From Verrucomicrobiota bacterium (GTDB lineage: Bacteria > Verrucomicrobiota > Verrucomicrobiia > Verrucomicrobiales > DEV007), in assembly GCA_030625775.1 (NCBI GenBank), contig DAOUQC010000041.1, forward strand, positions 1 to 40,741: a stretch of DNA of 40,741 nucleotides, in the 5' to 3' direction. Below, piece after piece: positions 1 to 40,741 of the stretch. Position numbers and translations under genes: made by a program. A model generated the notes under the pieces. It saw only the letters and a program-made list of their open reading frames with translations. It made no database searches and had not been told where the DNA came from. The first letter of the stretch is position 1. Each line of letters starts with the position of its first letter.

Positions 1-18
1 CCTGGCATGATTTATTTA

Positions 19-145
19 GGAGTTAGAATGAAGGAGAAGAGAAGGTGAGAAGTGGATTAATGATTGGCTATTATTGAAGTAAAAAGAGTGATGGAGCGGG
101 TATCTTAACTTCATTACTCAAATTCTAACTCCTTATCTCCTGTCT
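19..145. repeat. Intergenic inverted repeat of the GGAGTTAGAAT family
   Basis: GGAGTTAGAAT at 19-29 is matched by its exact reverse complement ATTCTAACTCC at 122-132, followed by purine/pyrimidine-skewed blocks (AGGAGAAGAG on one side, CTCCTGTCTTC on the other). Related motifs recur in other gaps (about 15.13, 17.65, 23.17, 29.53 and 31.86 kb). No gene is seen between position 1 and the cardiolipin synthase stop at 161. Confidence 0.6.
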
Positions 146-160
146 TCTATCTCCTTCCCC

Positions 161-1615
161 TCACAATACCGGCCCCAGCATCGCGATGGCATTATTCCAA
201 AGTCGTTCTCGCAGGGGCCACTGCGCCACCATTTCCTTAGTCACCGGATGCGAATGAGCCAGATACATATCCTGCCGCTGGTGCATTTCAGCAGTCAGCT
301 TCTCATCATAAAACAGGATATTATTCTCATAGTTCAAGTCAAAACTGCGGCGATCCATATTAGCGGATCCTATTAAGGTCACCTCGCCATCCAGAGTCAA
401 TGATTTGGTGTGTAGTAACCCTCCTTCGTATTCGTGAATCTGAACTCCGGCATCGAGCAACTCCGCATAATAACTTCGACTGGCCGCCCCCACAATCCAC
501 GAATCATTACGTGCAGGGAAAATGATGGTGGTTTTCACTCCACGATAGGCACTCGAGCACAGTGCATTCTGCATCGATTCGTCAGGCACATAATAGGGTG
601 TTGTGATAAACAGTTCCTTACGCGCCGCATACATCAGAGTTTCGAATACCTCGGGCATAGCTGAATGCCTAACCGTTGGTCCAGTGCCAATCACCTGAGC
701 CGTAAATCCAGTCTTCCCATCCGGCATCGGCTGCTTCAAAAGCTCATCGAGATTTTCTTCCACCTGTGCCATCCAGTCACTGGCGAACAAATGCTGGTTC
801 TGCCTCGCGATCGGCCCTTCGAAACGCATCAGTGCATCCACCCAGGGAGCAAATTTTGCTTTAACCCGAAACTCCGGATCTGCGCAGTTCTGACTTCCGC
901 AATAAGTGATATGATTATCAATCACGACAATTTTACGGTGATTCCGCAAATCGATGCGCCCATGTAGTGGTCGCAAAAGCGGGTTACCAATTGGCAGAGC
1001 GGTGGCGACATGAACACCCGCATCCCGCATCGCCGACCAGTGCTCGGATGCAATCATGGCACGCGAACCCAGGCCATCCGCCATCGCCCGACAGGTGACT
1101 TTGCGTCCAGCGGCTCGCTTCAAAGCCTCTACCACCTTGAGCCCATTGTTATCATCCAACCAGATGTAAAAAGTCAGGTTCACATGATCCTTGGCGGCAT
1201 CGATGTCCTCAACCATCGAATCAATCGCAGCATTGGAATCCTTCGTCAGAAACGCCCGGTTACCTCCCACCGCTTCAAAGCCGTTGACCGAATTTCCCAC
1301 CTTGAACAAATGTTCATAACGCTCCGGAACATCCACTTGGAAATTATCCGCATCGATCCCCGGAGTACCCGCAACATCCGGCATCCCCTCAATCACCTTG
1401 TTCATACGCTCCACCCGGCGGCGGCCAATATTCGTTTCCCCCAGCAGAATATAAGCAAGCATTCCAAGCCCTGGCACCACCACGATAACCACCACCCAAG
1501 CCACCCGCGAAGCCGGTTCACGGTGCGGGCGCACAATGGCACGCACAATGAATGCAAGGATGACCAGAAAATACAAAAACGGCCACATAAGGGTAAAAAG
1601 CGCGCTATCGCTCAT
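161..1615 (-). CDS. cls: Cardiolipin synthase (phospholipase D family)
   Basis: A 484-aa membrane enzyme expected to join phosphatidylglycerol molecules into cardiolipin at the inner membrane. Two hydrophobic segments at about residues 8-28 and 38-58 form the PLDc_N-type anchor. The two catalytic HKD motifs are complete: H226-x-K228-x4-D233 and H402-x-K404-x4-D409, each followed by the usual G-S-x-N (GSQN at 240-243, GSAN at 416-419). Length matches bacterial Cls. The ATG overlaps the stop of the upstream hydrolase by one base (TAATG), which implies translational coupling and a shared transcript. No truncation is seen. The family call is firm; the exact phospholipid product is inferred from family knowledge. 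Confidence 0.93.
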   Translation of the reverse strand: MSDSALFTLMWPFLYFLVILAFIVRAIVRPHREPASRVAWVVVIVVVPGLGMLAYILLGETNIGRRRVERMNKVIEGMPDVAGTPGIDADNFQVDVPERYEHLFKVGNSVNGFEAVGGNRAFLTKDSNAAIDSMVEDIDAAKDHVNLTFYIWLDDNNGLKVVEALKRAAGRKVTCRAMADGLGSRAMIASEHWSAMRDAGVHVATALPIGNPLLRPLHGRIDLRNHRKIVVIDNHITYCGSQNCADPEFRVKAKFAPWVDALMRFEGPIARQNQHLFASDWMAQVEENLDELLKQPMPDGKTGFTAQVIGTGPTVRHSAMPEVFETLMYAARKELFITTPYYVPDESMQNALCSSAYRGVKTTIIFPARNDSWIVGAASRSYYAELLDAGVQIHEYEGGLLHTKSLTLDGEVTLIGSANMDRRSFDLNYENNILFYDEKLTAEMHQRQDMYLAHSHPVTKEMVAQWPLRERLWNNAIAMLGPVL

Positions 1616-3117
1616 TATTTCTCCCGAATTGCTTCCAGCATCCGTTCATTCATATACGCGTGAAACGGATTGTGCCTGATCCTAATCAACTGGCTCGGCG
1701 GAATTTCAAACACATGTTTTTCCCCGATCGGATGGAAAGAGCCAATATGAAGACCATAGACAGCTGGATCGGGAGCGACCTCTCCATATAGAGGGTCGTT
1801 TTCCGGAAAGGGAATCGCCACGTGAGCGAGGGAATACACCGCTCTGGGCCAGTTCAGCTCAAGTGGATCCACCGCTACCTTTGCGACGCCAGGCAGCCTT
1901 GAGCGAGCACTCATTTCGTAAGTCTCCGAATCACGATTGCTCACTTTCGTAACGGTGTATTTCAGATTTGCTTCCTTCATCATGAAATCCAACTTTTTGG
2001 CAAACTTCAACGACAGGAAGCTCTCGAGTTTTTCCGAACGATTGATATCAAAAAACACCACTTCGTTACCCTTGCTTTCGAGGTGATCAAAAAGTCCGGT
2101 GACAAGCACCTCAGCTTGAACCGTGGCATCAACGATGGATTGGAAAGCAAGAATCGGCGGCATCCTATCCAAATGATTCTTCTTTTTCACCGCTGCCAGA
2201 CGAACCTGAATTTCATTGGCCAACTGCCAGCTTTGCGTGCCTGCGTTATTGGTGAACGAATTATACTTGTAGGGATCAAATTCAATTTGGATTCCCATCC
2301 ATCTGGATTTCTCGAAATAGGGAATAAAACTATACATGGAAGCCCACCAGGCCGCCCTGGCGAAACCTGTGATTCCAATCGCCGGAGAGAACAGGAAAAG
2401 GCGGTCAGGAACTGGTTCGCCGTTTTCCAAAGCAGCCAAGGTGTGTTGCACCGCCAGAGCTCCGCCATTCGAATAACCACCGATATAAAACGGCAGAGAA
2501 TCACCTAGTTTGCTTTTCACATGTCGAGCTCCGACCTTTACTGCCGCCACCCAGTCTTCCCAATTCACATTTAACAAACCCGCCGGCACGGTGCCATGAC
2601 CAGGCATGCGCATAACCAAGACATAATAACCCTGCTGATGAAAAAGCTCTGCCTGGCTGCGTAAACTATAGGGTGAATCGGACAAACCGTGAAGCAAGAG
2701 CACACCACCTTTTATTTTGTCGGGTACCAGCTCAACCGACCGGTTCCAGTTAATCGGCTGCCGAGCTGGATCCTGCGGCCCGCCTTTTACAAAACGCGAA
2801 AAAGGCGAATGACCTTCGAGTTTGTCCGGATCCAACTTGTAGGTCTCCACTTCAGCGAATAGAGAGTCTTCCAGCTTGAGATACTGCTCCAGTTTGTAAT
2901 CCGCAGTGAGATCCTTAGCGACAAATTCATTCTCAAGCGGCTCATGATGCCACTTCTCGATTTTCGGCATTTTGCGCGCAGTAAAAGCCGATACCAGCAC
3001 GATTGTCATCACCACCGCCAAGGCAATCAGCAGAGAATGAAGCACCCAACTAAGGAGAGCTTTGACCGCATGCGGCTTAGCTTCGGACTCGGCTTCAAGT
3101 TTTGGATCGTCACTCAT
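1615..3117 (-). CDS. Membrane-anchored alpha/beta hydrolase
   Basis: A 500-aa serine hydrolase with a short cytoplasmic N-terminus, one transmembrane helix at about residues 20-45, and a large domain probably outside the cytoplasmic membrane. The oxyanion-type HGLSDSP motif (143-149), the HGT loop near 174 and the nucleophile elbow G-Y-S-N-G (S216) are typical of lysophospholipase-like alpha/beta hydrolases. A C-terminal His near residue 464 or 469 could complete the triad. It is the first gene of a two-gene unit with cls through a TAATG overlap, so a lipid or lysophospholipid substrate is a reasonable inference. Substrate is not determinable from sequence; esterase or thioesterase are alternatives. 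Confidence 0.8.
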   Translation of the reverse strand: MSDDPKLEAESEAKPHAVKALLSWVLHSLLIALAVVMTIVLVSAFTARKMPKIEKWHHEPLENEFVAKDLTADYKLEQYLKLEDSLFAEVETYKLDPDKLEGHSPFSRFVKGGPQDPARQPINWNRSVELVPDKIKGGVLLLHGLSDSPYSLRSQAELFHQQGYYVLVMRMPGHGTVPAGLLNVNWEDWVAAVKVGARHVKSKLGDSLPFYIGGYSNGGALAVQHTLAALENGEPVPDRLFLFSPAIGITGFARAAWWASMYSFIPYFEKSRWMGIQIEFDPYKYNSFTNNAGTQSWQLANEIQVRLAAVKKKNHLDRMPPILAFQSIVDATVQAEVLVTGLFDHLESKGNEVVFFDINRSEKLESFLSLKFAKKLDFMMKEANLKYTVTKVSNRDSETYEMSARSRLPGVAKVAVDPLELNWPRAVYSLAHVAIPFPENDPLYGEVAPDPAVYGLHIGSFHPIGEKHVFEIPPSQLIRIRHNPFHAYMNERMLEAIREK

Positions 3118-3184
3118 GTCTATGATTCTTGAGTAGTGTAGTTTTTGATAGCAAAAATCACTATGCTAGAGAAGGCATGCAGGA

Positions 3185-3216
3185 CAAAAGCTTTTGCAGG
3201 CAAGCTGGAGCTTGCC
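3185..3216. repeat. Two adjacent intergenic palindromes
   Basis: CAAAAG/CTTTTG (3185-3196) is a perfect 12-base palindrome. It is followed by GGCAAGCT-GG-AGCTTGCC (3199-3216), arms of 8 bases with a 2-base centre. They lie between the beta-barrel gene (stop at 3264) and the hydrolase start (3117), both on the minus strand. They may form a transcript 3'-end hairpin or be an intergenic repeat; there is no obvious U-tract. Confidence 0.5.
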
Positions 3217-3263
3217 CGGGCTACAGCGAAGCTCTCCAGTAAAATTATCCATTACGCTCTTTA

Positions 3264-4127
3264 TTACCTAGGCAACAGCAAAGTGACAGCAAAACGCAGC
3301 CCCCATTCAGGTCCATTATCAGGTGTTTCAGCATAGTAGCGGGCGCCCAACTGCCACTGCGTTGGCATTTTGCCGATCGTGATCATCTTGCTGACCATCA
3401 CGTTGATTGGAACGGTCCACTGATCTCCGGTAAAATCGTATGCGCTTTCCGTATTCAGATTGAAAGTCCACCCTTCGCCTGGTACGTAGGCTATGAATGG
3501 TTGAAGAAACATTTGATTCACTGTTGAACGATCAGCAGGAGTATCTACCGCCCAAATCTGATTGGCCAGCATGCCGATGGTAAACTTGCCCTCCTGTTTC
3601 AGCGCTACGAAAGTCGGCCCTAGTCCCCACTGGTTCGCGGTAAGCAAATCTTCCGTTCCCGTTGGTAACAAATAAGCGCCGCCAAAGCCCCAAATCCAAC
3701 CACCCGATGTTGGCTTGGCGGGAGAAAACCAAGTGCTCATGACTGTATCCCCCAAACCATTTTGACTACTGGTACCAATGACATCCGTCTGCGAAATAAC
3801 GGGAAAGATAGATCTCACAATTAAATTCCAGTCCTCATTAATCGTCAAAGGAATGACCGGTTGAACATTCATTTTCCATTGAAATCCGTCGCCATCAGGC
3901 CCCCCGCCAAAATCAAAATTACTTTGGAACGGCACGCTGATCATAGCCGCAAGTGGATTGGCCAGTTTCTTGGCAATTTCATCATTGCCGCTAGCAGGCG
4001 CACCTGTGGTCGTTGTTGCGTCAGCGGCGACCTTCTCTTCGGATTGGGCAGCCGTGGCTGCAAACAAAACAACACTCAGGAAAGATAATTTAAGCAGTTC
4101 GAGAACTCGAGTGGAATTGGTTTTCAT
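3264..4127 (-). CDS. Outer-membrane beta-barrel protein, MetA-pathway/'transporter' type
   Basis: A 287-aa secreted protein. An N-terminal signal peptide (hydrophobic about residues 11-27, cleavage likely around AAQS) precedes alternating amphipathic strands rich in Trp, Tyr and Gly, ending in a hydrophobic LLLPR terminus. The strands resemble the Phenol_MetA_deg/'transporter' family of outer-membrane barrels (F-L-Q-P-F, W-Q-L-G-A-R-Y-Y motifs). The substrate is unknown. Its start lies 75 bases beyond a remnant of the hupE 3' end, so before the aconitase-X insertion it was probably directly downstream of hupE in a ppiC-hupE-barrel operon (inference). Barrel assignment is moderately firm; family name less so. 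Confidence 0.7.
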   Translation of the reverse strand: MKTNSTRVLELLKLSFLSVVLFAATAAQSEEKVAADATTTTGAPASGNDEIAKKLANPLAAMISVPFQSNFDFGGGPDGDGFQWKMNVQPVIPLTINEDWNLIVRSIFPVISQTDVIGTSSQNGLGDTVMSTWFSPAKPTSGGWIWGFGGAYLLPTGTEDLLTANQWGLGPTFVALKQEGKFTIGMLANQIWAVDTPADRSTVNQMFLQPFIAYVPGEGWTFNLNTESAYDFTGDQWTVPINVMVSKMITIGKMPTQWQLGARYYAETPDNGPEWGLRFAVTLLLPR

Positions 4128-4190
4128 GTTGATTCACTGTTACATTTTCAGGTTTTACGTCAATTAAATTGAACTGTAAATGCGACTTAT

Positions 4191-4277
4191 TTTTGATTTT
4201 TTCACAGAAATGACAGTGTTCGTTCGATCGTCCAGAAAGCTGCCACAGCACCAATCGCATAAGGCACCAATTTTCCT
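4191..4277. repeat. Left direct repeat (copy of hupE 3' end)
   Basis: Aligns without gaps to 7981-8067 (offset 3790). By hand count 70 of the 77 bases in 4201-4277 match, and the seven bases TTTTGAT at 4191-4197 also match. Similarity stops on both sides. The repeat pair brackets the aconitase-X large, small and porin genes. Confidence 0.85.
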
Positions 4278-4279
4278 AT
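4202..4279 (-). pseudogene. Remnant of hupE C-terminus
   Basis: Read on the minus strand this stretch encodes the last 24-25 residues of the HupE/UreJ-type protein found intact at 7992-9005, ending in ERTLSFL and a TGA stop in the same place. Most of the base differences from the intact copy are synonymous; two change residues (Val to Ile and Val to Ala). No coding similarity continues rightward past about 4278, so only the gene tail is present. Either it is the original hupE end displaced by an insertion, or it was brought in with incoming DNA. Confidence 0.8.
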
Positions 4280-4330
4280 AGCAATTATCATTTTGCGCCT
4301 GGCACATTTATAGATTTTGGCACAATTTCT

Positions 4331-4431
4331 GTCCCCTGTCCCCTGTCCCCTACGGGTATTTCCAGGAGACCAAATGACCGCAATATATGTCCATTATTCC
4401 ATGGGAAAGGTCTTTTTAAGACCCCGGAATA
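4331..4431 (+). promoter_or_regulatory. Candidate operator region upstream of aconitase X
   Basis: The 386-base gap before the aconitase-X gene holds three exact copies of GTCCCCT (4331-4351). It also holds a nested palindrome: outer arms TATTCC (4395-4400) and GGAATA (4426-4431), inner arms GGTCTT (4409-4414) and AAGACC (4418-4423). The dyad sits about 80-110 bases ahead of the start codon, a plausible regulator-binding or mRNA hairpin site. A short minus-strand reading frame at 4288-4470 is not convincing as a gene. Confidence 0.4.
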
Positions 4432-4513
4432 CTGATATAAATGAGTCTTAAACTCCGTTCTAAATATCAAATTTCATAGAATCGATAAATTTTAACTCAA
4501 AGATACTATCGCC

Positions 4514-6112
4514 ATGAAACGCAGAAACTTTGTTAAAGGAATCCCACTGGTAGCAGCTGTGCCCGCCGCCCTGGTTACACCGAGATGTAAACCCAGCGAC
4601 ACAACCTCAAGCGCAGGGAAGAACGCCACCGCAAAATCGAGCGCAAGTTTTACTAGTGCCGCGAAAGCTGGCAGTTCTAAGGAAGTCCCCGAATTTGCGG
4701 GGAAGATGCTCGATTCCGACATGCAGGGGCTCGGGCCCGATGGTAAACCGACAGGCCAAAAGGCTACCTTCACCGGTGCGTCCATGGCCAATGCCACAGC
4801 CGAAAAAGCTGCCAGCCACAAGATGAAGCTGACCAAAGAGGAGCAGGCTATCCTGGACGGCTCGAAGGGCCCGGAGATGGCTAAGCTCATGAAGATCCAG
4901 GTGGTCTTCGGCAATACCTTCGGCGCTGAGAAGCTCGTCGATCTCGGCGGTGCGCCCCACAGTAATCTCTACCCCGGCGCCCCCTACCTCAGCTCAATGA
5001 TCAAAATGCTCGATGAATGTGCCACGGCCGGACTCAAGTCCTATGCGCCCTACACAGTCAATCCACGCCCCTACGACTGCTTTAATGTTCAGAACAATGA
5101 GGCGGAAATGCAGATCGTTTATGAGGGCTACCCGTTACAGAAAGAACTGGACTGGGTTCATGCCCGCCTCGGAGCACCGGATCTTAACAAACGCTCTTGT
5201 GCCTGCTATGTGAAGGAAGTGGGCAACGCCCCCGAGCCCGGAACCATGGTGGCTTGGGCGGAATCCTCGGCGGTGAACTACGGCAACTCCGTGCTCGGCA
5301 TCCGGACTAACAGGAACGGCGCCGGCATTGACCTGATCAGTGCCATTACAGCCAAGGCGCCTTACTTCGGGCTCATGACTGACGAGGGCCGCCAGGCAAA
5401 GTGGTTGATCGACGTCGTGACCTCGAAGACACCGGACTGGGGTGTTCTCGGAACCGCTATCGGGCGCAAGGTCGTGGAGGATGTGCCTTTCGTAGCCGGT
5501 ATCGATAAATACTTTGAAGATGGCAAGGTCACCGAAGACAACCTGCATCTTCTCAAAGCCATGGGCAGTGCCACCGCCGCTTCTGGTGCTGTCGGGCTAT
5601 ACCACGTCGAGAACTTGACCCCGGATGCGAAAGAGAAGGGCCGCAAGCTGCTCGACGAAGGTTACCAGACCTACGTCTACGACGACGCCGAGGAACAGAA
5701 GATCATCAAGACCTTCGACAACTTGTGGCCAGAGAAGAAAGGGGATCCCACCGGCGCCTTCATCGGCTGCCCACACAACACCCTCTACGAAATGAAGAAG
5801 TGGGGAAAACTGGTCACCGAGGCGCTCGACAAGGCCGGCAAGGAGAAGGCCGCGATGCCCGTCTACATGTTCTGCGCCAACGTCGTCAAGAGTCAACTTC
5901 TCGTGGATGATGGCGAACTCGCTGGCAAGATGCTGGCAGCGGGCATGGTGGCGACTCCCATGTGCGGCGTCACCTGGGCTGGCACGAAGGGCTTCTCGGA
6001 TCGCGTCCGTGGTATCACCAACTCCGCCAAGACGCGGAACTACTCAACAATCCGCTACTTCCCGGATCAGACACTGGTGGACATCATCGTAAGTGGCAAG
6101 GTGCCCGGATAA
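4514..6112 (+). CDS. Tat-signalled aconitase X large (catalytic) subunit
   Basis: A 532-aa member of the aconitase-X family (DUF521/PF04412), whose characterised members dehydrate mevalonate 5-phosphate or cis-3-hydroxy-L-proline. Family hallmarks are WAESSAVNYGNSVLGIRTNR (248-267), the C-x-C pair C229/C231, GCPH (418-421) and C484; these cysteines are the likely Fe or Fe-S ligands. Unusually, the N-terminus is a twin-arginine signal: K-R-R-N-F-V-K (2-8), a hydrophobic segment to about 22, then an Ala/Ser/Lys-rich linker to about 100 before the catalytic domain. C25 is not in a good lipobox. No Shine-Dalgarno sequence is evident at the ATG. Local GC is high (41 of 60 bases at 4921-4980). Start chosen because it gives the intact Tat motif. 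Substrate unknown. Confidence 0.85.
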   Translation: MKRRNFVKGIPLVAAVPAALVTPRCKPSDTTSSAGKNATAKSSASFTSAAKAGSSKEVPEFAGKMLDSDMQGLGPDGKPTGQKATFTGASMANATAEKAASHKMKLTKEEQAILDGSKGPEMAKLMKIQVVFGNTFGAEKLVDLGGAPHSNLYPGAPYLSSMIKMLDECATAGLKSYAPYTVNPRPYDCFNVQNNEAEMQIVYEGYPLQKELDWVHARLGAPDLNKRSCACYVKEVGNAPEPGTMVAWAESSAVNYGNSVLGIRTNRNGAGIDLISAITAKAPYFGLMTDEGRQAKWLIDVVTSKTPDWGVLGTAIGRKVVEDVPFVAGIDKYFEDGKVTEDNLHLLKAMGSATAASGAVGLYHVENLTPDAKEKGRKLLDEGYQTYVYDDAEEQKIIKTFDNLWPEKKGDPTGAFIGCPHNTLYEMKKWGKLVTEALDKAGKEKAAMPVYMFCANVVKSQLLVDDGELAGKMLAAGMVATPMCGVTWAGTKGFSDRVRGITNSAKTRNYSTIRYFPDQTLVDIIVSGKVPG

Positions 6113-6165
6113 GCGCAACTACCAATACCGAGTCACTAAAACGAAAACATTTAACTAAAAAAACA

Positions 6166-6615
6166 ATGGCTAAAAAAACATTCAAAGGACGTGCGGTTCT
6201 TCCTGGCAAACTCGAGGGCAAGGCGCTTGTTTCGAAGATGCCCTTCAACCTCACCGGATCCTACTTCGAGAACATGTTCGCAGGGAACACTACGAGCGCG
6301 CCCTGCACCGACGCAAACAACCCTGACCTGTTCAAGAAAGACATGAAGAACGCGATCTTGTGCACCTCGCAATGCGTCGGATCCACTATGGGAGCGGGTG
6401 CACTCATGGGGGTAAGCGAAATGGGCGTGGGTCTTAAGGCCTTCCTCTTTTCCTCACACATCGACAGTATCGCAGCTGGAGGGCTGATCATCGATGACGT
6501 CTGGTATGACCGACGCGTCATCACCATCGATCTACTTGGAGACGGATTCCTCGAAGCGGTGAATACGGGTGATCCGATCTCAATCGCGGAAGATGGCACG
6601 GTCACGGTTGGTTGA
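6166..6615 (+). CDS. Aconitase X small (swivel) subunit
   Basis: A 149-aa protein matching the DUF126/PF01989 swivel domain that completes aconitase X. The N-terminal K-G-R-A-V-L-P-G-K-L-E-G-K-A-L matches the family opening. GSTMGAG (72-78) corresponds to the usual GSSTGS catalytic turn, and the family end V-N-T-G-D-P-I-S-I is present. The ATG at 6166 is preferred over upstream in-frame codons, which would run back inside the large-subunit gene. It lies 53 bases after that gene in an A-rich leader with no Shine-Dalgarno. It carries no signal peptide although its partner has a Tat signal, so the pair would need co-export of the folded heterodimer (inference). Three cysteines (47, 66, 70) are in an unusually Cys-rich middle region. 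Confidence 0.82.
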   Translation: MAKKTFKGRAVLPGKLEGKALVSKMPFNLTGSYFENMFAGNTTSAPCTDANNPDLFKKDMKNAILCTSQCVGSTMGAGALMGVSEMGVGLKAFLFSSHIDSIAAGGLIIDDVWYDRRVITIDLLGDGFLEAVNTGDPISIAEDGTVTVG

Positions 6616-6675
6616 GATCAACTGAACTTATCCCTGTTGAAAGTTGTATTACCCCATCAGGTAAACTTAGGCTCT

Positions 6676-7986
6676 ATGAAAACTTCAATTTCCTTTATAG
6701 CATTAGTCGGCCTGTTATACTGTTTCACGACAGCAACGACAAGCGCCGAAGAAGACCAGGAAAACGCTTCACAGGACAATGTCTTCGGCAGTGATCCCCA
6801 GGATCCCTCGAATATGCTGAACCACATTAAGCAGAGGCGAGCTCAAGTAGACTCTCTTTTTTCAGTCTCTCCATTAAAGGGGCTCCACGACACCACCGAT
6901 ACGGCGAAGAACAACATTTATAAAGCGACCAGCATCAAGGTGGGATTGACCTTCAATCATCTCTTTCAGGGATTGACGGATGTTTTACCCGGCAGGGACA
7001 ATTGGGGAACCACGACAGACGCCGACTTTGTTGCGAGTTGGGAAATTCTCAACCAGGGAAAACCTACCCAGGGACAAGTTTATTTTCATCTTGAGGGACG
7101 ATGGAATTACGGAACCACAGGCCCGCAAACTTTAGGGTTCAGTAACCTGGGTAGCCAGATTGGTACTGGTAACGCTTTTGAGGAGTATATCCCGGTCGCT
7201 CTGATTAGAAACCTCTATTGGGAACAGGGAAGCTCGGAGGCGGGATGGGCTTACCGGATCGGCAAGATCACCACGGACTCAATCCTGGGGACTTCCAAAC
7301 ACATCACCCCAGTCACCACCTTTCTTCCCAATGCCGGCACCGGTTTTTTCGTAGATGGATTCCCCGACTCGGGTTTCGGAGCAGTGGGTGCCTTGTACTT
7401 CAATGATCGTTTTAAGGTCATCGGGCTTATTTCGGATGCCAACGCCAACCGCTATGACTGGGGAGACCTTGGTGTAGGCGACTTCTATACAGCACTCGAA
7501 CTTGCCGCAAAAATTTTCCCTGGAACCGGAACTGCGGATTTCTCAAAGCTGTCCATCTGGCACACCGACGGCACTGAAAACGGAGCTCCGATCAATGCCA
7601 ATACTGGCAAGGAGGGCTGGGGATATTCGGTAAAGCACGAGCAGGAACTGAGCGATGATGGTCGCGCCATCGGAATTCTCCGCTGGGGGCAAAGCTTTAA
7701 TGAATCAGCCCTCTACAAGTATCAAGCAGGAGCCAATTTCCTCCTCTACGATCCACTCGGGAAGCCGTCAGGGATACAGGACGATCTCGTCGGTCTCGGG
7801 CTCAACTGGGTGGAACCGACTGTTGCGGGATCCCACGATGAATACAACGTCGAGGTCTTTTATCGCTTTCCCCTGTTCCCGGGTGTCGACACAACTCTAA
7901 GTTATCAATCAGTGTTCCATCCCGCTCTGGCCCCCAGCATTGATCATTCCTCCGTGTTCAGTCTTCGTCTACGGTCGGTCTTTTGA
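6676..7986 (+). CDS. OprB-type carbohydrate porin
   Basis: A 436-aa outer-membrane porin with a clear signal peptide (M-K-T-S-I then a hydrophobic core, cleavage near TTSA). The mature barrel contains OprB-family strands (K-V-G-L-T-F-N at the start, E-G-R-W-N-Y, Y-R-I-G-K-I, N-V-E-V-F-Y-R-F near the end) and a C-terminal Phe (LRSVF), the usual barrel-assembly signal. An in-frame TTG at 6637 would place 13 residues ahead of the signal peptide, so the ATG at 6676 is chosen. It lies 60 bases after the aconitase-X small subunit on the same strand and ends exactly at the right direct repeat, so it is probably the uptake component of that cassette (inference). It is paralogous to the porin at 13.8-15.1 kb. 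Confidence 0.85.
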   Translation: MKTSISFIALVGLLYCFTTATTSAEEDQENASQDNVFGSDPQDPSNMLNHIKQRRAQVDSLFSVSPLKGLHDTTDTAKNNIYKATSIKVGLTFNHLFQGLTDVLPGRDNWGTTTDADFVASWEILNQGKPTQGQVYFHLEGRWNYGTTGPQTLGFSNLGSQIGTGNAFEEYIPVALIRNLYWEQGSSEAGWAYRIGKITTDSILGTSKHITPVTTFLPNAGTGFFVDGFPDSGFGAVGALYFNDRFKVIGLISDANANRYDWGDLGVGDFYTALELAAKIFPGTGTADFSKLSIWHTDGTENGAPINANTGKEGWGYSVKHEQELSDDGRAIGILRWGQSFNESALYKYQAGANFLLYDPLGKPSGIQDDLVGLGLNWVEPTVAGSHDEYNVEVFYRFPLFPGVDTTLSYQSVFHPALAPSIDHSSVFSLRLRSVF

Positions 7987-8067
7987 TCTCCTCACAAAAA
8001 CGAAAGCGTTCGTTCGACCGTCCAGAAAGCTGCCACAGCACCAATCACATAAGGCACCAATTTTCCT
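7981..8067. repeat. Right direct repeat (3' end of intact hupE)
   Basis: Partner of 4191-4277. It begins at the porin stop codon and covers the final codons of hupE. The identical core TCCAGAAAGCTGCCACAGCA (8021-8040) is also found at 4231-4250. Confidence 0.85.
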
Positions 8068-9005
8068 GAAAATTCGTGGCTTGGCATGATGTAGCGTTTG
8101 GTGAGGGCAATAAGGCCCGCCACCACCGAGACAAATGCGATCTGCCCGATTTCCACTCCGACATTGAACATCACCAAGGCCAGCGGCACCGCATTTTGTG
8201 GCACTCCAATTTCTGATAATGCTCCCGCAAAACCCAGGCCATGAATGAGCCCGAATGAAAAGGCCACCACCCAGGGGTAATTTGCCGTGAGCGGTTTGTC
8301 CCCTGCTCGCAGCCGAATGATCTCAGCTGCTAGAAAAAGGATGCTCAACGAGATAACGGCTTCCGTAGGCGCCGATGGAACATTCACCATACCCAGAGTT
8401 GCCAGTCCCAGAGTGATGCTGTGTGCCAGTGTGAAAGCTGTGATGGTCCAAAGCAGTTTACGAAAGCCTGACACAATCAACAACAAGGCCAGCAAAAACA
8501 ATAGATGATCGTAACCCTCGAGAATATGAATGGTTCCCATACGCAGATAGGAAAAAGCCAACTGCTTGTTGGTCGCTATTTCAGGAATAGTGAAGCTGTT
8601 GCTGCTGGAACGCAGAATGGTCGAATGCTCCGTCTCGTCCTTAAGCGTGATGCGCACCAGCACATCCACCGGAATGCTTGCAAGACCTTCCACACTCAAA
8701 GTTGATCCATTCAGAACATTGTCTCCCGCACGGTAAGAGCTAGTTTGAATCCAGGCCCCGGGAACACGCCGCCCGGATCCCGGCCCAATCGCCTCAAGAA
8801 AATCAGGCAGCACTGGCTTGACCGCCAACACCTTGTCCGAGCGCATCGGAACCTTCCAGGTCACATCGACCCACCCTCCGTCCCGCTCGACAATTTCCAG
8901 CAAAGCCGGACGAAACTCGTCGGCTTGAGTCGGCAAACAAACGGCAAACAAAAGTGCCCATATTAAAGCTGCGGATTTGAGGAATCTGTTCACCTTCGCA
9001 GACAT
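7992..9005 (-). CDS. HupE/UreJ_2-family membrane protein
   Basis: A 337-aa membrane protein. A signal peptide is followed by an approximately 125-residue periplasmic domain, then about six or seven transmembrane helices. Family motifs, numbered from the GTG at 9008, include the H-I-L-E-G-Y-D-H helix (161-168), A-H-S-I-T-L (195-200) and the G-L-I-H-G-L-G-F-A-G helix (253-262), whose histidines are typical of HupE/UreJ nickel or metal-related transporters. The ATG at 9005 overlaps the TGA of the parvulin gene by one base; a GTG at 9008 is the alternative. Close coupling to a parvulin suggests a shared role in envelope protein or metal handling. Substrate is unproven. Its 3' end is duplicated at 4191-4277. 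Confidence 0.85.
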   Translation of the reverse strand: MSAKVNRFLKSAALIWALLFAVCLPTQADEFRPALLEIVERDGGWVDVTWKVPMRSDKVLAVKPVLPDFLEAIGPGSGRRVPGAWIQTSSYRAGDNVLNGSTLSVEGLASIPVDVLVRITLKDETEHSTILRSSSNSFTIPEIATNKQLAFSYLRMGTIHILEGYDHLLFLLALLLIVSGFRKLLWTITAFTLAHSITLGLATLGMVNVPSAPTEAVISLSILFLAAEIIRLRAGDKPLTANYPWVVAFSFGLIHGLGFAGALSEIGVPQNAVPLALVMFNVGVEIGQIAFVSVVAGLIALTKRYIMPSHEFSGKLVPYVIGAVAAFWTVERTLSFL

Positions 9006-9934
9006 CACTTGGAAACAGCCTCCCCCACTCCGGATTCAGCTTTGCCCTTCGAAACTTTGGCATCATCAATTATTCGATCCTTCGGCACATCATCAATAAC
9101 AATTTCATAGCGCTCCTTGAGGTTCTTCAAAAATTCCGCGTTGAACTGTTCACGTTTATCCTCATGCCATTGCTCAAGCACTTTGGCTTTCACCACTTCC
9201 AGTTTCGGAGCCGGGGCTTTCTGTGTTTTATAAACATAGACCAGGTGCACCCCGTAACCAGACAACACCGGCCCATGCCACTTCCCCTCACCCAGTTTCA
9301 TCACTGACTCGGCAAACCCGGAACCCAACTGCCGCCTGACCTCGACTTCATCCACTGATTCGAAATGATTCTGTAACATGAAGCGGTCCCCCGCTTCCAA
9401 ATTCTGAGGATCAGGCACCCCGGCCGCCTGCAACTCCTTCAGCTCCTTCGCAGCATCGTCGAGAGTTTTCTCATCGCGTTTGTCCGGATCAAAAAACACC
9501 TGGGTGAAGGTGATCAAATCCGCGCCCCGATATGAATCCAGATTATCCTGAAAGTATTTTTCAAGTTCGGCATCCGTCGGCATTTGTGCCTGAGCAAGAT
9601 CACTGGTCAAAAATTCCAGCTTCTGCGCCATGCGTCGACGGGTGATCGGATCGTTTTCGTTCAAACCCATGGCGACTGCCTGGCGATAGAGCACCTCTTC
9701 ATTCACGAACTGCATGATAATCCCATTGATCTCCTTCTCCGTAGGCGGACGATTCCAACGGCTTTGCCATTCAGCGATAAAAGCATCGATACGCCGGGCA
9801 TCGACGCGGATCGATTTGTCACTGTCATCTGATTCCGGAGCGCCAAACAGAGCATAGGCACCGTAGATGCATGCGCCAAGCAGCAGGAAATGCAGCAGCG
9901 GTTCTTTGATGATTCGGACAAATAATTTACTCAT
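9005..9934 (-). CDS. Membrane-anchored parvulin-type peptidylprolyl isomerase
   Basis: A 309-aa protein with one N-terminal transmembrane helix (about residues 13-31), a SurA/PpiC-like helical chaperone region with N-E-E-V-L-Y-R-Q-A, and a parvulin domain at about residues 135-260. The domain is recognisable from F-T-Q-V-F-F-D near its start and G-P-V-L-S-G-Y-G-V-H-L-V near its end. It would catalyse proline isomerisation or chaperone proteins in the periplasm. It is first in an operon with hupE through a TGATG overlap. Some parvulin-core residues diverge, so chaperone activity without strong isomerase activity is possible. Confidence 0.85.
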   Translation of the reverse strand: MSKLFVRIIKEPLLHFLLLGACIYGAYALFGAPESDDSDKSIRVDARRIDAFIAEWQSRWNRPPTEKEINGIIMQFVNEEVLYRQAVAMGLNENDPITRRRMAQKLEFLTSDLAQAQMPTDAELEKYFQDNLDSYRGADLITFTQVFFDPDKRDEKTLDDAAKELKELQAAGVPDPQNLEAGDRFMLQNHFESVDEVEVRRQLGSGFAESVMKLGEGKWHGPVLSGYGVHLVYVYKTQKAPAPKLEVVKAKVLEQWHEDKREQFNAEFLKNLKERYEIVIDDVPKDRIIDDAKVSKGKAESGVGEAVSK

Positions 9935-10100
9935 TGTTTATTCTCTTTTCCTTACTTCATCCTTCAACAGCTGATCCCGCGTCTGAGGGAGAGGCAACCG
10001 AAGCAACGCGGAGATAGACGGGGTCAAACTACCACAGGTAGCCCGAAGGGAAAGGGCGGAGGCCAATCATCAATCTATTTCCTTTCCCCCGCCTTCTCCC

Positions 10101-10739
10101 CTAACCTGCTATTTGATCAAAAGCCTCAATCAGAGCAGCTTCAGTTTGAGCTCCTGAAATACTGTATTGCCCATTGAGAATGAAAAACGGCACCCCGGAG
10201 ATACCTCGTGCTGACGAATGACGGATTTGTTCCTTCACTCGCAACTCATCATCTCCCGCCTCTAACTTCACACATATGGCAATTGCATCCATTCCCACCT
10301 CTCCCGCAATTCTCACCAACACTTCGTGATCTCCAATATTTTCACAATCGACGTGATGGGCAATTAAGAGTTTTTCAGCGAGGCCATTGGTGTCGATATT
10401 ATCATCCTGTTCAGCCCAGAACATCAGCACATGAGCTGAAAGCGTATTTGGCGCCATCGCATCCTTTTCATCACAAAAAGTGATACCCTCTCCTTCTCCA
10501 GCCTTATTCAAATTCTCGCGAAGTTCTTTCAGCCTCTCCTCACCAAATTTATCACGATAGTAATCCCGCCGATTACGCCCCTCACGTGGCATATCCGGGT
10601 TGAGTTGGAATGGCGTCCAAGTGAGTTCGATTTCCAGTTCCGGGCGCAGAGACATAACTTCCTCTAATCTCCGCTTACCCACAAAACACCAGGGACAGGC
10701 GAAGTCAGACACAATTTCTATTTTGAATTTTTTCACCAT
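10101..10739 (-). CDS. DsbA/FrnE-family thiol oxidoreductase (cytoplasmic)
   Basis: A 212-aa thioredoxin-fold protein of the FrnE type. The C-P-W-C active site is at residues 15-18 after the first strand (I-E-I-V-S-D-F-A). The helical insert contains N-P-D-M-P-R-E-G, and the cis-proline region S-G-V-P-F-F-I-L-N (193-ish) precedes the family ending with G-A-Q. No signal peptide is present, so it acts in the cytoplasm, unlike classical DsbA. Length matches the family (about 210-240). It stands alone with about 110-160 bases free on both sides. Partner or substrate is unknown. Confidence 0.9.
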   Translation of the reverse strand: MVKKFKIEIVSDFACPWCFVGKRRLEEVMSLRPELEIELTWTPFQLNPDMPREGRNRRDYYRDKFGEERLKELRENLNKAGEGEGITFCDEKDAMAPNTLSAHVLMFWAEQDDNIDTNGLAEKLLIAHHVDCENIGDHEVLVRIAGEVGMDAIAICVKLEAGDDELRVKEQIRHSSARGISGVPFFILNGQYSISGAQTEAALIEAFDQIAG

Positions 10740-10851
10740 AGAAAAATTCTCTTAATCCTTCATAATTCCTTGTTCATTATTTGATATTTCCTCCCCCTAC
10801 ATCGCTCCCGCCTCCGCAAGTGCCTATCCACGCCATCTTACCAGTCGGCTG

Positions 10852-12702
10852 TCAATTATCCTTTGAATAAGGTATTCCCGCATGCAGATAAAGGATCCGA
10901 CGAATCTCCTCGTTCGAATCCTGATTGCCCGTGATCGTCGTATGCTTGGCATGCACCACCTTCTGCGAAACAGCACTATCCAAATGCGAACTCCAATAGG
11001 GCACCACCGTATCAGTGCTGTTTTCCACCACATCCTTCGGATTATGTCGTCCAATAATGCTATGAATAATGACTCCCTTTCTTATTTTTTGTTCCAGTAC
11101 CGCCATCAGCTCAGGAGCATACGGTTCCAGATCCTTGATACCATCAGGCCTGCTTGCAAGAAGTGTGCGAGCAAGCTCTGTCATCCCGTCAACCACGGGA
11201 ATCGACGTAGCCGTGACTGCCTTAAGGGGGAATTTGATAAGAGCGACACCCAGTTCGCCGATCGACTTGACAGCAATTTCACTACCCCGGTGGGGAGCGG
11301 CGACAAAAACAGCGCGTGTCAGAGCAGGATTGGCACTATACACAAACAAATCCTTCAAAGCGGTTTTCTGTTGTTCACTGAATCCTTCAATCTGGTCGAT
11401 TGGTTTGGTGAAAAATTTGGAAGTAAAAGCATCGCCACTTTCACGAACCTGTGCGCTGGCGAGAAGCCCTCCCATACTGTGACCAATAACAACCATCTTG
11501 CGCATCGCGGGGTTATTGTAACCAGGATCGTATTTTTGCTGAAACTCTCTTATAGCTCTACGTAAATTGGCTGCGCTGTAGGGAATAGGATATCCCGTTG
11601 GGTAAGCAAAAACTAGAAACTGATAACGCTCGCGCAGTGCCGTGTCGGAGTTGAGTTGGTTAAACGCCGCAAACCATGTTCTTGGACTTGACATCAGGCC
11701 GTGAACAAAAATCACCGGAATTTGATCGGGCTGAAATGGCTCAATTTGAAACAAACCCATTTTGTCCGCATATTCATCAGGATGCATCAATGCTCCCATC
11801 CCAATGTTGTGCTTTGGAGCGTAATCGTAAAAAACGGCCAAAGGAGCTGAGTGGTCTGCAGCCAGAGGGAGTTGATGCCCTGCCACCCGGATAGAATCGG
11901 TGACCATCAGATCATGAAACGCCAGTTCCACCCGATTGCCGCCAGAAGAAAAATTGAGCGTTGCGTTTACCGGCAGAGACATGCCCAAGGACGCCAGAAA
12001 GGGATCAACTTTACGACGCTCCGGTAAGCCTTCACGATGCCCCACTAGAGCTGCCCCGATTCCCTTGGTGATATGACGCTCGAATTTTATATCCTCGAAC
12101 TTCAGGTAATCTGCCGGATACAGATCATCATAAAAGTCCGGAGCCACGATGCCTGAACCACTCTTGCGTAGATTCAGACGGTATTTTTTGTCCGGCCCCG
12201 GGTATACCACCGAATCATCCCATGGCACATCGGAGTCGAATAAAATCTGCACCACCTCCTCCGTGCTGTCGTTATACGCCTTAATAAATTTGTCGTGCCC
12301 TGATGATACCTGGGAGGAAGCGAAACCGTTTGCAATGGCCGCCTCCGCAGCCGCAAGATGATAAGCTACAGCTTTTTTGGGGTTCTTTCTCTCCGCCCGA
12401 TTAGCCGTAATATTACAAATTTCAATCAAGGCCATGCGCCCCGCATCAGAAGGAGTCTCGGTGAGGTGCTTTCGCAGGCCGGCAACTGTGCTATCCGGAT
12501 CTTTTCTATAATCTTCGGGTAGCCCCTGTTTCTTCAGATAGGATCGCGCTTCCGGACTGAGCCGGCCTTGATCGAGCAAGGCTGACAAAGTTGACGCCTC
12601 CCCTGCCGGGTGATTCAGTTTTTTAACACTGGGACTGGCACAGGAAAGCAGAAAAACAGCCTGTAGCACAGCAAGGGTATATAGAGACGTATTGGCTTTC
12701 AT
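10852..12702 (-). CDS. Lipase-like alpha/beta hydrolase lipoprotein
   Basis: A 616-aa protein with a lipoprotein signal ending in L-L-S-C (lipidated C21). The N-terminal 300 residues are helical then beta-rich and unassigned. The C-terminal half is an alpha/beta hydrolase: V-I-F-V-H-G-L-M-S-S (330-339) for the oxyanion hole, and nucleophile S409 in G-H-S-M-G. A downstream Asp and the terminal H-T-T region could complete the triad. It resembles PGAP1/lipase-type proteins. It is likely anchored in the outer membrane or periplasm and acts on lipid esters. It follows the antiporter pseudogene on the same strand with no clear operon partner. Confidence 0.8.
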   Translation of the reverse strand: MKANTSLYTLAVLQAVFLLSCASPSVKKLNHPAGEASTLSALLDQGRLSPEARSYLKKQGLPEDYRKDPDSTVAGLRKHLTETPSDAGRMALIEICNITANRAERKNPKKAVAYHLAAAEAAIANGFASSQVSSGHDKFIKAYNDSTEEVVQILFDSDVPWDDSVVYPGPDKKYRLNLRKSGSGIVAPDFYDDLYPADYLKFEDIKFERHITKGIGAALVGHREGLPERRKVDPFLASLGMSLPVNATLNFSSGGNRVELAFHDLMVTDSIRVAGHQLPLAADHSAPLAVFYDYAPKHNIGMGALMHPDEYADKMGLFQIEPFQPDQIPVIFVHGLMSSPRTWFAAFNQLNSDTALRERYQFLVFAYPTGYPIPYSAANLRRAIREFQQKYDPGYNNPAMRKMVVIGHSMGGLLASAQVRESGDAFTSKFFTKPIDQIEGFSEQQKTALKDLFVYSANPALTRAVFVAAPHRGSEIAVKSIGELGVALIKFPLKAVTATSIPVVDGMTELARTLLASRPDGIKDLEPYAPELMAVLEQKIRKGVIIHSIIGRHNPKDVVENSTDTVVPYWSSHLDSAVSQKVVHAKHTTITGNQDSNEEIRRILYLHAGIPYSKDN

Positions 12703-12951
12703 CTTTCACATATATTTCAGTAATTCCCCATATTTCTCTTCCCAATGCCAATAAAAACCCAGGCGATACATACAGCAATACCTAAGCGCGCATCGATAAC
12801 CGTGAGTGCTGAAGAAACCACTGCCATCACTGATGGCTGCGATTCGTCCTACCTCAAAGTAATTCTGCTTTATCGCTGTTTTACAATAATCTAAAATGTA
12901 TACCCCATTAGCTTTGACCTCGAAAAATAGATTCAACATTCATTGGAATAA

Positions 12952-13720
12952 TTAATTTCTTTGACTCTTTCGGGCCACATAACACCCATAAAAACTGGAC
13001 AAGGGCACTGCAGACAAGCCGTGCACAAACACACTGATCAGGATGGTCAAAACGATCACCGATAGCAATCGTTCATTATTCTCTTTTTCCACTTCGTTAA
13101 TAAAAATAAGGATATAAAGAATCGACGCGATACCACGCAGCCCGAACCACCCGATGAATCCTACCGTAACAAGATCCATTTTTGTGCCAATCAAGCTGAT
13201 CGCAACCGGCACCATCCGGATCACCGTCAAGCTGAGCAAGGCATACAGCAATGCCATTGCATCCCAGTGCTCTTTTGCCTCGGAACCCATGCCCTGCCGA
13301 AAATCAGAAATACGAACAGAGAGAGTTGCCCCAATACACAATATCAAACGACTTACCCACTGCAGCTATCAGTGCGGCCATGCAAACCATGATCGGTGGC
13401 AAGGCGATCCCTCATTGGTGCCGCTTTCCACTTCGATCGAGTCTCTCACCAGGCCCTGAACCTTTTTATTATTAACAACCGCCTGACCAAGTGCGGTATC
13501 ACAGTAGGTGAAAGAACAAAAGCCATCACCGCCACCATCCAAAGGCTCTCACCGGGAAACATAGGGACCGCCAGCACCAATCCGGCCAACATCGTCAGTG
13601 GCAAACCAATGCCAAGCAATCGTAAAGAAATTTTGTATTCACCCCTCAGCGCCCTCAGATGGATCGTTGACACATCTGTATCAAGGTCACTTCAGCAATG
13701 CATCCTGCCATAACATTAAA
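12952..13720 (-). pseudogene. Decayed NhaP-type cation/proton antiporter
   Basis: Fragments in several frames reconstruct one antiporter. The minus-strand reading gives T-D-V-S-T-I-H-L-R then the helix L-G-I-G-L-P-L-T-M-L, then A-F-V-L-S-P-T with D-T-A-L in another frame, then V-E-S-G-T-N-E-G followed in a third frame by I-A-L-P-P-I-M-V, and finally V-R-M-V-P-V-A and G-W-F-G-L-R-G-I-A-S-I. The visible lesions are a break near 13680, an apparent 2-base TG duplication near 13500, a 1-base loss near 13408, and a large internal deletion near 13330-13365 that removes several helices. The N-terminal helices are also missing. A cytoplasmic-membrane Na+/H+ exchanger is therefore non-functional here. 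Confidence 0.85.
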
Positions 13721-13824
13721 GCTTCACGAAGGCCCCCGCTCAAATCAAATACCTTTTCCTACATCTAAAAGAAAGTTTTGAGAATCCGGTGATTTTAAGT
13801 AAGTTTCCTGGAACCCGCCTGTTG

Positions 13825-15123
13825 ATGATCAAATACTTCAAACATTATTGCTTCCCTCTTCACCGCCATCTGTTGGCCGTGAGCCTGGCAGTATTCTGGT
13901 CAATGACCAGCTCGAGCCAAGCCCAGTCTGAAAATTCCAGCCCCAAAAAGAGCACCGCGATCACAGAATCATCTGATGAAATTGACACAACTCTTGATGA
14001 TGTCAGTCAATCTCGAAAAACGGTGTTCCGCAATGGTCCCTTGGAAAGCCCCTTGGAAGCATGGGAAGATTTCTGGAAACTTTTTGATGAAAAAACCGGG
14101 CTCTCAATGGCCTTCGCTTACACCACCCTTTTCCAGGCAGCGACCAATGGCCACTATACAGGCCCACGAAGTGGAGGCAGCGGAGATTTTGATATGATCG
14201 GACGCTGGAGCTTCCTCAATTCCGACGTTCACAATGGATGGATAAATGAGGGCACTCTGGGTTTTTCTACCGAATACCGGCATAAAATTGGTAATGCCAC
14301 GCCAGCCGATATTGGTGATTCTATCGGGTCTTTATGGGGCACTACCTCTGGTTTTAACGAAGAGGATTTCACCTTGAAAGAAATATGGTGGCATCAGAAT
14401 TTATTCGATGACCACCTGGCTTTTCGTCTGGGCAGATTAAGACTCGATAATATTTTTGACGCCTATCGATTTACGGGCTCCAATCATTTTTACACAAATA
14501 AGGCTTTTTCCCGTAATCCAACCATCCCCTTTCCAAACACCAACATAGGACTGGTTTTCTCCTGGCAACCGAGAAAAGACCTGTTTGCTATCATTGGAGG
14601 AGGAAGATCTGATGGTAGAGAATCCGAAACCTCAGCCGCGCAAGAACAAGCTGAAGAATGGTTCACTGCCACGACTTTCGGATGGAAACCTGAACACAGT
14701 TTTGGGAAAGGACTATATCAGATTACTTTGTGGCACAGCGAAAATCGCAACAACTCAAACGTCCCCACTGCATCAGGATACTCCGTTCTGCTACAACAAG
14801 AATTATCAAAAGGTTGGACCCCCTTTATTCGATATGCAGAGTCAGATGACCGAGCGACTAATACAAAACAAATATTCACTGCAGGGGTCGTACAGGAGGG
14901 CCATCACAATAGACCGAATGATCGCATAGGAATTGCTGTGGCTTGGGGCCAGCCCCACAACCCAAGGTATACAGACCAATGGACAGCTGAACTGTTTTAT
15001 CGCTATTCGGTCATCCCCACCTTTCGAATCACCCCTAGTGCGCAAATAATAATTAACCCGTCACATAATTCCTACGATCAAGTCGTCGGCATATTCGGCC
15101 TGAGAGGAAGATTGACCTTTTAA
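13825..15123 (+). CDS. OprB-type carbohydrate porin (second copy)
   Basis: A 432-aa outer-membrane porin. A signal peptide of about 33 residues (basic start, hydrophobic core, S-S-S-Q-A cleavage) is followed by a Ser/Lys-rich stretch and an OprB barrel. Its strands (L-A-F-R-L-G-R-L, E-L-F-Y-R-Y) match those of the porin at 6.7-8.0 kb, and it ends R-G-R-L-T-F with the terminal Phe needed for barrel assembly. The ATG at 13825 is preferred to an in-frame GTG at 13789 because it starts the signal peptide directly. It has no close same-strand partner. Uptake of sugars or similar small polar solutes is the family role; the actual substrate is unknown. Confidence 0.83.
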   Translation: MIKYFKHYCFPLHRHLLAVSLAVFWSMTSSSQAQSENSSPKKSTAITESSDEIDTTLDDVSQSRKTVFRNGPLESPLEAWEDFWKLFDEKTGLSMAFAYTTLFQAATNGHYTGPRSGGSGDFDMIGRWSFLNSDVHNGWINEGTLGFSTEYRHKIGNATPADIGDSIGSLWGTTSGFNEEDFTLKEIWWHQNLFDDHLAFRLGRLRLDNIFDAYRFTGSNHFYTNKAFSRNPTIPFPNTNIGLVFSWQPRKDLFAIIGGGRSDGRESETSAAQEQAEEWFTATTFGWKPEHSFGKGLYQITLWHSENRNNSNVPTASGYSVLLQQELSKGWTPFIRYAESDDRATNTKQIFTAGVVQEGHHNRPNDRIGIAVAWGQPHNPRYTDQWTAELFYRYSVIPTFRITPSAQIIINPSHNSYDQVVGIFGLRGRLTF

Positions 15124-15127
15124 AACC

Positions 15128-15210
15128 AGTAGACAGTAGTCAGATTCGGAACGAAGTGAGAGAGCCGGAGCTTGCTTCCCGTAGGCAATTCAGTAGACAG
15201 GATGTAATAC
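15128..15210. repeat. Intergenic repeat, AGTAGACAG motif twice
   Basis: AGTAGACAGTAGTCAG (from 15128) and AGTAGACAGGATG (from 15192) are related to each other and to copies at 17.65, 29.53 and 31.86 kb. They occupy the gap between the porin and the SpoIIAA-like gene. Confidence 0.5.
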
Positions 15211-15265
15211 TCGGAAAAAAAATACCAACCCATTTCTGACTACAGAATCCTGAAACCCTCCTCAA

Positions 15266-15604
15266 ATGCTCGAACCCATCCCAGACATTCCCGACCACAT
15301 CGTCGCTCTCCGTAAGTCGGGAGAAGAAAATCCTGACGATTTCGAGGATGTCTTTGTTCCCGCCGTGGAACAGGCACAACAAAAACACGAGAAGATCCGC
15401 TTGCTCTATCAGATGGACAGCGAGCCAAGTCCCGATAGTAAAGTCGGCCTCAAGCAATTTGCCCAATTCGAAAGGATTGCTCTTGTCTCCGACAGCGAAA
15501 GTGTCGCTTCGCGGATAAAAACCTTTGGTTTCATGATCCCTTGCAAAATCCAAGTATTTTCTATTGCTGAACTGGAAAAGGCAAGGGCTTGGATCGCCGA
15601 ATAG
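15266..15604 (+). CDS. SpoIIAA-like (STAS/SEC14-type) small protein
   Basis: A 112-aa cytoplasmic protein with the SpoIIAA-like pattern (PF11964 type). It has a first strand I-V-A-L-R-K-S-G, an acidic helix D-F-E-D-V-F-V-P-A-V-E, a strand I-R-L-L-Y-Q-M, a region F-E-R-I-A-L-V-S-D, and a C-terminal E-L-E-K-A-R-A-W-I helix. This family is small (about 110-125 aa) and its biochemical role is generally unknown; lipid or nucleotide binding has been suggested from fold similarity. It converges with the aquaglyceroporin gene, leaving a 15-base gap. Confidence 0.75.
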   Translation: MLEPIPDIPDHIVALRKSGEENPDDFEDVFVPAVEQAQQKHEKIRLLYQMDSEPSPDSKVGLKQFAQFERIALVSDSESVASRIKTFGFMIPCKIQVFSIAELEKARAWIAE

Positions 15605-15619
15605 CTCCTTCGCATTATT

Positions 15620-16417
15620 TTAATCAGGATCCAGATCCCGCTCAAGAAACCCCCAGGCGAGTACTCCTGCTACAACAATGCTCATTGAATAAAATACCAC
15701 CCCCATTTGTCCCAGGAAAACAGCCTGATAAAACAGTGCACCATAAACCCCTCCTATAATCGGGCCGAATACCGGTACCCAGGCGTAAGCCCAATTTGAA
15801 GGACCTTTGCCGTAAATAGGCAAAAGGGCATGTGCCAGGCGAGGACCAAAATCACGGGCAGGGTTAATGGCGTAACCCGTCGTCCCTCCCAGCGCGATAC
15901 CAATCACCATAATCAAAAGCCCCACGATCATCGGATTGAGCCCCTCGGTGAATTCATTCGCTCCGATTGCCATAAGCCCTAGCACCAAGGCAAAGGTGCC
16001 AATCACCTCACTCACCACGTTGGCTGCCGTATTCGGGATGGCCGGACCCGTACAAAATATTCCGAGTTTGGCAGCCGGGTTTTCAGTTTTTTTCCAGTGT
16101 GGCAGGTATTGGAAAAAAACCAATACCGCCCCGAGGAAAGCACCGACTGTTTGTGCGGCTATGTAACCCGGCACCTTGCCCCATTCAAACTCTCCTACTG
16201 AAGCCAAACCCAAAGTGACTGCAGGATTAATGTGGGCTCCACTGTAGCTTCCCACGGCATAGACTGCCATCGCTACCGCCAAACCCCATCCCACTGAAAT
16301 CATCAACCACCCACCACCGTTGGAATAGGTATCCTTCAAAGAAGCGGCCGCACTGGTGCCTCCTCCAAATAGAATCAGGATCATCGTTCCCAGCAGTTCG
16401 GCTAAATAGACATTCAT
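15620..16417 (-). CDS. Aquaglyceroporin / MIP-family channel
   Basis: A 265-aa major intrinsic protein with six transmembrane helices and the two pore motifs N-P-A at 64-66 (H-I-N-P-A-V-T) and N-P-A at 185-187. The second is followed by R188 and D189. Asp directly after N-P-A-R is the usual sign of glycerol facilitators (GlpF), while strict water channels normally have Ser there, so glycerol or small-solute permeation is favoured. It is monocistronic and converges on the SpoIIAA-like gene; no glycerol kinase gene is nearby. Water channel is the alternative. Confidence 0.88.
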   Translation of the reverse strand: MNVYLAELLGTMILILFGGGTSAAASLKDTYSNGGGWLMISVGWGLAVAMAVYAVGSYSGAHINPAVTLGLASVGEFEWGKVPGYIAAQTVGAFLGAVLVFFQYLPHWKKTENPAAKLGIFCTGPAIPNTAANVVSEVIGTFALVLGLMAIGANEFTEGLNPMIVGLLIMVIGIALGGTTGYAINPARDFGPRLAHALLPIYGKGPSNWAYAWVPVFGPIIGGVYGALFYQAVFLGQMGVVFYSMSIVVAGVLAWGFLERDLDPD

Positions 16418-16506
16418 GTTAATATAACACGCCTTTTTAGCTATTGTCGCCCATCAGGTCAAGAACACTGAAGATAAAATTTCCTGCAATGTCATTACTG
16501 TATTGC

Positions 16507-17640
16507 TCAGGGAATGTTCAATTCAAAGTCTCTAATAGCGACTGATTTTCCATTGATAAAAATCTCCAATCGGTGAAGCCCGGGGTAATACCTTCTAGTG
16601 GAAATCTGCCGCATAACATGGCGGCGTTTTGCTAAAAACGTCCCCTCACCGGCAAGAGCCAGAGTTTTCCACTTAAAGACTTTGGCAGTCAGTTTGCCAT
16701 TCGCTTTCTGATGATGGACGGCATAGTCAATGATCAGCGGCTGTTGCTGTTTGCCCAGTGAAACGAACGACAGTTCGAATTCAAGGTACTCGCCAAATTC
16801 CACCACTGGAGTTTGGACAATCAGATGCTCAACCCTGATTCTGGCAGCTTTGTAACCCAAAGCTTTAAGGGTCGGTTCGTGCCCCTGTTTGACCAGGCTT
16901 CGACAGGCATGTTTTATGAGCCGTTGACGTTGGGGCGAAGCTTCCCCCTTTAACCAATCCGCCGCAATTTCCGCAATCAAGTCCGGGTGATCTTTGGATA
17001 TATCATTCAAATGGTTGGCTACCGAGCGCCTGACGTATTCAGATTCATCGTCCTGTAAGGCTTCGAGCAAAGGCAACATAGGTGTTGGATCCTTGATGAA
17101 TTCAGTCAGATGCATCGCCCAGGGCAGCCGGGGGCGGGAGCCCTCTGAAACCAGACGGCGAACATGTTCGTCAGGATCCCTCACCCACTTTTTGAACAAC
17201 GATAAAGAACGCCTGGGTTCAGCAATGATGAGAAAACGAATACCAAATTCCGAAGTGAAGCGCTTGGTCATTTCACGCATCAAATCCATAGACAGATCAA
17301 AATGCCCAAGCCCGTGCAAGCCAACATAGTGGGTCATCGGCATGATTGCCCAGCCTGAAATCCCCTCGGGACAGAGGCTTTCTTCTTTTTCTCGGATGTG
17401 TTTTTCCGGAGCCAGGCTTTCCAGCATGACCCCGGCCGCAGAATCAAAATCATCGGGAAGGCAGCTAATCATCGCTTCCATAATTTGTTCCGATCGTTGT
17501 TTCAGCTCCAGATCTTCCAGGCGATCACTCGCCTCTGTCACAAACTTATCCCGGGGGAAATCCGACCAAACACGGGCAAAGTGATCAGCCATGTGTTGGA
17601 TCACTTTTCTGCTGAAGAGGTTTTTAAAAGGTTCGGGCAT
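16507..17640 (-). CDS. AlkC-like DNA alkylation repair protein with C-terminal Ig-like domain
   Basis: A 377-aa protein. Residues 1-265 are HEAT-like helical repeats of the DNA alkylation repair family: D-P-D-E-H-V-R-R-L-V-S-E-G and S-R-P-R-L-P-W around 170-185, then E-S-E-Y-V-R-R-S-V-A-N-H-L-N-D. These wrap damaged DNA to excise alkylated bases. The last approximately 110 residues are a beta-rich domain (V-E-F-G-E-Y-L-E-F-E-L-S-F) resembling the Ig-like extension known in AlkC. The start at 17640 (M-P-E-P-F-K-N) is chosen because the extra upstream 31 residues overlap intergenic-repeat sequence and look non-coding. AlkD-type is the alternative, but AlkD lacks the Ig-like extension. Confidence 0.78.
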   Translation of the reverse strand: MPEPFKNLFSRKVIQHMADHFARVWSDFPRDKFVTEASDRLEDLELKQRSEQIMEAMISCLPDDFDSAAGVMLESLAPEKHIREKEESLCPEGISGWAIMPMTHYVGLHGLGHFDLSMDLMREMTKRFTSEFGIRFLIIAEPRRSLSLFKKWVRDPDEHVRRLVSEGSRPRLPWAMHLTEFIKDPTPMLPLLEALQDDESEYVRRSVANHLNDISKDHPDLIAEIAADWLKGEASPQRQRLIKHACRSLVKQGHEPTLKALGYKAARIRVEHLIVQTPVVEFGEYLEFELSFVSLGKQQQPLIIDYAVHHQKANGKLTAKVFKWKTLALAGEGTFLAKRRHVMRQISTRRYYPGLHRLEIFINGKSVAIRDFELNIP

Positions 17641-17650
17641 GGAAGAAGAA

Positions 17651-17780
17651 GTTAGAATACAGTAGACAGGAGTTAGAATGGAAATTACAACACAGGGATA
17701 GCCGGGGGTAAATAGTTTAGCCGAATTAAGCAATCCTCATCCCCTACTGACTCCTGCATTCTGAATCCTGTCTCCTGCCA
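17651..17780. repeat. Intergenic repeat of the GACAGGAGTTAGAAT family
   Basis: GTTAGAATACAGTAGACAGG and a second AGTTAGAAT copy lie close to the AlkC-like start. They are mirrored at about 17740-17778 by CTCCTGCATTCTGAATCCTG and GTCTCCTG, so the gap can form a long imperfect hairpin. It separates the mnmE stop from the AlkC-like gene. Confidence 0.55.
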
Positions 17781-17783
17781 GCC

Positions 17784-19169
17784 CTACTTCCCTATACAAA
17801 AACTGGAAAAAATTTCTCCCAGGACTTCCTCGGCATCAACCTGTCCAACGATCTCTCCAACGTGATCCAAAGCCGAACGCAAGTCCATTGCTGTGATTTC
17901 CGGAAGTGCGGTGGAACCCTTCTGCTTAAGATTTTTTCCGGCAGCTTCCAGATCAAGTTTTGCCCGCTTTAGACAATTTTTGTGGCGCGTATTGATCGCC
18001 ACAAGATTATTCCCCCAGGCTTCTCCGTCTTTAGCCAGAACATCCACCACGGCGTCTTCCAGATCATTGATCCCACATGTTTCCGTACAGGAAATTCTTA
18101 CCCCTTTGCTCGATTCCCAATCACTGTGAATAACAAGATCCACTTTGTTTAAAATAAGCAGATGACGCCCCTCTTCGGGAATGATTGCGGTCCCGTCATC
18201 AGAGCGCGCTTCACTGGCATCGACGATATGTAATACCAAATCCGCATTTTCCACTTGCTGATGCGTTCGATGAATCCCCTCCAACTCAACCTTATCTTGC
18301 GAACGATGTACCCCGGCGGTGTCCACCAGGCGCAGGGGGATTCCGCGCAAATTGATCACCTCCTCCAGAGTGTCCCGAGTGGTGCCCGCCTGATCACTGA
18401 CAATCGCACGGTCAAAGCCCAGTAACAAATTCAGCAAACTTGACTTGCCCACATTCGGGGCTCCGAAAATCACCACCCTCGCCCCCTCTCTGAGTATCCT
18501 TCCCTGGTCTGCGGTGGCCAGTAAGTTGCTCACTTCCTGGTGAATGCCAGAGATTCGTTTCACCAGCAAATCACCTGTTTCCGGATCAATATCCTCATCA
18601 GGGAAATCGATATAAGCTTCGACCTGTGCCACCAGGGCTAAAAGACCAGCCCGCAGATCCATCAATTGCTCCCCCAGTCGCCCGGCAAGTTGTTCCCCGG
18701 CTGCTTTCAAAGCCAGTTCAGTTTGTGCTGAGATTAGATCCATCACTGCTTCGGCTTGAGTCAGATCCATCTTGCCGTTCAAAAAAGCACGTTGGCTGAA
18801 CTCACCGGGATTAGCCGCACGAGCACCCGCTGCCAATAAAGTTTCCAGAACTTTTTTTGTCACCAGAATTCCACCATGGCAACTGATTTCCACCACATCC
18901 TCCCCTGTATAACTGCGCGGGCCTTTGAATGCAGTGAGCAATACTTCATCCACATTGTCCCCCCTGGCATCTCGCAGGTTTCCCAATATCGCTTTGCGAC
19001 CGTCTATATCAGCAGCCTTTCCTGAGGCTGGGAAAAATACCTGTGCGAGCAATTCAAAAGCACCCGCCCCGCTGATGCGAATCAAAGAAATGGCCCCCTG
19101 CCCCACCGGAGTTGCGATTGCAACAATGGTGTCGTCAATCACTCCTGGTTCTGGCAATGATTCCCCCAT
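17784..19169 (-). CDS. mnmE: tRNA uridine-5-carboxymethylaminomethyl modification GTPase MnmE
   Basis: A 461-aa protein that with MnmG modifies the wobble uridine of certain tRNAs. The N-terminal folate-binding domain begins I-D-D-T-I-V-A-I-A-T-P-V-G and contains the S-Y-T-G-E-D-V-V-E-I-S-C-H-G-G motif. The inserted GTPase domain has G1 G-A-P-N-V-G-K-S-S, D-T-A-G in G3 and N-K-V-D in G4. The protein ends F-C-I-G-K, the invariant C-I-G-K tail. The ATG at 19169 gives normal family length and sits 8 bases after hisC; an upstream start at 19265 would overlap hisC. No defect is seen. Confidence 0.96.
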   Translation of the reverse strand: MGESLPEPGVIDDTIVAIATPVGQGAISLIRISGAGAFELLAQVFFPASGKAADIDGRKAILGNLRDARGDNVDEVLLTAFKGPRSYTGEDVVEISCHGGILVTKKVLETLLAAGARAANPGEFSQRAFLNGKMDLTQAEAVMDLISAQTELALKAAGEQLAGRLGEQLMDLRAGLLALVAQVEAYIDFPDEDIDPETGDLLVKRISGIHQEVSNLLATADQGRILREGARVVIFGAPNVGKSSLLNLLLGFDRAIVSDQAGTTRDTLEEVINLRGIPLRLVDTAGVHRSQDKVELEGIHRTHQQVENADLVLHIVDASEARSDDGTAIIPEEGRHLLILNKVDLVIHSDWESSKGVRISCTETCGINDLEDAVVDVLAKDGEAWGNNLVAINTRHKNCLKRAKLDLEAAGKNLKQKGSTALPEITAMDLRSALDHVGEIVGQVDAEEVLGEIFSSFCIGK

Positions 19170-19177
19170 GAACTTTG

Positions 19178-20281
19178 TCAGGGTTTTGATGAAACAAGGA
19201 CTTCGCGCAGCACTTCGATACAGCATTGGTTTTGCTCCATCGTTCCCACCGAAATCCGAATCCACTCTGGCAACTTGTAACCTCGCATCGCCCGGACGAT
19301 CACTCCTTTTTCCAACATCCCCTGGAACACGGCATCTCCATTACCGACTTTAACCAGAACAAAATTGGCCTGACTGGGCACATATTCCAAGTCCATATCA
19401 GCAAAAGCTCCTTCGAGATAAGTTCGGCCCTCATCGGTCATTGATTTGGTTTTATCCTGGTGATCTTCATCCAGCAAGCCTGCCAGAGCGCCCACCTGGG
19501 CAATGGCATTGGCGTTGAACGGCTGGCGGCATTTTTGCAAAACCTCCAGCAAATGAGACGGGCCCAAGCCGTAACCAATGCGCAAACTGGCCAAACCCTG
19601 AATTTTTGAAAAAGTTCGCATAACAATAACGTTACGCCCTTCTTTTATGTATTTAAGGGTATCCGGGGCCTCGCTCAAAAATTCGTAATAAGCTTCGTCA
19701 AAAATGACGATTACATGCCCAGGCACTTTGTCCATGAAACGATCAATCGTCTCCTCATCGACCAGAGTGCCGGTGGGATTATTGGGATTGGCAATGAACA
19801 ACTCTCGGGTTTCAGGTGTGATAGCTGCTGCCATTGCATCCAGGTCGTGCACAAATCCTGGATCGGGGACTTCGATCGTATTGGCTCCAAACAAAGTTGC
19901 CATCAATTTGTAAACCACAAAAGCGTGTTCGGCGGCAATGATGTTATCACCTGGCTTCAGGAAACCATGACCAACCAGCTCGATGATCTCATTCGAGCCA
20001 TTGCCAAGAATCACATTATCTCTCTCCAGACCAAACTTTTCCGCAATCGCAGTACGCAAAGCATAACCTCCCCCGTCTGGATAGAGATGCGCCTTTCCTA
20101 ATGCAAGCGTCATGGCTTCAACCGCTTTAGGAGAAGGCCCCAGGGGGTTTTCGTTGGAGGCCAGCTTGATGATGTCGCCTGGATTCAAGCCCAGTTCCCG
20201 GGCCGTCTCTTCGATAGGCTTGCCCGGATCATAGGCGACCAGATCTTCCAGCCAGGGATTTGCTTTGTGTGTCGATGACAT
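19178..20281 (-). CDS. hisC: Histidinol-phosphate aminotransferase
   Basis: A 367-aa PLP enzyme of the fold-type I aminotransferases. It has the HisC start S-N-E-N-P-L-G-P-S-P (42-51), N-P-N-N-P-T-G-T (165-172), the D-E-A-Y cofactor-ring motif (195-198) and the Schiff-base lysine K226 in R-T-F-S-K-I-Q-G-L. It catalyses the glutamate-dependent transamination step of histidine synthesis in the cytoplasm. Some homologues act on aromatic amino acids instead, and no other his gene is in the window, so the exact role is inferred. It sits in a tight unit: 6 bases after a glutaredoxin and 8 bases before mnmE. Confidence 0.93.
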   Translation of the reverse strand: MSSTHKANPWLEDLVAYDPGKPIEETARELGLNPGDIIKLASNENPLGPSPKAVEAMTLALGKAHLYPDGGGYALRTAIAEKFGLERDNVILGNGSNEIIELVGHGFLKPGDNIIAAEHAFVVYKLMATLFGANTIEVPDPGFVHDLDAMAAAITPETRELFIANPNNPTGTLVDEETIDRFMDKVPGHVIVIFDEAYYEFLSEAPDTLKYIKEGRNVIVMRTFSKIQGLASLRIGYGLGPSHLLEVLQKCRQPFNANAIAQVGALAGLLDEDHQDKTKSMTDEGRTYLEGAFADMDLEYVPSQANFVLVKVGNGDAVFQGMLEKGVIVRAMRGYKLPEWIRISVGTMEQNQCCIEVLREVLVSSKP

Positions 20282-20287
20282 TGATAA

Positions 20288-20650
20288 CTAGGTGAAGCTG
20301 ATCCCCCCTCCGGCAGCATCTCGCTCCATTTGAGCATGCTGAGCATCGGTACAGGAAGAATTGATCGACACATCGACTTCGCCTGCGTCTTGGTTCACCA
20401 GCCCTTGGGAGATTAGATAATTTTCTACTTCTTCACCACTGACATCAGGCAACATCATTCCATTGATTTCTACACAAGGTGACAGCGGTTGCCCGCTCTT
20501 CTGTTCCATCTCCCAACGGAAAGCGGGGTTTTGGATAATATCCTTCTCGGTGTATTCCAGATTGTATTTGGACAGGATCGCACGCACTCCACCGCTCCAG
20601 CCACACTGGGTTTTCAAATAGGCAACAACATTCAATTTTTCTTCAGACAT
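20288..20650 (-). CDS. Glutaredoxin-like protein with C-G-W-S active site
   Basis: A 120-aa thioredoxin-fold protein. The active site C-G-W-S (16-19) has one catalytic cysteine, as in monothiol glutaredoxins (usually C-G-F-S). L-S-P-C-V-E-I (56-62) replaces the usual T-V-P strand, and L-P-D-V-S-G (67-72) is the glutathione-site loop. About 40 residues follow the core, including C100, with an unusual Gly/Ser-rich end. The ATG at 20650 (M-S-E-E-K-L) is chosen because the 13 residues upstream are not glutaredoxin-like. It is the first gene of a glutaredoxin-hisC-mnmE operon. Roles in Fe-S delivery or thiol repair are family knowledge. Confidence 0.82.
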   Translation of the reverse strand: MSEEKLNVVAYLKTQCGWSGGVRAILSKYNLEYTEKDIIQNPAFRWEMEQKSGQPLSPCVEINGMMLPDVSGEEVENYLISQGLVNQDAGEVDVSINSSCTDAQHAQMERDAAGGGISFT

Positions 20651-20767
20651 GATAACAATAATTTTCAGATTTAATTCAACTCGCTTCACAATGAAACAAG
20701 TCTCAGCAGTACATGAAATATCTCCCGAAAAGGGAGATAGGTCAATGCATTCACTTGCCCTTTTTCA

Positions 20768-20802
20768 CCTGCATCCTTTCTCAGTATGAGGAAGGATGCA
20801 GG
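20768..20802 (-). terminator. Strong hairpin after rpsA
   Basis: A near-perfect 16-bp stem with a GTA loop lies about 20-55 bases beyond the rpsA stop. Arms are 20768-20783 and 20787-20802, with one G-T wobble at 20779/20791. On the minus strand no U-run follows (GTGAAAAAGG), so it may terminate with Rho, protect a 3' end, or mark RNA processing before the glutaredoxin operon. Confidence 0.55.
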
Positions 20803-20821
20803 CCAGGGTGAATGACTTTGC

Positions 20822-22561
20822 TTAGTCTTTAGCTTTTTCCTCTGCTTCTTCAGCAGGAGCAGCTTCTTCCGAAGCTCCACTTGGGCTCCAGTCTTCAGTC
20901 GCCAGGTTGAAGGCTTGCTCCAGACCAACCAGATCCGCACTCGGACGCAGGGCGTCGAACGCAGCGGTTTCTTTCTTGAGCTCTTCTTCACTGTATTCAG
21001 CGGCCTTGACGGAGAGACCGATACGTCGCTCGACCTTGTCTACCTTGATCACACGGGCTTCGACTTCATCGCCGACATTCAGCACGTCCTTGACCTTGCT
21101 GACGTGGTTTTCGCTCAATTGCGAAATGTGTACCAGTCCGTCGATATCGTCCTGCAATTGCACAAATGCACCGAAACTTGCGATCTTGGCAACCGTTCCC
21201 TTGACCAGGTCTCCGACCTTGAAACGAGAATCGATTGCTTCCCATGGATCGGAATCGAGTTGTTTGATGCCAAGGCTGATCCGCTGGTTGGTCTTGTCGA
21301 TGTCGATGATCTGGGCTTCGATCTCCTGACCTTTTTTGAGTATTTCGCTCGGGTGATTGATCTTGCGTGTCCAACTCAGGTCGGAAACGTGGATCATTCC
21401 GTCGATGCCCTCTTCCAGTTCTACAAAAGCACCATAAGCGGTAAGATTGCGAATCTCTCCCTTGATCGTACTGCCGATAGGGTAGCGCCCTTCGACTTCG
21501 TCCCATGGGTTTGGCTCCAACTGGCGCACGCCGAGGGAGATTTTCTGCTCGTCTATGCTGATGGACAACACCACGGCTTCGACTTCCTGTTCGAGTTCCA
21601 ATACATCGCTCGGACGAGTGATGCGCTTGGTCCAGGACAATTCGGAAACGTGAATAAGGCCTTCGACGCCTTGTTCGATTTCCACAAAAGCTCCGTAAGG
21701 CAGCAATTTGGTGATCTTGCCTTTGACCGTCGTTGCAACCGGGAATTTTTCTTCGATCTTTTCCCAGGGGTTCGACTGAAGCTGCTTCATGCCTAGAGAC
21801 ACACGCTCTTTCTCGCGGTCCACATCCAGAATCAACACGTCGACAGATTGGCCAATCACCAGCATTTCGCTTGGATGATTGATCCGTCCCCAGCTCATAT
21901 CGGTGATATGAAGCAGTCCGTCCATGCCTTGCAAGTCCACAAAAGCACCGAAATCGGTGATGTTCTTGACCTGCCCTGTGACTTCGTCGCCGGTCTTGAC
22001 TGTCTTGAGAAATTCAGCCCGCTGTTCAGCGCGCTCGGCTTCGATCACCTCACGGCGGCTCAGTACCACATTTTTGCGATCATCATTCACTTTGACGATC
22101 TTGAATTCGTAGACATTGCCCACGTATTCAGTCAGATCACGGGGTGGAATGATATCAATTTGTGAGCCAGGCAGGAAGGCCTCGACTCCCACATTGACGA
22201 TCAGGCCGCCTTTGACCACTGATTTGACCTTACCTTTAACCAGGCCGCCGTCGTGGTAAACTTTGACGATTTTGTCCCAGTTTTGTTTGTGTGCCGCTTT
22301 CTCCTTGGAAAGGACCACCATGCCCTCGTCATCTTCGAGGCGCTCCAGCAGGACTTCGACTTCGTCGCCTGCAGCAAATTCTTCATCTCCGAATTCGGAC
22401 AGAGGCACAACTCCTTCGGATTTATAACCAATGTCGATGGTGACAAACTGGTTTTTGATTTCGAGAACACGACCCATGATAATGGAGTTCTCACGATACA
22501 TCCGGAAATGATTCGAGATCAGTTCGGACAGTTCAGGATTGGTACTGGCGATTTTAGCCAT
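20822..22561 (-). CDS. rpsA: 30S ribosomal protein S1
   Basis: A 579-aa protein with six S1 RNA-binding domains at about residues 26-92, 110-170, 195-262, 280-347, 365-432 and 450-518. The later domains share the G-A-F-V-x-L and G-L-I-H-V-S-E motifs. It binds mRNA on the small ribosomal subunit. The C-terminus is acidic and Ala-rich (E-E-A-A-P-A-E-E). Length matches long-form S1 (550-580). It is monocistronic: a structured leader and a sigma70-like promoter lie upstream and a strong hairpin downstream. Long open frames on the opposite strand are codon-bias shadows. Confidence 0.97.
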   Translation of the reverse strand: MAKIASTNPELSELISNHFRMYRENSIIMGRVLEIKNQFVTIDIGYKSEGVVPLSEFGDEEFAAGDEVEVLLERLEDDEGMVVLSKEKAAHKQNWDKIVKVYHDGGLVKGKVKSVVKGGLIVNVGVEAFLPGSQIDIIPPRDLTEYVGNVYEFKIVKVNDDRKNVVLSRREVIEAERAEQRAEFLKTVKTGDEVTGQVKNITDFGAFVDLQGMDGLLHITDMSWGRINHPSEMLVIGQSVDVLILDVDREKERVSLGMKQLQSNPWEKIEEKFPVATTVKGKITKLLPYGAFVEIEQGVEGLIHVSELSWTKRITRPSDVLELEQEVEAVVLSISIDEQKISLGVRQLEPNPWDEVEGRYPIGSTIKGEIRNLTAYGAFVELEEGIDGMIHVSDLSWTRKINHPSEILKKGQEIEAQIIDIDKTNQRISLGIKQLDSDPWEAIDSRFKVGDLVKGTVAKIASFGAFVQLQDDIDGLVHISQLSENHVSKVKDVLNVGDEVEARVIKVDKVERRIGLSVKAAEYSEEELKKETAAFDALRPSADLVGLEQAFNLATEDWSPSGASEEAAPAEEAEEKAKD

Positions 22562-22614
22562 AGTATAAGTTACGGTTGAATTAGGTTTGTTTAGTTAATT
22601 AGCCTTCCGGTATT

Positions 22615-22660
22615 GTCCCGACATGAAATCCAAACCCTGCGGGACGCCTGCAGTTTGGAT
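22615..22660 (-). promoter_or_regulatory. rpsA leader with two alternative hairpins
   Basis: Hairpin 1 pairs ATCCAAAC (22628-22635) with GTTTGGAT (22653-22660). Hairpin 2 pairs GTCCCG (22615-22620) with CGGGAC (22640-22645). The two overlap and cannot form together. They lie just after the predicted transcription start in the rpsA 5' leader, as expected for autogenous or attenuation control (inference). Confidence 0.5.
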
Positions 22661-22672
22661 GAAAAGCGCGGC

Positions 22673-22700
22673 AATATAGGCACAAAAAGAGAAAAGACAA
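22673..22700 (-). promoter_or_regulatory. Predicted sigma70-type promoter of rpsA
   Basis: On the minus strand TTGTCT (22695-22700) and TATATT (22673-22678) are separated by 16 bases. The start would fall near 22666, immediately before the leader hairpins and about 105 bases ahead of the ATG. Confidence 0.5.
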
Positions 22701-22748
22701 GCTCGAAAATCGGGTGTTAAATTTCTATTTCAAGCCATTTAATCGTGA

Positions 22749-23162
22749 TCAGATCGAGTATTTTTCGACAATATCCGGTTCAATGACCCGGGGGCGTCCC
22801 GTTTCCCGGTCCACCATCACGTAGTCAAAATAGCCCTTGGCACTGAGTTTGCCATCTACTTGTCTGATTATTTTGTATTCTACTTTTACCCCTCGCGAAC
22901 GAAGCTCAGCCACATGAGTGCGGACAAGCATTTGATCCCCCATGTGCAATGGGATTTTGTGCTGGATGAAAGCTGCCCTCACATACCAGCTCAAACCCCG
23001 CTCCAAAAACTCTGCCATCGACATCTTGTAACACCGTTCCATCTGCTCAAATCGAGCTGCCAGCACATAGTCCAAGTATTTGGAATTGTGTACATGGCCA
23101 TTCATGTCGATGTCGTCAGGGCGCACCTGGAGCTCAGTTTCAAAAGTTGAATAGGCAGGCAT
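22749..23162 (-). CDS. Hot-dog fold acyl-CoA thioesterase (4HBT/YbgC type)
   Basis: A 137-aa protein with the YbgC/FadM-like opening V-R-P-D-D-I-D-M-N-G-H-V-H-N-S-K-Y-L-D-Y, where the Asp before N-G-H-V is the expected catalytic residue. It continues with the strand pattern Y-V-R-A-A-F-I-Q-H-K and V-K-V-E-Y-K-I-I-R-Q. It would hydrolyse acyl-CoA thioesters in the cytoplasm. The ATG at 23162 (M-P-A-Y-S-T-F) is chosen because the upstream extension to 23222 runs into intergenic repeat sequence. It stands alone, transcribed in the same direction as rpsA. Confidence 0.85.
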   Translation of the reverse strand: MPAYSTFETELQVRPDDIDMNGHVHNSKYLDYVLAARFEQMERCYKMSMAEFLERGLSWYVRAAFIQHKIPLHMGDQMLVRTHVAELRSRGVKVEYKIIRQVDGKLSAKGYFDYVMVDRETGRPRVIEPDIVEKYSI

Positions 23163-23325
23163 TAATTTAAAAATCAGGAGGTAGAAGTTAGAACAAATTG
23201 ATTCGATCATACCCGCAGGCATCAGATTTGTGTTTTTATTCGACTATTGAGTGCTTGCTTACGGATTTGATTCGATTCCCAGACTAGATTAAAGCACATC
23301 ATCTTCTGAATTCTATCTCCTTCCT

Positions 23326-25044
23326 ATGAACACCCTTGAATATCTCCGCAACGATTTGCGTCGTATTGATGGCCGGGGTTATCCCGCTTACAAGGATCTC
23401 CGGGGCAATTGTTACATTTCCAGTGATGCCACCTTCGAACTCCATATCGATCATGTACAGGGCGACCCTTTTGCCGCCCCGTCACACATCCGTATCCGCC
23501 TGGCCCATTCAATCACTGCTTTCCCCGACTGGAGTCATTCAAGCAAATCCCGGCGGATCGCCCTTGAAAACTATCTTGCGCACATCGTTGCGAATGCCTG
23601 TCGCAAATTCTCCTCACAGGCCGGATCCGGGAAATCAGGTTTGATCGATATCGATGCCCCCTGTCAGGAGGTGATCGCACGCACGGCTTTACTTTATCTC
23701 GATGAGGCAATTGAAGTTCGTTTGAACCTCGGCCTGCCTGCCCGCGGTCGCCGCATTGCTGGTCGCGAAGCAGCTCGAATACTCTGTGATGATTTGCATC
23801 AAATGGCACTCGAAACGCTCATCTTCGATCAACTGGATAAGGATGAAATACAAAGCGCGGTAGAAACCAACGAAGATGCCGATGCTCTCCGCGACCAATT
23901 GAAAAATCACAAATTGCTAGCTTTTGTTGCCGATGGCTCCATTCTTCCACGACGATCCGGCATCGATCAGCGCCCCTTGGATTCCGATAGCGCCGTCCCC
24001 TTCCAAGCCCCCTCATCCCTGGCGGTTACCCTCGATACACCTAATCGTGGCACCATCACCGGACTGGGTATCCCCGAAGGCATCACCCTGATTGTCGGCG
24101 GAGGTTTTCATGGCAAATCTACTTTGCTCAATGCCCTCGAACGCGGGGTTTACAATCATCGTCCGCAGGACGGTCGCGAATTTGTGGTGACCCGCCCAGA
24201 TGCGGTGAAAATACGTGCTGAAGACGGACGCTCTATTTCAGGAGTCGATATTTCCCCCTTTATAAACAACCTGCCTCATCAAAACGATACCACTGCTTTT
24301 TCGACCGAGAACGCTTCGGGCTCAACTTCCCAGGCTGCCAATATAATTGAAGCTCTCGAATCCGGGGCCGACACTTTGCTGATCGATGAGGACATCGCTG
24401 CGACCAATTTCATGATCCGTGATCAGCGCATGCAGGAACTCGTTGAGGCTGACAAAGAACCCATCACTCCGTTTGTCAGCAAAGTTCGTGCTCTGTTTAG
24501 TGATCTCGGCGTATCATCCATTCTTGTCATGGGAGGATCCGGTGATTATTTTCCTGTCGCCGACCGGGTAATCTGCATGGATCATTACCTGCCCGAGGAT
24601 CTGTCGACCAAGGCAAAACAGATCGCTGAAAAATATCAGACCTCTTTTGTGGATGAATGCAAAACATTCGGATCACCCTCCAGGCGCTGCCCGCACCCAG
24701 CTTCTATTGATCCACGTAGAGGACGACGGGAAGTTTCAGTTAAATCCCGAGACATTCACCAGATTCAGTTTGGTGAGCAAGACATCGACTTGAGCGCCCT
24801 CACCCAGATTGTCAGCTCTTCGCAAACTCGTGCCATTGGTGCGGCCCTGGTTTATGCAAGACAAGAAAGCATAATCGACGGCAAAAACGGCCTGACTGAA
24901 ATCCTTGATTTGATCTGCACAAAAATAGAAACTAATCTGGACTCTCTCTCTCAGGGTTACCGCGGAGATCTTGCCGTGTTCCGCCGCCATGAACTTGCCG
25001 CAGCTTTGAATCGTCTAAGGACCTTGAAGGTTTCACCCCTGTAG
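23326..25044 (+). CDS. ABC-class ATPase of the PF09818 type
   Basis: A 572-aa cytoplasmic protein with an N-terminal domain to about residue 235. A P-loop domain follows with Walker A G-G-G-F-H-G-K-S-T (258-266), preceded by G-L-G-I-P-E-G-I-T. A Walker-B-like T-L-L-I-D-E-D-I-A-A-T-N-F lies about 347-360, then S-I-L-V-M-G-G-S-G-D-Y (the H-loop region). This matches the family annotated as predicted ATPase of the ABC class, which lacks transmembrane helices and is not a transporter. Function is unknown. It starts 26 bases after a repeat and ends 152 bases before a double zinc-ribbon gene; co-transcription is uncertain. Confidence 0.85.
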   Translation: MNTLEYLRNDLRRIDGRGYPAYKDLRGNCYISSDATFELHIDHVQGDPFAAPSHIRIRLAHSITAFPDWSHSSKSRRIALENYLAHIVANACRKFSSQAGSGKSGLIDIDAPCQEVIARTALLYLDEAIEVRLNLGLPARGRRIAGREAARILCDDLHQMALETLIFDQLDKDEIQSAVETNEDADALRDQLKNHKLLAFVADGSILPRRSGIDQRPLDSDSAVPFQAPSSLAVTLDTPNRGTITGLGIPEGITLIVGGGFHGKSTLLNALERGVYNHRPQDGREFVVTRPDAVKIRAEDGRSISGVDISPFINNLPHQNDTTAFSTENASGSTSQAANIIEALESGADTLLIDEDIAATNFMIRDQRMQELVEADKEPITPFVSKVRALFSDLGVSSILVMGGSGDYFPVADRVICMDHYLPEDLSTKAKQIAEKYQTSFVDECKTFGSPSRRCPHPASIDPRRGRREVSVKSRDIHQIQFGEQDIDLSALTQIVSSSQTRAIGAALVYARQESIIDGKNGLTEILDLICTKIETNLDSLSQGYRGDLAVFRRHELAAALNRLRTLKVSPL

Positions 25045-25196
25045 GCCGGACTGCCATTTCGTCTTTTTTTCGGATCTTTGAATCAAGGGATTGACAATTT
25101 TTTTCACCTTTTACCCCCAAAGCAATTAGCAGACTGTTGATTTTCCGACTTGGAGAAATCCCCATTCATGCCTTACATTAGCTATTAGACAATACC

Positions 25197-25754
25197 ATGA
25201 GTGAAGAAGCCCCGTCTGAGAACGAACCCCACCCATTCGAACTGAAACCCAGTGGCCCCATCCCACCGGAGCTGTATTCATTTTATGAAGACCGGCCCTT
25301 CCATACCTGCACCCGCTGCGGGGAAGGTTTGTTTGATTTTAAAAATGGCTACCGGGTTTCCAAAGTCTACAAAGGAGACGAAGTCATTTTTGAGTACGCA
25401 CTCTGTGTGCCCTGTCTGCAGAATATGATGGAGGAATCTTCCGAAGAATCCCGCCAGCAGTTGTATGACTTCCAGATGAGTCGTATCCGCCAGGTTACCG
25501 GTTTTGATGAATGTGCGCTGTGCGAACGCGAGCAGGGAAGCTCCCAGATTCCTGAATACGGTTTGGTCGGCATTTGCCTGGGGAAAGCGATTGTCGAGGC
25601 CAACAAAATTTGTGGCCTCTGCATGGGCGAAATGAGCGAATTAGTATCGAAAAAAACCCGTGAAAGTTGGGATCGTTTTGTAGAAGAAAATTTTCCCGGT
25701 GTACCCGCTGACTTTGAGACCTTTCCTGTTAGCAATGCCCCCAGTTTTATATGA
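25197..25754 (+). CDS. Unknown protein with two predicted four-cysteine zinc sites
   Basis: A 185-aa soluble protein I do not assign to a family. Cysteine pairs C38/C41 with C70/C73, and C106/C109 with C139/C142, look like two zinc ribbons (C-x2-C ... C-x2-C); C127 is extra. The N-terminal 35 residues are Pro/Glu-rich. The second half ends in an amphipathic helix R-E-S-W-D-R-F-V-E-E-N-F and a hydrophobic tail. It lies between the ABC-class ATPase and floA on the same strand. A role in protein or nucleic-acid binding is plausible but not shown. Confidence 0.7.
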   Translation: MSEEAPSENEPHPFELKPSGPIPPELYSFYEDRPFHTCTRCGEGLFDFKNGYRVSKVYKGDEVIFEYALCVPCLQNMMEESSEESRQQLYDFQMSRIRQVTGFDECALCEREQGSSQIPEYGLVGICLGKAIVEANKICGLCMGEMSELVSKKTRESWDRFVEENFPGVPADFETFPVSNAPSFI

Positions 25755-25837
25755 AACAGCTTTATTGCTTGCGTTTTCCCACCCTTTGCTGACAATTTCC
25801 CTATCACTGCAATTAACACTCAACCTTCCTTATCATC

Positions 25838-26851
25838 ATGTGGCAAATAGCTGTCTTCGCAATCATCGCATTCATCGTCCTGTTCATTTTCCTGATTCTC
25901 AGCCGTTTCATCGGTATTTGGGTTCGGGCCAAGGTCGCTAATGCTCCTGTCAGTATATTGACTTTGGTCGCCATGTGGCTGAGAAAAGTTCCGCCCTCGT
26001 TGATCGTTGATACCCGTATCACTGCGGTCAAAGCCGGCATCGAACTGGACACCGACGAACTCGAAGCCCATTATCTCGCTGGTGGAAGTGTCGACCACGT
26101 AGTCTTGTCACTCATTGCAGCGGACAAAGCGGATATTCCGCTCACTTACGACCGTGCCTGCGCCATTGATCTGGCGGTGAAAGGAACCGGCAAAACTGTG
26201 CTCGAAGCAGTTCGTACCAGTATTAATCCTGCGGTGATCGATTGCCCGGTTACTGGCAAAATCGATGCGGTGGCTCGCGATGGCATTTCGGTTCGCGCCC
26301 GGGCCCGGGTTACGGTGCGCACCAACCTCGAGCGTTTTGTCGGCGGTGCCACCGAAGAAACCATCATTGCCCGTGTGGGGGAAGGTATTGTGACCTCCAT
26401 TGGTTCAGCACAATCCTACAAAGACGTATTGGAAAATCCGGACCACATTTCAAAACATGTGCTCAGCAAAGGCCTCGATGCCAACACCGCCTTCGAAATT
26501 CTTTCCATCGACATCGCCGATGTGGATGTCGGTTCCAATGTCGGAGCCGCCCTGCAAACCGAACAGGCCGAGGCCGACAAACAAGTTGCCCAGGCTAAAG
26601 CCGAGGTGCGCCGTGCAGCGGCTGTAGCCACCGAACACGAAATGGCCGCTCGAACCCAGGAGATGCAGGCGAAGGTGGTGGAGAACCAGGCGCAGATCCC
26701 CCTCGCCATGGCAGAAGCTTTCCGGGATGGCAATCTCGGCATCATGGATTACGCCCGTTATCAGAATATCGTTGCCGACACCGACATGCGTCAGACCATC
26801 GCTGACGACAAGGATGACGGACACGATACCACCGACAAACGCAAGCATTAA
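25838..26851 (+). CDS. floA: Flotillin-like protein FloA
   Basis: A 337-aa SPFH-type protein of the YqfA/FloA family (PF12127) with an N-terminal membrane hairpin segment at about residues 3-28. It has the family motifs [17 protein letters not shown] and [13 protein letters not shown], and a coiled Ala/Glu/Gln tail. It scaffolds membrane microdomains in other bacteria. The usual partner NfeD is not adjacent; instead a 181-aa protein with an N-terminal membrane helix follows after 59 bases. Confidence 0.93.
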
Positions 26852-26910
26852 GGTTCTGCCTTGATGACAAAACCCCCTTGATTTACTGAATCCCAAAACT
26901 GTTTAAGACA

Positions 26911-27456
26911 ATGGATGACGAAAGAGTATGGCTCTATGCCGCGATGATGGTCATCTACTTCATTGCCTGGGTACTCAAAAAAATCAAGACGAGGAGCGAG
27001 GGCAAAAACGAGGAAGAGGCAAAACCCGACCGCACTCTGGCCGAGGTTAAGGAAAACCGCAAACGCCACCTGCAACGTCAGGCCGCACGTGAATCCGCTT
27101 CCGATGAGGCCTCACAGGCCTTGCGTCAGTTGTTCGAATCCGTCGGCGGAGAAAGTGTGAAAGAATCTTTTCTGCCCGAGGCGGAACCGGCTTCTGCCAA
27201 ACCACCTCCCTTGACAAAGGCCCGGACACCACCACCATTCGTCCCTGCTGCTAAAAAAGCAGTTTCTGCCCCCGGCCTCACTCCCGCTGAACAAAAGGCT
27301 CTTGCAGATCTCAAATCGAGGCAAAACTCCCCTTATCAAATACGGAAAAAAACCCGGTCGCACTCCCTCGCTCCGATGACCCGGGGGAAAGGCCTGCGCC
27401 AGGCAGTTGTATTGAAGGAAATTCTGGATCAACCCAGGGCTTTACGCCCTTATTGA
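26911..27456 (+). CDS. Small membrane-anchored protein downstream of floA
   Basis: A 181-aa protein with one short N-terminal membrane helix (about residues 7-24), then a highly charged Lys/Glu/Arg stretch to about 75 that may be helical. The tail, from about 85 on, is Pro/Ala/Lys-rich and probably disordered, ending A-L-R-P-Y. No family is recognised. The 59-base spacing from floA suggests co-transcription, so it could be a FloA-associated factor (inference). It converges with the 191-aa gene, 19 bases apart. Confidence 0.65.
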   Translation: MDDERVWLYAAMMVIYFIAWVLKKIKTRSEGKNEEEAKPDRTLAEVKENRKRHLQRQAARESASDEASQALRQLFESVGGESVKESFLPEAEPASAKPPPLTKARTPPPFVPAAKKAVSAPGLTPAEQKALADLKSRQNSPYQIRKKTRSHSLAPMTRGKGLRQAVVLKEILDQPRALRPY

Positions 27457-27475
27457 TTTCTCCTAGCTTAGGATT

Positions 27476-28051
27476 CTACTTCGCACCTTTGACTTTAGCT
27501 TTGGAGGCCTCTTCATCCTCCTGCCAATTATAAGCTTCTGCAAAATGCAGGCCAGCATTGGGTATCCCCCCTTTTCCATAGAGACTTTCCATGGCTCCAT
27601 CAAAAGGCTGCAAATAGTTCTGGCCAGAAACCGGCAACAAACCCGGGTCGGAAATGCCGAGTGAACTGAACCTGGATTCTTCCCCTACCCCAAGCCGGGG
27701 AACCGGCAAGACTGCCAATTCCGGCACCGAAACAGCTAACTCTGATACAGGCAACTCAGCCACTTTGCCTGACTGCGCCTGAATCCCCTCCATACGGCTT
27801 TCGTAATGCAGAAAAAATGTTCCTAAAAGAACTACGCCCGCAGCTGCAGCAATCGGGGCAAAACGCATCCATAACACGTTCGACGGGTAAACCTCTTCTT
27901 TTTGCTGAGCAGGCTGAAATGATTCGCCCGCATCATTTTTCGCCTTCAAAGAGTCCATCAACTGTCCCATATAGGACTCATCCAACTCTTTAGGCCTCAA
28001 TCGTCCCAGTTTTTGCTCAAGGCCACGCAACTCTTCGTCTTCGTTTTGCAT
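27476..28051 (-). CDS. Unknown single-pass membrane protein
   Basis: A 191-aa protein. The N-terminal approximately 60 residues are charged and helical, and include D-E-S-Y-M-G-Q-L-M-D-S-L-K. A transmembrane helix lies at about 65-83, and the C-terminal part is Val/Pro/Leu-rich with a Lys-rich end. The cytosolic-helix/membrane-helix/periplasmic-tail layout resembles anti-sigma-like or membrane-anchor proteins, but no zinc-binding anti-sigma motif is seen and no sigma factor is adjacent. It follows the DUF1501 gene by 152 bases and may share its transcript. Confidence 0.65.
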   Translation of the reverse strand: MQNEDEELRGLEQKLGRLRPKELDESYMGQLMDSLKAKNDAGESFQPAQQKEEVYPSNVLWMRFAPIAAAAGVVLLGTFFLHYESRMEGIQAQSGKVAELPVSELAVSVPELAVLPVPRLGVGEESRFSSLGISDPGLLPVSGQNYLQPFDGAMESLYGKGGIPNAGLHFAEAYNWQEDEEASKAKVKGAK

Positions 28052-28203
28052 AGAAAGTTATTTCTTCTTTCCATAACAAGCGATTCACCCACGGGTCTTT
28101 GTCTAAGTTTTTCGCTCATTAAAAAATCACAGCACCCACTAGCTTACAGCTGACAAAATAAATTGATGTAAAAGCCACTACAGCAACACTTGGAATGAAT
28201 TGC

Positions 28204-29508
28204 TCAAGCAAACAAGTCCAACACCGGCTTGCCTTTTTGGGACACTGTGAAGGGACGTTTCGAGGGCGAATAAAGCACTTGATCCAGAGGAATGCCAAGG
28301 GCATAAGCAATCGTAGCATTAAAGTCTGACACACGCACCAGTTTGTCTTCAACTGTCTCTCCGTCATCAGTTGTCTTACCGTAAGCCACACCGCCTTTGA
28401 TCCCCCCGCCTGCCAGCACACAAGAGAAAGCCGCAGGGAAGTGATCCCGTCCGGCATTCTGGTTGATCCGTGGCGTACGTCCAAACTCGGTGGCCAGAAC
28501 CACCAGGGTGTCTTCAAGCATGCCGCGTTTATCCAAATCACCCAGCAGAGCCGCTAAAGCCTGATCCAATACCTCACACTTCTCGGGAGCCACAATAAAG
28601 GTATTGTTGTGCATATCCCAGCCACCCAGATCCACTTCAACTGACCTCACATCGCGTTCGACCAAACGGCGAGCCAGCAAACAGCCCTGGCCGAAAGAGT
28701 TTTCACCGTAAGTTTCCCGCACCAGATCATCTTCTTTAGTGAGATCAAAAACTTCCAGATCTGCACTGGTCATGATGCGCACCGCATCATCATACATCGA
28801 GGTGTATGCCCGCACTTTTTTAAGGTCGTAATGCTTGTGAAAACCCGCATCCAGACTCTCTGCCAGATTGCGGCGATGATTAAACACTTCTTCGCTTACC
28901 CCGCGACGCTTGCTGTTTTTCAAGCCCGAATTCGGATCATTAATAGACAAGGGTTCATAAGAAGATTCAAAAAAGCCGGCACCTCCGTTAATCCGACTGG
29001 AACCACCGACAAACACGCTGCCGGGGAGATTCGGGTTAAGACGTCCGTGGAACTTCTGCAGCCACGCACCCACTCCAGGATGGCGGATCGTCGCGCGCAT
29101 TTCGTAACTGGTATGCATCAGGTAATTTGCCTGGGCATGCGCACCTGCCGTTGAAGACATCGAGCGAATGATCGCCATTTTATCCGTGTGGTTGGCCAGC
29201 TGCGGCAGATATTCACTGATCTCGATACCATCCACTGCCGTTGGTATCGCTTTGGTCGGCCCCTGATTCTCATGCCCCACCTTCGGATCAAAGGTATCCA
29301 TGTGAGTCATGCCACCATTCATATAAAGATAAATAACCGACTTTGCCGAATTGGCGCGCCCGGGAAGTCCCAGGTTAGGTCCCAGTGCCGCATTGGCATT
29401 ACCTGGAGAAAAAGCACGTGCAGCACCAACCCCTAACAGGGTCTTGGCTGCGACAGACATAAAATGTCTTCGGGTGGGTTCGTCAGTGTTCAGCAGAGGA
29501 TTTTTCAT
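28204..29508 (-). CDS. Tat-exported DUF1501 protein (sulfatase/alkaline-phosphatase-like fold)
   Basis: A 434-aa protein with a twin-arginine signal (T-R-R-H-F-M at 12-17 and a hydrophobic segment to about 43) followed by a DUF1501 domain. Typical motifs are V-I-Y-L-Y-M-N-G-G-M-T-H-M-D-T-F-D-P-K and G-G-W-D-M-H-N-N near 295. T-E-F-G-R-T-P is at about 343-349. The family is abundant in Planctomycetota and Verrucomicrobiota and is usually paired with DUF1549/DUF1553 proteins, as here. It would act in the periplasm; metal-dependent hydrolysis is suspected from the fold but unproven. Spacing to the upstream gene is 72 bases. Confidence 0.92.
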   Translation of the reverse strand: MKNPLLNTDEPTRRHFMSVAAKTLLGVGAARAFSPGNANAALGPNLGLPGRANSAKSVIYLYMNGGMTHMDTFDPKVGHENQGPTKAIPTAVDGIEISEYLPQLANHTDKMAIIRSMSSTAGAHAQANYLMHTSYEMRATIRHPGVGAWLQKFHGRLNPNLPGSVFVGGSSRINGGAGFFESSYEPLSINDPNSGLKNSKRRGVSEEVFNHRRNLAESLDAGFHKHYDLKKVRAYTSMYDDAVRIMTSADLEVFDLTKEDDLVRETYGENSFGQGCLLARRLVERDVRSVEVDLGGWDMHNNTFIVAPEKCEVLDQALAALLGDLDKRGMLEDTLVVLATEFGRTPRINQNAGRDHFPAAFSCVLAGGGIKGGVAYGKTTDDGETVEDKLVRVSDFNATIAYALGIPLDQVLYSPSKRPFTVSQKGKPVLDLFA

Positions 29509-29580
29509 ATCAATTCCAGATTAGGATTAGCAGACAGCAGAATGGTTTGGATCAATTCCAGGTTCAGTTTTAATAACAGC

Positions 29581-31860
29581 TTAAAGTACGAATATGAATT
29601 GCTGGGTGTTCAGCAGAGCCCACACAATATTGTCGTAACCTTGTTCACCATTGCTTTCGACCTCAGTGAGCAGGCTTTTCATTTCAGATTCCGTCGGTTT
29701 GCGGGTCAGCATGGCCATGTAAATGGTGTTAATTTTGTCTTCAGCTGTTTTTGCTTTTTCGAGCTCCTGACCAAAAACGGAATTTACGTTCCGTAACATC
29801 TCCGCCGTGGGACCATTCAGAAGATTCAAGGCTTGGGGCACAGACGCACCCCAGTTGGCGTTCTCAATTGTTTCGCGATCAGACTGACCAAATTCACGTA
29901 GAAAATGTCCCCGGCGTGCCGGTGATTGTAGTTCCGAGGCCCGGGCCATTTCCCTCATCGCCCGCGACCAGTTTTTGGCATCCACCTGCATCTCCCTGGC
30001 CTTGACGGCAAAAGCCTGTTTCTCAGCCTTGCTCAAGTTAGGATTCTTCATCGCCTGCTTGTATTCTTTTTTACCAATCGCCTTGGTTTTGGGAAGTTTC
30101 ATCTTCACCTCGTTCATGGCAGAAGAAGTCATGCCAAGATTAGCCATCATCTGTTGCGTCTCTCCTCCCTTGGAAAGTTTGTTGTAGGCAATTTCCGAAA
30201 TTTTGTCATAAGACTCTTTTCGCAATTTAGACAACTCTTTACCCAGGGAACGGATATTTTCAGTGTCCTCATCTTCCCTGGCTTTTTGATATCGCTCCCT
30301 CAGTTTTTCCTCCCGGACATTGATGGTCTTAGTGACTTTGGCAATCTCTTTCACCATTGCGAGGTAATCGTCTGAATCCCTCTCTTCAAGACTTTCGTAA
30401 ATCTGCTTCTGGCGCTCAATGGAATTCAGATCACTCTCCAGGCGTGGCTGGTAGTGATCGGGATCATCGATCAACATCACAATCAGCGAATCCCAAACCT
30501 GCTCGGCGGACATGCGGCGCAATGCCGGGCCGGGAAAATAATAAGGCGTGCCGGCAACAATTTCTTCTGAATAAGCAGCGCGTTGATAAGTCTTGGTATT
30601 GTAAAGGGTCTGCAGATACTCCCGCATATCGTAATTTGACTCGCGCATCAGCCCTTCGAGGTAAGTCATCAACTCGGGATTGGAATTAATTGTCTGCTGG
30701 GTCAATTCATCCACTGAGTTGAGAATCCCCTCACCGAATACTCTTTTCCACAGGCGGTTGGCGATCACCCTGGTGAAAGTCGGATTATCAGGTGAGGTCA
30801 TCCATGCCGCGTAGGCATCCACCTGGTCGTCTACATTATCAGAATCAATTTCATTTCCAAACATCGCCGCTGCCGTGACTTTCGATTTTGGCTTGGCATC
30901 ATCATATTGATAATCGTGCGGCAATAACAATTTACGTTTGTTCTGCCCTACACTGGTGTAACGAATCGGACGGTAGAGGTCGGTCGAAGCCCGGCGCATC
31001 AGAGTGTATTCGGTGTTTTTTTTGCCACGCAGATCCTTCTGCGCTTTGCGCTGCGCTTCGCGCTTGTCCATGTCAGCGTATTTTTCCTTTACCAGCTTAG
31101 CTGTCTGCTCACGGGCAATTTCCCGAATGTGTTTGTTAAACGCATCGCGATTATCCGTCTGGTAGCGGTTGGCATCCACGTTGTAACTGAATGCTGCCAT
31201 TTTGAAATAATCCATCTGTGTCCATTTATCGAAGGGATGATTGTGGCATTGAGCGCACTCAAGTCGTGTACCCAGGAAAATCCGGACGGTATTGGACATG
31301 TTGTCCAGTGGCATGCCCCGATCACGTTGGTAATAGCCAATCGCACCGTTGTCCCATAAATGACCGCGTGCGGATACCAGGTCTTTCACAAATTGATCGT
31401 AGGGCTTGTTTGCCCGCAGAGCACTTTTTACCCATAGACGATAAGCCGCCTCGGCTTCCGTCGCTCCACCACCTAGACGGGAATTGATCCTCAATACGTC
31501 GGCCCAATAGTTGTAGTTGTGACTGACAAAACCTTCTGAACTGAGCAGACGGTCAATCAAACGTGATCGTTTGTCCTCCTCCTTGGATTCATTGAAAGCC
31601 TGGGCTTCAGTCAATGAGGGAATGCGTCCGATGATGTCCAGATAGATTCTCCTCAGAAAAATATCGTTACCGATTTCAGGATTTGGTGTGATTTTGTGCT
31701 CCTTGTATGCTTTTGCGACCAATACATCAATTTTATTGCTGGCCGCAGTCAATCCGGGGGATTCAGCTGCGTTCAACGCAGAGGAAATGACAACAGCTGC
31801 GATGCTGGTTAGCGTTGAAATTACAGACCAGTGTTCAGTTTTACAGAGAAGATTAGGCAT
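29581..31860 (-). CDS. DUF1549/DUF1553-domain secreted protein
   Basis: A 759-aa exported protein with a signal peptide (hydrophobic about residues 15-28, cleavage near L-N-A-A). DUF1549 spans about 40-245, with the heme-like C-A-Q-C-H-N-H-P motif and L-R-R-I-Y-L-D-I-I-G-R-I-P. DUF1553 follows from about 345 (N-P-T-F-T-R-V-I-A-N-R-L-W-K-R-V-F-G). An Arg/Glu/Lys-rich helical insertion is at about 490-600. The Cys-x-x-Cys-His motif suggests cytochrome-type or metal binding, but the N-terminal PSD1 cytochrome domain seen in many relatives is absent. Partner of the DUF1501 protein downstream; a polymer-related role is often inferred for this pair but not shown. Confidence 0.9.
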   Translation of the reverse strand: MPNLLCKTEHWSVISTLTSIAAVVISSALNAAESPGLTAASNKIDVLVAKAYKEHKITPNPEIGNDIFLRRIYLDIIGRIPSLTEAQAFNESKEEDKRSRLIDRLLSSEGFVSHNYNYWADVLRINSRLGGGATEAEAAYRLWVKSALRANKPYDQFVKDLVSARGHLWDNGAIGYYQRDRGMPLDNMSNTVRIFLGTRLECAQCHNHPFDKWTQMDYFKMAAFSYNVDANRYQTDNRDAFNKHIREIAREQTAKLVKEKYADMDKREAQRKAQKDLRGKKNTEYTLMRRASTDLYRPIRYTSVGQNKRKLLLPHDYQYDDAKPKSKVTAAAMFGNEIDSDNVDDQVDAYAAWMTSPDNPTFTRVIANRLWKRVFGEGILNSVDELTQQTINSNPELMTYLEGLMRESNYDMREYLQTLYNTKTYQRAAYSEEIVAGTPYYFPGPALRRMSAEQVWDSLIVMLIDDPDHYQPRLESDLNSIERQKQIYESLEERDSDDYLAMVKEIAKVTKTINVREEKLRERYQKAREDEDTENIRSLGKELSKLRKESYDKISEIAYNKLSKGGETQQMMANLGMTSSAMNEVKMKLPKTKAIGKKEYKQAMKNPNLSKAEKQAFAVKAREMQVDAKNWSRAMREMARASELQSPARRGHFLREFGQSDRETIENANWGASVPQALNLLNGPTAEMLRNVNSVFGQELEKAKTAEDKINTIYMAMLTRKPTESEMKSLLTEVESNGEQGYDNIVWALLNTQQFIFVL

Positions 31861-31873
31861 AGCAGACAGGGGA

Positions 31874-31908
31874 CAGGAGTGAGTGAATTACAAAAGCACT
31901 CACTCCTG
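31874..31908. repeat. Perfect 12-bp inverted repeat upstream of the DUF1549 gene
   Basis: CAGGAGTGAGTG (31874-31885) is mirrored exactly by CACTCACTCCTG (31897-31908) with an 11-base loop. It is part of the intergenic repeat family (AGCAGACAGGGGACAGGAGT) and falls in the presumed 5' leader of the minus-strand DUF1549/1553 gene. Confidence 0.65.
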
Positions 31909-32025
31909 CTCAACGCTGAAATGATTGCTCTTACCAAGATTAATGTCGCATTTGTTAATTAACATTCAATAAAAACACCTTACGTAATCACGCCAGATTC
32001 AAGAATAATTCATAATCGTTTTTTA

Positions 32026-32054
32026 TTGACGGGGCCTGCTGCATTACCTATTTT
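32026..32054 (+). promoter_or_regulatory. Predicted sigma70-type promoter
   Basis: TTGACG (32026-32031) and TATTTT (32049-32054) are separated by 17 bases. They sit about 48 bases ahead of the 93-aa gene at 32102. Confidence 0.45.
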
Positions 32055-32101
32055 TCAAAGCGATAGCATAAATATTCAATTGTAAATAACCTGTAAAAAC
32101 C

Positions 32102-32383
32102 ATGGAACCAAATCGCGGCACCCTTATTCTCATTCTAGGCATCTTATCCATCGTCTTGTCTTGTTTTCCCCTTGGGATTGCAGCTTGGATCATGGGCAAT
32201 GGCGATCTTAAAAAAATGGCAGCCGGTCAAATGGATCCCGAAGGTGAAGGCATGACCAAAGCGGGCAAAATCTGCGGTATCATCAGTTTGGTTCTGGCCG
32301 TCGTTATAATCGTGGTCTACGTGGTTATCATCGTCGTTGCTGTTGGTGCGGCAGCAGCCGGTGGAGGTTTGCAACCACAATAA
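32102..32383 (+). CDS. Small two-helix membrane protein (DUF4190-like)
   Basis: A 93-aa protein with helices at about residues 8-31 and 56-82 joined by a polar loop (G-D-L-K-K-M-A-A-G-Q-M-D-P-E-G-E-G). The pattern G-I-L-S-I-V-L-S ... G-D-L-K ... M-T-K-A-G-K-I-C-G-I-I-S-L resembles small DUF4190/CCC-type membrane proteins. Function is unknown. It lies 34 bases before the DUF2752 gene and probably shares its transcript. Confidence 0.7.
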   Translation: MEPNRGTLILILGILSIVLSCFPLGIAAWIMGNGDLKKMAAGQMDPEGEGMTKAGKICGIISLVLAVVIIVVYVVIIVVAVGAAAAGGGLQPQ

Positions 32384-32417
32384 GCACCTTGTTTTAATTC
32401 TTCGCATTTAAAACAAA

Positions 32418-32810
32418 ATGACTCACTCACCTACGAGTGGTGTTACCAGACCGTGGCTCATAACCACGGTTCTTTGGTTTTCAGGGGTAGGCCTGTTCAC
32501 CTGGCTTAATCTCCGCATGGGAACCTCCTACACGATTTGCCCACTCAAAACCCTGACCGACATCCCCTGCCCGGGCTGTGGCGGCACCCGGGCGGTCATC
32601 GCTCTCGCACAAGGGCACTTTATAGAAGGCCTTTTTTTAAATCCCCTGACCACTTTACTCTTAATTTCATCCCCGCTCATCCTGTTTGCCTATTACAGGA
32701 ACCGTCGACGCAATCCCTCCGAGCGCTGGACTCCCGGAAGGGGTTTCTGGCTAATTGTCATTGCATTGGTGGCTGCCAACTGGTGCTTTGTGATCATAAA
32801 CCTTCCCTAA
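32418..32810 (+). CDS. DUF2752 membrane protein
   Basis: A 130-aa protein with three hydrophobic segments and the DUF2752 signature C-P-x-K ... P-C-P-G-C-G-G-T-R-A (about residues 38-58), which contains a C-x-x-C pair. Family function is unknown. It ends 88 bases before glnS. The same-strand neighbour upstream is another small membrane protein, suggesting a shared envelope role (inference). Confidence 0.88.
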   Translation: MTHSPTSGVTRPWLITTVLWFSGVGLFTWLNLRMGTSYTICPLKTLTDIPCPGCGGTRAVIALAQGHFIEGLFLNPLTTLLLISSPLILFAYYRNRRRNPSERWTPGRGFWLIVIALVAANWCFVIINLP

Positions 32811-32898
32811 ACAGCTGAGTCCCCGCTTTTCTGCTTTATAACCCGCCCGATTGGTGAATTATTCGCCTCGCCCTGCAAAAGTGGTGGCATCAATAACT

Positions 32899-34587
32899 AT
32901 GAATTCGGCAGAATCATCCACTCCAGAACCCACCAGCAAAGATTTCATTCGCGAAATCATTGACCAGGATCTCGAATCCGGTAAACACCAGGCAATCGTT
33001 ACCCGTTTTCCTCCGGAACCAAACGGCTACCTGCACATTGGTCACGCCAAGTCCATCTGCCTGAACTTTGGCATTGCCCGGGAATACGAAGGCCGCTGTC
33101 ACTTGCGCTTTGACGACACCAATCCGGCCAAGGAAGATCAGGAATATGTGGACTCCATCAAGGAGGATGTTCACTGGCTCGGATTTGACTGGGGAGACAA
33201 TCTGCATTTTTCATCCGATTATTTTGATCAGCTGTATGAATGGGCACGGCACCTCATCCGTGAGAGTAAAGCCTATGTCGATGATCTGACGGTGGAAGAA
33301 ATGAGGCAATATCGTGGCTCTCTAACCGAAGCAGGCCAGGACAGCCCCTCTCGTAAGCGTAGCGTTGACAAAAATCTGGAGCTTTTTGAAGCCATGAAAA
33401 ACGGAGATTTTACCGAGGGAGAAAAAGTCCTTCGCGCCCGCATCGACATGGCCCACCCCAACCTCAACATGCGTGACCCGGTGCTTTACCGCATCCTGAA
33501 AAAGCATCACCATCGCACGGGAGACAAATGGTGCATTTACCCGAATTACGATTTCACCCACGGGGAATCAGATGCACTTGAGTTCATCACCCATTCGCTC
33601 TGCACCCTGGAATTCGAAAACCATCGTCCGCTTTATGATTGGTTTATCGAGAACCTGCCCGTTCCCTGCCAACCTAGACAAATCGAGTTTGCCCGTCTCA
33701 ATCTCACCTACACGGTGATGAGCAAGCGCAAATTGCTGCAACTGGTCGAAGATAAACTGGTCAGCGGATGGGATGATCCCCGTATGCCTACCCTGTCCGG
33801 CATGCGACGTCGTGGATACACTCCTGAAGCGATTCGTCATTTTTGCGGCCGCATTGGCATCACCAAATTCAATAGCACTACTGATGTGGCCCTGCTCGAG
33901 CACAGTTTGCGGGATCATCTCAACGAAACTTCACCACGGGTGATGGCCGTGCTGGATCCGATTAAAGTGGTGATCACCAATTACCCGGAAGACCAGGTTG
34001 AAGAAATGGAAGCTGCCAATCACCCTGGTGATGAGAGTTTCGGAACCCGCAAAGTTCCTTTTTGTCGCGAACTCTACATCGAACGTGACGACTTCATGGA
34101 AGATGCGCCAAGGAAATTTTTCCGCATGTCAGTGGGTCGTGAAGTCCGCTTTCGAGCTGCCTATTTCATCAAGTGTGAAGAAGTGGTCAAAGATGAAGTC
34201 GGAGAGATCGTCGAATTGCGCTGCACTTACGACCCGGAAACCCGGGGTGGCAACAACCCGCCCGATGGACGCAAAGTAAAAGGCACTATCCACTGGGTCA
34301 GTGCTCGTCACGCCCTTGATGCCGAAGTAAGACTCTACGACCGCCTTTTCTCAGTTGAGAACCCCGACAGCGAAGAAGGCAAGTTCACCGATTACCTGAA
34401 TCCGGAGTCGCTCAAGACTCTTGGCAATTGCAAACTGGAATCCAGTCTGCAGGAAGCTTCGCCAGGTGCTCGCCTTCAGTTCGAGCGCCTCGGTTATTTT
34501 TGCCGTGACAGCAGAAATACGGATAAGCTTGTTTTCAATCGCACCGTCCCCCTGCGTGACTCCTGGAGCAAACAGCAGAAAAAATAA
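32899..34587 (+). CDS. glnS: Glutaminyl-tRNA synthetase
   Basis: A 562-aa class I aminoacyl-tRNA synthetase that charges tRNA-Gln in the cytoplasm. H-I-G-H lies at 46-49 within [20 protein letters not shown] (273-279) is the KMSKS-type loop. The anticodon-binding beta-barrels follow (E-R-D-D-F-M-E near 397). The ATG at 32899 is chosen over a TTG at 32851, which lacks synthetase-like residues. P-C-P-G-type GluRS features are absent, and length matches GlnRS (about 550). Its presence indicates direct Gln-tRNA charging rather than sole reliance on GatCAB. It is followed after 32 bases by the RidA-family gene. Confidence 0.95.
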
Positions 34588-34619
34588 TCTCACCACAACT
34601 ACCACACATCTACAACATT

Positions 34620-35060
34620 ATGAGTTACACACAAAAAGCAAACGATCTCGGAATTACTTTTTCTTCCCAGGAACCCGGTTATTTAAATCTATGCATCCAG
34701 ACAGGAAACCTGTTGATGACATCTGGTCATGTCAGCGATCTCCACGGAGTCCTTGGCAAAGACGTCAGCGTCGAACAAGGTTATGAAGCCGCTAAAGACT
34801 GCATGATCAAAATCCTTCAATCGGTTCACAGTACCCACGGCACTTTGGACAACCTCAAAGTGATCAAGCTTCTCGGCTGTGTATATTCGGCTGGAGATTT
34901 CACCGACCAGCATCTGGTCATCAACGGAGCATCGGATCTCTTACACGAAATTTTTGGAAAAGACGGTGACGGCTACCACGCCCGCAGTGCCCTGGGATTC
35001 GCCGCCTTGCCCACTGGTGCTGCCGTAGAAGTCGAAGCTATTTTTGAAATCAAATCGTAG
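34620..35060 (+). CDS. RidA/YjgF-family protein
   Basis: A 146-aa protein of the RidA superfamily (enamine/imine deaminase type). T-S-G-H-V-S occurs early, and the C-terminal A-R-S-A-L-G-F-A-A-L-P-T-G-A-A-V-E-V-E-A-I-F-E matches the family end R-x-A-x-G-V-x-x-L-P. The key Arg that binds carboxylate in RidA is retained as R122 or thereabouts in H-A-R-S-A. Length (about 146) fits the longer YjgH/RutC-like subgroup. It probably shares a transcript with glnS, which ends at the terminator after it. Confidence 0.88.
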   Translation: MSYTQKANDLGITFSSQEPGYLNLCIQTGNLLMTSGHVSDLHGVLGKDVSVEQGYEAAKDCMIKILQSVHSTHGTLDNLKVIKLLGCVYSAGDFTDQHLVINGASDLLHEIFGKDGDGYHARSALGFAALPTGAAVEVEAIFEIKS

Positions 35061-35084
35061 ACTTCAATAATTCGATTTAAAAAT

Positions 35085-35116
35085 CCTCGCTATCCTACGA
35101 TAGCGGGGTTTTTTTT
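35085..35116 (+). terminator. Rho-independent terminator after the RidA gene
   Basis: A 10-bp stem (35085-35094 with 35099-35108, one T-G wobble), a CTAC loop and then T8 (35109-35116). It lies 25 bases beyond the RidA-family stop and separates it from the convergent ccsA gene. Confidence 0.9.
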
Positions 35117-35174
35117 GCTCCGCTGCAATGTGAAATAAAGTTGGAACTTCGTTTCACATCATTGCAGGCAACGT

Positions 35175-37217
35175 TCAAGCTGGCTCACTTGCCTGCTTGT
35201 TGCCAGCAGCTTTGCGCTGTTCTTTTTTCAAGCGCTTCTCAGCCCCATCCCGAGCAGACAGGATCAAACCTGCTGCCATGACGAGAGTCTCCGCACCCCA
35301 GTAAATCCCCAGGATCAACCACAAGCCATCGGTGAAACCGTAGCTGTGCAAACCGACTCCCAGATTATTGACTCCCCACCAGGAAAAAATAATCACCATA
35401 GCGAGAAAGACCGAAAGCACATTCACCCCGATCTCGCGGATGTATCCTCCGGCGCGAGCGTGTATCACAACCAGGCACCACAATACAATCAATAGCGCAC
35501 CATTTTCCTTTGGATCCCATCCCCAAAAACGCCCCCATGAATAGTTAGCCCAAATGCCGCCGAGGACCGTCCCCAACAAAGAGAAAAACATCGCAAAACA
35601 GATCGTACCGTATGCCATGCGTGAGATATCACGGTAATACTCGCGATCATCATTTCGAAAGCGAAACAGTCGCCCAATCAGATAGATGTGGGAAAAAGCC
35701 GCAGCCACCAGTCCGGCACCATAACCGATATTAATTGCCACCACATGAGTCAATAACCAGAAATTGGAATCCAGTACTGCCTGCACCGGGTCCATATTGT
35801 CTCCCGCATCTTTCATCTCGTATTTCAAGGATAACAACATCCCTCCAGCCCCGAGGATCACCGCTAAAGCCAGGCCAATGCGCTTTTTTGTCATCCACTC
35901 GATAATGAGACACAGAACCACCGAGAAAGCAGTGATAAACAAAACCGTGTCATACAGATTGGTCATCGGTGCGGGACGATCCCGAATCATGCCGCGAACT
36001 ATCATTCCTATGACAATCAGCAAGGTTGCAATGATAGCGCCTCCGCTCGTCACCCTTCTTAACAAGCGTGCCGTATTCCCCTCGGGCCTCAACCAGGTCA
36101 CAGTGAGCAAAATAAAGCTCAGCACAAAAATGATCATCGAGTAGAAAAACAGATCTGCACGGTAATACTTAAGCTCCAGAGCCACCGTACCACCCTGATT
36201 CCGCGACTTCGCCGCCGCATTCACTTTTTCACTGAAGTTGGTCAGCGCTGTTTTGAATTTTTCTGGATCAGGCAAGGCTGCTACCAATGTTTCCACACTT
36301 TGGATCCAGGGCAGCAAGTCATCGCGTTTTGATTTGTCTTCGGTTGCCTGGCGAATCACTTCCCCCATCGACAACCACTCCTCATCGGGGTCGTCACCTG
36401 CAGGAGGAATAATAGAAATGGCCGATGAAAATGTAGCGGATGCCAATAACAGTCGGTAGGTATTGCCGAGGATCCTCTGCTCTTCATCATTACTCTGCAA
36501 ACCCCGTTGCATTTCATTTATCAAAGCCTCGAATTTCACCTCCGGCATCCGTTTGAGTAACTCGGAAATCACTATGCGTTGGGCTAGCTTGCGGGCTTCT
36601 TCATCAAACATGTCCGCATTGAAAAAGTATCCCTTTTTAGCAAACTCAAAGTAAGCCATGAGATATTCGAATTCATTGACATTGGCATTCAACTGCAGGA
36701 TAAGCGTCTGAATACGATCCAGACTGTCTTTGTCCTTGGCTTGCATTTCGCGATATTTGCCACCTAACTCGCTGAGCTTCGAGCGTCCGGGAACCAGTTC
36801 ATTATAAGAGTATTTATCCCGCTTCTTTTTGGGTTTGATCCCCAGAGCAATCGCCACATCCGAATCGTTGATTCGAAAAGTCGGGTAAGCCTTGGCCTGT
36901 TCGGTGCGAAAAAATACGTCCATCAGCCATTCAGCCGGGGTGAGCTTGATTTTTTGGGTCTCACCTGATTTGGAATCCTTCAGCACAAAGCTCATCCCAC
37001 GCACCTGGTGCATACGGAACATTGCAAAACGCGCAATCGAATCCATCGGTTTGATCCTTCCTCCATCCTGCACGGGCAAAGAAGCGAATAAATCCACCGT
37101 CTCCTTGTCCCACTCAGTGTAGGATGAAAACGCCTCTGTAGACTCCACCTCAACCGCTGCGTGAAGCCCTACGATCCCCAGCATCAGAGCAATGAAAATT
37201 CCTTGAATCGTTTTCAT
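35175..37217 (-). CDS. ccsA: Cytochrome c biogenesis protein CcsA/ResC with long periplasmic N-terminal domain
   Basis: A 680-aa membrane protein. A signal/first helix (about residues 5-22) and a large soluble region to about 350 precede the CcsA core, which has about nine helices. The W-A-N-Y-S-W-G-R-F-W-G-W-D haem-handling motif is at 556-568. Conserved His are in L-T-H-V-V-A and at H624 (L-H-S-Y-G-F). With ResB it forms the system II cytochrome c synthetase, which attaches haem to CXXCH proteins outside the membrane. It overlaps resB by four bases (ATGA). The long N-terminal domain is common in Bacteroidota/Verrucomicrobiota-type versions. Confidence 0.93.
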   Translation of the reverse strand: MKTIQGIFIALMLGIVGLHAAVEVESTEAFSSYTEWDKETVDLFASLPVQDGGRIKPMDSIARFAMFRMHQVRGMSFVLKDSKSGETQKIKLTPAEWLMDVFFRTEQAKAYPTFRINDSDVAIALGIKPKKKRDKYSYNELVPGRSKLSELGGKYREMQAKDKDSLDRIQTLILQLNANVNEFEYLMAYFEFAKKGYFFNADMFDEEARKLAQRIVISELLKRMPEVKFEALINEMQRGLQSNDEEQRILGNTYRLLLASATFSSAISIIPPAGDDPDEEWLSMGEVIRQATEDKSKRDDLLPWIQSVETLVAALPDPEKFKTALTNFSEKVNAAAKSRNQGGTVALELKYYRADLFFYSMIIFVLSFILLTVTWLRPEGNTARLLRRVTSGGAIIATLLIVIGMIVRGMIRDRPAPMTNLYDTVLFITAFSVVLCLIIEWMTKKRIGLALAVILGAGGMLLSLKYEMKDAGDNMDPVQAVLDSNFWLLTHVVAINIGYGAGLVAAAFSHIYLIGRLFRFRNDDREYYRDISRMAYGTICFAMFFSLLGTVLGGIWANYSWGRFWGWDPKENGALLIVLWCLVVIHARAGGYIREIGVNVLSVFLAMVIIFSWWGVNNLGVGLHSYGFTDGLWLILGIYWGAETLVMAAGLILSARDGAEKRLKKEQRKAAGNKQASEPA

Positions 37218-38428
37218 ACCGCCTCCTTAGATCGAGTTTTTTGCTGCTTTTTCAAATAGTCCCAGAGCTGGATCATAAAGTGGATCAACAGTCCCACCCC
37301 GCTGACAATTAACGAAACGAGCGGCCAGTGGTCAGCCGGGTTTTTCATTACCGCAAAAACCGTGTACATACGCTGATCCCCTTTGTCGTCCGCTCCACTC
37401 GGTCCAAAGCTGGATTGGAAAAAGGTGTAACCGCGGTGGCGAAGAGGTTTGTTCATCGAGATGCGCACATCCCGCTCGCCTTCATTTTCGATCTTGGTCA
37501 CATCGGAGCGATAGACACGCGCTCTCTGGGTGCCGGGAAAATACTCAAAATGGAAATCCCGCAACTTGATCTCAAAAGGAACCTTCCACTTTTCCTTCAC
37601 CAATTTTACAGCCCAACGCTTACCTTCTTTTTCCACGGTATAAGGAGCCACATCGCCGCCCCACAAAATAGCTTCGGCCTCGCTGTCAGCAGATTTGCCC
37701 GATTCGGAAAATGACACATACATGCCAGGCAAATTCTGCTCGGCTTGTTTTGCTGCCGTCATCGACATTAATTTGTATCCATCGATTTCCTTCCCTTCCA
37801 CCGATGCTGACATCGGCGCTCCAGCTGGAATGGGCATCGCATTCTGCTCCCTGCCATGGATCACTATATCAAAAGGCAATTCGTCCGAGATGAATACGCG
37901 GGTCTCACTCTTGCCAATACGATCAATGTGATTTGAAGGAATCACCAGGGCTTCACTTGCTTTTCCTTCAGCATCCACCGCTATGACATCCAACTGCCAT
38001 TCAGTATAACTCTCAAACTCGGAAGAGCTGTCACCTTCCCATATCATCATCGCCCCGTAATGTTTGAACTGAAGACCGATGGCTCCCCCTACAAGTAATA
38101 ACAAGATGCCCAGATGGGCGATCAACAGACCCGCGCCCTTCCAGCTTTTGCGCATCTTTAAAATGGCAGCTGAGAGCATATTAAAAAACAAAACCCACAT
38201 CAACAACCTCACCCCTGGAATCAGCGGAAGTTTCACTCCACCAATATCATACCAGACGAAGAGGGAATCAAAATAGCGCTTTTGAGTCTCATACAAACCG
38301 TGTTCCACCTGCTCGAGTGTGCCCAGCAAGGTCAGGATGAAAAATAAAAACAAAACCACACAAGCGAGGCCAAATGAGGAAATGTATTTCAAAAACCGCT
38401 GCCACGGTGTTTTAGGTTTTTTACTCAT
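37214..38428 (-). CDS. resB: ResB-family cytochrome c biogenesis protein
   Basis: A 404-aa protein. Its N-terminal transmembrane helices (about residues 15-35, 62-85 and 90-115) are followed by a periplasmic beta-rich domain, then a last helix at about 370-390 (W-P-L-V-S-L-I-V-S-G-V). The helix pattern and H-R-G-Y-T-F-F-Q-S-S-F motif are typical of ResB/Ccs1, which carries haem for CcsA. Translational coupling with ccsA is by a four-base overlap, and it overlaps the upstream lipoprotein gene by eight bases, so the three form one operon. Confidence 0.93.
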   Translation of the reverse strand: MSKKPKTPWQRFLKYISSFGLACVVLFLFFILTLLGTLEQVEHGLYETQKRYFDSLFVWYDIGGVKLPLIPGVRLLMWVLFFNMLSAAILKMRKSWKGAGLLIAHLGILLLLVGGAIGLQFKHYGAMMIWEGDSSSEFESYTEWQLDVIAVDAEGKASEALVIPSNHIDRIGKSETRVFISDELPFDIVIHGREQNAMPIPAGAPMSASVEGKEIDGYKLMSMTAAKQAEQNLPGMYVSFSESGKSADSEAEAILWGGDVAPYTVEKEGKRWAVKLVKEKWKVPFEIKLRDFHFEYFPGTQRARVYRSDVTKIENEGERDVRISMNKPLRHRGYTFFQSSFGPSGADDKGDQRMYTVFAVMKNPADHWPLVSLIVSGVGLLIHFMIQLWDYLKKQQKTRSKEAV

Positions 38429-39110
38429 TCTGTCCTCCCTTCACTAATTTGAGTGATTCGCAGAACTGGGTGAAATTTTTCTTATTCTCAATCAGCAAGG
38501 TTTTCGGCCCCGTCATTTTGACAAAAAACGAGACATCCGGCATGGAAAGCACCAAACCAGCCATACGATAATCCGCTTTGGCCTCGGCCGACCCGACTCC
38601 CTTGAACGCACCGTCAAGTTCGATGTAAGTGGCCTCCATTCCAAACAACAAACGTTTGGGCAACTTTTTGATCACTTCCGGCGATACCGCTTCCAGCCCC
38701 ATCTGCCCACGCCACCGGTTCAAGTTGGCTTCCAGGCCACCCCCCACTCGGGAGACATAACACTCACCTTCCCCGTCTTTTCCAAAACTGAAATTCAGGG
38801 TGCGAAACTGAGACGCTGGTTTCTTGATCCAGCCTTCGGGTAATTTATAAGCCAGGGGCGCATTTTCAGCCCGGTCGTGATCATGTTCCCCCTCGGCATG
38901 GTCATGACCACTGTGATCCTCCTCGCCAGGCATTCCCATCATCTGGCGAACCATCGAGAAGCGTTCCTTGCTGGTGGCCCCCAAGGCCACTTTTTGCTCC
39001 TTTTCAGACAAGCTCCTCTTTTCCGTAATCTCTATAGGACTACGGTGAGAATCGCAACCTCCGACACCCAGCAGTAGGAGAGGAATAACAAAATGCAGTT
39101 TTCGTGGCAT
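38421..39110 (-). CDS. Histidine-rich lipoprotein of the ResB-CcsA operon
   Basis: A 229-aa lipoprotein: M-P-R-K-L-H then a hydrophobic core and V-G-G-C with lipidated C19. A His/Asp/Glu-rich stretch at 64-80 (D-H-S-G-H-D-H-A-E-G-E-H-D-H-D) could bind Cu, Zn or Ni. The C-terminal domain, from about 85 on, has V-S-R-V-G-G-G-L and F-F-V-K-M-T-G-P, a pattern common in small uncharacterised lipoproteins. The ATG at 39110 is chosen because it opens directly into the lipobox; the upstream in-frame Met at 39254 precedes non-coding-like sequence. It is first in the resB-ccsA operon, so a metal or haem supply role is inferred. Confidence 0.78.
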   Translation of the reverse strand: MPRKLHFVIPLLLLGVGGCDSHRSPIEITEKRSLSEKEQKVALGATSKERFSMVRQMMGMPGEEDHSGHDHAEGEHDHDRAENAPLAYKLPEGWIKKPASQFRTLNFSFGKDGEGECYVSRVGGGLEANLNRWRGQMGLEAVSPEVIKKLPKRLLFGMEATYIELDGAFKGVGSAEAKADYRMAGLVLSMPDVSFFVKMTGPKTLLIENKKNFTQFCESLKLVKGGQNE

Positions 39111-39328
39111 GATCGGGGAACCTGTAGCCCCGCCTCCAGACACGGGCAAGACACAAAGCAGTAAATGTTTAGTTTCTAAAAAGCGGATGACGTTCGAAAA
39201 GAAACAAAGGCGCCACCAAATATACAGAATGTTTGAATAAGTGCGAAAATTCAAAAAAATCGCGTTTTTTACCGCTGATTATGAAAATTCTACTTGTCTT
39301 AATAGTTAATACTTCCTAAGTTTATTGC

Positions 39329-40600
39329 ATGAAATTGACACATGCCCTCATTTTCTCGGTTTGCACCCTTTCAACCGGGTTAGCTCCTTGCACAATACTA
39401 GCAGCAAAAGCCTCATCAGGTGAGGTAAAAGCGAGCAATGAAATGCTCATGCTGGAACTTTCTCAAGAACGAGAAAAAGTTAAAAGCCTGGAAGCAGAAA
39501 TCGCCGAGCTACGCAGTACAGTTGACTCTCTCAAAGCCATGCTGGCAGGTGCCGGGGGAACTGCTTCTGTCAGCAATCCGCAGGCACCTCAAAAGTATGT
39601 GATTGAGGTAGGCGAAACCATCACCCAGATCGCCAACCGGCATAACATTTCCCGTGAAAAATTGATGGAGCTGAATGGCATCGGTGAAAACCAGCAGATT
39701 TACATTGGTGATGAATTGATCATCCCAGCGGCTCAGCCTGTCAGCACTGAAGCAGTGACTGAGGTGGTCTTAAACGAATCCGGCAGTGAGCAGACAAGTG
39801 ACACCGCCCCTCTCATCGTTACGACAACAACCACAGCAAGTCCTACGACCAAGGCAACCACGATTGCGTGGACGGAAGCGGAAAAAGTCGAAACGGATCC
39901 GACCCCTGCCGAGCAGCCCGTCACAGAGATGATCAAACCTGAAGTCGTTCAGCTGAAAGATGTCACACCAGCTCCCGAAGAAAAACTGCTAGCAGTTGTT
40001 GAAACCGAGGAGAAACCTGAACCCGAAGTGGAAACGGTTGAGCCTACAACGGTTGAGCCTACAACGGTTGAGCCATTCAAGTCCATCTCTGCTATTATGG
40101 AAGAATCTCCTGAACCTGAAATTAAAGTGGCCGAGGTGAAAGCTGCTGAGGAAAAAATTCAGGGCAATGACAAGGGATACACCCTTTACACAATTAAGTT
40201 TGGTGACAATCTCGGTAAAATTGCCAAGAATCACGGCATTACGATCGGTGCTCTGATGAGTTTCAATAAACTCACCAACCCTGACAAAATCAGCGGGGGC
40301 CAGAAATTGAAAATTCCATCAAAAGAAACGGCCAAATCACTCTCCAAGGTCAAACCTGCAGCAAGTTCCACTGTGGCAGAGGCCTCTTCGGTTGACAAAC
40401 CTCTGCCGGGTGATGCCTACGGGGTTTACACCGTGCAAATAGGCGACACCTTGTATGGACTGGCGCGGGATTTTTTCACTACCGAAAAAAAAATTCAAGA
40501 GCTGAACGATATGGGAGATAAAACCAACATTGTTCCCGGACAGGATTTGATCGTACCAACCGCCGAATATTTCAAGAAAAGTGATCTGGCGACTAATTAA
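39329..40600 (+). CDS. Secreted protein with three LysM domains
   Basis: A 423-aa protein with a signal peptide (cleavage near A-A-K-A, about residue 26). A coiled-coil segment at about 38-71 (E-R-E-K-V-K-S-L-E-A-E-I-A-E-L) is followed by LysM repeats at about 89-133, 284-328 and 367-411. Each starts Y-x-x-x-x-G-(D/E)-T/N-L/I. Between the first two is a Thr/Pro/Glu/Val-rich linker containing an exact 15-base tandem duplication (V-E-P-T-T). LysM domains bind peptidoglycan, so it likely sits in the periplasm tethered to the wall. No catalytic domain is seen. Its own promoter is not obvious; it is divergent from the lipoprotein-resB-ccsA operon. Confidence 0.88.
   Translation: MKLTHALIFSVCTLSTGLAPCTILAAKASSGEVKASNEMLMLELSQEREKVKSLEAEIAELRSTVDSLKAMLAGAGGTASVSNPQAPQKYVIEVGETITQIANRHNISREKLMELNGIGENQQIYIGDELIIPAAQPVSTEAVTEVVLNESGSEQTSDTAPLIVTTTTTASPTTKATTIAWTEAEKVETDPTPAEQPVTEMIKPEVVQLKDVTPAPEEKLLAVVETEEKPEPEVETVEPTTVEPTTVEPFKSISAIMEESPEPEIKVAEVKAAEEKIQGNDKGYTLYTIKFGDNLGKIAKNHGITIGALMSFNKLTNPDKISGGQKLKIPSKETAKSLSKVKPAASSTVAEASSVDKPLPGDAYGVYTVQIGDTLYGLARDFFTTEKKIQELNDMGDKTNIVPGQDLIVPTAEYFKKSDLATN
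40034..40074 (+). repeat. 15-base tandem repeat inside the LysM gene
   Basis: Unit ACGGTTGAGCCTACA occurs twice in full (40034-40048 and 40049-40063) and once in part (40064-40074). It encodes T-V-E-P-T repeats in the flexible linker; being in-frame, copy-number change would keep the gene open. Confidence 0.9.
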
Positions 40601-40626
40601 AAGACCTCATCTTCCAAGTCCTGTAG

Positions 40627-40652
40627 AAAACCCGGCTCCAACCGGGTTTTTT
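40627..40652 (+). terminator. Rho-independent terminator after the LysM gene
   Basis: Arms AAAACCCGG (40627-40635) and CCGGGTTTT (40642-40650) with a six-base loop are followed by further T residues. It lies 26 bases after the stop codon. Confidence 0.9.
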
Positions 40653-40683
40653 CGTGTCCTTGCCAAAACCTCTTAAACGCCTG

Positions 40684-40741
40684 ATGCTCTCCAAAGTTAT
40701 CCTTCAATCAAAAAAGCCCTCGATGAAAGCTCAACTCCGTG
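40684..40741 (+). CDS. Possible start of a gene cut by the window end
   Basis: An ATG at 40684 opens a frame that stays open to the last base; a second in-frame ATG is at 40723 (M-K-A-Q-L-R). Too short to identify. It might be a gene start or chance. Confidence 0.25.
   Translation, partial: MLSKVILQSKKPSMKAQLR

Follow-up and report, generated by a model that had tools for sequence, protein, structure and literature searches.

A signalled clade of heterodimeric aconitase X with probable Tat-dependent export

Introduction

The closest described counterparts of the enzyme considered here are the aconitase X (AcnX) proteins, among which the mevalonate 5-phosphate dehydratase of Thermococcus kodakarensis (TkAcnX, type II, 7cnr/7cns) is the best solved relative. 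To our knowledge, no exported member of the aconitase superfamily has been described so far, and a literature search of open-licence papers for such a protein found none. An open-site Fe-S dehydratase cluster located beyond the cytoplasm would be without the usual repair systems. Published structural work on AcnX, in the part available, assigns individual residues to binding of the cluster, the carboxylate, and the C3-OH, and leaves types IIc–IIf open (PMC8184944). Tat hitchhiking, in which a complex crosses the membrane on one signal, is established for PaoABC (PMC4273604, in part), and the Tat consensus is given as S-R-R-x-F-L-K (PMC7317946, in part). Here we describe an AcnX gene pair in a 40,741-nucleotide stretch of DNA from a Verrucomicrobiota bacterium, hereafter the window, together with its relatives in other genomes.

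Architecture of the AcnX pair

The 532-residue large subunit, which starts MKRRNFVKGIPLVAAVPAALVTPRCK, belongs to the AcnX family on the basis of its PF04412 score (253.3 versus a cut-off of 31.5 bits), and the swivel subunit, which starts MAKKTF, exceeds the PF01989 cut-off of 27 bits (Table 1). The intact DUF521-type catalytic domain described in the original prediction is borne out, as are the positions of C229/C231, C419, and C484, with PF04412 covering residues 104-511. In the six-member subfamily to which the window protein belongs, C229, C231, and C484 are retained throughout and C419 in five members, the sixth (L045) having Arg at that site. The counterparts of the three cluster cysteines of type II TkAcnX (C229, C419, and C484) are therefore all present in the window and complete in 5/6 members; by homology, we infer that they ligate the cluster. 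Glu250, Ser251, Lys506, and Tyr510, the last two located via their spacing from C484, are kept in every member, such that the residues assigned to the cluster, carboxylate, and C3-OH are preserved, with the exception of the one cysteine replaced in L045. An AlphaFold model built from five rows had a mean pLDDT of 44.6 and was left unused.

Table 1 Features of the AcnX locus in the window
Feature	Position	Strand	Basis
Exported protein of unassigned family, 287 aa, recurring beside AcnX cassettes	3264..4127	-	L003 41%, L049 33%, L048 partial
Direct repeat, 87 nt, left copy, flanking the acnX-porin segment	4191..4277	.	90% identity with right copy
AcnX large subunit with Tat-type N-terminus, 532 aa	4514..6112	+	PF04412 253.3 bits; 7cnr_A 3.9e-36
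Tat-type signal, residues 1-27	4514..4594	+	K-R-R-N-F-V-K, hydrophobic GIPLVAAVPAALVT, then basic residues; no good AxA site
Conserved clade-specific segment between signal and catalytic domain, residues 57-103	4682..4822	+	Alignment of members
AcnX catalytic domain, residues 104-511	4823..6046	+	C229, C419, C484, E250, S251, K506, Y510
AcnX small (swivel) subunit, 149 aa, no signal	6166..6615	+	PF01989 28.9 bits
OprB-like porin, Sec-type signal, 60 bases past the swivel gene	6676..7986	+	Rubritalea ortholog 71%
Direct repeat, right copy, at 90% identity to the left one; overlaps the HupE/UreJ gene at its 3' end	7981..8067	.	
HupE/UreJ gene	7992-9008	-	HupE_UreJ_2 160.5 bits

The small subunit carries no signal peptide, as first noticed for the window protein and now found for its relatives, and the swivel proteins in all other alignment rows also lack one. 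Its unsignalled gene adjoins that of the large subunit in all six copies, the arrangement sought for a hitchhiker partner. An unsignalled swivel would also suit export of the large subunit alone, with the swivel staying inside and the exported protein doing something besides AcnX dehydration. We regard this explanation as very unlikely, given the adjacency of the genes and the retention of catalytic residues on both sides of the pair: Ser73 of the swivel, the likely general base by homology, is kept in 5/5 aligned small subunits alongside the large-subunit set.

The region separating the signal from the catalytic domain had been described as a low-complexity linker of ~80 residues. This view holds for residues 27-56, a variable stretch of ~30 residues, and fails for residues 57-103, which are conserved among members. 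The latter segment is uncovered in other AcnX rows, most of which begin at profile positions 85-102.

A conserved Tat-type signal

The window protein opens with MKRRNFVK followed by a hydrophobic stretch, confirming the K-R-R-N-F-V-K opening first noticed in it. R3-R4-x-F6-x-K8 is invariant in six copies from five genomes, and each copy also carries the full Tat-substrate motif of twin arginines in RR-x-F-x-K with a hydrophobic stretch after it. The combination of RR-x-F and a hydrophobic stretch upstream of the domain occurs in none of 63 other AcnX ORFs. When read from its earliest possible start, one of these, L058, does gain a hydrophobic stretch and an RR pair at residues 3-4; the sequence there is YRRNT, without the Phe, and the extension is probably spurious. 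A background scan for RRx[FLIVM] within the first 35 residues, with a subsequent hydrophobic stretch (threshold 1.2), returned 11 positives among 233 ORFs from the window and 13 loci. Nine of the 11 are proteins of AcnX cassettes, the other two lying at 28204-29508 in the window and at 1236-1757 in L089. The same rule missed the AcnX of L045 (hydrophobicity 1.12 versus 1.2) and of L050 (over-long first start). TatC scores over its cut-off in 5/5 carrier genomes, consistent with the presence of Tat machinery. A lipoprotein reading of the N-terminus was rejected, as T-P-R-C does not fit a lipobox.

Profile scores for the signal are uneven. With TIGR01409 (cut-off 16.7 bits), the window protein reaches 12.8; three of its five relatives pass (22.9, 19.0, and 19.5), L002 gives 14.4 bits, and L003 has no match, leaving 3/6 members above the cut-off and the window copy below it. 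The sub-threshold scores in the window and L003 would fit a cytoplasmic enzyme whose N-terminus is a relic, or whose true start lies downstream, and which works inside like its relatives; the absence of a signal from the sister clade also accords with such an enzyme. Against it, the RR, F, and K positions are invariant over two phyla, in contrast to the drift seen elsewhere in residues 1-56, the conserved segment 57-103 sits upstream of any domain-type start, and the neighbours are exported proteins, making a cytoplasmic location improbable in our judgement. Two of the points on which the original prediction might fail were examined, a true start downstream of the Tat region and homologues lacking the signal. 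The first is disfavoured because the N-terminal residues are conserved, and the second does not apply, the signal being conserved in 6/6 copies.

Signal cleavage bears on a further alternative, in which the protein is exported yet anchored, its signal uncleaved and the enzyme held at the inner membrane on its outer side. In the window protein, no good AxA-type site lies close behind the hydrophobic stretch, the best being ATA at residue 38, and the long variable stretch could act as a tether. Usable sites are nevertheless found in four of the five relatives (good in L002, L003, L004a, and L045; weak in L004b, VPA), and we consider anchoring unlikely.

Phylogeny and gene neighbourhood

The six signalled copies, distributed over five genomes in two phyla (Verrucomicrobiota and the deltaproteobacterial carriers), form one clade among 68 AcnX sequences (support 100/99), which requires one change of state; the Tat-type N-terminus is missing from the remaining 62/62 rows. 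The tree took 68 of 69 rows, the 210-aa fragment L040 being excluded, and three sister-type matches (L103-L105, starting at profile positions 85-91) were found after it and stand outside it. Copies occurring under several names were counted once (L002/L006/L049, L003/L007/L050, L004/L008-L009/L048, and L012/L045). Across the phyla, AcnX identity is 80% versus 47% for ribosomal S1, a disparity that points to horizontal transfer of the AcnX gene set.

The suggested family tree of DUF521 proteins places the signals in a single clade. Porins close to the pair are OprB-like in the window and L003 and of the DcaP type in L002/L049 (40.5 bits). The L045 porin is 62.7% identical to that of L002/L049, and similarity of the L048 candidate to these porins is limited to 91-128 residues. 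For the window porin itself, no Pfam match was obtained up to E 0.01; its earlier designation as OprB is supported via the 71% identical Rubritalea (L003) ortholog, which scores 26.6 versus a cut-off of 22.9 bits. The 287-aa protein on the opposite strand has no Pfam match. Signalled proteins and porins are the neighbours of AcnX overall, and the deltaproteobacterial contigs add further Tat-tagged enzymes. DUF3604 and DUF1254/DUF1214 proteins are also among the neighbours; a literature search on their function returned nothing useful.

Among the additional enzymes, a Tat-tagged short-chain dehydrogenase/reductase (SDR)-type protein lies near the deltaproteobacterial AcnX copies, an association seen in three contigs, and a Tat-tagged BKACE-like protein is present in one such carrier. 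The top PDB match of the Tat-SDR is to the G-type halohydrin dehalogenases (7wkq, HheG 5o30), at 2.2e-61, as compared with 1.8e-22 for the "putative oxidoreductase" 4yqz and 4.5e-22 for the named reductase 6ci9. S-x12-Y-x3-R, the halohydrin dehalogenase motif (PMC4989007, in part), is present in 4/4 Tat-SDRs. T-x4-F/Y-x-G is found in 0/4, the sequences reading N/T-x4-Q/N-x-G, and we therefore label the protein halohydrin-dehalogenase-like instead of assigning it to that family. An NAD-dependent Tat-SDR was set aside in view of the Ser-Tyr-Arg triad and the lost glycine motif. Searches for the Tat-SDR gave 13 matches in the genome of the window and five in Rubritalea, with top scores of 59.1 and 37.3 bits, respectively. 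The former match (25%) is an ordinary SDR containing TGGGSGIG and YSMSK; neither genome yielded a Tat-tagged partner enzyme.

Proposed mechanism and substrate

The reading we favour, and hold to be reasonably probable from the sequence comparisons, is that these proteins constitute an exported branch of heterodimeric AcnX, with a folded pair exported by Tat and a gene set moved between phyla. Both subunits would fold and acquire the iron-sulfur cluster in the cytoplasm; the large-subunit signal would then carry the complex, including the hitchhiking swivel subunit, across the Tat pore; and in the periplasm, the enzyme would dehydrate a 3-hydroxycarboxylate arriving via the neighbouring porin. 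Several points count against this reading: the sub-cut-off signal and poor cleavage site in the window, the lack of a TIGR01409 match in L003, the Cys-to-Arg replacement in L045, the loss of cytoplasmic repair that an exported open-site cluster would face, and the failure to find a Tat-tagged partner enzyme in the genome of the window or in Rubritalea. As originally proposed, assembly inside and co-export with an unsignalled partner remains the best reading, based on the signal conserved in all six copies, shorn of the plain linker and of the sugar-acid substrate, for which nothing was found for or against.

Both cis-3-hydroxy-L-proline and mevalonate 5-phosphate are unlikely to be the substrate. 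NF051439 gives 124.8 versus a cut-off of 700 bits on the window protein, which places it outside that family. The phosphate-binding stretch A47-G48-V49-S50/N53 of the mevalonate 5-phosphate dehydratase (AcnX type IIb) reads S-N-L-Y in the window and T-S-F/A-F in two relatives, in a region of low alignment confidence. Assignment via active-site residues was abandoned when the landmark residues of both known AcnX activities failed to transfer; for this reason, and with types IIc–IIf left open in the available part of PMC8184944, we name no substrate. The sister-clade neighbours were likewise set aside as too inconsistent among loci: an FMN oxidoreductase (L047 and L086), a sodium/dicarboxylate-type symporter (L046), and an amidohydrolase (L085).

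More tentatively, and with doubt outweighing confidence, exported AcnX may catalyse a single step in a catabolic pathway of the periplasm that operates without CoA or soluble NAD(P). The Fe-S dehydratase of the deltaproteobacterial carriers could act on porin-admitted hydroxy or epoxy acids together with the halohydrin-dehalogenase-like SDR, itself cofactor-free and Tat-exported in this scheme (plus the Tat-exported BKACE-like protein in one carrier), the AcnX core having passed to Verrucomicrobiota with another kind of porin. If export is correct, a non-redox Fe-S dehydratase functions beyond the inner membrane, and the assembly, export, and upkeep of a labile open-site cluster without cytoplasmic repair become testable. 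The signalled clade also marks an AcnX class awaiting a substrate, the chemistry of which its neighbours narrow, and brings to light a protein related to halohydrin dehalogenases that bears a Tat tag.

Comparison with known systems

TkAcnX likewise consists of two chains, and its C110/C283/C342 correspond to C229/C419/C484 of the window protein, as do E129, S130, K361, and Y365 to E250, S251, K506, and Y510. It lacks both the Tat-type N-terminus and segment 57-103, and its substrate-contacting A47-G48-V49-S50 becomes S150-N151-L152-Y153, with low alignment confidence at that point. AtAcnX shares the fold family and the catalytic Ser/Lys/Tyr but is a single chain, in contrast to the two of the window enzyme; its Asp203 is replaced by S150, and its C510, the second Cys of C-x-C, by V486. 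Nearest in the tree is the unsignalled sister clade (L013, L014, L056-L058, and L010 from a Rhodococcus opacus plasmid, the R. opacus protein being 39% identical), whose proteins begin at the catalytic domain, unlike those of the signalled clade. The Tat-SDR differs from halohydrin dehalogenases in bearing a Tat signal and in the replacement of the aromatic residue of T-x4-F/Y-x-G by Gln or Asn in 4/4 sequences. For the export step, the closest parallels are PaoABC and HybOC of E. coli, in which one subunit is signalled and the Fe-S cofactor is in place before export (PMC4273604, in part), as would be the case here; those complexes are redox enzymes, whereas AcnX is a dehydratase.

The AcnX gene pair and its Tat-type N-terminus

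The large subunit of the window's aconitase X (AcnX), the only copy in its genome, carries the AcnX domain PF04412 at residues 104-511 (253.3 bits, Pfam) and has the Thermococcus AcnX large subunit as its top PDB match (7cnr_A, 3.9e-36). The swivel subunit, encoded after a gap of 53 bases, begins with MAKKTF, has no signal and matches 2hi6 and 7cnr_B in a profile search of the PDB.

AcnX subunit genes, the adjoining porin-like gene and the Tat-tagged SDRs of related contigs
Feature	Position	Strand	Remarks
AcnX large subunit ORF	window 4514-6112	+	532 aa; begins MKRRNFVKGIPLVAAVPAALVTPRCK
AcnX swivel subunit ORF	window 6166-6615	+	149 aa; 28.9 bits vs cut-off 27 (Pfam)
Porin-like ORF	window 6676-7986		starts 60 bases past swivel ORF
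Tat-tagged SDRs	L002:8154-9107; L045:7492-8439; L048:4776-5717 and 8367-9359		closest to halohydrin dehalogenases

A scan of genome contigs for AcnX returned three loci, in a Desulfobulbaceae MAG (L002, also L049 and L089), in Rubritalea profundi SAORIC-165 (L003, also L050) and, as two copies, in the Olavius-associated symbiont Delta 1 (L004, also L048); a genome search added a fifth genome with Tat-type AcnX, G535 (L045), from the symbiont's class. In the NCBI taxonomy, Rubritalea falls in Verrucomicrobiota, Desulfobulbaceae in Thermodesulfobacteriota and the symbiont under Deltaproteobacteria. A ribosomal S1 76% identical to that of Rubritalea would place the window's genome in Verrucomicrobiota as well. 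The six N-termini (KRRNFVK, DRRKFIK, GRRSFAK, NRRQFIK, NRRKFIK and NRREFIK) share invariant R3, R4, F6 and K8, and the remainder of residues 1-56 is mostly variable, a pattern as would be found in a signal peptide. AxA-type sites lie behind the motif in L002 (AHA), L003 (VQA), L004a and L045 (both AQA), with weaker cleavage sites in L004b (VPA) and the window protein (ATA at 38), and three of the six copies pass the cut-off of the Tat signal model TIGR01409. Away from the AcnX locus, a further window protein (28204-29508, minus strand) also has a Tat-type N-terminus, TRRHFM.

Between signal and domain, the large subunit varies over residues 27-56. The segment that follows, 57-103 (approximate consensus VPDFAxxMLxSDMxGLGPDGKPTGQKATFTGASxANATAEKAxxHKMKLT), shows strong conservation within the Tat clade and is missing from shorter relatives; AlphaFold gives it no placement (mean pLDDT 44.6).

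Comparison with other AcnX proteins

The best AcnX ORF per locus from 68 loci was compared together with the window. A profile match starting at position 1 is confined to the six Tat copies; the 63 other ORFs begin at profile positions 73-102, with the exception of L071 (223) and the fragment L040 (224). RR occurs between residues 1 and 60 of the first-start ORF in 8 of these 63, and a hydrophobic stretch follows it only in L058, without the F; there the RR, at 3-4, belongs to a probably spurious N-terminal extension. L074 and L029 have the domain directly after RR. The tree (68 rows, 427 columns, L040 omitted) leaves out the Tat region because columns filled in <30% of rows were removed. In it, all six Tat copies form one clade (support 100/99), with one change of state, whose sister comprises six unsignalled rows (L010, from a Rhodococcus opacus plasmid, L013, L014 and L056-L058; 87/79 as a clade); the twelve rows jointly receive 100/100. 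The Tat-type N-terminus claimed for the large subunit in the original prediction, which had proposed such a family tree as a check, is confirmed and strengthened as a trait common to a small clade of AcnX proteins from two phyla. The likeliest reading is that the pair is exported, with the swivel subunit hitchhiking.

Among the matches listed for aconitase X, DUF521 and twin-arginine in open-licence PMC, no description of an exported AcnX was found in titles and abstract openings, and the word 'periplasm' is absent from the available text of PMC8184944 and of another AcnX paper. For Pseudomonas syringae, PMC6110883 lists an aconitase-family protein predicted to be 'extracellular', which the available part of the text does not name as AcnX.

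Rarity and probable transfer

AcnX matches occur in 1 of 74 genomes of the window's own family (Tat type in 1), 2 of 387 of its phylum (Tat type in 1; the second match is a 20.6-bit fragment) and, with relatives' genomes as anchors, in 34/291 of the class of G462 (Tat type in 2), 48/389 of its order (2), 3/193 of the class of G460 (1), 33/395 of its phylum (1) and 2/195 of the family of G461 (1), in taxon sets that overlap and contain the query's own genome, the phylum and class draws being samples. Among 72,556 plasmid records, all 160 that have an AcnX match are <60% identical, the top one being the Rhodococcus opacus AcnX (39%).

The window's large subunit is 87% identical to that of Rubritalea, 80% to that of the Desulfobulbaceae MAG and 70% to the symbiont's first copy; the corresponding values for ribosomal S1 are 76%, 47% and 50%. 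DNA identity is 85% with Rubritalea (1,908 nt) and 80% with the Desulfobulbaceae MAG (1,941 nt). GC content is 57-58% at 4501-6000 versus 40-55% in the remaining 500-base steps of 1-12500. Direct repeats of 87 nt, 90% identical (4191-4277 and 7981-8067), flank the AcnX genes and the porin. The right one extends into the HupE/UreJ gene at its 3' end, which suggests that the acnX-porin segment was inserted there. No comparable direct repeats were found in L049 or L050 9000-19900.

Neighbouring genes

In contig comparisons, an exported 287-aa protein (window 3264-4127) recurs in Rubritalea (41%), the Desulfobulbaceae MAG (33%) and, partly, the symbiont (L048), and the window's porin and alpha/beta hydrolase (10852-12702) have Rubritalea counterparts (71% and 35%). 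A second OprB-family porin lies at window 13789-15123 (+; 69.9 bits), about 5.8 kb past the first. An ABM-domain protein is encoded upstream of AcnX in L045 and L002/L049, where DcaP-type porins follow; similarity of the L048 porin candidate is confined to 91-128 residues. Further genes of L049/L089 encode DUF3604, DUF1254/DUF1214, sulfatase and HAD proteins, and relatives of the sulfatase and HAD protein occur close to the AcnX copy of Rubritalea. In both genomes, the surroundings of the cassette (L089:8998-16775 and L003:1-2598) include sulfatase genes and a gene for an exported HAD-type protein. L048 also encodes a Tat-tagged BKACE-like protein (9506-10537; PF05853, 136.7 bits; N-terminus MNRRKFLE); acetyl-CoA, on which the known BKACE enzymes depend, would not be expected beyond the cytoplasm. 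Two sister-clade loci (L047:10161-12164 and L086:11403-13688) have an FMN oxidoreductase adjoining the AcnX pair, as though an enoate product were reduced next.

A Tat-tagged SDR follows directly behind the swivel gene in L045, in L002/L049 and at the second L048 copy; at the first L048 copy it is located three genes further along. Neither the window's genome nor Rubritalea yielded such an SDR, which therefore falls outside the window's own system. A profile of the four sequences has as its top PDB match halohydrin dehalogenase 7wkq (2.2e-61), then 8h8y, AbHheG (8hqp) and 5o30 (2e-47), which we take to be HheG; 4yqz (1.8e-22) and a named reductase (4.5e-22) rank below a few more entries of this group. 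A single-sequence search agrees, and Pfam and NCBIfam label the proteins ordinary SDRs. By the motifs in the available part of PMC4989007, all four have the Ser-Tyr-Arg triad S-x12-Y-x3-R and all four lack the nucleophile-pocket motif T-x4-F/Y-x-G, the aromatic being missing. In halohydrin dehalogenases, the same portion of that source states, the nicotinamide site is replaced by a nucleophile pocket (PMC4989007), which would suit a periplasmic enzyme. No paper linking halohydrin dehalogenase with twin-arginine was found in the open-licence PMC literature.

Catalytic site and relation to known AcnX enzymes

According to the available text on Thermococcus kodakarensis AcnX (TkAcnX), three large-subunit cysteines, Cys110, Cys283 and Cys342, bind the cluster; Thr63(S), Ser130 and Lys361 touch the substrate carboxylate, Glu129 and Lys361 the C3-OH, Tyr365 works via a water and Ser62(S) probably serves as the base (PMC8184944). 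By alignment, the cysteines correspond to C229, C419 and C484 of the window protein, Ser130 and Glu129 to S251 and E250, and Ser62(S) to S73 of the swivel subunit; Lys361 and Tyr365 are placed at K506 and Y510 by spacing from the last cysteine. C229, C484, S251, E250, K506 and Y510 are kept in all six copies, C419 in five (Arg in L045) and S73 in 5/5 aligned small subunits. Conservation of these catalytic and cluster residues supports dehydration of a 3-hydroxycarboxylate as the predicted chemistry. The stretch facing the rest of the substrate, S150-N151-L152-Y153, is unlike both known AcnX activities, in a region of uncertain alignment. In the single-chain relative AtAcnX, the third ligand is C510 (C-x-C); the window protein has V486 at that position and therefore presents the ligand set of the TkAcnX type.
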